NCBI GenBank assembly: GCA_964034945.1
Contig: OZ035962.1
Location: 22,973,530 to 23,037,529, forward strand
Direction of reading: 5' to 3'
Length of the DNA: 64,000 nucleotides
Source: Chrysopilus asiliformis
Lineage: Eukaryota; Arthropoda; Insecta; Diptera; Rhagionidae
A program made the position numbers and the translations under genes. Position 1 is the stretch's first letter. Each line of letters starts with the position of its first letter. The notes beneath the pieces are model-generated. The model was not told where the DNA came from. It saw only the letters and a list, made by a program, of their open reading frames with translations, and did no database searches. This document shows, in pieces, positions 1-64,000 of this stretch.

Positions 1-2360
1 ATGCAGCAAAATTGTGATCCAATAAATTATGCTGGGATGGCGGTTTTTTTTTCTTCTATATTGAAAACAAAGTGCACAACACTCGAATTACCTTTGACCT
101 TAAAATGTCAATTGATCAAAGTCTAAAAATCGAGATATGGGTAGGAGCATCAATTTGAAATCAGCTTCAAGAGGTCAAGAGGGACTTTTTCTCAAGAAAG
201 ATTCTATGGTTCTCAGAGAATATCGTATAGGGGAAAGAATTCTGAAGTGGCAAAAGTATGTGACATTTTTCTACATAAAAAACAAGTTTTTACAGTCAGA
301 TTTAAAAAAAAATCCAGGGTCAGAGAAATTAAATTAAATCTATGGCCACAAGCAATACCCACTTAAATCGATTTCCATGTGAAGCTAAAATATTCCTTTT
401 GGCTGTGCAAACACAGCTCGTATTGTAAATTCGACTTAAGTCGACTTAAGCGGTTATTACTTGTGGGCATAGAAATGTTGGTTATGGAAAATATAAAAGG
501 GACGGGAGGGGGGATGGTTTTGAGTCACCCTAACTTTTTTCACTTTAACCAAGTCTGAAGCAGTGCAAATTTCCACAAAAGCCTAACCCAGAGGAGTGCG
601 AGAGGAGACGCACCCACCAAAATATCCAATCCGGTAGTGTGATGGTGGTACTAAATTCCATACAAAAATCGCTAAAAAGCGTGACAAAAGGGGGTGGTGG
701 TTAGAAAGGGTAAATATTAGCGTGACGTATTTTATGGATTATATGTTGTGATTTATAAAAATTGTGACGACACAAATATGTCAACTGCTAACATCACGAC
801 TGACAAAAATGCTACTTGGGGGATCCAACCATAAAATACGTCACCTTTTGAGGGGATGTGGGGCGATGTTCAAAAGTGTGACGGCGATTTTAACTCCCAA
901 TTACAAAATCGTGGGTGTTCCAAAAAGGAAAAAGCTAGCATTCTATTTTATGGGCACCTCCTGTGCCGAAATTTTTTTCCAGTAGTTTTCGAAAAAAAAA
1001 TTGTAGCCTTTTCGCACGCTCCCCTTTCTTCCTTGGCCCCGTAAATCTTTCAAAAATCATTCCTTAATAAAACAAATAACCAAAATTGTTCCTAAAAGTA
1101 AAGCGAATAGCTAAAAATTCCAACCCAAACAAGACTTTTTTTACAGACCGTCTAAGAAAGTAAAAACCGTATCAAAACATTACCATAAAATAATCCGACA
1201 CGACATAAAGTCAATCAAAATCAGGGCATAAATCATTCGAGAAAAATGTGCAAATTTCCACAAAAGCCTAGCCCAGAGGAGTGCGAGGGGCGTCGCACCC
1301 ACCAAAATATAAACATCGGAAAGTTCTCGCTGACCAAAATGATTAATGAGCTCCAGTTTCCTCCGCCGGTCGGGGCCCCAAACGCAGCGCGCACCGGACC
1401 GCAGCAGCACCACTTAAAGGTGGCTCATTTGATGGGTGGGTGGGAGAACGACAACACAAGGCCGTTCCCCCTGGCGCTCCATCGGCTTTTTTTTGGGGCT
1501 CCACTTAGATTTTACGCTCTTTAGAAAAATCGTTGCTTGTTTTCTGCGGAAAATTGTCGAAAGAGGGGCTGTGGGGGAGCCAACAAACTGCGACACGGTC
1601 AGTTTGTTTTCAGCAATTTTTCAAACATTGTAAATGCAAATTTCGAATTGGTGCTAAAATTCGGGCCCAATGGAAAAAAAATACACTTTTTGCCTAATCA
1701 ACAAATTGTGGGAACTGCCTGCCTTCTATAGTATAGATTTGGGTCGTCGTCGATTTGAGTTTGATTTTTGTTGCTGCCAAATGTGGAGCATAAAAAAAAT
1801 AATCAAAAACGTCAAGAAAACACAAACACACATGATATGTGAATGAGATTTCGGCGGAATTGTAAAGCGTGAGCGCAGGGGGTGTTTGAAGTTCGCCCAT
1901 AGAAACAAAATATCGATCGAAATGTCAAAGCCATTTTTACTAACTACGCTTTTTGGGCGGAAAGCAATTGACATTTAAATAACATTGATTCGATTGTAAA
2001 ATTTCTATAATTTCAAACTTTTTTATAGCCTCGCTTGCTGTTAATTTAAAAGTTTCTGCCCAATTTTGTGAGAAAATAATTGCTTTGTTTTTCGGCGAAA
2101 TGTTTACCAAAAATTCGATGACACCTACGGAAGTTTTTCAGCAGTTCGGAATGCCTTTATGGTGATCCGTTTTGCAGTTGCTCAGTTTTGATGATAATGA
2201 GGGATACGAAAATCTTCCAAATTGTTGGGAGGCTTTTGCGGTACGATTGGACTGGACACTGAATTAGGCACTTAAAAATATGCCACAGAGAATTATTTTT
2301 CAAAAAACATAAGAAAAGCTACAATTGCCAGGTGCCAATCGTTTAACACTCTACATGATG
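1..2360. other. No supported gene; MITE ends and a duplicated GC-rich segment
   Basis: I see no convincing gene here. Around 719-742 and 826-850 lie two inverted copies of a terminal-repeat-like sequence (CGTGACGTATTTTATGG and its reverse complement). The same terminus recurs near 28,850, 41,005-41,198 and 55,233-55,536, so these are probably ends of short inverted-repeat transposons. A segment of about 68 bp at 565-632 is repeated at 1,246-1,313, and the second copy runs into an unusually GC-rich stretch (about 1,340-1,440). That stretch is open on both strands, so I cannot assign a coding strand. Confidence 0.5.
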
Positions 2361-2371
2361 ACAGACAAAAT

Positions 2372-2398
2372 GTTTTTTTTTTTTTTTTTTTTTTTTTC
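2372..2398 (+). repeat. Poly(T) run
   Basis: A run of about 27 T sits at the left edge of a dispersed-repeat copy. It is a simple low-complexity tract. Confidence 0.8.
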
Positions 2399-2910
2399 AA
2401 AAAATCATTTTGTATAGAAAGGGATAAAGTAGTGGTCCAAGTGGATTTTGATGTATGGAACGGTTATGTAAAATCATATTCTAAACAGATTTTGCCTCTA
2501 TAAGTTTTTCAACACGACTCACGGTTTTCGAGAAAATAAAAAAAATATTCAATTTGTATGGGAGAGGGGAGAAGGGGTGGTCTGATTGGATTTTGATGTA
2601 TAGGTAAGTTCTGTAAAATCATATTCTAAAGATATTTCATCTTTATAAATTTTTCGATACGATGCACAGTTTTCGAGAAAACAGAAAAAAGTATTTTATT
2701 TATATGGAAGAGACTTACCATACAATTCCCCTTCAAGGGAAAGAAGGAAAGGCTTTCAATGAAGTAAACTTTATTTTTTCAGTGTGGCAACACACATTGA
2801 AAAATTTTGTTTTGTATTTATCGTCATTAAAAATAAAAATCGGCCAAAAATTCATACAAAAATCCTTTCTAGCAACAACAGCTATTTTCATTACACCTTA
2901 ATAAACATTA
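2398..2910 (+). repeat. Dispersed repeat family R1 (two partial copies in tandem)
   Basis: R1 is the commonest interspersed repeat here. Its hallmark is GGATTTTGATGTATGGAACG, then about 40 bp with TTCTAAACACATTT, then CGATACGATGCACCGTTTTC. Here the module occurs twice in a row without the tetranucleotide array. Other copies lie near 4,770-5,330, 15,270-15,400, 26,340-26,880, 28,990-29,600, 30,585-30,970, 38,780-39,251 with 40,444-40,550, 49,990-50,440, 50,700-51,080 and 63,170-64,000. Confidence 0.8.
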
Positions 2911-3680
2911 ATTTCCTTAATTAAGATCTACACCCACATTTTCTACACATGATACGCTACTCACATGATACCTGACCCAAAATAGATAACCAAAAACTGT
3001 CCCGAGGATACTAGAAAAAGAACTTTAGCGTAATTAGAGCAACATTGAAATAGAATAATTTCTTAAATGTTCCCCTTTGCATGATTTAATTGTGCTGGAT
3101 TTGGAATTTCCACAACTCGCGTGACCAAGGGTGGCCCAAATTTACAACAACAAAAAAAACTCCCTCCTTAGTCGTAGTGGTAGATGGAAAATAAGGTACA
3201 ACACCCACATAAAGATTGGGATGATGGCAGCAAAAATCTACTACAATTTATTATCATAATTTTCAGTTTAATTATTTTTTTTTTGGTGCGTCTAATGTTT
3301 GCATTGGGATCGTTTTTTTTTATTTATTATAAATTAACACGATTTTAAATGAACAGAGAAAATTTTGTTGGGGATTTTCTTGTTGCCAACTTGTTGGCAA
3401 CAAATAACGAATAAATCTTTCGGTTATTCATGCGGCGGGATTTTATGTGCACAACCAAAATTAAATTCAATTTTAATGGTCGTGAATTAATTGTTATAAT
3501 TGCCGTTTCCTATTGTTTGGAAAGGGAGAGGGGGTTGAACTAATTTTATTTTAGGGGTTGTTTTATTGCTGTATACGAGTATGCAAATGAAATTATTATG
3601 GAAATTAACATAAATATATAAGAAAAGCTATTAGAACTGCCAAGACAACGATCAAAATAATGCCGCACTTGAAGGGATTT
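2911..3680. other. AT-rich stretch, nothing recognised
   Basis: No open frame, splice-bounded exon or RNA gene that I can support. It contains short poly(A)/poly(T) runs. Confidence 0.5.
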
Positions 3681-4160
3681 GAAATTTTTGAATGGAATTT
3701 TAAAACCAAACCAACCTAAAAACCAGAATTTTTTTAGTGGTTCCGTTTGGTTCAGTTTAAATTTCAAAAAGCTCTTATTGTTTTAGGTTTTTGACCAAAT
3801 TTAGAGTGCAGCCCTTTTTTATGTACCAAAAAACATTCATATGCCCTCTGCCAGTCGTGTGTGAGAACCAAAACCTTTGAAATTTTAGTGAACCAAAACC
3901 AGAACCAAATTTTTGAAATTTTAGAAATCAGAATCAATATTTTAGAAATTCTGACTGTCCGTCTGTCTGTCCGTCTGTCTGTCCGTCTGTCCGTCTGTCC
4001 GTCTGTCCGACCGTCCAACCATGAGCACCATAGCTTTTAAATAAAATTTAGAAACCAAAACCAGAACCAAATTTTTAAAATTTTAGAAACCAAAACCAAA
4101 AATCAGAAGTCTAGTTCATCCTTGAACCAAAACCGAACCAAATTCCAAAATTTTTAGTTC
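3680..4160 (-). repeat. Degenerate minisatellite (AACCAAAACCAGAACC family R4) with (GTCY)n core
   Basis: The units are built on AACCAAAACC-AGAACCAAATTTTTGAAATTTTAG and drift in sequence and length. An array of GTCT/GTCC tetranucleotides sits at about 3,953-4,016. Related R4 tracts occur at 6,840-7,345 and, inverted, at 11,920-12,130. Long open frames here simply read through the repeat. Confidence 0.75.
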
Positions 4161-4770
4161 GCATCGCTTCTAAAGACGTCTCTCTAATTGACCAAGTCGT
4201 AAAATTCTAATCTAAGAAAACTCATTAAAAAAAGAAAACTAAAAAAGTGTTATAATAACACTCAGATGAATCATTGACAACAACAAAAATGACTAACTGA
4301 AATTATTTCATTCAATTTCTTCGTAGATTTTTTTTTTGTAGAAAACTTGACTAAAAAACTGAATTTATGTCGTACTCGACATTTTTTTTAATTGCGAGCA
4401 CAAAGAAATTATTCTAAGAATAAGAAAAAAAAGACCACTTAGAGCGTGTGTGAGATGTCAAATTAAAATCTTGCGTGGCTCGAAAAAAAAAATATTGTGG
4501 ATAGATTTAGATGAAAAATATGTTTGATATTAAATTACCAAACTTTTTTTTGCGAAAAAGATTTTTTTGTACAAAGGAATGTTTTGGAAAACTGGGTCTG
4601 AGAGATCAAATTTTGATTGTGGAGTTCAGTACAGACGACCCTTGATTTACGACGACGTCACTTCAATATAAAATGTTTTGATATGCGACTATATTTTGTT
4701 CCCGGTCTCGATATACGACCAGAGGCGGATCTAGGTCCGAGACTCAGAAATATTGCGTAATTGCGTACGG
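4160..4770. other. AT-rich stretch, nothing recognised
   Basis: No gene, RNA or recognisable element seen. Confidence 0.45.
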
Positions 4771-5330
4771 CGTTATTGGCTTCCTGCAGGAGAATTTACC
4801 CTATGCTAGGCGTCTGCCCGTCTGTCTTTCTGTCTGTCCGTCCGCTTTTCTGTCCGTCTGTCCATCTTTCTGTCTGTCTATCCATCTGTTTGTCCATTTG
4901 TCTGTCTGTTTGTCTGTCTGGCCGTCCATCTGTCCGTCCGTCGATCTGTCCATCCATCCGTGAGCACCATAACTTTCGAAAGAATTGAGCTAGAGACTTT
5001 AAATTTTTTACAGTTGCGTTTCTCGTAAATGGCTAGACTATGTTCTTGAACGGGAAAAATTGGACTATTCCTTCCCCTCTCCCCCGTACAAATGAAGCAA
5101 TTTTTTGCAATTTTTTCGAAAACGGTGAGTCGTATTGAAAAATTTATAAAAGTAAAATGTGTTTAGAATATAATTTTACATAACCGTTCCATACATCAAA
5201 ATCCAGTTGGACCACTCCTTGCCTATCTCCCATACAAATGGATTTTTTACATCAAAACGATGTCTGCCCTCAAATAGAGTATTTGACGATTGGCACCTGG
5301 CAATTGTAACTCATCTTATGTTTTTAGTAC
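4770..5330 (-). repeat. Dispersed repeat R1 (minus orientation) with (GTCY)n array
   Basis: A fuller R1 copy, reversed. A GTCT/GTCC/ATCT array at about 4,811-4,965 is followed by the conserved CATAACTTTCGAAAGAATTG segment and the CATACATCAAAATCCA segment. The element ends near TTGGCACCTGGCAATTG. The internal tetranucleotide array flanked by conserved arms is the layout described for mini-me/DINE-1-type dipteran elements; that assignment is inference. Confidence 0.75.
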
Positions 5331-5639
5331 CCTTTAAGAGATAATTTTAAAAAATTATTAAATTTTTATTTAAAAAAAAAGGTTTATTTTCGTACTGAAA
5401 GAATTTAAATACCGGTTGTCGTCTGAATCCTAATTTAAACTCTTTATCGATTGTAATTTTTTTTTTGCATGTATACAAAATTACCCACGGCGCATTTTGA
5501 CTTTTGATCTCGATTTTACTAATTATGGAATCACATTTACTTGGCAAACAATGCAACCCACTCTTAAAACGTAAAAACAGATAAATTTTTGGCACCCATT
5601 TCTAAGAAATTCTTACAAAATTTCGTACTTTTTCACTCC

Positions 5640-5995
5640 GCAACAACACGAAAACACCCAAACAGAAAATCGAATTGAACTTTTTGTTGATAAACAAACG
5701 GCGCGGCGCAGTAATTTCCACATTGATTCCAATTGGGGTAGGGGGAAATTTATCGACCGAGAATACCTGGCAATGTTATTAAACACAGTTTTGAACCCAA
5801 ACATTATTAAGACACGACACCAAGTCGGCGACGAAGATTGAGAGTCAAAACACATCCCAATCGAAATAAATAGGGAAGGAAAAACAGCAAAACCACCACA
5901 TCCAGTGACGTCATTGCAAAAAGAACAACAAACAAAATAAATAAAGATGCAAAAACAAAAACCCGCCGTAGAGAAGTTAAGATTTCCAAAGAAAA
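5640..5995 (+). promoter_or_regulatory. Possible 5' UTR/promoter with CRE octamer
   Basis: An A-rich leader with CAACAA runs, typical in composition of insect 5' UTRs, runs into an ATG at 5,996 with favourable context (AAAGAAAAATGG). A perfect palindromic TGACGTCA is at 5,906-5,913 and a second at 6,358-6,365. Transcription start and direction are inferred only. Confidence 0.3.
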
Positions 5996-6115
5996 ATGGC
6001 AACAAACTCGTTGCAAAGTCCAACACAGAATCACAAGGAGAAAAGTGCAAAAAATAAACTGGTCAAACAACAAAATAAAACCACACCAGTAGCAACAACA
6101 AACAACGAACTAAAG
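5996..6115 (+). CDS. Candidate first coding exon, unknown gene
   Basis: I do not recognise the product. ATG at 5,996 opens 40 codons rich in Asn, Gln, Lys and Thr, ending exactly at a consensus donor (CTAAAG followed by GTAAGA at 6,116). Reading on into the putative intron hits a stop after 12 codons. The start context is good and the upstream sequence looks like a 5' UTR. The exon ends in phase 0, as would fit the candidate exon starting at 18,432, but other exons could intervene. Such low-complexity N-termini are common in insect regulatory proteins. It could equally be a chance open frame. Confidence 0.35.
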
Positions 6116-6840
6116 GTAAGAAAAGGTGGAAAAAAATCGAAGGTGTACAATTGAACAGTAAAACCCGGCGGTGGCGAGGAGCAGTAGAGGTGAAATCGAG
6201 AGCGAAACGCACTTCCTGGAAATTGGAAAATGAATTCGATCGCCTAACCCCCTTTTCCCCTCGTGATGGGACAAACAGTAAGGGCGAGGTGACAAACACA
6301 TCCAACAGAAGTGGCGAATTTGTGTCATTTTCTTTATGGAAACTCGAATTCCAAGTGTGACGTCATTTGGCGTTTTGTTGATAGTTTCTGACGTTTCATT
6401 TCGTGTGCTGGCGTTTATTTCCTCGGTTATCACTTACCCACCCATCCAAGGGTGCGTGGGGGATGGGAAAAAATGACAACAAAATCGACTCAAAAGCTGC
6501 TATACTGCTTCGTCCTCCTGTGACCTTTTAACTCGGCTCGATTGTGTGCCATGCGAAATGATGCTCGGGAACGCTTCACGAATTACAATGGATTTGTTTG
6601 TTATTCATTTGTGAATGGTGGCTGGTGTCCAGTTGTGATGTTTATTTAGTGGAGAGTTCCTTGGGGAGTGTAGCCACCGAAAATTGGAGCAATTTCGGGT
6701 GGGGTTTTTAAAATACTGTTTTCCGGTTTCTGTTCAAAAACCTTATAAAAACGGCGTGTAAAACACGAAAATTTGATGAAAAGTTTGTTGTTTTATGATC
6801 GATTTTTCTTAAGAGCTATAGAGGGGTGCGAGTCTTTTCT
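6116..6840. promoter_or_regulatory. Unique sequence, CRE at 6,358-6,365
   Basis: Single-copy-looking sequence of higher GC than its surroundings, with a palindromic TGACGTCA at 6,358-6,365. If the exon at 5,996-6,115 is real, this is the start of its first intron, a common place for insect enhancers. No coding exon is supported. Confidence 0.3.
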
Positions 6841-7345
6841 CCAAAGGTTGAAATTTTAAACCAAAACCAGAACCTTGAATTTAGGGAGTTTTGCAACCAA
6901 AACTAGTACGAAATTTTAAAATTTTTGGAACGATAATCAGGACTAAATTTTTGAAATTTTAGACAAACAAATTTTTAAGATTTTAAAAAACAAAACCAAA
7001 TTTTGAAATTCTTGCAACCAAAACCAGAGCAAATTTTTTGAAATTGTAGAAACCAAGAAACGAAAACCCGACCAAATTTTGCAATTTTAGACACCTTGAA
7101 TTTTTGATAATTTTAGGGAGTTTTGCAACCAAAACTAGTATCAAATTTTGATATTTTTGCAATCAAAACCAGAGCCAAATTTTTGAAACTTCAGAAACCA
7201 AAACCAGAACCAAATTTGGCAATTTTTGGAACCAAAATCAGAACCAAATTTTTGAAATCTTTGCAATCAAAACAAGAACCAAATTTTGAAGAGTTTACAA
7301 CCAAAACCAGAAATTCAATTTGCGCTTCAACCAAAACCGAACCAC
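6840..7345 (+). repeat. Degenerate minisatellite R4 (AACCAAAACC/AAATTTTTGAAATTTT)
   Basis: About 14 imperfect units of roughly 30-40 bp, each with AACCAAAACCAGA(A/G)CC followed by AAATTTTTGAAATTTT. The open frame of about 90 codons here is periodic (repeating Thr-Lys-x-x-x-Asn-Phe-like units) and comes from the repeat, not from a gene. Confidence 0.8.
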
Positions 7346-8210
7346 ACCCCCAGTTTGCACTTCAGGGTTTGCTGCTTCTCACGGTGCGGCAATAGAAATA
7401 TAATTGTTACGAAATTTCATTTTGACGATGCCAAAGCCTGAGTTCTTACAACCAATGAAAAGAGGTTCAAGAAAACCCCATCAAAAATTGTGCATTTATT
7501 CTTTCCTTTCCTAGTTTGGCCCCTGCTTGGCCCCCGCTTGGCAAAACAGTGGCGATTTAGTATTTTAAAAACCCCACCCGAGCCTCTACGAGGCCAACGC
7601 TTAAGTTTTACGCCCCAATCTGTGGCTTGTGTAAGCTAAAAAACATAGTAAGGCACTTTTCACAAAAACTTCGTTCCTTATAAAATGATTTTCTTGGAAA
7701 AACCGGATTTTTCGCCATTTTCTCGAAAACAGTTCATTGTTTCGAAAAACCCTACAAATCCTGAAGTGGTTTTCGTTAATGAATTGTACAGAAAAGAGAA
7801 GTTACATTAAATTTTACCTTTTTGGAACCTTTTTTGCTATTTCCGAAGTGTTGTTTTTGCGATTTGTTGTAGAATTACTTCCTGCCGTTGCGCTACTCCC
7901 GAGTATCCCCCTTTTTTAAGTACTTTTCTTGTTTCCCAAACAGTTTCCAATGAAAATATGTATACAGAATCTTCGGAATCATTTTGATTTTTGCGTTTTT
8001 TTTACATAATTTCAATAAAACTCGTGTTGTTTTGAAACTTTTCAGTTCATGAGGAAGATTTCTTTTGAATTTCCTTAATATTCTAGCTGAACCCTTTTCT
8101 CTTTACCATTTTCAACAGTTTTTAAATGGAATTTCGCGAAAAAAAACTCCTCTACAACAAAGCATTTTAAAAACAACTCGAAAAATAAGCAATAAATAAT
8201 AGCTCATGTG
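7345..8210. other. AT-rich stretch, nothing recognised
   Basis: No supported gene or element. Confidence 0.45.
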
Positions 8211-8660
8211 AACAGCACATGACTTTCTTATACAAAATCTGAGTTTCTGCACTATTTACCTGACGAATAAAATATTGGTTAACATAAAAATATGAATTTT
8301 TATTTTAAAAAATCTGAAATATCTCGATAACGGTAAAAGTTATGGATTTACAGTGAAAGGCAAAAATATAGAGAATTTTAATTCCTTTAATTCTCCTTTT
8401 AACTGTTTTTTTTTTCGAAAAACCGTTAGTTTACAAGCAATTCACAAAAATCTATTTTTTCACTTTTTAATGAAAATATCTCCATTACGGTAACAGATAG
8501 CGGATAATGGTAAAGGACAAAATTGTGGCAAATGTTATTCTCTTCAATTCAATTCATACAATGAACCACCCAACACCCGTTAGTTTTCGAGAGAATCGCA
8601 AAAAAAATTTTTTTTTAATAACGGTATATCTAACTAACGGTAACCAGGAAGAGACCGGGC
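8210..8660 (+). repeat. Dispersed repeat family R2
   Basis: R2 is marked by AAATATCTCGATAACGGTAA, then GGCAAAAATATAGAGAATTTT, and a second half with GGACAAAATTGTGGCAAATG and GTTTTCGAGAGAATCGC. Related copies lie at about 23,900-24,170, 41,570-41,720 and 42,580-43,090. No coding capacity. Confidence 0.7.
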
Positions 8661-8699
8661 AACGGATCCCTAGAAAATCAATAACACAAGCAAGCAAGA

Positions 8700-9250
8700 T
8701 CTAAAAATCGCCCAATTGAGCAAAAAATGAAAATCGCCCAGTTGAGCAAAAAAGTAAAGCAGCCATATTGAAAATTAATGTAAAGCAGGCGCATGTGTGC
8801 ATCTGGCTTTGGATTTCGGCTGTGTTTTGCCTTGAATTTTGACATAAATGCCTAGTATTGGCAGCCGAGCAGTTTTTCGCTGCTCACAGAACAAAACTCC
8901 CAGCCTCGCCCCGCAAACTGAGCCCCGCCGATGGCCCCATTTCCACTAAATCCCCGCTAATCAATGACGATTGAATAAATGCACAAAAATAAATCATCGA
9001 CTCACCGTTTTCACAGCGAAAAACCAAAACAACGTCCAGCTGGCAGCCGAATTCGCCTTCCGCGCCCAGTGAAAATTCGCTGCCCGAGAGTCCTGCTGCT
9101 GACACACGGGAAGATTTTCCCGAAAATTCAGTGGTCTGGCGGTGATTTTTCTTAATCCAAAAATAAATATCGAAGAATTGTAATCCGATTTGAGTTTTTT
9201 GGGGCGATAAAATTCACAGAATCGAAGAAACACACAAAGAAAATTCACAA
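8700..9250 (-). other. GC-richer unique sequence with a consensus minus-strand splice donor
   Basis: Higher GC than its surroundings. On the minus strand a consensus donor (AAAACG then GTGAGT) lies at 9,006/9,005, so about 9,006-9,150 could be a non-coding first exon of a minus-strand transcript. No start codon or protein is convincing. Weak evidence. Confidence 0.2.
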
Positions 9251-11077
9251 AATCGAAGAAATACGAAAGAACGAAAGAAAATCACTGCTTCACACTGGGA
9301 AGATATTTTCCCCCGATAAAATTGCAAAAAAATGCCCAAATTCGCGAAAAACAACTAAAAATTGTGAACTTTTTCTATTCGCTGAGGTTCTTCTGTCACT
9401 CAGCTTGGAATTTACACAACAAAACTTTTTTTTTTCTTTGGCACTTTTTCAACAAACAAAAAAGAACAGCAGAGAATTTTATTCCTTGATAAAAACTTGT
9501 AAATTTCACTAATCTGCACAAAAACGACACTTTTTAGACGGAAACTATCAAATCACGGGATTAATTACAAATATAACTTTTTTTTCACTTTGGGAAAATG
9601 TCGCGAAAAAATTCCCAACCCAAATGAAAGTTGACTTGCGAAAAATCACTGAAATTTCGTTTATCCGATGGTTTCGCTGTGATTTCTTTTTAATGCGATA
9701 TCCAGAATTAACTCGAGGATGAAATTCCCCTCGAATTGGTTTTGTTTTTGTGGGTTTTCGGGATAAATTCACACAAAAACTACGGGAACGAAGTAAACTT
9801 TCTGGAGATGTTTCTTTCACTTCGAAAATCGAACACGAAATAAATAGAAGTTCACTTCAAGTCCAATTCCACTTCTAGTATGATTTAGCTGGGTTCGAGG
9901 TAAATTCATTCGATGCGAAAATCCTACGACTTTCATCGAAAGATTTCATTTAATTTCGGTAAATTGTTTGATTTTAGAGCAAGTCAACTAATGAAGCCGA
10001 AATATTTGCGAATTTTGAAGCATTCTTGACAATTGTTTTCTTATCAGAAGGTTCTGTTTTGGTGATTCTTGCATTTTAAATTTAAAAATACTCGTAAATC
10101 CCATAAGCTGGCATCACTAATTCACAATAGCGAGTTTGAAAACTCAAGTTCGTTCTTAGCCGAACAGCCTGAGAAAGTAAAGTTGGTATGAACCACTGAA
10201 TTTAAAAAACATTTTCTATTTTCGCGGCATTTTTTAATTTTAAAACTAAAAATGACTGCAAAAATTCGTACCATGTACATTATTATGTTCAAAATATATA
10301 GTAGAACCCGAATTTTATTGTTTTATATATATTTTCGCGAAAAACGATGTACTAACAAGTGGATTTTTCCACTTTTCATATCATAAAATATTACTTTACA
10401 CTTTTCTAATAAATTAAAATTTACCCAAATATTTATTCAATTTCACTCATCGAATCCTCAAACTATTTTTGTTTTATTCATCTAATCTAATTAAGTAATC
10501 AAATATCTTCTGTTCTGAACTATTAAAACCAAATCAAATTAGAAACATCGCCGCCGTGCCGGTAATGCGATCATCGATTTAAATATTCAAAAATATAATT
10601 TTAAAAAAACTAATCATAGACCAACCACATTGATTGTGACGTCATAAATACGCGTCGCAATGGATTTTGTCTGATCACCGGCCTCGTATTTATGTTTCTA
10701 TGTAAAACTATGCTTCGAATTTCTCATATTCGTTTATTTTATTATAGCAAAAATTTACGTTAAAATTGCCAAGAATCTCCTAAAATTTATTGTCTTCGTC
10801 TCCATTTGATATTTTTCTTGGATGGACGCATTCCTGAGATACCAATCCGCCTCCACTTGAGGTTTTCCCCCCTTTTCTTACGCACGTGGACGCAGCGTGC
10901 GAAGCGTCGATTTGAATTTCGATTTGAAAAAAAAAACGATACTTCTAAAGTGGCCAACCGAATCCGATTTAATCCCCCGGGACTCCTACAAGCCCTGGAA
11001 GTAATTGAATTATTTTTAATCGCAGCCTTGAGGATGGCAACAAGTTTTTTTATAAATAATCAAAACTATTACTAATC
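9250..11077. other. Unique AT-rich sequence; CRE at 10,637-10,644
   Basis: No gene supported. A palindromic TGACGTCA at 10,637-10,644 sits in a short GC-richer stretch (TAAATACGCGTCGC nearby). Confidence 0.35.
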
Positions 11078-11457
11078 TATAACTTCCTAATAGTATAATC
11101 CACGGAAATATTATAGTAGACGAATTACAAAAAAACGATCGAGTTTTAGGAAAAAATCTCGTTGATGATTCGATTCTTCCGGCAGAAGATGAAGTTAAAG
11201 TCGAGTGCATGAAGACCTTTGGACCGTAGAAGCCACACTGAGACTATCTACCGATGAAGTGGACAGAAATGAATCTGAATGGCTCCCACTGTTTGTTATA
11301 GATTAACAAACATATCAAAATGCGTCATTGATTTTCGCTGAAGTTGTTATGAATTTATTACACACAAAATGCAGAGTGAAGCTTTTAGATGTTTTAGATT
11401 TTAAGAAAATTACTCAAGATTCTTGGAAGGTCAGAGTAGAATTATCTGAAAATTGAA
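11078..11457 (+). pseudogene. Decayed coding sequence of unknown family
   Basis: A plus-strand frame of about 48 codons (from about 11,082) ends at a TAG at 11,227-11,229. One base out of frame, reading resumes directly with Glu/Asp-rich protein-like sequence from about 11,224, meets an in-frame TAA near 11,304, and then stays open in the same frame to a TGA near 11,455. The whole has the amino-acid composition of a soluble protein. One frameshift and one stop in about 120 codons suggest a decayed gene or transposon protein. I do not recognise the family. Confidence 0.4.
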
Positions 11458-11689
11458 AATCAAAACAAATAGCGGACATTCTTTAAATTGTCACTGTTTT
11501 GACTCTGTTTTCTTGCGTTTATTGTTTGAATGAATTAAAATGACTGTCGTTTATACCTTGGCATCTTTAAATACTTCACTTTTAAGCACTTTTGTTATAG
11601 ACTAGAATATCTACAATGTCGAAACTAAAATATTTTCCATACAAATTTTCACAGCTCATTTACGAGGTAGTAAACTTTTTTTTAACGCG

Positions 11690-12140
11690 GTTTAAGTGGC
11701 ATTACCGAAATTTCATGAACACCCCTCATAAAATTGTGATTTTTGTTTTTCTCTCTGTTTGTTCCGCCATCACGCGAAAACGGCTCAATTGATTTCGAAG
11801 AAATTTTATACACAGGTAAAGAATGGAATACTTTAAATTGCCTCTCCTTCAAAGTCCCTTCCCCGGAAACTTTTGAACTATTCGGCAGATTGGGATGCAG
11901 TTTTCTGTGTTGAATAAAGATATCTAAAAATTTGGTCCTGTTTTTGGTTTTGGTTCCCTTAAATTTTGAATAAATTAGTTCTGGTGTTGGTTTTGGTTTC
12001 AAAAATTTCAAAATTTGGTTCAAACTTTGGTTTTGGTTCCAAAAATATAAAAAAAAATCATTCTGGTGTTGGTTTTGGTTCCAACAATTTCAAAATTTTG
12101 GTTGTGGCTTGATTTCCTAAAACTTCGATGTACCCATGAT
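11690..12140 (-). repeat. Minisatellite R4, inverted orientation
   Basis: GGTTTTGGTTCC and AAATTTCAAAATTTTGGTT units repeat from about 11,920 to 12,130, the reverse complement of the unit at 6,840-7,345. They are preceded by a segment (ATTACCGAAATTTCATGAAC to about 11,830) found in dispersed repeats. Confidence 0.7.
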
Positions 12141-12850
12141 TTTTAGTTCGGTTCAAAAAACAAGTTTAGATGTCGATTTCTAATACGACGGATCCACATT
12201 CTATTATTTAATAAAAATTTCTTTACCAAAACCAGTTTTAAGATGATTTTTCTATAAAAAAAAAGTTGTTTATATTGAATAAACTGAAATTTTATACAAA
12301 CAATTCATAATTCTAATCATTATTTGACGGTTTTATGGAACCAGAGATATTTTTAAGAAAATTACATCAAATATGAAAAGAATTCAAGAATTCGATGGAA
12401 TCGTTTGTTATCTCCACACAATTTTCAAGAAATTCCACTCAAATATTTGCTTTTAATTTGGTTTTATTTGCCCTATAGCCATAAATTGAATCAAACATTG
12501 ATAATGCATTTTCCAAGGAATTACATTCGAAAATAGGTTTTAAAAATACAACAAAACAAATTGTTAGAAAAACTCTCTTGACACGATTTCGAACCCCTCA
12601 CCCCTACGATGCACCGCATGACACCAGAACGTATACTAAAGTTACCCTCCGTTATGGTTCGAATTTTCCTATACATTTCAATGCCATCTGTTTTCACCTA
12701 AAAGCCAGAAAAATTTTAATCTATTTTCAGCATCACATCGGGATCAACATAACATCAGCGTTAATGGTTGAAAAGTGTAAAACGTTTGATTCCCCGAAAT
12801 ACTCTAAATTCCAGAAAATAAAAACGTTCGAATCGAAGAGTACGTTATTT
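12140..12850. other. AT-rich stretch, nothing recognised
   Basis: No supported gene or element. Confidence 0.4.
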
Positions 12851-13150
12851 TCGTAAGGGGAAAACTCCCGTGTGATGTCATCACTTGCACTTGGATGAAG
12901 GGATCGAAGCGACGCCCAAATAGCACAGACTAATAAAATCCGAAGGGAACGCGCGGATTGTGGACGCTTTTGCCGATGATATACCGAAATCCAGTCGGTC
13001 GCGTGCATTGTTTACATATCCAATCCCAAACCGAACCCAAAAAAAAAACAGTCCAGACACAGGAATGCAACAACAACAAGCATCAACCAGGATCCAGACC
13101 GAACTATCCCTTAAATTGCATTGAACTGTTATCCCTTTGTAAACAAGTAT
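12850..13150 (+). promoter_or_regulatory. GC-richer unique block with Rel-like and ATF-like sites
   Basis: GGGGAAAACTCCC at 12,857-12,869 matches the insect Rel/NF-kappaB consensus and is followed by TGATGTCATCA at 12,873-12,883 (ATF/CREB-like). Downstream, a frame of about 30 codons ends at a donor-like CAA|GTATGT at about 13,144, but its possible acceptor lacks a pyrimidine tract. I treat the block as possible regulatory DNA. Confidence 0.25.
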
Positions 13151-13990
13151 GTTTTGTTGTTGTAAAATTCTGGTCGCGTCTACCAAAAAGCAACACAAAA
13201 AAAAGTATATCCCAAAGGATAATGAGGAAAGCAAAAACCGGGAACGGCATGATATCTGATTGATGTCCTTTGGTCACGGCGTCGATGCCCTAAATTGCGG
13301 AATTGGCCACCAGCGCCCTTTAAATTTTGTTCCAATTTTCGGAAAAATTAATTAACAACGATGTCTTTCCGGGGATATCGCGAACTGTTTGTGGATTTTT
13401 CCTTGTGTTGTATGGAAAGTGAAAATCCAGGAAACCAGAAAAAATGAATTTCTGCGGTTCTTCTGCGGGTTCGAATTTCAGGGAAAAGTAAACAAATAGG
13501 GAGAAATTGAAAACAGGATGACATGAAAAGGGTTTGTTGCTCGTTACGTTCATAAAATTAAAGTGCCGAGAGCATATGTTTTATGTTTCGGGGTTGAAGA
13601 GCACTTTTTTTTAATGAATTGGGTGCGATTTTATGGTCGCGTTGAAAAATGTTTCCTTTCCGGATTATGTTTTGTTTTTAATTTGTGAAATTGGAATAGA
13701 ATTGATGCCAGGCATGCTCTCAACACTTTGAGTGAAAGGCGAAAAGGAAACTATTTTTCCAAGAGGTTGTAAGTTATTTCGGCTTTTTTGTGGTTTTAAA
13801 GGACGATAAATGCTAGAGTAAACAAAAATCGAAAATTGGGATCAGGAAAATTAAAAAAAAATGTTTTTTACGTCTATTTCATACGCAGGGTAGTTTTGCA
13901 GTGCATGAATAGATTTACCAAACTCTGAAACGGGCTTACTATGACGAGCTTTATTTTTCTCAGTTGAAAAATAACTAGAAATAACTGGTA
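13150..13990. other. AT-rich stretch, nothing recognised
   Basis: No supported gene or element. Confidence 0.4.
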
Positions 13991-14420
13991 TTCTCTTTGT
14001 TGGTCATTAATTTTTCAACTCATCGATCTCAAAAACCTCCAGATGAGATTTTCTCCGGAAAAAGATAATCACGTTATCCTTATAGGACCTTGTATTATCC
14101 TTACAGACTTCTTAACGTCAGAATCTGATTCAGCGACATCAACCCCCAGATGAGATTTTTCCCGGAAAATTTGAGCAAAAGAATAATCACGTTATCCTTA
14201 CAGGACCTTCCCTTATCCTTTCAAAGACGAACCAGTCAGAATTAAACTTACATTTGTGTGCAAAATTTCAAGTCAATCGGATAAGTGGAAGTGGGTGAAA
14301 ATTAAATTACAAGATTTGATCCTGACAGACAAACAAACAGACAGACAGATCCGAAGGCAAGCTAAATAAAAGCTTTTAAAAAATTAAGCTCGTTGTAGTT
14401 TTACAAAATTCTTGTTTTTT
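13990..14420 (-). repeat. Dispersed repeat family R5/R9
   Basis: Two units containing CCAGATGAGATTTTxxCCGGAAAA and ATAATCACGTTATCCTTA, then a segment with AAATTACAAGATTTGATCC and a short (GACA)n tract. Related sequence is found at 21,110-21,260, 41,730-42,230 (four tandem units), 45,330-45,360, 55,780-55,810 and 58,455-58,490. Confidence 0.7.
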
Positions 14421-14809
14421 CATCAAAACCCGCTGTTTTTGATTGACCTGCGAGGAGGATGGAAAAACTTGCTCTCTCCTTACACCCCCTACTTCTGAGG
14501 TGTCTATTTTAGACCAATCGGCTTAGTAGTTTTCTCGCGAAAGAGTAACATAGCGGAAAAACTAAGCTTCGGATTCACTTTATCCCTTCTCCTTACTCCT
14601 CCTACTCCCCCTAACTAAGATCCACATTGAACCAAAGAAAACGAAATAATATTATATATAATTAAATCCTCATAAATCGTGATCAGATTCATTGAAGAGT
14701 TTTTTTTTGTTTTGTTTTTATTAATTAAAAGCTTCAATGTTAAAACATTAATTAAAAGCTTCAATGTTATGGGATTGTCTGCTATTTTCATATTTAAAAT
14801 TCCAAGCAG

Positions 14810-14876
14810 TAAAAGACAAATCCCAGGTAGAAGGAAGTCCCAGACACCTGATGATCAACAACACCGCGCGTGATTA
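14810..14876 (+). CDS. Candidate short terminal exon
   Basis: After a pyrimidine-rich stretch (TTGTCTGCTATTTTCATATTT) an AG at 14,808-14,809 could open an exon read in phase 1 to a TAA at 14,874-14,876. AATAAA follows at 14,915-14,920, suitably placed for polyadenylation. A second frame is also open to a TGA at 14,871-14,873, so the frame is uncertain. The protein (about 20 residues, hydrophilic) is unknown. Confidence 0.2.
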
Positions 14877-14879
14877 ATA

Positions 14880-16370
14880 CTCGTGATCAGTTTTTTAAAT
14901 ATCAGAGAGTTTTGAATAAAAACTGCAATTATTTAAATAATTTTCCTTGTATGAAACAGAGCTGAATTTCTCAAAGTCTGTAATTATGCGATAATTTTAC
15001 ACTCATTACTGCAATGAACCAGACTTGAAAATCTTCTAAAATTACTCACTTGTTTTTGTTCCGTTTGGACATTTAATAAATAGGAAAATTAGCAAGAAAC
15101 GCGATAAACAAGTTGACATGACACATTTTTAGAATAATGCAACCGCAAAATAAATTTTACGAGCAAATTTCAGCGATTCTTTTTATTTTATTCTAATTTT
15201 TTGCTTAATTTCTTTGGTTGTTACTTTCTTATATGCTGTAAGGAAAGCTACAATTGTCATACGCAAATCGTCAAATACTCTATATGATTAAAAAATCCAT
15301 TTGTATAGGAAAGGGGGAAAGTAGTGACCGAATTGGATTTTGATGTATGGAACGGAGTCCGTTTTATAGTGGAGTCCATTTAAAATAACATTCAAAATGT
15401 TAGCAAAATTTGTGCTTCTAAGGGGATTGTCCGAGCGGTGTTTTTGATTCTGAGGCACCGGAAATTGTGCTTTTAAGCCATCTAAAATCTACACGCTAAC
15501 CACTCTTAAAACCCCTCTCCTGCAATCTTCTGCAATTCAAGAGGATTTTCGATCCGGTTTTCACCATTAGGAAGGTCAGCCCCGAAGGAAATTTTTCGCC
15601 CACTAAAATCTACCCCCTTCTCACCCCTTGAACCCCTCTCCTACTATCTCATTTGACCCGATTTCCCGTAGTATTTGTTTATTTTGATGATTTGTCTCCC
15701 TTTAACCTTTTTCGAGATAATTCAGTATCAAAAACTAGATAATAATTTACTGCATATTATAAATTCAACTGATTAGCAAACGAAATTTTTATTATTACCA
15801 CAGAGCTTGTAAATTCTTTTTTCTGCGGTTTTTGGGGAATTTAACATGTTTACATATTTGCACTTCACACTTCCATTAAGTCACAGAATTCGCAAGAGTC
15901 GTGGGTGAATAAATAACTGCCTGCTTGATGCTGAAAATTCTTTTTTGCTTTTTTTTTAAATTGCGATGGCGTAAGACAAGTTTCTTATCGTCATTGGACC
16001 GACGACGACACTTCATGTTGAATCTGGGCGATTTCCTAGAAGAAAGATCAATTCATTGCTCAAGTTATCTCTTCGGCACTAAAAATACAAACACATCATG
16101 ATCCAATGGTGGTACATCTGCACCAGGCCTAGTCTGAAACTTGTTCAGTTATCGCGGGCACACTTAAGATATTATTATGGCTTTTCGCCAACTTCAGAAC
16201 ATTTTACCATCAGCGAAGTGACGTGGTTGGCACTGGTCTTCTAAGTGTGTATTTTGCTGCATTTAAAAAGAATAAAAATACCCACGGATGTCCTTAAATA
16301 GAGCACAGCGTCCGGGGAAAAGAGGGGTGGGATGGCAACCTTAATTCATGGGTATGACTGAACATGGCAA
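14880..16370. other. Mostly unique sequence; fragment of R1 at 15,270-15,400
   Basis: No gene supported. The R1 fragment carries the TTGGATTTTGATGTATGGAACG hallmark. Sequence at 15,960-16,260 is GC-richer but has no usable open frame. Confidence 0.4.
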
Positions 16371-16500
16371 GTAAAATTTTTCGCCTGCGGTCAATAATTT
16401 CCACTTGCATACATTTTTTAATAAAAATTTTGCCTGCGGCGGTTTTGTTTTTTATAATTCCTGCCTATATGCATTTTGCCTGAGGCGCAATATTTGTTGT
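16370..16500 (+). repeat. GCCTGCGGCG repeat family R3 fragment
   Basis: Three spaced copies of a GCCTG(C/A)GGCG-type motif with AAAATTTT flanks. The same motif occurs in 17,950-18,205, 22,836-23,197, 27,870-27,950 and 31,580-31,740. Confidence 0.65.
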
Positions 16501-17616
16501 ATACTGAAGAACTGAGGTATCCTTTTTATCTAGAGAATCACAAACCAAAATTGAGATAACCCTCTTCTCTCTTATCAATCTTTCAAAATTTCCAACCATA
16601 CACAAAAATTAGTTTTATCGAGTTTTTTTTTCAAAAAGGCAGGAGACCTGCTGTGGGTATTGTCCACAGCGAAAATAGTTGGTTGGGATAGGGAAAATTT
16701 GGTTGGCATAGAAAAAGTTTAGTTCTACCAAATAAACAAAAATCTGATGTTTTTCTTCTTAGTGCATCTTTGATATTTGCACTTGAGTTATTTTCTTCGT
16801 GTTACTAAAACGTTGTGAACAAAGTATAAAACTTTATTATAAGTTCAATTGCGATAGTTGCTTAAGCATTTTGCCATTTGCATTGAATCAACATTACTCT
16901 AATCGCCTATTTAAAATTAATGGAGTCATATTTCTCCATTTAAGTTGATTAAACGAATCATTTTATAGTGAATACGATTTCACTATTGAAGAAAACGATG
17001 CGATCTATTTATGTGGGTTTTTGTTTAATTTTTGTGTAACCACATAAGAATAAAATTATCTTTTTTGGGACATCAAACGCATAGATTACAAAATAATAAA
17101 AATATTCATTTGTGCTTTTTGCGTATAGTGAGCTAATTTTGCGAGATTGCCACATTAAATATTTATTTTTGAGAAGACATTATTATTGTAATTTATATGA
17201 GGCATTGTTAAGATAAGAAATTTATCTTTCCTTCGAAAATGACGAGCATCTCCGGTACTGTGGTATAGAACAAAATTATATTTATTTTAACTGATAACTA
17301 AATGTTTAAAAGTTGATCTATTACTGCACTTTTTTCACCGAAAACGCTGAAAAAAATTTAAACATGAACAACACAAAATTTGGTTTTGTCAAATGAATTT
17401 TCAGAGTTTGATTTATTGCTTTTTTGTAGAAATTTTTAGGCCCACTCTACATTCACCTAAACATGTAGATGAAACACAATCTCTGCTACTAAATTGGACG
17501 CAATTGTTTTTTATATTTGTAGGGGTTAGGAGACGTTTCCAAGCTGACTGTGCTGTAATTACAAATTTTGGAACCCGTACCAAAAAAATTTTATGGCCCA
17601 TCTTAAACTGAAATTC
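16500..17616. other. AT-rich stretch, no supported gene
   Basis: Frames of about 60-70 codons are open on both strands at 17,393-17,611, but neither has a convincing start or splice sites. Confidence 0.4.
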
Positions 17617-17830
17617 TTTCGATGATCAAAAAACTCTTTTTTCGATGATCAAAAAACTCTTTTTTCGATTATCAAAAAACTCTTTTTTCGATTATGAAAA
17701 AACTGTTTTTTCGATGATCAAAAACTCTGTTTTCGATTATCGAAAATTTAAAAGTTCAAAAAATCTTTCGACTATCGAAAATTTAAGTGAAATCTTCTTT
17801 CGACGATCGAGAATTTAAGAATCTTTTCCA
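17617..17830 (+). repeat. Tandem 24-bp minisatellite
   Basis: At least five head-to-tail units of CGAT(G/T)ATCAAAAAACTCTTTTTT from about 17,620 to 17,740, then degenerate CGATTATCGAAAATTTAA units to about 17,820. Confidence 0.85.
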
Positions 17831-17949
17831 CCACGTTTTTACACTTTCTTTTATTAGAAAAATCACAAATTTACAAAAAAATCTATGAAGGGCAAATTTT
17901 TAAAGGAAGAAACCTCATATACATTGATTTTCCAATAAAATCTAAATCA

Positions 17950-18205
17950 TTTTGAAAATTTTCGCCTACAAAGCATTTTTCTTTATTTTAACGAGCGATA
18001 ATTTTTTGTTAAGAAAATTCGCCTGTGGCGCATTTTGCTCTAAAAAAATTTACCGAGCGATGGTTTATTCTTAAGAAAATTCGTCTGCAGCGCATTTTTC
18101 TTAAAAAGTTTTACGATAACTTTCTAGCAGCTGGAAAATGGAGACGATAACTATAAACTTCGAAAAGGGGTCGCAGTAAAAAAAAGATCGGAAGTCACTG
18201 CACGC
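17950..18205 (+). mobile_element. Degenerate hAT-like MITE fragment (R3 family)
   Basis: Two or three GCCTGTGGCGCATTTT-type motifs are followed by AAACTTCGAAAAGGGGTCGCAGTAAAA and end near GTCACTGC. A GGTCGC terminus next to a GAGAA/AGTAAAA stretch is characteristic of many non-autonomous hAT elements. The left end is not resolved. Confidence 0.4.
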
Positions 18206-18431
18206 CTGCCTCTACAATCACACCTCTAACAACATCTTTTTCGTCATTTCTGATATTCTTTTCATCCTGAATTTATCAAATTTAGTGATAGATCCCTCAC
18301 TCAACTTCCTCCATTGCAGCATAGAGAATAAATTTCTAAGAGCCCTTTGAACATTTCCGAATAATTACAAATAGAGCCAAAAGATAACACTTTATAGTTT
18401 TATCAATTCATTTCCCGTTTCCGGGTTACAG

Positions 18432-18593
18432 AAATCTAAAAGCAGTAGTAAATATAAAATGAATTGTGAGTCCAGTGATAAAACCCGAATAGCTGACCCC
18501 ATAATGGACGATGAAAACCGAATTGTGGATTATTCCTATCACAACTCTTATGACTACTTTCGACAATTAGAAGATTTCCAGGGAAGATTTTAA
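18432..18593 (+). CDS. Candidate terminal exon encoding a Tyr/Asp-rich C-terminus
   Basis: A good acceptor (pyrimidine-rich TTTCCCGTTTCCGGGTTACAG, ending at 18,431) opens a phase-0 frame of 53 codons to a TAA at 18,591-18,593. An internal ATG at 18,459 would alone give a 44-residue peptide. The sequence is hydrophilic: Lys/Ser-rich first, then Asp/Glu-rich, then Tyr-rich (an YSYHNSYDYF segment), like the cytoplasmic tail of a receptor or adaptor. I do not recognise it. It is phase-compatible with the candidate first exon at 5,996-6,115, but the link is speculation. It could instead be a free-standing small ORF. Confidence 0.4.
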   Translation, partial: KSKSSSKYKMNCESSDKTRIADPIMDDENRIVDYSYHNSYDYFRQLEDFQGRF

Positions 18594-18599
18594 ATTCAG

Positions 18600-19190
18600 A
18601 TTACCAAATGGCCCTCCAATAATTGAACAATCGGTTAATATTTTATTTCCATTGTCTAACATTGAGTTTTAGTTGTCGGCCATAATTTATCTTTCGATTT
18701 GTTTCGATTGGTTCTACTTTGCCATTGCTTCCGCCCCTGTCTTGAAAAAGTGCATTATTATGAAGCATGAAGCATATTTCAAACAATGAACATAAAATCA
18801 TAAAACGATTTCATGAGTCTTCTTTTTAAATTCAATTTGTTGCTTTTTTGTTAATTTCGGATACCTCTACAAAAAAAATGTCGGGCCTGACAAGAATTTT
18901 TTCCACTTTTAAATAATTGCGACCTCACGTTTCACAATCCACGCGCTGCCAACTAATTCATAGATAGGTGAAAATTAAGTACTTACCTGTATAGAATATG
19001 TGCAGGTACGAGGAGATATCTTAACGCCATCTTTACGCATTTTGAAGATTGTTATAAACAATAACTTTGCAAATTCGGTAACTTCAGCACGAAGCGATAT
19101 TTAGGAAGCTATTTTGTCAAGGATAAAAAGTCAGAAAAAGATTACGAAAAAAGGAAGCCGGAAGCATTTATGACGATTCCAGAATAACAA
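18600..19190. other. Unique AT-rich sequence, nothing recognised
   Basis: No supported gene or element. Confidence 0.4.
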
Positions 19191-19430
19191 TTTAAAAAAA
19201 AAAAATTAAAAAAAACATTTCTAGGAACTTTTACTAAAAAATTGCACTAAAATGGAAAAAAAACCGTGTATGAGAAATAAAACTGAGATAAAAGCATAAA
19301 AAATGATATAAATATTTATTTCGCTTTTATTTTTGATATAGGTACAGCTCCCAAAAAAAGTTTTTTTTTTTTCTTTTTAATACGTTTTTTTACCTTTTTT
19401 TTAAATTCAACTTCTTTTATTTATTTTTTT
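19190..19430 (+). repeat. A/T-rich inverted-repeat family (GAAATAAAAxxGAGATAAAAGC)
   Basis: Contains AAACTGAGATAAAAGCATAAA and, inverted downstream, TATTTCGCTTTTATTTTTGAT. Related copies lie at about 42,330-42,560 and 56,260-56,350. Each can fold into a hairpin. Confidence 0.55.
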
Positions 19431-21110
19431 TTGCGTTCATCATGGTTTTATTTGTATGAAATCTTAAAAGTGATGTACGGAGAAGTCTGCTTACAGATAA
19501 ACTTTTATCAGTGCAAAATTATTTAACACTAGATGAAAAAGAAGCTGAAAATCAATTTTAAAACGTCTGAGATGTGAGATGTAAGCCTTGAACTTTTCTT
19601 TTTGGGCGCATAAATTTTATCCACCTGATGGCAATGACTCAGGTGTGATATCACTCATACCTATATTCACATATTTTATAAAAGTCTTTAGAAATTTGTT
19701 TAACAAGAAATTACATTTGCTTTTTACATTCGTACACATCTGAGTTTACCATAAATTTTTTATTAGAAATGTTTTGTTTTTCTTTCATTTTCTGTTGATC
19801 CCAAGAAAAGTAAAAGTGCACAAAAATCGTAAAGCATATCGATTTTATGTTGTTTTTTTATAGACATGCACTTCTTTTCTGCCACATTTTTCGTTTTGTT
19901 TTTATTTCTTTTAAAAGTGATTTCTTTATAGTTTTTAATGAGAGCAATCAATTTTTGCCATGTTTGCCAATTCATGGATGTGTCTATGATACGAAATAGT
20001 AATGTTATCTTCGGACAACATGCATATTTTATCTATGATGATCTACTATTCGGATTTATTATGTTTTAATGTTTTTTGTTTGATTTTATGATTATAGCGT
20101 GTTATGCAAGATTTCTCCTTGGCAAAATACAGAAATCGAAGCAAATTTCTATCTGAAGCGTTGAAAATTTCCAGTGGAAAAAGCTTAAAATAGTAAGAAA
20201 ATGTGAAAGAAGACTTCTTTACATTGAAAACAGGTGAATAATTGGAGAGAAGCTATCATACCTGATAATCCGATGTGATCTGCTGTTGGTTTGTTCAATT
20301 GAATTAATTTTTTGTCATTTCTAGAAAATATGGTGAATTGAAAAGACTTGGAACGGTATTATCCGGTTTTTTTGCGATTTATTAAATTTTTTCATTAAAT
20401 AATTTCTCAAAAAAAACCTTCACCTGCGCGAAGTCAGTCAGGTGGACGTTCTCTCGACTATCGCTGATATTATGGCCAGTTATAATGAATGCAGCTATTA
20501 TGACCGTGATATCAATTCAAATATTGTCGTTATTTAATTTTTTCTCTTCCATTTGAAAATTTCACCAATCGGAATAATGGATAGCTAACAACGATAAAAA
20601 TGACATAAATTAAGACAAACGTCTTTATAATTTCTTCTATTTTTTGAGTCATTTAAGCTTGTTTTGTTTAGATTTTAAAATATTTATAAAAGAAAGAAGT
20701 TATTTAACTTTTTTTTGCAGAAAGCCGGTAAAATTTGCGAACATTCAGTTTTAAGAGTGTCCCAAAAAGTGTTTTGTAAAAAGATTACGCGGAGTTTAAC
20801 ATAAGACTATTTAACTGGCTAAGAGCGGTTTGCACCAACGAAACTTAGCAACTTATGTTGAACTTAAATTTGTTAAGTGCGAGAATTTCTATGGTTTAAG
20901 AAGGCTAAGCATAACTTAAATAGTTATGACTTGTATTAGCAAACGGGCCTAAGAGATTTCAAAGCGTTTTCTGGAAAACGGTTCAAGGTATCAGAAAATA
21001 CTGTGTCTGACTTTTGTCGTAAGACTACAAAGTCATAATTGTTTTTTGAATCGATTTAAAAGCCAACTTTTAAAAAAAATCGAACAATAAGATTTGTTCC
21101 GGAAAATTTG
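19430..21110. other. Unique AT-rich sequence, nothing recognised
   Basis: No supported gene or element. Confidence 0.4.
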
Positions 21111-21880
21111 AGGAAAAAGATAATCCTTATCCTTATCTTAGCAAGACCTTCTCTTAACAGGACCTTCCATAATCTCTACAGCCTTCTTAAGGTCACAATT
21201 GGATTCCGCGACCCTTAAAACTCCCACATGTGAGGTTTTTTTCTGGGAAATTTGAGGAAAAGAATACTCACGAGATACATTAAAACTTTTGAAACAGAAA
21301 TTATAGAACATTTGATGTCCTTTAAATTTTGTTATTACAGTTTTTCCCAAAAACGCATAGGTTTCGAAAAATATTAAAAAAACGGTATTTTTCAAAAACA
21401 AAAAATCGTATGTGATGTGCTAGTTATAGATACCGCTCCCAAAAGTTGATAGAAAACTACGTTTTTCGTAAAACTCATTTACAAAAAGTTTCAAGTCACT
21501 AACTCAATGTCTTCTTGGGTTATTTAAGATACATACAGTGGACAGACCGACGGACCAACAGACCGACGGACCAACAGACCGACTGACCGATAGACCGATA
21601 GACCGACAGATAGACAGACCGACAGACAGACAGGCAGACAGACCGATAGACAGACAGACAGACAGACCGATAGACAGACAGACAGGCAAACAGACCGATA
21701 GACAGACAGACAGACATACCGACAGACAGACAGATCGATATACCGATAGACCGACAGACCGAAAGACAGATCCTCATAATATTTCCTGAAACGGATTTCG
21801 TACGGATCAGAAAGTTTCTATCTGTCCCCGTTCTTGAGTCAGTCTCCACCATACTTTCCCTCTATAGCACAAGAAAGTAA
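21110..21880 (+). repeat. Dispersed repeat R5/R9 with long (RGAC)n array
   Basis: An R5 unit (21,110-21,260) precedes an R9 copy that begins near TAGATACCGCTCCCAAAAG. The R9 copy carries a tetranucleotide array of GACC/GACA/GATA units at about 21,538-21,772 and ends with the conserved CCTGAAACGGATTTCGTACG and a tail with AGAAAGTTTCTATCTG. A shorter R9 copy lies at 32,440-32,700. Open frames here are array read-throughs. Confidence 0.75.
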
Positions 21881-22097
21881 AAAAGTATACCCCTGACAAT
21901 TTTGTATTGATCTTAAGAGATTTCTGCTCCGAAGAAAATGTGTTCCTCATTACAGACTTTATTATATCGAAATTCTGATCTGTTCACTTTCAAAATCTAA
22001 ATTAAAATCACTCACTCTTTTAGAGATTCAAAACGATTGCCAACATATGGCACTCTAGATGCGACCATTAAGACTTCTGTAAATGTAAAAATAAAAA

Positions 22098-22328
22098 TTA
22101 TAATTGTAATCGTAACCGGATGGAGTTTGTAATCTGAAAATTATCTAATCCTCTGTGCATCTCAATGGATAACGCCTGTAACAATAACCAGAAGAACACC
22201 CAACATAAAACGATCGTTAAATTGTTAAATACACTACAATCCAAGATGTTCAGCCAGTTTAGTTCTTTTCTTTCTTTTTTCCATAATAACATGAAGTCAT
22301 CAAGTGCTATTTGAAATGAGGATGTCAT
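22098..22328 (-). CDS. Candidate small single-pass membrane protein, unknown
   Basis: A 76-codon frame starts at an ATG with good context (CAACATGA). It encodes a charged N-terminus (Lys/Glu-rich near residues 16-24), then a hydrophobic segment rich in Leu, Val, Trp and Phe at about residues 36-56 that could span a membrane, then a basic tail. Possible acceptors (TTACAG, TTTCAG) lie inside the frame, so it might be part of a spliced gene. No family recognised. Confidence 0.25.
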   Translation of the reverse strand: MTSSFQIALDDFMLLWKKERKELNWLNILDCSVFNNLTIVLCWVFFWLLLQALSIEMHRGLDNFQITNSIRLRLQL

Positions 22329-22557
22329 GTTGTTGCCTTTGGCAATAAAATATTTACCACAGTTTTTTTTCTTCTTTTATTTTCTTTGTGGTATTTTATT
22401 TCTTTGTACTTGGTTTTATTTGAAATTCCACAGTCCAGAAGATCACTTGAACCAAGCTTAGTTCCCATTTGTTCCCTTATCTGAGCTAGCGATTATCTGT
22501 CTGAAATCCGGGACGTGATCAATTGATGGGCTTCAATGGTCTTAAGTCTTCCATCTT

Positions 22558-22767
22558 TTACTTCAAGACATTTTCGTAGGATTCCCTTTTAGCTGAAATA
22601 CTAGTAGAATGGGTCCCATAAAGATCGCTGGTAATTCTTCTCGCTGCTGACTTACGACATTCTGACAGACAATTTTTATGATTTATGAATGATCCGCAGC
22701 ATAAATAGCAGAATGAACATAAAAGCCCACACTTTGCTTTATGTTGTGGATTGTAATAAAAATACAA
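22558..22767 (-). CDS. Candidate cysteine-rich terminal exon, unknown
   Basis: The frame is open from an upstream stop near 22,780 to a TAA at 22,558-22,560. It has no in-frame ATG at its beginning, so it would be a spliced 3' exon. The protein carries a tight Cys cluster (CGLLCSFCYLCCGSF, then two more Cys) followed by a basic Ser/Arg-rich tail. Two AATAAA signals lie downstream on the same strand at 22,415-22,420 and 22,395-22,400, fitting a 3' UTR of about 140 nt. The acceptor is not clear. Could be a small secreted or membrane-anchored protein. No family recognised. Confidence 0.3.
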   Translation of the reverse strand: MYFYYNPQHKAKCGLLCSFCYLCCGSFINHKNCLSECRKSAARRITSDLYGTHSTSISAKRESYENVLK

Positions 22768-22835
22768 GTTAAAAGTTCATTTCCGTCTCCCAATTCGAGA
22801 GTAACAGGGCGGGCCTCCGCCGATGTTTCTTTAGT

Positions 22836-23197
22836 GCACGGTTTCTCAACCAATGGGCCGCGATACCCTGTGTATTTGGTTTAACCCACTAGTCCCCAAA
22901 CTTTTTCAGCATTAAAATTATAATTAAGTCGCATAGGGCATCATTTTTCTGAGGCGGCACTTTAGGCGACATTTTGAGTCATTTGGAAGTTCTAATTCGC
23001 TTGGAACGATAAAAATTGGTACCTGCGGCGTTTTTTTCAAGAATTTCAATTTGAGTTTATGTTAAATTCGCCTGCGGCGTATTTTTCTGAAGAAGATTAC
23101 AATAACTTTATGATCTATTGACCAATGTTGGGTAATCCTTTCATAACCTAAAATTTCGAAAAGCAGGTCGCGTGAGAAAAAAAATGTTGGTAACCTC
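22836..23197 (+). mobile_element. Degenerate hAT-like MITE (R3 family)
   Basis: The left end (CACGGTTTCTCAACC followed by GGGCCGCGA) and right end (AGGTCGCGTGAGAAAAAAAA then TTGGTAACC) resemble the subterminal pattern of non-autonomous hAT elements (GGTTCTCAACC and GGTCGCG). Two CCTGCGGCGT motifs lie inside. No target duplication is clear. Confidence 0.45.
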
Positions 23198-23199
23198 TT

Positions 23200-24670
23200 T
23201 TACTTCCAGATCATATAAGAAACAATCGTCTCTGGTGACAGATCAACTCAATGAGGTCTTAAAAATGCATTTTCTAAGCATTTTTATCTTTGACTGATGG
23301 TGATTGCAATTGAAGATTGAAGGATCTACGACATAGCCCCGATCCCTGTCTTTTGGTCATTCCCTCAACAAGTGTGCAATTTGTACTTAAAAAAAAGAAA
23401 TATGAAGATCGTCCGTAGACACCACTTTGTCGTCTTTTCGTCTTCTGTTACTTAAATTAGTTCCAATGGTATTCATTCATTTATTTGTAACATGATCGTT
23501 AAAAATTTCTTTTAATTACCACAAATTGTACGGACTTACAAATATTTGACTTTTATGAGTTTTTAATGGATACAAATTCAGAAATATTCTCTAAACATTC
23601 AACCACTTGACGAAAACGAAGATGTCAACGTCGACGGCCTCTTTTTAGTTCTGGCTGCCAAACGGGATATAAATTGCTGCTACTATGGTTCATTGATGTC
23701 AAAATAAATAATTAAATTGGGCTAAAAGGAATGGAATGTAACTTGAAGAAAGAAGACTTTATTTCGGTCACAGAGAAAATTGACGATTTTATTAGAGTTA
23801 ATAATTCTAAGATAAAGTCAATAAAATTTGGTTAAAAAAAACTGGCCCTATAGTTTCATATTTTACAACTTATTTGTGGCAAAATTGTGTGACTCTGTTT
23901 TTTTTCAGCACGTTTATTGAATAAAAAATATCAGTTACGATCAACACAAAACTTTCTTCTGCAATATTTCGTTTCGGAAAAAATATGTAAAAAATGATAT
24001 TTTTTCAAATATCCTGAGAACCGTTAAATATACGTAAAAACCGTTAAAGTAAAAAATGCAGGAAATTTTAGTTCCTTTGAATTTGGTTATATGCATTTTT
24101 TCATAATAACGCATTGTTTTCGAAAAATTTTCAAAAACCCGTGAAAAAAAACGGAGAATTTGGTCTCACCGTCGCACTATTGCAAACCCCCTCATCTGTC
24201 TTATAAGTGTGATGTATTTTATCGACAACGTCTAATTGAGAAAAAAATTAGAACTTTTTGCTCGCAAGAAACTATAAAAGATCATCAACCAATTTCGCTT
24301 CTATGTTAAAAAATAATTGTTTATCCAATAAATCTTCCAAGTATATTAAATAACAACCGCAAGATACAAAAAAAAACGAGCCTCTGGTAGTCACCTATTA
24401 AGTAATTTGTGTTTTTTTTTTCAATTGTGTCCAAATATTAATAAAAAAAACTGTCATAAAGACCATTTTTTGTCCTACTATGATTTGTTTCAATGCTTAA
24501 AAGATACACAATTGACAAAAATATGTTGAATGACGCCACCATCACACTATGGTTAACAGATAGTACAAACAGTGCAACTCACTGTCAAAAATTTAACCCT
24601 TTGAGGCGCGCATTTTACAGAAAGCGTGAATGTAGAAATTTATATATGGAGGTTTCTGGGGTTGCTGATA
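23200..24670. other. No supported gene; R2 repeat at about 23,900-24,170
   Basis: R2 hallmarks (CCGTTAAATA, GAAATTTTAGTTCCTTTGAA) are visible. A MITE-like end (GTGATGTATTTTATCGACAACG) lies near 24,208-24,230. Confidence 0.45.
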
Positions 24671-24672
24671 AC

Positions 24673-26120
24673 CAGTGTTGGGGTTATCTAGATAATAATT
24701 ATCTAGATAATCATCTAGATAAAAAAAAATGTTATCTTTATCTTATCTAGATAACACCCCAAAAAAGTTATCTTTATCTTATCTAGATAAAGGAAAATCC
24801 CATTTATCTAGAGATAATCGTTACCACCGAAAATCAAAAAATTAAATCTGAAAAAATGCTGAAACGAAATTGTTTTCTGCATACTTTTGAAAACCTAAAA
24901 ACTTTTTTTAGGAACAGTTTTATACTTGGCAACAATTTTTGTTTACGGACAAGGAAGCGAAGTGTCACTCTTTCCCTCGCCTCTCTTCTCTTGTCCATAA
25001 AAAAAAAGTTCTGCCAGTAACTGTTGCCAAGTGTAAACCGGGCTATGAACGAAATAAAAAATCATAACGTTATAAATTTCCTTACGTAGCAAAATTAAAC
25101 TTATATTTCGTGACGTTATTTCGTTTTGTATCGATAAAAAACTTAATTTCGTTACGTTATAATGTTATTATTCCGTTACTGAAAACAAAAAAACGCACTG
25201 TAATAATAGTTTATCACAAAGTAATTCAGTTCAGTTTCCATAAAAATAAATTGTATAACAAATAATAAAACTCAGCAAAAAGAAAATACAAATAAAAACG
25301 GAAAAAAATGTGATTATTAAGTTAAAAAATCAATAAAAAATACAAAAGACAAAAAATCACACAAAAGTTTTGTTCATTAAAAAAACTGTCTCCACAAAAG
25401 CGTGATTTTGATATCAAAGATATAGAATTTTTTTTATAGAATTTCGCTCTACTTCTGGAGTTACTAAAAAGAAAATATTTTCGCTACCAAAAAACTTGCT
25501 TAGAAGATTTCCATTTTTGTATCTCCAGAAATAGAGTGAATCTGGCCAAAACAAAATCCGATTTAGAATCAAAATACGATTAAAAACACTACTCCAATAT
25601 TTTTGATTATATTTTATGTCTGTGGGGTTATACTTGATGAACTTTTGTGGGAAATTTCACAAAAAATAATACTGAACAAAACAAGGAAATACTAATAAAC
25701 AACGAAAAAACGTAATATTTTTTTCGTTTTTCGTTATGGTAACGGAATTGAATTTCTATAACGTTCATTATAACGTAATTTTGAAGAAAAAGCCCGAAAA
25801 TCATTTCGTTATTTCGTTACGTTACGATAACGTTTCTTATCCGTTTTCTTTTATTATTATTTCGTTTCTTATTATATTTAAATTGGAAATCAAGAAAAGC
25901 AAAAAATTTTGTGCTATTTTTTTTAGTACGTAATTTTGAATTTTGTGCAATGTCAAAATAAATATTTATCTAAAAATTATCTAGATAATTTGGCTTTTTA
26001 TCTTATCTTATCTATTATCTTTCATATTTTCATTATCTATTATCTTATCTAGATAAACATTACGAGCATTTATCTTTATCTTTATCTAGATAAAAAAATA
26101 ATTATCTGGCCCCAACACTG
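24673..26120 (+). mobile_element. Non-autonomous hAT-type transposon with 8-bp TSD
   Basis: The element begins CAGTGTTGGGG at 24,673 and ends with the inverted CCCCAACACTG at 26,120. It is flanked by a perfect 8-bp direct duplication, CTGATAAC, at 24,665-24,672 and 26,121-26,128. An 8-bp duplication and a CAGTG terminus define the hAT superfamily. Both subterminal regions are packed with palindromic TTATCTAGATAA units (about 24,683-24,800 and 25,965-26,100). The interior has AACGTTATAA-type repeats near 25,060-25,170 and 25,735-25,845. No transposase is present. Confidence 0.85.
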
Positions 26121-26339
26121 CTGATAACGAATTCGTTATCAAACTTTCGAATTCAAGATGGTGGACGCAAAAATGAAAAATTCGCGAAATTTCGGGTACA
26201 AGGGGTATCATGGGGTCGCTGATTAAGAATCTGATATATCATAGAAGTATATTAGATTTAGTATACCGTTTTTAACGCATCGAACCAATCGTCTGACACT
26301 AAAATGAACTACACCAGGGTGTTAGGGATGACAAAAGAT

Positions 26340-26880
26340 TTTGATTTCCGCATGTCTATCAGTCTGTCTGTTTGTCCGTCCGCCAAACACACCATAATTT
26401 TCGAAAGGATTGAGCTAGAGACTTGAAATTACCTATAGTTACGTTTCTCGTAAATGGCTAGGCTAAATTTTTGGACGGACAAAATTGGACCATTTTCTCC
26501 CTCTTCCTCCATACAAACGAAACAGTTTTTGCAATTTTCTCGAAAACGGTGACTCATATTGAAAATTTTATAAAGGTAAAATTTGTTTAGAATAGGATTT
26601 TACATAACTCATCCATACATCAAAATCCCATGGGACCACTGCTTCCCCCTTTCGTATCAAATGGAATACTTTTATCCTGTTTTCTCGCAAGCTGTGCATC
26701 GTATCGGAAAATTTATAAAGATGAAATATGTTTAGAATATGATTTTACATAATTTATCTATACATCAAAATCCAATTGGACCACTCCTTTCCCCCTTTCC
26801 TATAGAAATGGATTTTTTTAAATCATATACGGTATTTTACGATTGGCCCTTGCAATTGTAGCTTTTCTTAAGTTTTTATT
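26340..26880 (-). repeat. Dispersed repeat R1 (minus), short GTCY core
   Basis: Full R1 layout reversed: GTCTGTCTGTTTGTCCGTCCG at about 26,360, the CATAATTTTCGAAAGGATTG segment, then two copies of the CATACATCAAAATCC module, ending near GATTGGCCCTTGCAATTG. Confidence 0.75.
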
Positions 26881-27840
26881 TTGGAATTCGCTGTGCCTCA
26901 AAGGGTTAAAGATAATTTACACCTAACCGACGACTTCTTCTACGAAAAACTTTTTTTTGTCAATAAAAAAGGAAGTCGTTTGGCAAAATCTCTGGTCATG
27001 GTGCGTGATTCACCTTCAACTTTATTCATTTTCAATTCCTTTTCCGTTACAGAAATTTTATTTTGAATGTCGAAAGCGCCCATTTCATCATCCACCACCA
27101 CCGCCAACATAAAAACTTTAAAAGTTTTTCCCCTAATAAAAAAAAATATTGCCGACTCATGTTCACTTAACCCCCTCAACTGTAAATGAATTGATGAGTT
27201 ATACTATTTTGCCATGTGGACGTTTTTCATATCTTCTTGTGTCACATTTTTAAGTAATTCACATAAGAAATCATAAATTTGAATTAAATGGAAGTAAAAA
27301 ATTGAAGGTCATCCGGTGGTGGTAAAAAAAAAGAAACTTTCGAAGACAAAGTATTTTTTGGGATCTGTCCAAGTCGAAAAGTTAACCAGATTTTCATTTT
27401 GCCACCGTCATGCACAGTTAATCATGCTAATTGCGCTTAGCGGGTGGCGGCGGCGGAAAGCATATTCCAAAAGCTGTAAAACAAACGAAAGCGTTGAAAT
27501 GGAAACATCCGTCATATTATGTTCTTTTTTTGTATTATTTAAATTCTATTTAGAACAAAAGTGATGGCGAAAACATAAAACGGCTTTCAGATTATTATAT
27601 CATGCACTTTGGTGCATAATACATGCAAAATGTAAGTATATTTGCTACAAATTATTACAAAACAAACTAAACTGGAAAAGCATTTTTATTTAGTGTTGAT
27701 TTAAATTTTCAGAACATGCGATTGTCGTTCATGAAGGCGAGTTTGGAGCTGGCTTATAGAAAAGGGGAGAAGGGTGGAGAGAAGGAGGCGCTATAGGGTG
27801 GCTAAAACCCCTCCGAAATTTATGAAAAAAAATAACCTTG
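26880..27840. other. Unique sequence, possibly regulatory
   Basis: Contains a GC-rich tract (GCGGGTGGCGGCGGCGGAAAG) at about 27,440-27,460. Frames of 60-80 codons occur but lack start or splice support. Confidence 0.35.
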
Positions 27841-28140
27841 GCATTCAAAAAATAACACTTGCGGCACACTTTCTTTTTCTAATTTCTGCCCATAAAGCAT
27901 TTCTCTAATAAAAATTTTACCTGCGGCGCAGTTTTTCTCTGATCGACCATTCCAATATTTCCAGGCACACAAAAATGCATTTTTCCAAATTTTTTTTTGG
28001 TAACTTGTTTTTTGACAAAAATAAATGACAGGAAAAGCAGCATACCAACCCAATTTCCATTTAAAACAAATGCAATGAATAACAATTGTGGCTAAATTTG
28101 TAATTCTAATGCATTTCCCAATCAAGAAAGAAAATAGTAA
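27840..28140 (+). repeat. R3 fragment (CCTGCGGCGCAG) and flanks
   Basis: AATTTTACCTGCGGCGCAG at about 27,912-27,930 marks the family. No gene. Confidence 0.45.
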
Positions 28141-28850
28141 AAGTGCTAAATAACCCGCCCCTCATTTACCGAAATGACAACTTTGATGAGATTGCAAAAG
28201 CAGCAAAGGGCGTTTTGAAACTAATGGCAATGGACAAAATTCTCAAGATTAATTGGATTTTGGACACGAGTCAATTGGGATAAAAAATCGATTGCTGCAT
28301 AACATTTTAACAATGACGTGTGATTTTCGAAATTTCCCTCCATTTCCCATCACACAACCGATTAAAAACTGAAAACTTATTAAAAGAACAGAAGCAAATT
28401 TGAATTATGGGGCGCCATATGGAATGAAGTAAACAAAAAGGGCCGTTGAATCATTTAAAACTAAATTTCTAGCACTTTCAACACTTTTTACTATAAAATT
28501 AATGCGATTGTGGCATTTCGAATTCTTTGTTTTAAATTGGCGATTGCTAAACGCGTTTTTCTTTGTAATAAAGAACGTGGAATTTCAAACACAATTTTGT
28601 TTTTATAAAAATTGGTTCTTATACAAAATTTATTGACGAAATTCTATTTTATCTTGTGTACATACGTTGCGTACACATCTATTAGTAATATTATTATCTA
28701 AATTTTGAAAAAAGATGTTTGTAAAATAGGTCAGACAAATATTGAGGAGGGGGAGGTCTACGAATATATAAAATCCCATACAAAACGTACAAAAAATCGT
28801 AAAAAAACATTGGGAGAGAGCGAGGATGGATTTCAAAACCCTTAAAATAA
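28140..28850. other. Unique AT-rich sequence, nothing recognised
   Basis: No supported gene. Confidence 0.4.
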
Positions 28851-29600
28851 CGTGACGTATTTTATGGACAACCCCCCTAAATAAAGTGAGAAAAAGCAAA
28901 CGTAATTCCAGTCGAGCCGGTTCGCATGAAATTTGTTGTGTCACAAATCTATCAGAATCAGGGCCTTGATAACACTAGGTAACAAAAAAATTTTTTTTTT
29001 TTTAAAAATCCATTTGTATAGGGGGAACAGGTTCTGATTGGATTTTGATGTATGAAATGGCTATGTAAAATCCTATTCTAAACACATTTCGTCTTTATAA
29101 ATTTTTCGATACGATGCCCCGTTTTCGAGAAAATATGAAAAAAGTTATCCATTTGTGTGCGTAGGGGGGAAAGAGTGTTCAACTGCTTTTTCGATGTATG
29201 GATATGTTATGAGAATACCATTCTAAACACATTTCGTCTATACAAATTTTCCGATGCAGTGTATCGTTTTCGAGGAGATTGCAAAATCCCCAATTTTGCC
29301 CGTTCAAGCACTTAGCCTTGCCATTTACTGACTGTACAAAACTTCAAGTCTTTACCTCAATCCTTTCGAAAGGTATGGTGTTCAAGGATTAACGGAGAGA
29401 CGGACAGACGGACAAATAGAAGCACAGACAAACAGACGGACAAATGGACAGACGAACGGACATCCGGAAATCAAAATCTTTGGCATCCCGAACACCCCGG
29501 TGTAGTTCATTTTTGAGTTTGACGATTGGTTCGATGCGTTACAAACGGTATACTAAATCTAATATACTACTATATGATTCTCCTGTGGGAATTTCATTCC
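28850..29600 (+). repeat. MITE terminus followed by a full dispersed repeat R1
   Basis: CGTGACGTATTTTATGGACA at about 28,851-28,870 is a MITE terminal repeat. R1 runs from about 28,990 with two TTTTGATGTATG modules, an (RGAC)n array at about 29,398-29,465 and the tail GATTGGTTCGATGCGTTACA near 29,530. Confidence 0.7.
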
Positions 29601-29921
29601 CTCTAGGACTCGCTTGGTTAGCTGTGTGTGAGAAAAGGGACTTTTGACTGCTTAATTTAATTTTTTGTTGATTATACAAAACTAGTTGCATTCGTCAGCA
29701 TTGCATAACGTCGACGAAATACCCACAAGTCGAAGTGGTCGTAGGTCATGTATGACAAGTTTTTATTAACGCTATATATAATAACCAATTAGACTATCCG
29801 CTCCGTCATTTGTAGTCGGTCCCCACAAATCAAGTCAACTAAATCTTGAGGTACCTTGAAGTTGACTGCCGTTTTTTATTTCAATTCATTTAATTTTTTT
29901 TTTGTATTTTGTGTGAACCAG

Positions 29922-30017
29922 ATAACTAGACAGGTAACGATACTACCTCCAGAGTCTCTCTATGGAATACAGCGACCGGCCTGTCTCACCTGTTTGAATG
30001 CAATTACCAAATCTGAG
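29922..30017 (+). CDS. Candidate internal exon (32 codons)
   Basis: A strong acceptor (long T-rich tract ending GTGTGAACCAG at 29,921) and a donor (GAG then GTAACT at 30,018) bound a phase 0-0 open stretch. It has higher GC than its surroundings and encodes a Pro/Leu-rich sequence with two Cys (PACLTC). An alternative minus-strand donor (CAAACAG|GTGAGA) lies within the same sequence, so the strand is not certain. Unknown product. Confidence 0.3.
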
Positions 30018-30584
30018 GTAACTGAAACAAAACCCAACCACACCAAACCGAATGCGACTTTCCGGCCGATATGATAAAATTTTAAGACTGCAACTCGACA
30101 GTTAGTGGCCATAATTCAAAATTGTCTTTGGAGCGAGGTCGACCAATTTTTTTCATCTGTTTGTTTTTGTCTTTTTGGAGCAATTTTTGATTCAGTTCGA
30201 ATGATTCTTGTGGGAATTTGTGTTTTTAAATAGTGTGGGGCTTTTATTACACTTCAATTCCACTTCAGATAAACTTTCGAATGAATGTAAAGATTTGTGC
30301 ATGGTCAAGAGAATTAAGTTGTTCGTTTAATTGAAGAAAAAATCTGATATGGCCACCAATTGATTTTCTTATTATTTTTATTTCACATTTTATTTTGCAA
30401 AAATATATTTTATTTTACCTATTTTTCCCGAAACTTTAAATATTGCATAGGAAAATCGTGTGCTGTTCACATCAGATATATTTCCCGTGGAAACGAGACC
30501 TAAATTATTTAAATTGAAATCTGCTGTATGGAAAAGTTGTGGAAAATTCGGTTCCAAAGCTGCTCTTTCCTTATAAAATTTATG

Positions 30585-30970
30585 AAGGTAAAATGTTAAA
30601 CACATGGAATTTCACATAACTCATCCATACATCAAAATTTAGTTGAACAACTTCTTCCCCCCTCACCCATATAAATGGTAAAACTGTTTTCCTGTTTTCT
30701 CGAAAACTGTACATCGCATTGAATAATTTATAAAGACAAAATGTGTTTATAATTTATAAAGACAAATGTGCATTGAATAATTTATAAAGACAAAATAATT
30801 TATAAAGACAAAATTTTACGTAACCGCTCCATACAGCAAAATCCAATCGGACCGCTGCTTTCCCCCTCTCCCATATAAATGGATTTTTTTAAAAAAACAT
30901 TCTTTCCGTCCTCATATAAAGTATTTAATGGGTGGCCCCTGGCAATTATAGCTTTTCTTATGTTTTTATT
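30585..30970 (-). repeat. Dispersed repeat R1 (minus), with local TTTATAAAGACAAA duplications
   Basis: Two CATACATCAAAATTTAG / CATACAGCAAAATCC modules. Between them AATTTATAAAGACAAA is reiterated about four times at 30,725-30,815. Confidence 0.7.
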
Positions 30971-31355
30971 TTCTAATTTTAAATGCACTGTTAAAATATT
31001 AATTGGACAAAATTCCATAGCATGACAGCAATTATTCCACGAATTAAATACCATACAAGTTTAGAAATTTTTTATTTGGCTCAATGTTTTTCGGGTTAAC
31101 ACCCTAATCACGATAGTTTCAATTTGTTTATTTATTTGTTACTTGCTAAATGCAGATTGCGTGCGTTTTTTTTTTGAGGTCGCTGGACCTCCATTAAAGT
31201 TCAGTAACAAACAAATCTGTCTGTCTTTATTTAAATTTTATTTAATTTCGATTATACCCGAGGGTGTGATTCTCTCCCTACCCACTTAGATTGATTAAGA
31301 AAGAACAAAAGTTCCATCCAGCTAACGACACTAAGCAAAAGCGTGGGGCGGGGGT

Positions 31356-31568
31356 TTAAAATTTAATGTAATGAACGAACACTGATTGATTGAAGAGGGT
31401 TTTGTTGCATTGAGGCACAATTTCGCTGTATGACACGAAAAGACACACATTGGCCCCCGCATGATTGACTATAGGTTGGGTGATCATACTTCCCGGATTC
31501 GCCGTCACAGTACAGACTTTAGGCGTGTTGTCACGGCATCCTGGAATATAACTTTTGCCCCGGATCAT
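31356..31568 (-). CDS. Candidate exon, unknown Cys-containing protein
   Basis: A minus-strand frame of about 70 codons has clearly higher third-position GC than the flanks and encodes a sequence with four spaced Cys (CRDNTPKVC, later C at roughly 15 and 25 residue intervals). A pyrimidine-containing acceptor (TTATATTCCAG) precedes its conserved-looking part at about 31,543, and the frame ends at a TAA. The composition resembles an extracellular domain. Unrecognised. Could be an exon of the same transcript as 22,558-22,767, which is only a guess. Confidence 0.3.
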   Translation of the reverse strand: MIRGKSYIPGCRDNTPKVCTVTANPGSMITQPIVNHAGANVCLFVSYSEIVPQCNKTLFNQSVFVHYIKF

Positions 31569-31579
31569 TCGATTTATTT

Positions 31580-31740
31580 CTGAAAACGAAAATTTTCCCT
31601 GCAGTGCAATTTTTTCATAAATTTATGTTCCTATCGTCTTTATTTTTAAAAAAATCTCCTGCGGCGTAATTTTTTATATAAATTTTAATTGTGACATATA
31701 TTTGTCTCTAAAAATTTTCCCTGCGGCGCAACTTCTGTTG
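31580..31740 (+). repeat. R3 fragment, three GC-rich 12-mers
   Basis: CCCTGCAGTGCAA, TCCTGCGGCGTAA and CCCTGCGGCGCAA are spaced about 65-75 bp apart, each preceded by an A/T-rich tract. Confidence 0.6.
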
Positions 31741-31892
31741 TGTTCTAAAGAATACCACAAAAGGTAACACAAAAAGTCACTTAAAAAAAAGTTGGGACGT
31801 ACAAAAGTTTATAGTTTGCTTGCTTCGTACGTTTCGATTTATTTCTAAGTATTAAAATTTTCCACGCTCCCTTCGCCGGTCATTTGTCACAG

Positions 31893-31964
31893 ATTCCAAC
31901 AAAAAAAATGGTCACCCCAACTATATATGAATATGTAGTGCGGCGGGCAAAGGAAAACAACTAA
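31893..31964 (+). CDS. Candidate terminal exon (23 codons)
   Basis: An acceptor (CATTTGTCACAG ending at 31,892) opens a phase-0 frame of 23 codons to a TAA at 31,962-31,964. It is phase-compatible with the candidate exon at 29,922-30,017. An AATAAA lies near 32,287. Short enough to be chance. Unknown product. Confidence 0.2.
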   Translation: MPTKKMVTPTIYEYVVRRAKENN

Positions 31965-32439
31965 TTTCCCATCGGTGTCAGTTACATTTCAAGGATATCG
32001 AATGTCTCTTTGAATGCAACCTCGGCGATAAACGCACTCAAGTCATGGGCCATTGAATGGTAGATTCAGTATATATTTTTTTTCATTTGCTTTTACGATT
32101 ATAAGGAAATTACCGAGAAGGAAAGAAAGACAAGGCAAGGAAAGGACCAAGGGCTCATTGTGTCACCGAATGTAAGAGTTTTGTTTACTTTGGGTCGAGT
32201 TTATTGGAAATATGAACAAATTGGTTTTCAAAAGAGGGTGAATTGATTTACTGAGTTTACAGAAACCCTTGTAATTGCGGCTTTTGAAATAAACGGGAAA
32301 ATGATAAAAATGTGGAAACATTAATTTCAATTATGTTAGACAAGGGACACCAAATTCAAGTGTAATTTGTGGGAATTGTAAGGGTTTTGTTTTGAGTGTG
32401 TTTTTAGACGTGAATTAGGGAAATTTTGCTTTTCTAATC

Positions 32440-32700
32440 TATATTCGTTATAGTTAGCGGCACTTTTCCAAAAGTTAATATAAAACTACGATTTTGGTCA
32501 AATCCATTCACAAAAAAATTTCAAGTTGTTGGCTAAACGCGTTCTCGAGTTATTTATGACACGTAAAACGGATAGACCGATAGGCAGATGCATCATTTTC
32601 CTGAAACGGATTTCGTATTAATCAGAATTTCCACCCTCGAGTCGGCCACCATCATAAATACAATAACTTTCTTTCTATAGCTACGCAGAGGAAAGTAATT
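32440..32700 (+). repeat. Dispersed repeat R9, short copy
   Basis: Shares AAAACTACGTTTT-like, CACAAAAAAATTTCAAG and CCTGAAACGGATTTCGTA segments with 21,420-21,880. The GACC/GATA array is reduced to two or three units. Confidence 0.65.
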
Positions 32701-32745
32701 AATAAACAAAAAAAAACCATTAAAAATTCAATAAATCTATCTTCA

Positions 32746-32751
32746 TTTATT
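32746..32751 (-). terminator. Polyadenylation signal of the DDX54-like gene
   Basis: AATAAA on the minus strand about 23 nt beyond the stop codon, implying a very short 3' UTR. Confidence 0.6.
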
Positions 32752-32773
32752 ACAATAACAACTACAAAAATAT

Positions 32774-35700
32774 TCATTTCTTGCCCTTTTTCCCCTTCAT
32801 TTTCTTCATATGCTTCCTCCGATTCTGTGCCTTTTTGGCTTTATTATCGATCTCTCGCTTTTTAACAAACTCCAATCGCAGCCGGTTCTTAACAATTTGC
32901 TCGGGATTCTTAAGCTCCGAATCGCCACCCATTCGCTTCTTGGCCTCAACCTTCGCGTTATGTCGCGCAAATCTACTGACCGGATATCGCTGTGCATGAG
33001 TGAGTGGCTTTGCGTCGTCGTCATCCTCCCGTACCACTTGTTCTTCGATTTTCGTCTTCTCCTTCCATTCGCTGTAGCGACCAGTCTTGTACGTCGCCGG
33101 GATCCACATTCCTGACTCGGTACGAATCTTTCCCGCTCGGGGATCTTCAACTGGGACCATTTTCTTCTTAATTCTATCCCATCTCTTCATTCCTGGCTTA
33201 TGTTTGATATCCTTGCCCCTTTCAACAACACTGAATTCGGCGTTTTGTGCCTGTCGCTCGAAGGAGTTAATCGCGAAACCGTCTTCTGTGTGTTTGTCGG
33301 CCGATTGATATGGAATGAAGTTTTCGGTGTCTTTGATAGGGCGCTTCTTCTTCTTCTTTGCTTTTGGCTTGTACAGAGAGTCCGTGTTTTTGCGCTTCTT
33401 TGACGTGACGACTTTGCCGAATGTGTCTTCGATTTCTGCGTCGCAGGGTCCTGCGAGACCCTGCGAATTTTTAAAATAGAAAGTTTTTAAAAATTTCAAA
33501 TAAATTTTATTTTTAAATGCCTTACGCTAGTTTCATTCGAAGCTACTGCCTTGTTTTCTTCTTCCTTGTCCTTTTCTTCCATTTGCGTGCGGAATTTCTC
33601 AATCACATCCGAATGGACGGCCCGTTTCTGCTTCATGACTTCCAATGGAACGCTCTTGTGATGTGGATTCAATTCGAAGACAGTCTACAGAGAAATTAAG
33701 CAGATTTTTTTACTTGGTCAGAATTTTTATCAAAATAGGTTAGAGAAGAAAGCGTGGGTTTTCTGTTAAAGCTTTATTGAGTAAAGCCTCTAATAAAAAA
33801 TTAAACAAATTTAGATTTTACCCCAGATGGTCGATATTTCCTCATCCGAACCAACAAATCGTGCTTCTCCTCCATCGTTTTACGCTCATCGTCTTCCGCT
33901 TCGGCCTTTGACTTCTTTGACACGCGTACCGAGTTCCCCTCTTCATCCAAATGCGTTTGAAGTCCTACGAATTCTTCCAACGGTTTTATGGTAAAGAACT
34001 TTATCGTCTTGACGCGCTTGTTGGAATCTGCCGATGCAACTGGACGTGAACTGATATACTTTTTGTATGCATTTTCACTCGTTCGATAGACTCCAGTCTA
34101 AAATTACGTAAAATAATTAAAGTTAGTCTCAGATGATGGTAAATTGCAATGAATTGTTTACAATATGATGACTCTTCAGAACTTCCAACATAGCGAGATG
34201 TTCTTCTTCCAAAATATCCTGAGGAATAACACCAATCGATGAATTGTCAGTAATGTTAAATGGACGATTCAAAAATAAATGCAAATCTAAGAGATGCGCT
34301 TGATCGTCCGTGGAGAAGATGGAAAATGCTGTTCCTTGCCGGCCGGCTCGGGCACAACGACCTGTGGAATTGAATTGGGTAATAAAATTCGTTCTTCTAT
34401 GTTTAGTTTAGGCCACAAATTTCATGGAAATTAGGCTTAAAACTTAAACTCACCAACTCGGTGAACAAAAAGTTTCGGTTTTCCAGGGAAATGCACGTTC
34501 ACTACGTAATCCAAGCTTGGAATATCAATTCCTCTCGCAGCGACGTCAGTTACAATCAAAACGGAGACCTTTTTATGGACAAATTTCGCTGTATTGATTT
34601 TACGAGCAGAAGGATCTAAACTGGAATATACAGACGTGTTGGTAATCCCCGACTGACTCAAAATCTGTAACAATTTTACAAATAAAATCAAGAAGTTCTT
34701 TTAAATTGACTAATTTACAAATGATAGCAATTCCACATGATGTTGTGTGCCAGCAAATACCACCGTTTGAGCATCCTTTGGAATAACGTACTTCAGCAGG
34801 ACAATCAGAGACGTGTATCGTTCATCTGGCCGGCAATGAATGAATTTTAGAACCAATCCTTCTGGCAATTTCGATTCCACATCTAAAAGCAACGAATTTC
34901 AATGATATATTGTACATTTTTAAATCAAAATCTATTGTTTACCCAGTCGAATGAGCACAGGATCACTAAGGCCAGCCCTAGCAAAGTCTACCAGCAATTT
35001 TGGAAGCGTCGCGCTAAACATGACCATTTGTTTGGACTCTGGGAGACGACTGAGCGTCTCATTCAACTGCTCACCGAAGCCCATTTCAAACAGCCGATCG
35101 GCTTCATCGAAAACGACGTAATCTGAGATAAATTAAATTAAGATAAAAATATTGACGAACAAATTTTCGTTTTATTCATCTTAACTCACCAACCGAACTC
35201 AATTTCAAGTCCATTTCAACGCATAAATGAAGGAATCTTCCTGGAGTTGCTACGATAACATCCGGACAGGTGTGAATCGCTGAAAATTGGGAGTCCATTG
35301 AATCTCCACCCAACACTAAAATCACCTTCAGATCCATGAACTTTCCCAACTCTTTGATGAATTTAAATGTTTGAATAGCCAATTCTCTTGTTGGCGACAG
35401 AACTAGAGCCCTAGCCCCTTTCGTAGGCTCCCGTCTTTTGAGTTTCTCAAAAAGGGGAATTAGGAAACACGCAGTCTTTCCAGAACCAGTCTTTGCCATG
35501 GCAACGACATCTCTTCCTTCAAGGATCAATGGAATTGCCTACAAAATTTTCGTAACCACTATTTTTACATAATTCTTTGATGTTGAAAAATAAACCTTTC
35601 TCTGAATTGGTGTCGGTATTTTGTAGCCTCGTTTCGTTATGCCTTTGAGCACCGGAAAACTAAGACCCATCGCTTGGAAGCCTCCGCCTTTCTTGTTCGC

Positions 35701-35910
35701 CTTCTGCTTCTTCCCCGAGGATCCTTCAATGTCAATGTCATCCTGCGAATGTGCTGGAAACCCTGGGAGCTCCGCTGTTGACTTCAGTTTCAGCTAAAAT
35801 GGGAAGAGCAAACACCACCATTTGAGGTTAGGTTGAAAGTACGGAGGGAATTTATTTGAAACACACGAATTTTATGATGTAAAACTATTTAAATTCTTAT
35901 TTACCATCAT
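32774..35910 (-). CDS. DDX54: ATP-dependent RNA helicase DDX54/Dbp10
   Basis: DEAD-box helicase of the Dbp10/DDX54 family, a nucleolar factor for 60S ribosomal subunit assembly (DDX54 is also known as a nuclear co-regulator in mammals). I join exons 35,905-35,910, 35,596-35,793, 35,190-35,538, 34,943-35,122, 34,719-34,882, 34,454-34,664, 34,163/34,162-34,361, 33,822-34,097, 33,526-33,684 and 32,774-33,460. All have GT/AG introns with compatible phases, giving 809 aa (human about 880). Visible motifs: Q motif PTPIQ (about 62-66), AKTGSGKT (83-90), PTRELA (117-122), TPGR (166-169), DEAD (190-193), SAT (221-223), ARGID (342-346), [11 protein letters not shown] (367-377). The lysine-rich C-terminus carries the DBP10CT-type segment (about 629-690). 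The first coding exon is only ATGATG. All catalytic motifs are intact. Confidence 0.95.
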
Positions 35911-36416
35911 TTAAGGTCACAATGGTGCTTTTTATTAAATATTTCTCAATAAAATACGGTATTTTCACGGGTTTTAACCAGATTGAATGTCAAACAAAAT
36001 CAAAACAAATCTCCACGCGATCTGAAATGCTGCATTTCCAGTGGATTATGGAAAAATAGGCCTAAAATACTAGGCAATGGACAGTTTTTCGATTTTGTAA
36101 AGACAGAATTTTTTTGGGACTGCCAATTCACGTTTTCAAGTTTTTCCAAATTCTAGCTTAACTGAATGTCTCCACTAGCGTTTTTTTTTCACCCAATCAA
36201 TAATTGTATAAAACGTAGTAAATGCTTTTACTAGGAATTGATCAGGTTTTAGGACATAATTTATCCCCAATTCGGTAACTGCGAATTCTGCAGTATACAC
36301 GAAATTACATACAAAATTCCGTGAACACTGCAAATTCACAGTTACGAAATTATACTAACATTAAAGTAATATTCATATATTAAAGAACGATAAAAAATCG
36401 CTTATCAAAAATAGTT
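35911..36416 (-). promoter_or_regulatory. Intergenic region: DDX54 promoter side
   Basis: About 500 bp between the GABPB 3' end and the DDX54 start, both genes on the minus strand. It should hold the DDX54 5' UTR and promoter. No TATA box or other element is clear. Confidence 0.4.
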
Positions 36417-36422
36417 TTTATT
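36417..36422 (-). terminator. Polyadenylation signal of the GABPB-like gene
   Basis: AATAAA on the minus strand about 215 nt downstream of the stop codon. Confidence 0.4.
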
Positions 36423-36637
36423 GTAATTTTCTTTACAAAAGCATTATTGGCAATTTTAGTAATATTGTACAGTGTATAGAGAATAATAATCAGTTTCAAC
36501 TGAACATAATGATATTTAATTTAAAACTAAACTTATATATGAAAAAAAATTATAGCATACTCCTATATATATAAAACATGATTAATTAATAAACTTAAGC
36601 GTATGAAAATGAAATGAGCGAAATAAAGTCTCTTGGC

Positions 36638-39116
36638 CTACGAATTTTGTCTTCGGACTGCGGCGGAGTCCCTTTCCTGTTCGAGACGTTCCAATCGAAC
36701 TTTGTACTCTTCGCTTTGTTTCCGGGACACTTCGAGTTGTCTCTGCAGTTCGTCTAACTGCTTTTTTAGTTCGAAAATCTGTCTCGACGCTTCAATTATA
36801 TCCAAAACGGGTGCCACTGATGTTTCTAAACTTGGAATCTTCGAAGCTCTCGCCATTGGAGTGATTTTCGCCACGGCAGGTACTGGAGTTAGTTTTACCG
36901 CCGACATGTTACTCGTTGTACTCAATTGATTGTTACTGCGGATGGTATTTGCCGTCGTTGTTGCTGTTGCATGCGATAGCATAGAAGTTGCTGGGGGTGA
37001 TTGGCAGTGCATCTCAGAGTCTTCTTCGACGTCGCTGTCTGAACACACTTCGATTATGTTTGGGGGTAAGTCGTCCATTTCAGCCGAGGATCGTTTTCTT
37101 GTCGGTGTGAAAATGTGTTTGATCTGAAATTGAGTTAGCAAAAAAATTAAAATTGGAGAACTTTTTCGCCAAATTTGGAAAGATTGCGTCTGAATTTTTA
37201 TAAAATTCTGTTTCAAATTTTGTAAAAAATTGATTTTTTTTATAAAATTTTAAAGGTTTTAAGAAGATTTTGTAAAATCTTTATTTTTTAGAGAAAATTT
37301 CGACTTTTTGACACTAATTTCTTGATTTAAAAAATCTATTTTTTGAGAATATCTGTGGTTTGCGCCTCGGATAGCGGGAAACATCGCTAAATTCAACTCA
37401 ACCAGAAATACACTTTGAATCTCACGATTAGAGTATATAGTCCCAACGCAGCGGCAATTGCTGCATAATTTATTGAAAATCGGTCCACAAATTATAATTT
37501 TTAGTGTATGGCACGTCTCTGCCACTAAATAGAAAATACTCCTAGTGGCAGATACGTTCCCTAATCCCAAAATACTAGTCGAGTATCGAAAACTCCACAA
37601 AAACTTACATTATTTCGACTACTTGATCCCTCGGCGTTAAGAACAGTGCTTTTATTTCGTGAATAGTCTGTTGGAGAAACCATTGATATGGCTGAGTTAA
37701 AATTTGCTGAAGTTTTTGTAGGTGCATTGTTGGACCTGCAGAAAAGACGTTTGTTTTTTATTAAAAATTGTAAACGTTTTTTAGGGAGTTGTGTTGTAAA
37801 TTACTTTGTATTTGTAATGTTTTTAATCGAGCTCATTGGATCCTTTCCATACATTTGTTTAAACGTGTCAACTGATATTACTTTGATGTTCTGTGGAGAA
37901 AACAAAAAAAAAAGTAGTTTTTAAAATTAGTTTTACCAAATTTCTACATTATGATGTGAATAAGCGACCGTAAGAAAAAATACGCCCTAGGTGGGGGCCC
38001 TTATGCTAGAAACAAGTCTCAATGTTTCATCAATTATGTTGTAAAAGTAAATATACAAAAGCATAGAAGAAAATTTTGATCGTGTTCTAAAGTCACGTTC
38101 TAAAATACTCATCTAAAATCTACAACCGGCTCGTGGCGATTTTGGCACCTCTCTAGGGCGGCGCCCACCCCCTACCCCCGGCATGAATCGATTATAAGGA
38201 CTTCCACAGAAACAAAAAAAAATACCTTCTCTTTATTAAATTTTTCTTACCTTATTCTGTTTGATTTGGTGGTCTTTGGCACGTATCAGAATGTTCGGCT
38301 TCTTCCCAATTTTCACGTTAATATTTTTCGGTACATTTGCTGTTTTTTGTAGATTGCTGAGTACGCTAGCACCGCTGCTGTTCAATTGCGATGATAAAAC
38401 ACTATTATAATCATTCCTTGATAAATTCGTATTATTCAGGACTAATTTTCCCGCTTCCGAGAGAACTAATTTCCGGCCACTCTGCAGAGCTGATGTTAGC
38501 GGTGTGTTCTCTGAATCTTCAACGGGCAACATTGAAATTCCATGGCTTTTAAGTAATTTTATCGCAGAATCATTTAATGTTGGTTGATCTAAAATTGAAA
38601 TTGTGATTAATTTTTTGATAAATTAAGATTTTCATCAATTTGGCGGCATTTTTACTGTCTTATCTGTGGTATAATAAAGTATTGTATCCATGAAAGATTT
38701 TGCCCTTTTAATTTTGCCTAAAAAACATTTTCCGAGCACTCCTGAGTCGATTGGAGCATTATTACAAAAATGTCTTTCTGTTTGATTTGTTGATACTATG
38801 CACCGTTTTCGAGAAAATAGAAAAAAAGTATTTCATTTGTGTGGGAAAGGGGAGAAAGAGGGGTCCGATTGGATTTGGATGTAAAATCCTATTCTAAACA
38901 CATCCACCCTTAATAAATTTTTCAATATGACGCACCGTTTTCGAGAAAATTGCAAAAAACTGTTCCATTTGTATGCGGGAGGGAGAAGGAATGGTCCAAT
39001 TTTGCCCGTTCAAGAACTTAGCCTTACTATTTACTAGAAAGGAAACTGTACAAATTTTCAAATGTATAGCTCAATCTTTTCGAAAGTTTTTGTGCTCACG
39101 GATGGACGGACGGACG

Positions 39117-39175
<59 letters not shown>

Positions 39176-42100
39176 GGACGGACGGACGGACAGACGGACG
39201 GACGGACGGACAGACAGACGAAAATCAAAATCTTTTGTCATCCCTAACATCCATGCTTATTCACAAAAGCTATTATTGCTTGTTAATACCCATAACAATT
39301 GTTTAAATAGAAATCGGTATTCACATTTCACTTTGCTTGCTATGAACTTTCGATAATATTGTTAAGCTAAAAATGGTCAAATAAAATCGTATTCAGAGTG
39401 CACTATTGCTTGTTAGAAATGGTTAAAAGTGTTGTTACGATAACAAAAATAAATTTTAGTTGTTTGGGAAGAAAACTTTTTTTTTTTCAATCAAAAAAAT
39501 TGATTTTATAATTCCAATTATGGACATTGTGGCGGAAGAAGAACGGTAAGATAAAAGGATGTGATTTAAAGCCATGAATTATCCATTGATACAGTAAAAC
39601 ACACTTAAATGCAACACGCTTAAATGCAAAGCTCGTGTAATTGCACGCAAAATTTGTGCCTGGAGGATTTTAAAGCATTTTTCATATGAATATATACACA
39701 CGCTTAATTGCAATACTTGCTTAAATGCAACCATTTTCATACTGCAAAAGTATAAATTAGATTAAATTTTACACGCTTAAGTGCACATGTGCAAAAATAA
39801 AATGTAATCACACCAAAAAAAAAGTGATTTTTCTTATTTTTATGTGATAAAATGAAGTCTTAATTAGATTCTTTGTTTTTGTGTAGCCTAATTGAATTTA
39901 AATGTTTATTCCAGGAATATTAAAGTTGCATGTTTATATTTGACTCGCATAATTGCACATTAATGTGTATTACTCAGTGCTTCCGTGCTACGGATAAATG
40001 CAAAACACGGATAAATGCACATTAAATTCTGCGAAGTTCGATGTGCATTTAAGCGTGTTCTACTGTGTTGCTTTTTTAAAGACATTATGTTGGATTACCA
40101 CGTGGATTACCAAGTCAAGTTCTTCGCGATACCAGCGATCCGTTTTCCATAGAAGAAAACAGTTTTAAAAAATATTTATCGTCTCCCCGCAATGCAATAC
40201 AACAATTCGCCAATGCAATACAACAATCCGCGAATCCAATAATACAACAATCCCCGAATGCAATACAACTGCAACTATTAAAATAATTCACAAAACTATT
40301 GCCATAACAACACAACGAACATTTTTAACGAAACTTTTTAACAAGCAAAATTGTGATTACCATTTTCTTTATGGATTGCTATGAAATTTATTGTTACTTA
40401 ACAATATTGTTAACTAACAATAAATTTGTGAATAAGCATGATCCTGGCGTAGTTCATTTTTATGTCCAATGATTGGTTCGATGCGTTACAAACGGTATAG
40501 TAGATCTAATATATTTCCATATAATTCTCATATAGAGTATAGAATATAGAAAAAAATTTCAAATTAAAAAAACCACAAAAATCTGCGAAAAAACGTCACA
40601 ATGAGAGAAACGGGACAGCGGAACGATAAAAAATGATGAGTTAGAAATGAAAAGAGGAGGCAAAAATACGTTTTTGAACTCCCCCCTACCCTCTCTTACC
40701 TTCCACATTATGAAGTTGTACGATCGGCTCCACAAAACTTAAGTCATCATCCTCCATTGTACTTTCACTATTCGAATCGATAATATTTGATGCTGGACTA
40801 TTAACGGTCGCCTTCTGAGCTAATTGTGATGGAATATGATTTATATTAATCGAGCTAGGAACATCCGCTTTACTCGCTAACGTCGCACTTAAGTCCAAGT
40901 CGGATTTTTCTTCTGGATCGTATTCGATTGAGTTAATTGCATCATTTGTCTCCGACTGAAATGAATTTACAAGGAAAAATTTTACTTTAATTACAATTTC
41001 TTTGAGGGATTGTCCCCAAAATGTGTTACGAGTTTAGGAGGGAGGCGGATGGTATGAAACCATACAAAAATCGTGAAAAAGTCGTGACAATGGAGGGGAT
41101 GGGAAAGTGGAGGAGGACGGGAAAAAGGAAAGAGGTATGAATCGTCCAAAAAGGAACGAAAAAAAATTAGCACAACACGTTTTATAGACAATTGCCAAGT
41201 AACACAAGAGGTCGTAAAGTCGACGTCGCATCTTAAATTCTCAACAATTCATTGAGTCTGTGGCCACGGCGTCTACTTTGCGACATATTGTGTTGCTAGG
41301 GAGGCTCGTTTTTCACCTGTTGCTCATTCTGTAGCTTCAGTTGTTTCGCCACTTCGATATCATGCAGCAAATCACGTTGACCGGTTTTGATGGAGAGAGA
41401 CTTTGCTGTTTTTCCAAATTTCGAAACGATTGTAGGATCGGCACCATGCAGAAGTAAAAGCCGTGCAATCGCCTTAAATCGGTTCTCAATCGCCCAATGC
41501 AGTGGCGTCATTTTTAACTGGAAATATAAATATATATGTGAATGCATGTGACTTTCTTATACTAAATCCACGTCAGTGCGCAATTTACACGGTAATCCGA
41601 CAAATAAAATAGTATTAGTTTACATAAAAACAGCGATTTTTTACAAAATCTTAAATATCTCCATTACGGTACAAGACAACAATTTACGGTAAGAGGCAAA
41701 AATTTAGAGAATTTTGCCTGTCAAATCTTGTAATCTAATTTTGACCCACTTCCACTTGAAAATCCTTAAGATTTTATATTTATTTTTTTATTTAAACAGT
41801 ACTTAGTCGTTGTAAGGACAAGGGTAGGTCCTGTAAGGATAACGTGATTATCTTTTTCCTCAAATTTTCGGGAACAAAAAATCTCATCTTGGAACTTTTG
41901 AGGTCCCTGAATTCGATTCTGCCATTAAGAAGTCTGTAAGGATAGCGGAAGGTCCTGTAAAGATAATGTGATTATCCTTTTCCACAGATTTTCCGGAAAA
42001 ATTCTCATCTGGGGGTTTTTGGGGTCGCTGGATCCGATTTTGATGTTAAGAAATCCGTAAGGAAGGTCCTGTTAGGATAATGTGATTCCTCATCGGATTC

Positions 42101-43800
42101 AGCGACACCAAAAATCAGCAGATAAGATTTTTACCTCAAATTTTCCGTAAAAATCTTATCTGCTGATTTTTGGTGTCGCTGAATTAAATTCTGGAGTCAA
42201 AAAGTCCGTAAGGATATCTCAAAGACAAGAATTACACATTTGAAGACTAAAAAGTATAAACAAGCGCGCCGAAAGACGGACAATTTGGATTTTTAGTCAT
42301 ACTAATCACATACAAAAACTAAAAAGGATCAAATTTAATAAAAATATTTTTTTTTTAAAAACTTGTTGAAAAAAAATTTACTAAAAAGGAAAAAAATATT
42401 TTTTTGGGTGCTGTGTATCAGAAATAAAAATAAAACCGAGATAAAAGCATAAAGAACAAAATATCTCGCTTTTATTTCTGATAAACATCGCAAAACAAAA
42501 TATTATTTCCTTTTTAGTACATTTTTTAAATAAAAGCTTTTATTAAAAAAATTTATTTTATGAAAATCTTTTGAGAAAGAATAAATATAGCAGAAAATTG
42601 TGGGAAATGTTATTTTCTTTAATTCATCTCAGGCATTAAACCACCTAAAATGGTCAGTTTTCGAGATAATTGCAAAAAACTATTTGTTTTAAAACGGTAT
42701 AAAGGAAATAACGGTATATTTCGATAATGGTTTGAGATTCGGAGTTCTAGTTAAAGACAAAAGTGTGGCAGATTTTATTGTCTTCAACTTCTGTCAGACA
42801 TTAGACTACTGAAAAACGCAGTTTCGGAGAAAATCACGAAAAACGAAATTACGATTATTGAAAAGCCACCATATTGATCACTTCTGGTTAACGGTTTTCC
42901 ACAAAAATGTGATAGGATCATCCCATTCCAGTGCCAAACATGTCTGCAAAATTTCATAGATCTAACTCGTGTAGTTTTTAAGAAATCTTGTACACAGATT
43001 AATGTAAAACGACTCCAATCTACTCAGGAGTGCTCGGGAAATGTTTTTTAAAGCAAAATAAAGAAATCGAAGAACTGCGCACCTTGTATAAGAAAGTAAT
43101 ATAAAATATTGAAAGAAAGTTTCATTTTATAGAGGCGTTTACCATATCCAAAGCATTGACATCACAGTTTTTTGCTAGCAGAAGTTTTACAATTTCCAAA
43201 TGTCCATAGAAAACAGCGAAATGCAGTGGAGTCCGATCAACTTTGGTCTTTGCATCTTTGTTAATGCCACCGCGCAGTAGTATATCACAAATATCGTAGT
43301 GATTGCTCATCGCAGCGAAATGCAATGCTGACGTGCCAAGCTGGAATTAACAAAAAAAAACAATTAAAATGAAATGGAAAAATTAAACAGAAGTTTGCTG
43401 ACAAAGTAGCCCCAAATGAACGAATTTTGACTAAAATCCTACCCAATCTGTAATAAAAGGTGCTCCTTTGGATATCAAATCGCGGATCTTTTCCAGTTCG
43501 CCGTCCTTGGCATTTTGCAGAAGGCACTTTCCGGCATCTATGATGGACGACTGCTGCTTCATGTTTTGTACGTAAACCTATAATGAAAATACTGTACAAA
43601 ATCGAATTTCCATGATAGAAAAAAATTTCTTCCAACACAGAAAAGAATTTCTTCCAACACAGACAATTTCCAATCAAAATAAAAGAATTTACCTTATTAT
43701 CCAATAGGGTTTCATTGTATGCTCCCTTATTCGTTACAATTAACTTGAATTCCTTGAAAGTCTTGCCCTCAGACTTGAGGAAATCCTGTGCTGAGTTCAT
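36638..43800 (-). CDS. GABPB: GA-binding protein subunit beta-like
   Basis: Beta subunit of GABP: its ankyrin repeats bind the ETS-domain alpha subunit and its C-terminal coiled coil dimerises to form a nuclear tetramer activating housekeeping and mitochondrial genes. Nine exons join in frame: 43,693-43,800, 43,443-43,577, 43,143-43,340, 41,317-41,517, 40,700-40,955, 38,251-38,588, 37,805-37,890, 37,609-37,735 and 36,638-37,123, giving 644 aa, longer than vertebrate GABPB1 (about 380-395). Evidence: GAPFITDW, KTKVDRTPLHFA and LKMTPLHWA match family ankyrin repeats in order (about residues 45-200). The last exon ends in an EL-KKQLDELQRQLE-type coiled coil (about 600-640). The middle is Ser/Asn-rich and poorly conserved. 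The family-like start (Met in exon 2, residue 42) suggests that the 36-codon first exon is an extra N-terminus or an alternative start. Introns 4 (41,518-43,142 side) and 38,589-40,699 are filled with transposons. Confidence 0.9.
39252..40440 (+). mobile_element. 1.19-kb non-autonomous DNA transposon, 3-bp TSD
   Basis: Perfect 16-bp terminal inverted repeats CATGCTTATTCACAAA at both ends, flanked by a 3-bp duplication ATC (39,249-39,251 and 40,441-40,443). The insertion point is exact because the split host repeat is known from other copies. Beyond the 16 bp the subterminal TATTRTT/GTTAA stretches are also similar. No transposase. The superfamily is uncertain: a 3-bp duplication would fit PIF/Harbinger-, Chapaev- or CACTA-like groups, but the terminus matches none that I know. 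Confidence 0.8.
39591..40066 (+). mobile_element. Nested pogo/Tigger-like MITE
   Basis: Terminal inverted repeats ACAGTAAAACACACTTAAATGCA (left) and the inverse of ACAGTAGAACACGCTTAAATGCA (right) enclose about 476 bp. CAGTA(A/G)AAC termini resemble pogo/Tigger elements of the Tc1/mariner superfamily. The expected TA duplication is TA on the left but TG on the right. Inside, ACACGCTTAAxTGCA-type motifs recur several times in both orientations. It sits inside the transposon at 39,252-40,440. Confidence 0.6.
41005..41198 (+). mobile_element. Short MITE with TTGTCC...CGTNACG-type ends
   Basis: GGGATTGTCCCCAAAATGTGTTACG on the left and the inverse of GGCAATTGTCTATAAAACGTG on the right bound about 194 bp in a GABPB intron. 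The family is the same as at 55,233-55,536 and the termini at 719-850 and 28,850. Confidence 0.55.
41570..42300. repeat. R2 fragment plus tandem R5 units in a GABPB intron
   Basis: R2 (AAATATCTCCATTACGGTA) at 41,575-41,720 is followed by about four R5 units of roughly 110 bp, each with CTGTAAGGATAA(C/T)GTGATTATC and a TCATCTGGGGGTTTTTGGGG-type segment, to about 42,230. Confidence 0.7.
42097..42184. repeat. Perfect 38-bp inverted repeat with 12-nt loop
   Basis: The arm at 42,097-42,134 and the arm at 42,147-42,184 are exact reverse complements (beginning ATTCAGCGACACCAAAAATC), separated by CTCAAATTTTCC. It lies in an intron of the GABPB-like gene and would form a strong hairpin in the transcript. 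It probably arose by inverted duplication of one R5 unit. Confidence 0.9.
42330..43090. repeat. A/T-rich hairpin family, then R2 copy
   Basis: TCAGAAATAAAAATAAAACCGAGATAAAAG and the inverted TATCTCGCTTTTATTTCTGA (42,419-42,484) form a hairpin. R2-type sequence (GTGGGAAATGTTATTTTCTTTAATTC) follows from 42,598. Confidence 0.6.
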
Positions 43801-44460
43801 TGTCCCGATTTAGATTGCGGTCAACGTCTGACCTTCAACTTTCTCCGCAGGATGTTGATCTACTAACGGAAAACAACAATTAAACTGAAAGCAATTTCGA
43901 GTGATCAAAAAAAATAAACAAAACGACATTCACTACAAACTGGTAGCACTTCCAAATTCGGAGAAATTTCCCCCAGCGAGCCTCCGGTGTAGTGGACAAC
44001 GGGTTTTTGTTGTCATCTCTACCACAACCCCAAACGACCGTTATTAGCGGAATCGAAACTAAACAATATTACAATTTCACCTGATTTCGATCACGAAACT
44101 GCCGGATTTCAATGGGAAGTGCTTCTGACTGAATATTCAAAGTTCAACAACAAAAAATTGAATACGAAAAATCCGCCATCATGGCTTCCAGTTCCGCCAG
44201 CCAAAGCGGAAGTAACTAATTTGCCGTTTTATTTCAATTTCACCGGATGTGAAGGGAAGTTAATTTCTCCAAAATAACAAAATATTGTTGGAAAATTCCG
44301 TAAATTGATTTTTCTTACCTTTTTCACGGTTTTTGTTCGAAATTCAAGGGAATTCTGGTGATGCGAATTCAAGTAAACACCAAAAAAAAATTTTGACAGA
44401 TACTGACGGCACAAGCGTTACCAGAGGTATAGTTTTAGAAGATGTTCGGGGTTTAGCGAA
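43801..44460 (-). promoter_or_regulatory. GABPB upstream region with clustered ETS-like GGAA sites
   Basis: Between 44,101 and 44,260 lie GCCGGATTT (44,101), GGGAAGTGC (44,114-44,122), CGGAAGT (44,207-44,213), ACCGGATGT (44,242-44,250) and GGGAAGT (44,254-44,260), plus inverted GGAA cores at about 44,184-44,197. (C/A)CGGAAGT is the GABP-alpha/ETS consensus. A stop (TAA) lies in frame upstream of the ATG at 43,800. Confidence 0.4.
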
Positions 44461-44844
44461 TATATGTCTTTCGTACAGAATTTAGTGCCTATTTTTTATT
44501 TTTTCAAATAATAGGGTGAAATTTCAGACTTGTGTCCCAATGTTCTTTTTAAAATTTTTTAAAAATGGAAAAATTAAAAGTTTTCCGGATAATAAAAAAC
44601 ATTTGGTTTTATAGAAATCACTCAACTTAAATTCGAAAGACTGCTTGTTAATTAATTTAACTTATTGCGGTAAGAAATCTATAGTTGTAAAATTGCCAGA
44701 TTTCTAGTCATAATGCGAGACGGCCAAAATTTTCTTTTAAATTCATATATTCAAGAATTTTTAATTCACCTATTGATAATCCTATAATAGAGGTAGCTAA
44801 ACTGCTTGATTTTATCGTGAAATTTTTTATTTCACGATTGCTAA

Positions 44845-45240
44845 AATAACTGAGATCGGTTAATATAAATAAAAAACTCATGTCTGAGGTAGAGAGACTA
44901 TAATCTAGAGAGTGGACATCAGCACTTAATAGACTGTCCCACTGAGTAGGACATTTTATTAACTCAAATTAGTACAGTGTATTAGGCCAGTTAGCATAGC
45001 TTTTTCTCCAGATTAGAATAATCTGTAAACAATTTTTCAATTTAATTAAACAACTACGACTTTCCAAATATTTTTGTTTTTTTCTTATATTAACCGCCTT
45101 CAGTTATTTTGGCAGTTATTTGTAACAATGAATCAAATTTTTAAAGTTTTCGCGTTCGTTTTTCAGCTTGGCGGCCATTTTTACACGTCACATTGTCCAC
45201 TTTCTATATTATAGGCTCTCTAGTTTGAGGTATATAAAAA
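44845..45240. mobile_element. Fold-back element, shorter copy, at duplication edge
   Basis: Homologous to 57,590-58,010: contains GTAGAGAGACTATAATCTAG, CCCACTGAGTAGGACATTTT and the GGCGGCCATTTTTACACGTC segment. Compared with the other copy it lacks the outer left arm and the distal 180-bp inverted arm. Confidence 0.65.
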
Positions 45241-45486
45241 TTGAATAGTTATAAGCGACATATCCTTGCCACACCACCTTTACTTATTCAGCAAAATTTT
45301 CGGCATTTTTTAAAAGCTTATTTAGCTTGTTTCTTTGTCTGTCAGGGTCAAATCTTGTAATCCAATTCCATTCATTTTTTTGTGATATTTCTTTTTGCAA
45401 TACCTACCTATGTAAATCTCAGTCCTACTAATATACTTCTCATGACAACAATTGCTGAAAAATACACAGGAAATAGCAAAAATCCA

Positions 45487-45492
45487 TTTATT
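45487..45492 (-). terminator. Polyadenylation signal, ANK-TPR gene copy 1
   Basis: AATAAA about 240 nt after the stop codon; conserved in copy 2 at 58,620-58,625. Confidence 0.45.
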
Positions 45493-45733
45493 TTGAATTC
45501 TAGTCAAGTATAATAAAATTATATTTAATTCTATCGAATGGAAAAATTCAACTCTTTTAAAAATGAAATTACTAAAATTCAATGACAAAATCAACATATG
45601 AAAAATTCGATAAAATATAAAATTAAACAAAAACTTAAACAATCTTCAAATTAAAAAGAGAAAAAAAAACTTGTTTTCTGCTGTTTAGCATTAAAATTAA
45701 CAAATAAAAAGTTAAATTCAAACTTATTTCACT

Positions 45734-48700
45734 TTAATTAATCAAATTAAGTAAGTGACGGAAATCCTTATCTGCCTCCAGACCCATTTGGATGAAACTT
45801 TTCCCAAGATTGTTTTTAGTATTTAACACAGCCAATAACATATCCGCTCCAAGTAAATGTGGGTTATTGAAAACTGTGAAATCTCCTTCTATTGCGGAAC
45901 AGAATATTTCGTCGATAGTTTTTAATAAATTCGTAACTGCAGGATTTGTGGATAAATCCTTGGCAATTTTTCCCATGGTATCGGGTTCATTATAAATAGC
46001 GCCGGATTGCAAGAGCAGAAAAGTAATTCTCTCGTTGCCTTTCATCGCCGCGACATGCAATGCCGTTTTACCACCGGAAGAGGTCTTCGAATTCAGTAAT
46101 CTATTAAATTGTTCGGAATTTGTGGCTGTCATCCATTTTATAACACTTTCACAGACATTTAGGTGACCTTGATTAACAGCCAAATGCAATATAGTGTTGC
46201 CTTTTTGAGTTTTTTTCATCACATCCGAATTATGCTTCAATAGCAGGTCAACCATTTCTGATTTTCCAAGATAAGCGGCACGTTGCAACGGCGAAGAGCC
46301 TTCTGTGTCTTCAAATTTTATTGCATTTGAATTGGTGTTAAGGCACTTAAGGACTTCACTCTGGTCGTTATTTTTGATTGCTCCGAAAATACGATTTTTC
46401 AGAGTTATTTCTGCTATATCATCAGAATAACCGTTACTTGATTCGTAATCCATTGGCATAGAACATACAATTTTCCATGAATCCATTGTCGTAACTTTTG
46501 GATGATTACTGCCGTAAATTTCTTTCATTTTCTCATAAATCTCATTGATAATCTTCATTGAATCGGTAAACTTTTCTTGTAGATATTTTACTTGAGCCAT
46601 ACCAAATTTTGTGTCAAGTGTATTACGATGATCTATGCCGAAGGCCACCTTCTGCTTATTGTACATCTTTGTATATTCCTTTAAAGCTTTATCATAACAT
46701 TTTAGGGCGACTAAAGCAATGGTTTTGTTTTTTTGCGTTCGCAGTGTACAAGAATGACTTGGACCCATCAGAATATAACGGCATTTTAGAACAAAATCTA
46801 ATATATCGATTGCGTCAATATTTTTATCCTGCTTAAAATATGTAAATCCAATATGATCCAAAATATCAAGCGTTACTGGATGTGCCCGTCCATATTGGCG
46901 TTCAAATATCTTTAGCAGTTTATTATCGATTTCAAGTGCTTCATCATACCGGTCCATTCGTTCTAGAACTACAGCCAATAGTCTCATTGTGTGAGTAACG
47001 TCTTCGTGGGTTTCAGAATTTAGAACAGTTTTCTGCATTTCAAGAACTTCCTCGAGCACTGTTAAGGATTCTTTCTTCTTGTCCATATCAAGCAGAATCA
47101 GTCCTAAAAAGCATCGCGTTAACAAAACCTGTGGATGCTCATTACCCAAGACTAGTCTTTGTTTCTCATAAATTTCTTCGGTGAGATCGAATGCTTCCCG
47201 GAAATTATGTTTTCTGAAATTATACAAAGCAATCCGTTTTTGTATCTCCAAAGTTTCTGGATTGTTATATCCTAGTATTTCACCATAGTTCTTGACTATC
47301 TTCTCGCAAATTTTAATGGCTTCGTCGTAGTCCTCCCTATTTACACACGCATCCTCCCTAAGACGATCTGTTGTGTCATTGCCAACAAAGTGGTCTATCA
47401 ATTCCTGCAATTTCGTAAAATTGTTTTTAATAGCAGATGCGAAAATCGTATCTCCGGCAGAATTTTTCGCACTTGCGAGCTGAGTTTTAATTTCATGGAA
47501 ATTCCGAACATTTTTCAACTTATTTAAAATCTTGACGTCTTTCTGCTCAATGAAATTAAATAATCTTTCAATCAATTTCAAAAGATCCGCAATATTAGAA
47601 TTGGTCGCCAAATCAATTGGCTTCTTGTGGTTGTTATTCGTGGAATTGTAAATTGCTCCAGAGTTGAGTAATTTTTTTGTTAATTGCAAATTACCCAATT
47701 TAGCCGCCAAATGCAGTGGGGAGTTTCCCTTATTGTCCCGATGATTAACGGGCGCATTGGCATTTATCAAAAGCTCGACGATATTTTCATTTGCCTGTTC
47801 TACAGCATAGTGCAGAACAGTCTGACCCTTGGTATCTTGTGTGCCCACATACGGCGAATTCTCTTTAGCTTTCAATAGATTGGCCACTTGGCTCTCATCA
47901 TTTTTGGATACTGCAGAAAAAAAATTTTGAATTGATACCAATAACTGTGTACCCTCTTGATTAAAAAAGTCCATGGCAAGAACGGGCATTTTCTCGATTT
48001 CAAAATGGGCACCCCGTTCCAGTAGAAACTCACACATTTTCGTCGTCGTATACTTGGCAGCAACATACAGCGGTGTAGCGCCAAGCATATCCGTTGCATT
48101 TATATCACATCCAATACTCAAAAGATAGTCTACGACATCATAATTGGGTCCTTGAGTAGCGAAATGTAACAAACTCTGTTTTGTCCATTCATTATCTACT
48201 AGATCGTTGAAACCACCTTCGACCAAGTATTTTAAAGTGTTGAGACTGTTATATTTAGCGGCAGTTTGTATCGGTTTCAATAGATTCTCATCCCTTAAAT
48301 TCGGATTGGCACCATTTTCCAACAGCCATTTCGCCCCATGCAGAAAATCATTTTGAGCCGCAACATGCAGCGGAGTCATGTTATAAATTCCAGTGACGTT
48401 TATGCCTTTTCTATGTTTAGCGAGAAACTCAATACAATCATAGCTTTCGTAATGAATAGCAACGTGTACTGGGGTTTCGCCACTTTCACTGGTACACCAT
48501 TTTGCGCCCCGCTTGATCAGAAACTCCAAAATGTTGCATGCGTCCTTCGCAGCAGCGATATGTAATGCGGTTAACTTATCCGCCGTTTTTGCATTTACAT
48601 CGGCCCCATGATCGACTAGCACTTTAACCACACTTAAACGCGCTGCTTCCGTCGCTAAAACCAGTGGCGTAACATTTTCGTCTGTTATGGCGTTAACATT

Positions 48701-51700
48701 GCAGCCCTTCGAAATTAATGTTTTTACTATTGAAGCATTCGCAAAAGTTGCAGCAAAATGTAAGAGTGTAGCATTCTCGATCTTAACGTCAACAACATTA
48801 ATGTTTGGATGTTGGAGAAGCATTTCCGTAATAATGATATCTTCTTGCATAATCGAACTAATTATTGGTTGATGGAGGTTTACATCAGCGCCATTGTCGA
48901 GTAGGACTTTCACAATATCGCAACGATGCAACATAATTGCCCTAATTAGTGGTGTAATCTTTCCTTGTTGTGAATTTACATCGCAACCGGCTTTCACGAG
49001 CAATTCAACAATTTTTATATCGGGTTCGATTAATCCACCCAACAATGATTCAAGTGCTGTACTCCCTTCCAATGACTGAAACAAAAGATTTCTGTCACAT
49101 CCTTCTTTCAAATTTGGATTCGCGCCATTGTCAATGAGAAGTTGAACGATTTCGATATTCCCATGAAATATGGCTGCATGCAATGGCCGTCGGTTGTCTA
49201 AAATTGAATTGACTTCGGCTCCTTTTTTAATTAAAAATCGGCAGGTTTCTACCGCTAGGCCAGTTATGGCGGACATAAGCAATTCATTCAACGTTTTAGT
49301 GGCGATGTCGCGTTTTTTAACAAAGAAATACTTGAAGACTTCCATATTATCATTGCGTAAGGCTAGTTCCTCGTAACCAGTGCCAGTTATGCGTATATTA
49401 CGCTTCTTGATAATACCGAGCACATCGAAATTGTTTCTTTTAAATACCATGTGAAGCGGTGTAATATTTTTGTAGTTTTTCTTCTCTATGACTGCACCCG
49501 AATCAAGCAACAATTCAAAAATCCTGGGGTTTTTTAATTCGCTGGCGAAATGCAGTGGTGTCTGCGAGTGTTTATCAACTGAATTGACATCAACTTTCTT
49601 GTATTTTAATAAACATCGGACAATCTCCTCGTTGTCCTTCAACACCGCAACATGAAGTGGTGTTAGGCCTTCAGGGGTCTTACAGCAGGGATCAGCACCG
49701 TTTTCAAGAAGAAACTTAACAATTTCCGTGCGATTTTTCCAGCATGCGGATATCAAAACTGTGTAGTTTGGTTTTTCCATGCGAGCATTTACATCAGCGC
49801 CATGTTTGATTAGGAGTCTTATTAAGTCGCATTTTGAATTTGTGATTGTACAATGGAGTGGGGTCGCGTTGTGTTTTTGTGTGGAGATCATCTAAAATTA
49901 TTTAATTATTTTAATAAAAGTGCTAACTGTAAACTAAAAAATTCAAAAAATACACGAAAAGCTACTAAAATATAAGAAAGACGGAGGCCAATCGTCTATT
50001 TAAAAAAATCCACTTGTGTAGGAGAGGCGGAAATGGGTGGTCCGATTCGATTTTGATGTATGGAACGGTTATGTCAAATCATATTCTAAACACGTTTTAC
50101 CTTTATAATTTTTTCAATACGATTCGTTTTCGAGAAAATTGTAAAAAAACTTTTTCGTTTAAATGGGGAAGGGGGAGGGGAGGGGACAGTATGATCCTAT
50201 TTTACCCGTTCAAGAATTTAGTCTTCCTATTTACGAAAGACGCAACTGGACAAAATTTCAAGTCTCTAGATCAATCCTTTCAAAAGTTATGGTGTTCACG
50301 GACAGACAGACAGACAGACGAAGTCCGATGATTGGTTCAAAGCATTGCAAACGGTATACTAAATGCAAATACTCCTATATGATTCTCATATGGATTTCGT
50401 ACTGATCAGAAATTTTCTATCTGCCCTCTTCTATAGAAGAAGAAAGTAACAATGCCTTCGACTAGCTTTCTAACTTCAGAAATCTTAATCAAGGCGATAA
50501 ATTGATAAGGTGGCGACATTACCCTGACAAATAGTGATGTGTCAGTTCCACAAAATAAAATTGTATTAAAAAAACATAACAAAAGCTATAATTGCCAATC
50601 TGGCAATCATTGGAGACCCGTATGGTGATATTCGTATCAAAATTCGAACAGTTATACCAAAATTCCACTTTGAAGTCAAACTTTCCAATAAGGTTTTTTA
50701 AAATTTATTCCAATCGGATTTTGATGTATGGGAGTTTTATGTAGAATCATGCCCTAAATAACTTTTGTTCTTGGATTTTTTTGATAAGATGCACCGTTTT
50801 TGAGATATTCACAAAAAACGATTTCGATCGTATGGGGGGTACCCCCCTAATCTTCCATTTTTGCCCATTAACGAACTTAGCCTCGCATTTTACGAAAAAC
50901 GAATCTGCGCAAAATTTCAAGTCTCTAGCTCAATCCGTGCGCCCGCAATCCGCCCAACAGACTGACAGACGGACGGACATGCAAAAATCAATTTTTTTTA
51001 TCATTCTAAACACACTGATGTAATTCATTTTTATGTGTGATGACGGAATCTTGGCGTTACAAACGGTAAAGCAAAGTTAATATACCCTTTGGTTTCACCA
51101 TACGAGTATAAAAAATGGTCCGGGGTCCCCGGTTTTGGTAATACCGGTATTGCAAACCCTAAGCTTGTCTTTAAGAATGGGAGCATTGGTCAATTTTTTG
51201 TTTAAAAATCTTGTTGGAGGTCTCAATAGCTCGTCCTTAACAAAAACTTACCTCCCTTTCGGGTAGTGACAAGAAATAGTTTGATATGTACACTGCCGGT
51301 CAAAAAAACTTGACCGATGATAAAAAAAAACCAATTTTTCGACTTTTCACTCATGTTTCATGTATTGTAAATGTTTTAATTCGACAATTTCTGAAAGAAT
51401 GTACATAACTGAAGCTTATTCAACATTTTGAAATGATTATTCCATGAACATGATGAACAGGTGTCGCATATAAAAATGATCTATACATATTTCCGTATTT
51501 TTAGTTATTAAACGCTTATTACACATGAACGGTCATACTCGTGATAATAACAAGGCATCAAATGATGAAAAATTGTCGTTGGCGATTGTTGACAGTACAT
51601 AAACAATGATGCGTGATCGGGCGCGCTCGGCCGACTTGGCCGCGTTTCCTCGAGCCGAGGCGATTGCAGCCGAGAAAAGCCGATAATAATCGAATATCGA

Positions 51701-54700
51701 TCAATTCAAAATTGAAAATGTCTTTTCTCTTATCATTCACCTTGAATGTATATAAAAAACCTTAACTTGCACATACAATGGGAGTGAAAAATCGAAAAAT
51801 TGGTTTTTTTTATCATCGGTCAAGTTTTTTTGACCGGCAGTGTAGTTACTTCTAAAAAATGTCTTACCTTGGCACCATTCTGCAGCAAAAACTCAACAAC
51901 ATCGTATTGCCCTTCAAAGCACGCCGCATGAATTGCAGTCCATCCTTCGTCATTTGATCCATTCACATCGACGCCCAACTTTATTAAGAACTGCACGAAA
52001 TCAAGTAGCCCCAATTCAGCGGATAAATTCAAATATATGGAGCCGTTAGCGTAACGCTTACCGTCCATTAGAGGCTCATATTTCATCAGTAATTCGAATA
52101 TTTTTAAATTCTTTGATTGTATTGATACGACAACAGGCCGATTTTTAAGTCCATCACTTAGCCACGTGCAATCCGTATTGATATTTAGAATGCATTCTAC
52201 TGTTTCGTAAGATCCACTGATTACCGCATAGTGTAAGCATGTCCGCTCCAAATAATCAGACTCTGTAATTAAATTCAATGATTTTGATTTCGATTTGGAA
52301 TTTCGGACAATAAAGTCGATAGCGTGATGATTTCCTGTCGATGCAGCCAAATGGAATACGTTTTGCTTACTGCAGTTTTTCCTCAAGCTCAGATCGAACT
52401 TTGGACATTCCTTCATAAAATACATTAAGACTCCTCGATCATGATTCTTGGCTGCTATTTCCACCAGAGAGTAATTATCCAAATCTCTTGCATAATAATC
52501 TACCAGCGAAAAGTCAATTGTGCTTTTTATGTCGACTAGTGGCGATTCTTCAGTTATTTTAAATAATTTCAAATTCATTTCAATAATTTTCCCTTCATTG
52601 AAGAATCGCTCGATGATTTTTGACACACCGGGAATTGCGGCAATGCTAGCTGATTGTTGTTCAACTGTTAATTTCTTGTCATAGTGTAGAACATAATTAA
52701 TCGAATTCGTTATAACCGACAGTTCAATGTTGAACGGCTGTATCTCGAAAACAAAGTTGCCATGTGCGATGTGGCAGTGGAGTTCCTTTCCAGTCAACAG
52801 TGGGAAATCGTCGTCTAGGAAATAGGCGTTATCACACAATTTCTTATCATTTAGCGATAGAATATCCAGCAGCAACATCTCAATAGCCGCAATCATTTGT
52901 CGATTGTTTGAATTTTGTATGAAATTCTTTATTGTCTTGAGATTACAATCCAGGAGCTTCGAGTCTTGCAAAATTACTTTCAGCAATTTAATTTTATCAA
53001 GCGGAATATCTGCGTTTCTAATTGTCCTTTTCTTCGAATTTGGTTCTGGTACAAACTTTTCTTTTAATTGTTTAAGTCCATTTATGTTCTTGGAGTTCTC
53101 AGTTACAAACAACAGCATTTGGTGGAGGTACATCGAAAATTGGTGATCATTAGTGAAGTCAGACTCCAATGATCGCATCCATTTAACAGCCGTTTTTACA
53201 AGTAATTCAAAAATATATTGAGGATTATTAGCCAATTGTAAAACTAATGGTAACTGTATATTGTCTTCCTCGTTTTCTGGCGCAATAGACTCTATTTGTG
53301 TCTTCAGTTTATCTAAATAATCAAATATGGTTCCATTTTGATATTTTTTACGAGACATTTCGTCCTCAAAGAATATTTTTGAAATAAGATTCTTCAGCTT
53401 CACATTAAACTGAATAAAAGTCTTATTTTTGTCTTTCTGTTCGATTTCGATTAGTTTGAAGATTTGCTTATACGAATCTATGTATGATGCAGTCTTAACG
53501 TTTGAAGATGATTCTTTATCTATTAAAGAAATCAAATCCTTCAATTTATCCACTGCATTCGTTGATAATGAAGATGGAAGCATATTTTTTGGAATCACGT
53601 CAATTTGACCCCAATTGAAAATTTCACAGATCTTGAAAAATTCATCAAAACTTTTACAATCAAAAATATCGGCTATTAATTTATCGAGAAGTTTGTTTTT
53701 GCGTTGATAAAAGAGGTCTACAATAAAATTGCGTAATGATAGTAATTCTTCTTTGATTTGTTTGAGACCCTCGTTGTAAGACTGATTCGTTTCTTCTACT
53801 TGAATGCGACGAGTTAGGGCGAATTTCATCAACAATGACCTTCGAAGATTTGATATTTTTTTTCTTGTGTCATCAGAGAATGTTGACGCGAGAATACCGC
53901 TTAAATCAGTGGAAAGATTCGGTATATTTTCATCAATAACTAGAACGCATCTTTCGATTACGAGAAATTCATATTCCTTGCTAGCAATTTTGCTGCTCAT
54001 TACCAAATCAATAAAATACAAAACATTATTCAGTGTATAGAAATCACGAAGTGCTGAATAGTCAGCGTACAAACCCTTAAAAGCATCACTGTCCGCGGAT
54101 AGCTTCTCAATGACTACTTGGCGAGTGAGATTTCCTTCAATTTCATGTAGATTAATGTCAGCTGCTTGTAAATCGCCGACAATAACTCGCAAGTGTTGGG
54201 CAAACTCCTCCAAATATTTCAAAAGTTTATCGTTTGTTATAATCGCTCGATAATAGAGGCCATCATTCTGTTTGTCGTTTAAATGTTTTACAAACACCAC
54301 CAAACAGAAGTGAATCTCTTCCCATGGCAATCGATCGTATGTTGATTTCAATTCTCGTTTCAATGCGTAAATATTCGCAATTAACGATCGCAGATTGAAA
54401 ATAAACTCCTGATCCACAGTTTTATCGGAACCGCCAGAGTTTTTAACCAAATTTTCAATGATTTCGATAACGAAATTCGCTCGTTTTTTAACATCATCCA
54501 GGCTGACTTCTGGCCGTGATGCTGCACTAAAGTTCTCCGAGTCAAAACGAATATTCAACAATTTATTCTCGATGAAAATTTTCATATCTTCACTTAAATC
54601 GATATTACACAAATGGAGTTTTCTATACGCTTTTGATAGCACTTCATCTACGATTTCATTGTTGATTTCTCCGGGCCACTTGTCGATCAAAATGGTCAGC

Positions 54701-55164
54701 AATTCTACGTCATTCGAACGAATGGCGTAATAAAAAGCATTCTTTCCTTCTTCGTCCTCATCGAAGGCCCCGATCGGACTTTTGCCGATATCGACATTTA
54801 AACTGTTTACAAATTTATTGCTTTTGTCTAGCAAATGCTTTAAAATATCGTTGGCACCGTATTTGCTGGACAATATTATCAAATTGGTTTGGCGCATTGG
54901 ACAATTTTTGTGCTCCATAAAATCCTTCAAGACGTCCTTTTTCTCGATTTTATTCAGTTGTATCAGGAGTTGCCCCAGCGATTTTACGTTCTCGAGTTTT
55001 TTCGCTTGTACGGATTTTGCCAAATCCCCAAGGACCTCATGGTAGCATTTTAACGGTCCAACTGTGTTGTAGTATTTTTCGATTTCAGTTTTTGATGAAA
55101 ATCCAAGTTTAAATAGTTTGTCGTTGAATGTGAAATTCTGACTGAAGACATCGGACGACAGCAT
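45734..55164 (-). CDS. Giant ankyrin-TPR-ankyrin protein, copy 1
   Basis: Two exons, 51,868-55,164 and 45,734-49,891, join in phase 0 across GT/AG (AAG|GTAAGA ... TTTTAG|ATG) and restore one ankyrin repeat across the junction (NGAK then the next repeat): 2,484 aa. The start at 55,164 has CAAAATG context. Exon 1: two N-terminal ankyrin-like repeats (about 85-170), a long mainly helical region with a LPWEEIHFCL motif and no recognised catalytic motif (about 200-920), then about five ankyrin repeats. Exon 2: about 20 more ankyrin repeats (DVNAKTADKLTALHIAA-type), a tetratricopeptide region of kinesin-light-chain type (about exon residues 865-1,165, e.g. YEKQRLVLGNEHPQVL), and four C-terminal ankyrin repeats. 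No signal peptide or membrane segment. Likely an intracellular scaffold. Function unknown. A near-identical tandem copy lies upstream. Confidence 0.9.
49892..51867 (-). other. Intron of ANK-TPR gene copy 1
   Basis: A 1,976-bp intron with consensus ends. It contains two R1 repeat modules (49,990-50,440 with a short RGAC array at 50,297-50,321; 50,700-51,080) and a Tc1/mariner-like MITE at 51,291-51,842. Its 49,892-50,820 part matches 63,072-64,000 with one difference seen. Confidence 0.85.
51291..51842 (+). mobile_element. Tc1/mariner-type MITE with 61-bp inverted ends
   Basis: CACTGCCGGTCAAAAAAACT at 51,291 and its inverse at 51,842 begin near-perfect inverted repeats of about 61-62 bp (one A-run length difference and one substitution), flanked by TA (51,289-51,290 and 51,843-51,844). 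The interior, about 430 bp, is non-coding with a GC-rich patch near 51,620-51,670. Near-identity of the ends implies recent insertion. Confidence 0.9.
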
Positions 55165-55232
55165 TTTGGAATGTTTGCTGGAAATTTTAAAAAGATGCTA
55201 AAGCTATTAAAATGAAGATGTGTTAAAACTGT

Positions 55233-55536
55233 ATCAGAGACTGTCCATAAAAGACGTCACGCATCTACGAAGGCAACCAGAATACAGTGCCGCAGTACAT
55301 TATTGATGTTTCTTTTTTTACAAGCCTTACGATTTTTTGATTGTTTTCAATTTTTTTTGTTCTGTTTTTGAATATTTTTCAAAACTAGTTGTCGTCTTTC
55401 AAGTGAGCTAAACATGTAAAACCTTAAAATGCTTCGTCCCAGATCGGAATTTAGAAATTACATACAAAAAATCACGGAGTGATTAGTTCGACAAGATACA
55501 AAATAGCGTAACGTATTTTATGGGCTGGTCATCGAG
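55233..55536 (+). mobile_element. MITE immediately upstream of ANK-TPR copy 1
   Basis: GACTGTCCATAAAAGACGTCACGC on the left and the inverse of GACCAGCCCATAAAATACGTTACGC on the right delimit about 304 bp, starting only 69 bp upstream of the start codon. Same family as 41,005-41,198. Confidence 0.6.
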
Positions 55537-56079
55537 GACTCGTTAATACCTTTTTGAATGTTTAATAGTGGCTTATGAGACTTCTTTTAAAACAGTTCGA
55601 TGCTGTTGATCAATTTTAGTTGCCACGAATTCTTCTGTGTATGGCAAGGAACTGAAATCATGGAAAACCACTATTTTAAATAAAACTTACATGTTTTGAT
55701 ACAGAATTATGAAAAGGGAAATAGAAAACTTGGCAAAATTCCCATTTTTAAAAGCTTTTATTTAGCTTGCTTTTTCGTCTGTCTATCAGGGTCAAATCTT
55801 GTAATCTCATTTTTCAATTGACTTGAAATTCTCAACACATACGTAATTGTGAGGACAATGCAATGTGTGTGTATACATGAATGAGAAAAAAAACCGAATA
55901 GCGGCAAGCATCAGACGCCATTTTATCCAAATCGAACTAACGAAGTACCCATGGTACAGTGTCTTAAATGAAAGGGCTTGGAAAAACAATAAAGCCGAAT
56001 ATCGATCTCGAGGGAAAACAAAATGACTGACGCATCAGGCATTTTTTCAGTAGGCAACCATCGTATGAGGCCTTAAATG

Positions 56080-56165
56080 AATAAGCGTGACGCAAGACAG
56101 ACGTTATTTTGCATTTTTAGTCATGACTAAAAATGCAAAATACCGTGTTTTGCATCACGCTTATT
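56080..56165. repeat. Near-perfect palindrome with perfect 38-bp core
   Basis: The core at 56,105-56,142 is TATTTTGCATTTTTAGTCA followed by its exact reverse complement with no loop. Imperfect pairing continues outward to AATAAGCGTGA (56,080-56,090) and TCACGCTTATT (56,155-56,165). Confidence 0.85.
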
Positions 56166-56400
56166 AAGGATAAAAAAAATAAATAAAAACAAAAAAAAAA
56201 TAAAAACAAAAAAAAAATAAAAACAAAAAAAAATAAAAACAAAAAAAAATAAAAAAAAAGCTTTTATTGAAAAAAAAAATCTGAAAAGAAAAAAAAAGTT
56301 CTACATCAGAAATAAAAGCATAAAACAAAAAAAAATTATCTCGCTTTGTTTTCGCCACTGATCTGCCCATTATTCCGCAAATAAAATTTTCAAAAAAGTG
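56165..56400 (+). repeat. (AAATAAAAACAAAAAAA)n minisatellite and A/T hairpin family
   Basis: About six A-rich units at 56,172-56,258, followed by CATCAGAAATAAAAGCATAAAAC and TATCTCGCTTTG related to 42,419-42,484. Confidence 0.7.
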
Positions 56401-57490
56401 GCTTTTTTAAAAATTCTGATTTCGATTTATTTTGCTTCAGAAATTCGCATAAACATTAAAGTAATGAAAATTGTTATTAAAATAGTTAACCTATAGGCAT
56501 TATGCTTTTTTCACGTTTTTTTAATAAGTAAAATAAATTTGTTATAGAATTTTTATGAAAACTAAAACTTTTTTACACAAACTTCTACGTCTTTTTTTTT
56601 TAATAAGCAGAACAACATATTTTTGAAAATCGTTTTGCTTTTCAGTTTTTTTTCTGAGATTTGACAAAAAAAAAGCAATTGCAAAGTAGAAATCGCTAAA
56701 AACCGAGATTCGAATCCGCCATTTTAGTGACTTTCGTTTAACTAATATGGTAGAAAAATTAGATTAGGTTTAGAAAACTCAACGTGCCCCCAGGGCAGAG
56801 TTTCACCAGGAACCCATGTGACCGGGACCACTTGTGATGTTTTTGGCTTAAAAGAATTAAAGGGATAAAACATCTGGAATGGTTTGCAGCTGGACTTCTA
56901 GATGGGAGATTTTTTTTTTGTTTTTCGTTTGTTTGCATGTTCAAGCAAGACTTTGAAGTTAAAATCTTTGAAAAAAAAACAGAAAACCATTGCAGAAATC
57001 TTTTCCGCCAAACGAACCCGTTAGATTGAATTTAGCTCAATTTTCAATTCATGCAAAACTTGAAGCCCAGATTTATTTTATTGAGCCTAAAAATCGGCTC
57101 GTAAATGGAATCTAATTTTATTGTACAATTCTTTATCAAAGGTTTTTTCTTGTATTGAAAATGGATAAATTTGATTTCCAAGAGAAGTTTTACTTTGTAC
57201 GGCAATCGAAAACTTAAAAAACTATGTGCTATTAAAAAATCAACTTTTTTTTACCTTATTGTGTTATCAAAGTATTCACGAACATAAAAATAATCTGCAC
57301 TAGAATAAAACTAAACCTCTCGTTGAGACGACACGATTGCAAATGGAGACGCTGGGGATACAAACAGGAATTTAGATTTGTTCAGAAATTTTTTTTTGAA
57401 TTGAAAATTTCCCAATAAGCTAATCTGCGTCAACGACTCAACTAGAGTGCGTGTATGATCTAGAGAATTGTTTATATCAGGTAGAAAGCC
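56400..57490. other. AT-rich intergenic sequence, nothing recognised
   Basis: No supported gene, RNA or element. Confidence 0.45.
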
Positions 57491-58195
57491 TGTAATCTAA
57501 AGAGTGGACATTGGGACGTGTAAAAATGGCCGCCAAGCTTAAAAACGAACGCGAAAAACTCTAAAAATTTCATTCATTGCTACAATTAATTGCCAAAATA
57601 ACTGAAATCGGTTAATATAAGTAAAAAGCTCATGTCTGAGGTAGAGAGACTATAATCTAGAGAGTGGACATCAGCACTTAATAGACTGTCCCACTGAGTA
57701 GGACATTTTATTAACTCAAATTAGTACAGTGTATTAGGCCAGTTAGCATAGCTTTATCTCCAGATTAGAATAATCTGTAAACAATTTTTAAATTTATTAA
57801 AACAACTACGACTTTCCTAATATTTTTGATGCCTCAGATATGAGTTTTTTACTTATATTAACCGCCTTCAGTTATTTTGGCAGTTATTTGTAACAATGAA
57901 TCAAATTTTTAAAGTTTTCACGTTCGTTTTTCAGCTTGGCGGCCATTTTTACACGTCACATTGTCCACTTTCTATATTATAGGCTCTCTAGTTTGAGGTA
58001 TATAAAAATTGAAGTTTTAATAAATTTAAAAATTGTTTACAGACTGTTCTAATCTGAGGAAAAAAAGCTGTTCTACCTGGTCTAATAGTGTTCTAATTGG
58101 AGTCAATAGACTGTCCTATTCAGTAGGACAATCTACTTATTATGTGCTGTGCTGATGTCTACTACCTAGATTATTATCTCTAGTGAAACCCTTTC
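57490..58195. mobile_element. Fold-back element with interleaved inverted arms
   Basis: Four arms occur in the order A-B-A'-B'. A (about 57,491-57,640) is inverse to A' (57,829-57,985); they share GTGTAAAAATGGCCGCCAAGCTT. B (about 57,640-57,805) is inverse to B' (58,010-58,192); they share AGTAGGACA and ACAATTTTTAAATTTATTAAAAC. Copy 1 at 44,845-45,240 has only B and A'. No coding capacity. Class unknown. Confidence 0.7.
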
Positions 58196-58619
58196 ATTTC
58201 CACGCTAGGGAATTACAAGGAGCGACGCGATCTATTGTATATATGTTTGTCGCAAATTTAAAAACGATTTTTAGTGGCCGACTCTGAAAGGAGAAACATT
58301 TGGGCGATAAATTTCGAACCTAAATAAAAAACCACAAACATTTTGTAACAAATAAATGACTCTAGAGAAAACCGGTTACAGCGACAGATCCTTGCCACAC
58401 CACCTTTACTTATTCCGCAAAATTTTCGGCATTTTTTAAAAGCTTAGCTTGTTTCTTTGTCTGTCAGGGTCAAATCTTGTAATCTAATTTTGACCCAATT
58501 CCATTCATTTTTTTGTGATATTTCTTTTTGCAATACCTACCTATGTAAATCTCAGTCCTACTAATATACTTCTCATGACAACAATTGCTGAAAAATACAC
58601 ACGAAATAGCAAAAATCCA

Positions 58620-58625
58620 TTTATT
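58620..58625 (-). terminator. Polyadenylation signal, ANK-TPR gene copy 2
   Basis: AATAAA about 235 nt after the stop codon, at the position equivalent to that in copy 1. Confidence 0.45.
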
Positions 58626-58859
58626 TTGAATTCTAGTCAAGTATAATAAAATTATATTTAATTCTATCGAATGCAAAAATTCAACTCTTTTAAAAATGAA
58701 ATTATTAAAATTCAATGACAAAATCAACATATGAAAAATTCGATAAAATATAAAATTAAACAAAAACTTAAACAATCTTCAAATTAAAAAGAGAAAAAAA
58801 AACTGGTTTTGTGCTGTTTAGCATTAAAATTAACAAATACAATTCAAACTTATTTCACT

Positions 58860-61800
58860 TTAATTAATCAAATTAAGTAAGTGACGGAAATCCTTACCTG
58901 CCTCCAGACCCATTCGGATGAAACCTTTCCCAAGATTGTTTTTAGTATTTGACACAGCCAATAACATATCCGTTCCCAGGCAACGTAGGTTATTCAAAAC
59001 TGTGAAAAAATCCCCTTCTGTTGCGGAACAGAATATTTCATCGATAGTACTTAATGAAATCGTAATTATAGGATTTATCGATAAATCCTTGGCAGTTTTT
59101 CCCATGGTATCGGGTTCATTATAAATAGCGCCGGATTGCAAGAGCAGAAAAGTAATTATGTGGTTGCCTTGCATCGCCGCGACATGCAATGCCGTTTTAC
59201 CACCGGAAGAGGTCTTCGAATTCAGCAATCTACTTAATTGTTCGGAATTTGTGGCTGTCATCCATTTTATAACACTTTCACAGACATTTAGGTGACCTTG
59301 ATTAACAGCCAAATGCAATATAGTGTTGCCTTTTTGAGTTTTTTTCATCACATCCGAATTATGCTTCAATAGCAGGTCAACAATTTCTGATTTTCCAAGA
59401 TAAGCGGCAAGTTGCAACGGCGAAGAGCCTTCTGTGTCTTCAAATTTTATTGCATTTGAATTGGTGTTAAGGCACTTAAGGACTTCACTCTGGTCGTTAT
59501 TTTTGATGGCTTCGAAAAGACAATGCTTTAGGGGTTCCTCATTTTCCTTGTTGGCTTTGGATTTTTCACCCATAATCGTCTCTATATCAACAAAAAACTT
59601 CTCATAATGACTATTAGTAAATCCATAGTTCATTGCCATAGAACACCCAACTTTGAACCTATCCAACACGTTAACTTTTGGATGATTGCTACCGTAGACC
59701 GCTTTTATTTTCTCATAAATCTCATCAATAATCTGCATCGCTTCCGTTACATTACACTGTTGAGCCTTTAAAACAGCCATGCAAACCCTTGTGTCAAGTG
59801 TAGCGTGATGATCATCCCCCATGACAGCCTTTTGCTTATTATAAATCTTTGCATATTCATTGAATGCATCATCAAATCGTTTCAATTCAATTAAAGCATA
59901 GATCTTGGCATTCTGTGTTCGCAGTGTTGACGAGTGATTCGGACCCATTTGAATATGACGGTATTTTAATACAAAATCGAATACATCGATTGATTCATAT
60001 TTTTTTTGTTTAGAATAGATAACTCCAATATGATCCCAGATATCAAGCGTTATTGGATGTTCCCGTCCATATTGACGTTCAAATATCTTTAGCAGTTTAT
60101 TATCAATTTCAAGTGCTTCATCATAACGGTCCATTCGTTCTAGAACTACAGCCAATTGTCTCATTGTACAGGTAAAATCTTCGTGGGTTTCAGAATTTAG
60201 AACAGTTTTCTGCATTTCAAGAACTTCCTCGAGCACTGTTAAGGATTCTTTCTTCTTGTCCATATCAAGCAGAATCTGTCCTAAAAAGCATCGCGTTAAC
60301 AAAACCTGTGGATGCTCATTACCCAAGACTAGTCTTTGTTTCTCATAAATTTCTTCGGTGAGATCGAATGCTTCCCGGAAATTATGTTTTCTGAAATTAT
60401 ACAAAGCAATCCGTTTTTGTATCTCCAAAGTTTCTGGATTGTTATATCCTAGTACTTCACCACAGTTTTTGACTATCTTCTCGCAAATTTTAATGGCTTC
60501 GTCGTAGTCCTCCCTATTTACACACGCATCCTCCCTAAGACGATCTGTTGTGTCATTGCCAACAAAGTGGTCTATCAATTCCTGCAATTTCGTAAAATTG
60601 TTTTTAATAGCAGATGCGAAAATCGTATCTCCGGCAGAATTTTTCGCACTTGCGAGCTGAGTTTTAATTTCATGGAAATTCCGAACATTTTTCAACTTAT
60701 TTAAAATCTTGACGTCTTTCTGCTCAATGAAATTAAATAATCTTTCAATCAATTTCAAAAGATCCGCAATATTAGAATTGGTCGTCAAATCAATTGGCTT
60801 CTTGTGGTTGTTATTCGTGGAATTGTAAATTGCTCCAGAGTTGAGTAATTTTTTTGTCAATTGCAAGCTACCCAATTTAGCCGCCAAATGCAGTGGGGAG
60901 TTTCCCTCATTGTCCCGATGATTAACGGGCGCATTGGCATTTATCAAAAGCTCGACGATATTTTCATTTGCCTGTTCTACAGCATAGTGCAGAACAGTCT
61001 GACCCTTGGTATCTTGTGTGCCCACATACGGCGAATTCTCTTTAGCTTTCAATAGATTAGCCACTTGGTTCTCATCATTTTTGCACACTGCAGAGAACAA
61101 ATTTTGAATTGATACCATAAACTGTCTACCCTCTGGATTAAAAAAGTCCATGACAAGAAGAAGGGGCATTTTTTCGATTTCAAAATGGGCACCCCGTTCC
61201 AGTAGAAACTCACACATTTTCGTCGTCGTACTCATGGCAGCAACAATTAGCGGTGTAGCGCCAAGCATATCCGTTGCATTTATATCACATCCAATACTCA
61301 AAAGATAGTCGACGACATCATAATTGGGTCCTTGAGTAGCGAAATGTAACAAACTCTGTTTTGTCCATTCATCATCTACTAGATCGTTGAAACCACCTTC
61401 GACCAAGTATTTTAAAGTATTGAGACTGTTATATTTAGCGGCAGTTTGTATCGGTTTCAATAGATTCTCATCCCTTAAATTCGGATTAGCACCATTTTCC
61501 AACAGCGATTTCGCCCCATGCAGAAAATCATTTTGAGCCGCAAAATGCAGCGGAGTCATGTTAGAAATTCTAGCGACGTTTATGCCTTTTCTATGTTTAG
61601 CGAGAAACTCAATACAATCATAGCTTTCGTAATGAATAGCAACGTGTATTGGGGTTTCGCCACTTCCCCTGGTACACAATTTTGCGCCCCGTTTGATCAG
61701 AAGTTCCAAAATCTTGCACTCATCCATCATTGCAGCGATATGTAATGCGGTTAACTTATCCGCCGTTTTTGCATTTACATCGGCCCCGTTATCGACTAGC

Positions 61801-63071
61801 ACTTCAACCACACTAAAATGCGTTGCTTCCGTCGTTAAAACCAGTGGCGTAACATTTTTGTCTGTTATAGCGTTAACATTGCAGCCCTTCGAAATTAATG
61901 TTTTTACAATTGAAGGATTCGCAAAAAGTGCAGCAAAATGTAAGAGTGTAGCATTCTCGATCTTAACGTCAACAACATTAATGTTTGGATGTTGGAGAAG
62001 CATTTCCGTAATAATGATATCTTCTTGCATAATCGAACTAATTATTGGTTGATGGAGGTTTACATCAGCGCCATTGTCGAGTAGGACTTTCACAATATCG
62101 CAACGATGCAACATAATTGCCCTAATTAGTGGAGTAATCTTTCCTTGTTGTGAATTTACATCGCAACCGGCTTTCACGAGCAATTCAACGATTTTTATAT
62201 CGGGTTCGATTAATCCATCCAACAACGATTCAAGTGCTGTGCTCGCTTCCAATGACTGAAACGAAAGATTTGTGTCACATCCTTCTTTCAAATTTGGATT
62301 CGCGCCATTGTCAATGAGAAGTTGAACGATTTCCATATTCCCATGAAATATGGCTGCATGCAACGGAAGTCGGTTGTCAACAATGAAATTGACTTGTGCT
62401 CCTTTTTTAATTAAAAATCGGCAGGTTTCTACCGCTAGGCCAGTTATGGCGGACATAAGCAATTCATTCAACGTTTTAGTGGCGATGTCGCGTTTTTTAA
62501 CAAAGAAATACTTGAAGACTTCCATATTATCATTGCGTAAGGCTAGTTCCTCGTAACCAGTGCCAGTTATGCGTATATTACGCTTCTTGATAATACCGAG
62601 CACATCGAAGTTGTTTCTTTTAAATACCATGTGAAGCGGTGTAATATTTTTGTAGTTTTTCTTCTCAATGACTGCACCCGAATCAAGCAACAATTCAAAA
62701 ATCCTGGGGTTTTTTAATTCGCTGGCGAAATGCAGTGGCGTCTGCGAGTGTTTATCAACTGAATTGACATCAACTTTCTTGTATTTTAATAAACATCGGA
62801 CAATCTCCTCGTTGTCCTTCAACACCGCAACATGAAGTGGTGTTAGGCCTTCAGGGGTCTTACAGCAGGGATCAGCACCGTTTTCAAGAAGAAACTTAAC
62901 AATTTCCGTGCGATTTTTCCAGCATGCGGATATCAAAACTGTGTAGTTTGGTTTTTCCATGCGAGCATTTACATCAGCGCCATGTTTGATTAGGAGTCTT
63001 ATTAAGTCGCATTTTGAATTTGTGATTGTACAATGGAGTGGGGTCGCGTTGTGTTTTTGTGTGGAGATCAT
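58860..63071 (-). CDS. Giant ankyrin-TPR-ankyrin protein, copy 2 (3' exon; gene runs off the window)
   Basis: This is the 3' coding exon, 1,403 codons plus stop, homologous to the 1,385-codon exon at 45,734-49,891, with the same acceptor (TTTTAG before ATGATC at 63,071). The ATG at 63,071 is exon-internal in the spliced form; the 5' exon should lie beyond 64,000. Same layout: about 20 ankyrin repeats, kinesin-light-chain-like TPRs, four C-terminal ankyrin repeats. The first roughly 225 residues are identical to copy 1. Replacements cluster in ankyrin repeats at about 225-290 and 385-545. The distal TPR region (plus-strand 59,511-60,040) shares only about half its residues with copy 1 and has an 18-residue longer Lys/Glu-rich linker. 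The frame is intact, so it is probably functional. Confidence 0.88.
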   Translation of the reverse strand: MISTQKHNATPLHCTITNSKCDLIRLLIKHGADVNARMEKPNYTVLISACWKNRTEIVKFLLENGADPCCKTPEGLTPLHVAVLKDNEEIVRCLLKYKKVDVNSVDKHSQTPLHFASELKNPRIFELLLDSGAVIEKKNYKNITPLHMVFKRNNFDVLGIIKKRNIRITGTGYEELALRNDNMEVFKYFFVKKRDIATKTLNELLMSAITGLAVETCRFLIKKGAQVNFIVDNRLPLHAAIFHGNMEIVQLLIDNGANPNLKEGCDTNLSFQSLEASTALESLLDGLIEPDIKIVELLVKAGCDVNSQQGKITPLIRAIMLHRCDIVKVLLDNGADVNLHQPIISSIMQEDIIITEMLLQHPNINVVDVKIENATLLHFAALFANPSIVKTLISKGCNVNAITDKNVTPLVLTTEATHFSVVEVLVDNGADVNAKTADKLTALHIAAMMDECKILELLIKRGAKLCTRGSGETPIHVAIHYESYDCIEFLAKHRKGINVARISNMTPLHFAAQNDFLHGAKSLLENGANPNLRDENLLKPIQTAAKYNSLNTLKYLVEGGFNDLVDDEWTKQSLLHFATQGPNYDVVDYLLSIGCDINATDMLGATPLIVAAMSTTTKMCEFLLERGAHFEIEKMPLLLVMDFFNPEGRQFMVSIQNLFSAVCKNDENQVANLLKAKENSPYVGTQDTKGQTVLHYAVEQANENIVELLINANAPVNHRDNEGNSPLHLAAKLGSLQLTKKLLNSGAIYNSTNNNHKKPIDLTTNSNIADLLKLIERLFNFIEQKDVKILNKLKNVRNFHEIKTQLASAKNSAGDTIFASAIKNNFTKLQELIDHFVGNDTTDRLREDACVNREDYDEAIKICEKIVKNCGEVLGYNNPETLEIQKRIALYNFRKHNFREAFDLTEEIYEKQRLVLGNEHPQVLLTRCFLGQILLDMDKKKESLTVLEEVLEMQKTVLNSETHEDFTCTMRQLAVVLERMDRYDEALEIDNKLLKIFERQYGREHPITLDIWDHIGVIYSKQKKYESIDVFDFVLKYRHIQMGPNHSSTLRTQNAKIYALIELKRFDDAFNEYAKIYNKQKAVMGDDHHATLDTRVCMAVLKAQQCNVTEAMQIIDEIYEKIKAVYGSNHPKVNVLDRFKVGCSMAMNYGFTNSHYEKFFVDIETIMGEKSKANKENEEPLKHCLFEAIKNNDQSEVLKCLNTNSNAIKFEDTEGSSPLQLAAYLGKSEIVDLLLKHNSDVMKKTQKGNTILHLAVNQGHLNVCESVIKWMTATNSEQLSRLLNSKTSSGGKTALHVAAMQGNHIITFLLLQSGAIYNEPDTMGKTAKDLSINPIITISLSTIDEIFCSATEGDFFTVLNNLRCLGTDMLLAVSNTKNNLGKGFIRMGLEAGKDFRHLLNLIN

Positions 63072-64000
63072 CTAAAATTATTTAATTATTTTAATAAAAG
63101 TGCTAACTGTAAACTAAAAAATTCAAAAAATACACGAAAAGCTACTAAAATATAAGAAAGACGGAGGCCAATCGTCTATTTAAAAAAATCCACTTGTGTA
63201 GGAGAGGCGGAAATGGGTGGTCCGATTCGATTTTGATGTATGGAACGGTTATGTCAAATCATATTCTAAACACGTTTTACCTTTATAATTTTTTCAATAC
63301 GATTCGTTTTCGAGAAAATTGTAAAAAAACTTTTTCGTTTAAATGGGGAAGGGGGAGGGGAGGGGACAGTATGATCCTATTTTACCCGTTCAAGAATTTA
63401 GTCTTCCTATTTACGAAAGACGCAACTGGACAAAATTTCAAGTCTCTAGATCAATCCTTTCAAAAGTTATGGTGTTCACGGACAGACAGACAGACAGACG
63501 AAGTCCGATGATTGGTTCAAAGCATTGCAAACGGTATACTAAATGCAAATACTCCTATATGATTCTCATATGGATTTCGTACTGATCAGAAATTTTCTAT
63601 CTGCCCTCTTCTATAGAAGAAGAAAGTAACAATGCCTTCGACTAGCTTTCTAACTTCAGAAATCTTAATCAAGGCGATAAATTGATAAGGTGGCGACATT
63701 ACCCTGACAAATAGTGATGTGTCAGTTCCACAAAATAAAATTGTATTAAAAAAACATAACAAAAGCTATAATTGCCAATCTGGCAATCATTGGAGACCCG
63801 TATGGTAATATTCGTATCAAAATTCGAACAGTTATACCAAAATTCCACTTTGAAGTCAAACTTTCCAATAAGGTTTTTTAAAATTTATTCCAATCGGATT
63901 TTGATGTATGGGAGTTTTATGTAGAATCATGCCCTAAATAACTTTTGTTCTTGGATTTTTTTGATAAGATGCACCGTTTTTGAGATATTCACAAAAAACG
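63072..64000 (-). other. Intron of ANK-TPR gene copy 2 (partial)
   Basis: Matches 49,892-50,820 base for base apart from one substitution that I can see (near 63,807 versus 50,627). Contains the same R1 repeat and RGAC array (63,477-63,501). The window ends before the position where copy 1 carries its MITE. Confidence 0.9.

Follow-up and report, generated by a model that had tools for sequence, protein, structure and literature searches.

Two giant genes lie head to tail, about 13.1 kb apart, in the window (the whole 64,000-nucleotide stretch of Chrysopilus asiliformis DNA that was analyzed). Three open frames, all on the minus strand, mark them at 45734-49891, 51820-55164 and 58860-63071, and the parts of the two copies were placed as follows.

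45734..49891, minus strand: copy 1 exon 2 (1,385 aa; ankyrin array, TPR block, C-terminal ankyrins, stop)
46442..47359, minus strand: TPR block of copy 1 (approximate limits, reading from Pfam matches)
49892..51867, minus strand: copy 1 intron (GTAAGA...TTTTAG)
51868..55164, minus strand: copy 1 exon 1 (1,099 codons; conserved helical N-terminal module and first ankyrin repeats)
58860..63071, minus strand: copy 2 exon 2 (1,403 aa)
65149-68445 in window numbering, beyond the window end: copy 2 exon 1 (1,099 codons)
45254..57643, no strand assigned: duplicated unit 1; unit 2 occupies 58380-70926 in extended numbering

The exons of copy 1 join in frame at the donor AAG/GTAAGA and the acceptor TTTTAG/ATG to give a protein of 2,484 aa, the length claimed in the preliminary description, and exon 1 of copy 2 was located in the adjoining contig sequence. 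The match between the duplicated units starts at 45254 and 58380, with one additional interrupted match to their left (44837-45245 with 57589-58013), and the offset from copy 1 to copy 2 within exon 2 is 13,126-13,180 bases.

The tandem pair is genuine. Placement of the other haplotype in tandem as copy 2, an artefact raised at the outset, would fit the 5 nucleotide differences over the 3,297 bases of exon 1 and an identical run of 1,067 bases. Against it, divergence over most of exon 2 is 0-10% per 200 bases and rises to approximately 30% in a sharp block (46400-46800); this block is the core of a cassette within the last TPRs of copy 1 (46390..46980, minus strand, approximate limits), which matches a paralogue at C3:24.46 Mb, 1.45 Mb away, with a dS of 0.029. 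A simple haplotype duplicate is unlikely because of the divergent block, the divergence of exon 2 and this match to a third locus; with both copies on one 114.8 Mb contig and an 86% relative approximately 1.4 Mb away, we regard such an artefact as scarcely credible. An assembly error within the near-identical 5' part of the pair nevertheless retains a small probability. The same comparisons show the window copies to be mosaic, in that copy 1 has exchanged a TPR cassette with the locus 1.45 Mb away.

With respect to domain content, Pfam detected ankyrin repeats in both exons of copy 1 and TPR_12/TPR_10 at approximately residues 850-1030 of exon 2. Our own repeat profile, with a score threshold of 2 bits or more, placed 17 ankyrin repeats of exon 2 ahead of the TPR block and three behind it, 20 in all, which bears out the earlier view of a TPR block set inside an ankyrin array. 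The description of the protein as repeat-only did not hold, as its N-terminal 890 or so residues form a conserved helical module mostly without recognized repeats. Solved-structure matches and database names suggested alpha-latrotoxin; these matches fall in or beside the ankyrin part, and membership of that family was dropped because a sequence-only comparison of residues 1-890 with latrotoxin chains gave no match at E up to 10.

The architecture, which had been called uncharacterized, is a known one: the same N-terminus together with ankyrin and TPR repeats is found in gwv_1093 and its arthropod homologues. This ankyrin-TPR protein of Wolbachia phage WO, for which lateral transfer with arthropods was described in 2016, belongs to the eukaryotic association module of phage WOVitA1 (Bordenstein and Bordenstein 2016, PMC5062602); the passages on it assign it no biochemical activity, and the term HEPN is absent from the main text of that paper. 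The window N-terminus aligns with gwv_1093 over 99% of 885 aa at 29.5% identity (E 4e-79; 28-30% across module comparisons), and the two proteins are of similar length (2,484 aa for copy 1, 2,474 for gwv_1093), share both repeat types and belong to a family with arthropod-symbiont transfer. On this evidence the pair is assigned to the gwv_1093 family. Phmmer matched the module in each of the 55 database homologues, of which five carry the name Wolbachia or Symbiodolus. Ankyrin and TPR repeats occur in one chain in the window copies, Wolbachia P0009, lacewing P0006 and, by annotation, gwv_1093. Three phage WO records in a phage collection match the module and a GTDB scan returned one relative, in a Wolbachia contig, while a scan of IMG/VR for module relatives found none. 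Unlike gwv_1093, which is phage-encoded, the window genes are nuclear homologues, as judged from the intron, the 114.8 Mb contig and the neighbouring gene for a Dbp10-type DEAD helicase; they are also in tandem, have both motifs described below degenerate, and group apart from it, in a clade made up of 25 or more loci from one genome.

Movement within the family was examined by tree comparison. Forcing the six bacterial or phage rows into one clade among 28 rows was rejected by the AU test (p-AU 3.8e-7), and a Eurosta fly sequence is 94% identical to that of phage WO, whereas identity between two bees is 60%. These data show transfer between bacteria and arthropods within the family; the trees are unrooted, and the original transfer may have run either from host to phage or the opposite way. 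In our reading this giant protein has passed between the chromosomes of arthropods and Wolbachia, the phage of Wolbachia and other symbionts.

Within the 429 Mb host genome, the related loci (at least 25, on four contigs) form one clade. The tandem, diverging, repeat-rich family proposed earlier is supported and is far larger than first seen. Window copies and related loci gave dN/dS values of 0.27-0.50, among them 0.27 (exon 1) and 0.32 (exon 2) against the 28.3 Mb paralogue, and the window copies are under purifying selection. The repeats have a conserved core and a variable surface by repeat-position count, and paralogue differences fall mainly at the variable positions. The earlier suggestion of divergence at repeat surfaces therefore stands as to position; diversifying selection is unsupported because most comparisons gave a dN/dS below 1. 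We accordingly rejected positive selection at the ankyrin surfaces, values above 1 being confined to three comparisons with few differences each: exon 1 of copy 1 versus copy 2 (1.03, five differences), the C-terminal ankyrins of the same two copies (1.60) and the cassette of copy 1 versus the 24.46 Mb paralogue (1.23).

Two short motifs and the segments around them, scanned as candidate domains, lie within the N-terminal module.

53827..53844, minus strand: motif 1 (residues 441-446; R-x4-M in copy 1, R-x4-H in 53 of 55 database relatives)
52762..52779, minus strand: motif 2 (residues 796-801; H-x4-H in copy 1, R-x4-H in 53 of 55 database relatives)
53635..54003, minus strand: candidate HEPN-like domain 1, scanned segment (residues 388-510)
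52615..53001, minus strand: candidate HEPN-like domain 2, scanned segment (residues 722-850)

The motif that defines the HEPN superfamily is R-x4-6-H. R and H are kept at both places in 52 of the 55 database relatives, from arthropods and bacteria alike, and gwv_1093 reads LRNSLSH and LRNHLAH. The window copies read RRSLLM and HCHIAH and so depart from the motif, H having become M in motif 1 and R having become H in motif 2. The host genome also has paralogues with both motifs intact, which account for 12 of 30 rows, a single gene supplying two of these. Some members of the host family keep both motifs, and others lost them in steps. Since the motif-1 H and the motif-2 R are lost and purifying selection yet persists, the window copies are probably non-catalytic paralogues.

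The two segments were compared with HEPN profiles. In segment 1, Pfam returned HepT-like in 5 of 17 slices (best E 8.2e-4, sub-cut-off), one of the 17 coming from P0006, whose HepT-like match was known beforehand; single chance matches also occurred there, such as DUF1374 at 0.002. Segment 2 gave HEPN_Apea, DUF4209 and HEPN_RiboL-PSP, in one slice each among 11 families, with E-values of 0.0022-0.027 that are individually no better than a chance match in a control segment (0.0021). No HEPN family was among the 13 and 21 families returned for the two control segments. When whole proteins were searched, HepT-like was found in one of three, lacewing P0006 (E 2.2e-4), and this top whole-protein HEPN score of 21.4 bits compares with a curated cut-off of 23.5, which no HEPN match reached. 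At E up to 1, the N-termini of gwv_1093 and the mite Wolbachia protein gave no HEPN match; nor did P0004, P0005 and the window module with the limit raised to 10, or P0009 and P0057 with the limit set at 0.01. Solved-structure profile searches found no HEPN, and the N-terminus had no NCBIfam or PADLOC match with an E-value under 0.1. AlphaFold models, which were of whole modules (885 and 802 residues) and not of single domains, drew no match from Foldseek within E 0.001; what VIA-align covered was mostly their residues 1-336, with unrelated helical proteins. HEPN identity of the two segments is thus supported but sub-threshold. The relatives resemble HEPN RNases (HepT-like PF01934; ApeA-like and RiboL-PSP HEPN) in carrying RNxxxH at two places and in profile similarity below threshold; they differ in that no curated cut-off is reached and in that the window copies lack the motif residues.

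The explanation that best accounts for the whole, and in which our confidence is evenly balanced, is that of a gwv_1093-family pair with a two-HEPN module and a ligand-binding arm, the window copies being non-catalytic. In an intact protein, residues of approximately 390-510 and 720-850 would form the two-HEPN module, and their RNxxxH motifs, both carried by the same chain, would together form a composite site for cutting RNA. The C-terminal ankyrin-TPR-ankyrin arm would bind a ligand and would hold and gate the module. The window copies would most probably work without catalysis, either by binding the same ligand or by pairing with, and restraining, motif-intact paralogues of the same genome. 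A module gated in this way is a new reading, from which we infer RNase activity, gating and a regulatory role; the immune role suggested at the outset is likewise conjecture. The proposed logic is that of RNase L, in which an ankyrin sensor and a kinase-like domain precede the HEPN-class KEN RNase, and the resemblance is one of function only. Unlike RNase L, the window family has a TPR block, its domain order is reversed, and no kinase-like domain was found in either exon (E up to 0.001) or in the N-terminal module (E up to 10). DZIP3, Cxorf38 and RNase L are listed among the animal HEPN families fused to ankyrin or TPR repeats (Anantharaman 2013, PMC3710099); the passages of that paper on ankyrin, TPR and insect describe no such two-HEPN protein, and the words Wolbachia and arthropod are absent from its text. 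A more far-reaching version, which we judge unlikely, would make the family N-terminus a single-chain HEPN pair and ligand-gated RNase (RNase L logic with a Cas13 cis-paired active site) that passes back and forth between symbionts and the chromosomes of arthropods; members of the window subfamily would be domesticated, catalytically dead restrainers of active paralogues or of symbiont-delivered relatives.

A pure binding scaffold is a tentative alternative, somewhat improbable in our judgment, in which the helical N-terminus would be non-enzymatic, RNxxxH structural, and the protein a long adaptor in host cells and symbiont effectors. Ankyrin and TPR repeats are generic binders, the HEPN scores are sub-threshold or absent and the window family is still constrained after motif loss, all of which favours a scaffold; conservation of R and H at both motifs across arthropods and bacteria argues against it, as does the return of HEPN names for each of the motif segments but for none of the controls. 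It is improbable that the family is a selfish or defensive toxin-antidote pair, with motif-intact members acting as toxic RNases derived from symbionts and motif-dead nuclear copies, this pair included, being retained as antidotes that neutralize a symbiont-delivered or paralogous toxin. Coexistence of both kinds in one genome, constraint on the dead copies and the presence of phage WO and Wolbachia among the carriers are consistent with such a pair, but no motif-intact member adjoins the window genes among the loci found. Decay of functionless transferred DNA retained by chance is strongly disfavoured and very improbable: Wolbachia ankyrin transfers are frequent in ants and, according to the passages on them, many are expected to be non-functional and lost (PMC13320244), but the matched part of all 30 loci rows is free of internal stops, open frames reach at least 1,587 aa in 18 of the 19 loci that do not belong to the window-type group, and dN/dS between older paralogues is far below 1.

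As symbiont-type ankyrin genes amplified in insect chromosomes, the window genes and their relatives resemble the CLANK/PRANC genes of Nasonia, CLANKs being marked by a C-terminal PRANC-type end (PMC6161386), and the Wolbachia ankyrin transfers surveyed in 163 ant genomes (PMC13320244); the passages of these two papers on such genes mention no N-terminal module of the present kind for either group. Should the HEPN reading of the gwv_1093-family pair fail, a documented family expansion with gene conversion in a symbiont-shared family remains. The eukaryotic association module of phage WO is a place to seek proteins by which Wolbachia acts on its hosts, and if the N-terminus is a two-HEPN RNase, the activity of gwv_1093 becomes directly testable, as does the question of why one genome keeps a large family of motif-intact and motif-lost members. 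If true, an RNase-type defence or attack module would link arthropod chromosomes and symbiont phage.

On the minus strand of the window, open frames define two copies of the gene arranged head-to-tail, and the genes adjoining the pair are nuclear. The features are as follows.

32774-35538, minus strand: Dbp10-type DEAD-box helicase, split into exons (DEAD domain 35179-35538, DBP10CT 32774-33526), presumably DDX54-type by name
41296-43346, minus strand: ankyrin-encoding frames of another gene, by its look presumably a GA-binding protein beta relative
45734-49891, minus strand: copy 1 exon 2, with the ankyrin array, TPR block and C-terminal ankyrins
51868-55164, minus strand: copy 1 exon 1
58860-63071, minus strand: copy 2 exon 2
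65149-68445, minus strand (extended numbering, outside the window): copy 2 exon 1, complete, 1,099 codons

Splicing of copy 1 from AAG/GTAAGA to TTTTAG/ATG keeps the frame and gives a protein of 2,484 aa. A dispersed repeat of about 250-330 bases (75-83% alike, both orientations) was present at 4852-5248, 26353-26665, 38879-39207, 50003-50319 and 63183-63499, near simple-repeat runs translating to QTDR or similar, and each gene copy has one such repeat in its intron. An inverted repeat (160 bases, 88%) lies at 57482-57990, near the junction of the duplicated units.

Exon 1 of copy 2 differs from that of copy 1 at 5 of 3,297 bases, and the copies share an identical run of 1,067 bases around the intron end. 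Across most of exon 2 they differ by 0-10% per 200 bases, compared with about 30% at 46400-46800. Within this divergent block, at exon 2 residues 1001-1180, the dS of copy 1 to the paralogue at 24.46 Mb of contig C3 is 0.029, with 90-96% protein identity over residues 1001-1150, versus a dS of 0.12-0.45 over the remainder of exon 2; copy 2 has a dS of 0.74 to the same paralogue inside the block. Both copies are mosaics, with a block pattern as expected if a TPR cassette had been exchanged through gene conversion or ectopically. The pattern also speaks against a simple haplotype duplication, the assembly artefact which the preliminary description had set against a true tandem pair.

A first homology search returned 2 proteins and a second 53, together 55, with named arthropod sources comprising ants, bees, lacewing, gall fly, mealybug, weevil, brine shrimp, isopod and spiders. 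A third search using L050, another locus of the host genome, returned five proteins, three of them new, and added butterfly, pseudoscorpion and parasitoid wasp to the named sources. Bacterial sources named among the homologues were four Wolbachia entries and one Symbiodolus plasmid. The Wolbachia entries P0009 and P0013 sit on 1.55 Mb contigs, while P0011 and P0019 come from metagenome-assembled genomes whose longest contigs are 11.8 and 54 kb, so that their origin is less certain. The N-terminal module of the window genes matched gwv_1093 of Wolbachia phage WO with 99% coverage, one of three matching records among 50,697 in the phage collection, and at the level of sequence this match settled the identity of the family as gwv_1093. 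The annotated gwv_1093 CDS is 2,474 aa and has a PRANC-ankyrin gene next to it and an hsp20 gene nearby. The single GTDB relative comes from a contig labelled Wolbachia of the mite Fragariocoptes setiger, and a frame near it is, in our reading, Hsp20-like.

In a 28-row tree (6 bacterial or phage rows, 22 arthropod or own), grouping of the six as one clade was rejected (p-AU 3.8e-7). Module identity to phage WO was 94% for the gall fly, 84% for a bee and 63% for brine shrimp, versus 60% between two bees, a pattern that requires lateral transfer. The trees are unrooted, and neither the direction of transfer nor transfer of the window's own clade is readable from them. Lateral transfer of gwv_1093 was already argued by Bordenstein and Bordenstein (PMC5062602), where parsimony leans towards arthropod-to-phage with the reverse direction left possible. 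The P0014 gene of Eurosta solidaginis is chromosomal, on a 397 Mb contig, and its 94% module identity to gwv_1093 suggests a recent transfer. In P0019 and P0013 (Wolbachia) and P0057 (Symbiodolus plasmid) the same module stands in mid-protein, behind other domains; precomputed Pfam gives PF02338, which we take to be OTU protease, in P0019 and PF05729 (NACHT) in P0057, and P0013 and P0019 share a stretch that to us looks like NACHT/NB-ARC.

Weak ankyrin matches around residues 77-167 are all that Pfam named in the module. The alignment contains two strongly conserved motifs, LR[ND]xxxH and LRNxLAH, whose R and H are each retained in 53 of 55 relatives and jointly in 52, one of the other three being without the second segment. 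HEPN ribonucleases carry an R-x4-6-H motif, and by pattern both motifs are of this type. Seventeen slices of each motif segment (residues 388-510 and 722-850) were compared with 24,736 Pfam models, taking matches with E up to 1, as were 17 and 16 slices cut from two control segments in mostly the same set of proteins. In segment 1, HepT-like ribonuclease matched 5/17 slices (best 8.2e-4) and any other family at most two; among the 17 is one slice of the lacewing protein P0006, whose HepT-like match was already known. Segment 2 matched HEPN_Apea (0.0022), DUF4209 (0.022) and HEPN_RiboL-PSP (0.027) in one slice each, among 11 families; taken singly, none of these E-values beats the best control match (0.0021), and support from segment 2 lies in the concordance of names only. 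DUF4209 overlaps the C6orf70 HEPN family, according to PMC3710099. The control segments matched 13 and 21 families, each in at most one slice, with HEPN or HepT names absent.

Whole P0006 matched HepT-like with an E-value of 2.2e-4 and a score of 21.4 bits, below the cut-off of 23.5; whole P0009 and P0057 had no HepT-like match in that scan at E up to 0.01, and no HEPN match reached curated Pfam cut-offs. HEPN matches were also absent at E up to 1 for the N-termini of gwv_1093 and the mite Wolbachia relative, at E up to 10 for the window module and the homologues P0004 and P0005, and among 20 and 1 matches in solved-structure profile searches; fold searches, run on whole-module models, gave no information either way. 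On balance, we consider it reasonably likely that the motif segments are HEPN. A search of open-licence literature, in which most papers were judged by title and start of abstract, found no statement that the gwv_1093 N-terminus is HEPN-like, and the available portion of PMC9997750 does not mention the family.

Searching the whole genome (429 Mb) with the N-terminal 890 residues yielded at least 44 match rows on four contigs, 30 of which were made into loci; such genome counts are lower bounds. The family tree took in 25 loci (L010-L034); excluded were the 14 rows without loci and also L035-L039, each of which is a fragment or a repeat match to a gene already in the count. All 25 group in a single clade (SH-aLRT 100) apart from the 32 further rows of that tree, which are L009 and 31 of the 55 database proteins. 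In the careful 28-row tree, a branch supported at 100/100 has the nine own rows used on one side; with 12 of its 25 inner branches open, the fine order of this tree is unsure. The six nearest loci, including the window pair, have exon-1 frames of 1,105-1,125 aa; among the other 19, a single open frame runs to 1,587-2,427 aa in 18, and one has 1,089 aa. L050, a member examined in full, has ankyrins in its 2,081-aa frame without a TPR match, so the build varies inside the family. Four diverged members (L038, L036/L039, L026 and L025) occupy 28 kb at G000:C1:20715954-20743985, one with only a 671-aa frame.

Both window copies carry RRSLLM at motif 1 and HCHIAH at motif 2; in the 86% relative at C3:24.46 Mb the corresponding sequences are RRSLLM and HRHIAH. 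Among the 30 locus rows, 12 have H and 11 have K as the last residue of motif 1, the R and H of motif 2 are retained in 24, and both motifs are intact in 12 (L036 and L039 among them being one gene). These graded states suggest that the motifs were lost step by step on the way to the window trio. Measured against the 28.3 Mb relative, copy 1 has a dN/dS of 0.27 in exon 1 and 0.32 in exon 2; with the 24.46 Mb relative as reference the values are 0.49 and 0.36, respectively. By this measure the window protein is constrained despite its lost motifs.

The main rival reading is a plain scaffold. The best-supported picture is an ankyrin-TPR-ankyrin arm carried on the helical module, which in motif-intact members would be a presumptive RNase; in the window pair just the binding arm and the module fold would remain. 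Constraint without the motifs fits a binding or regulatory role, and we infer that the window pair may restrain the motif-intact paralogues, or the symbiont relatives.
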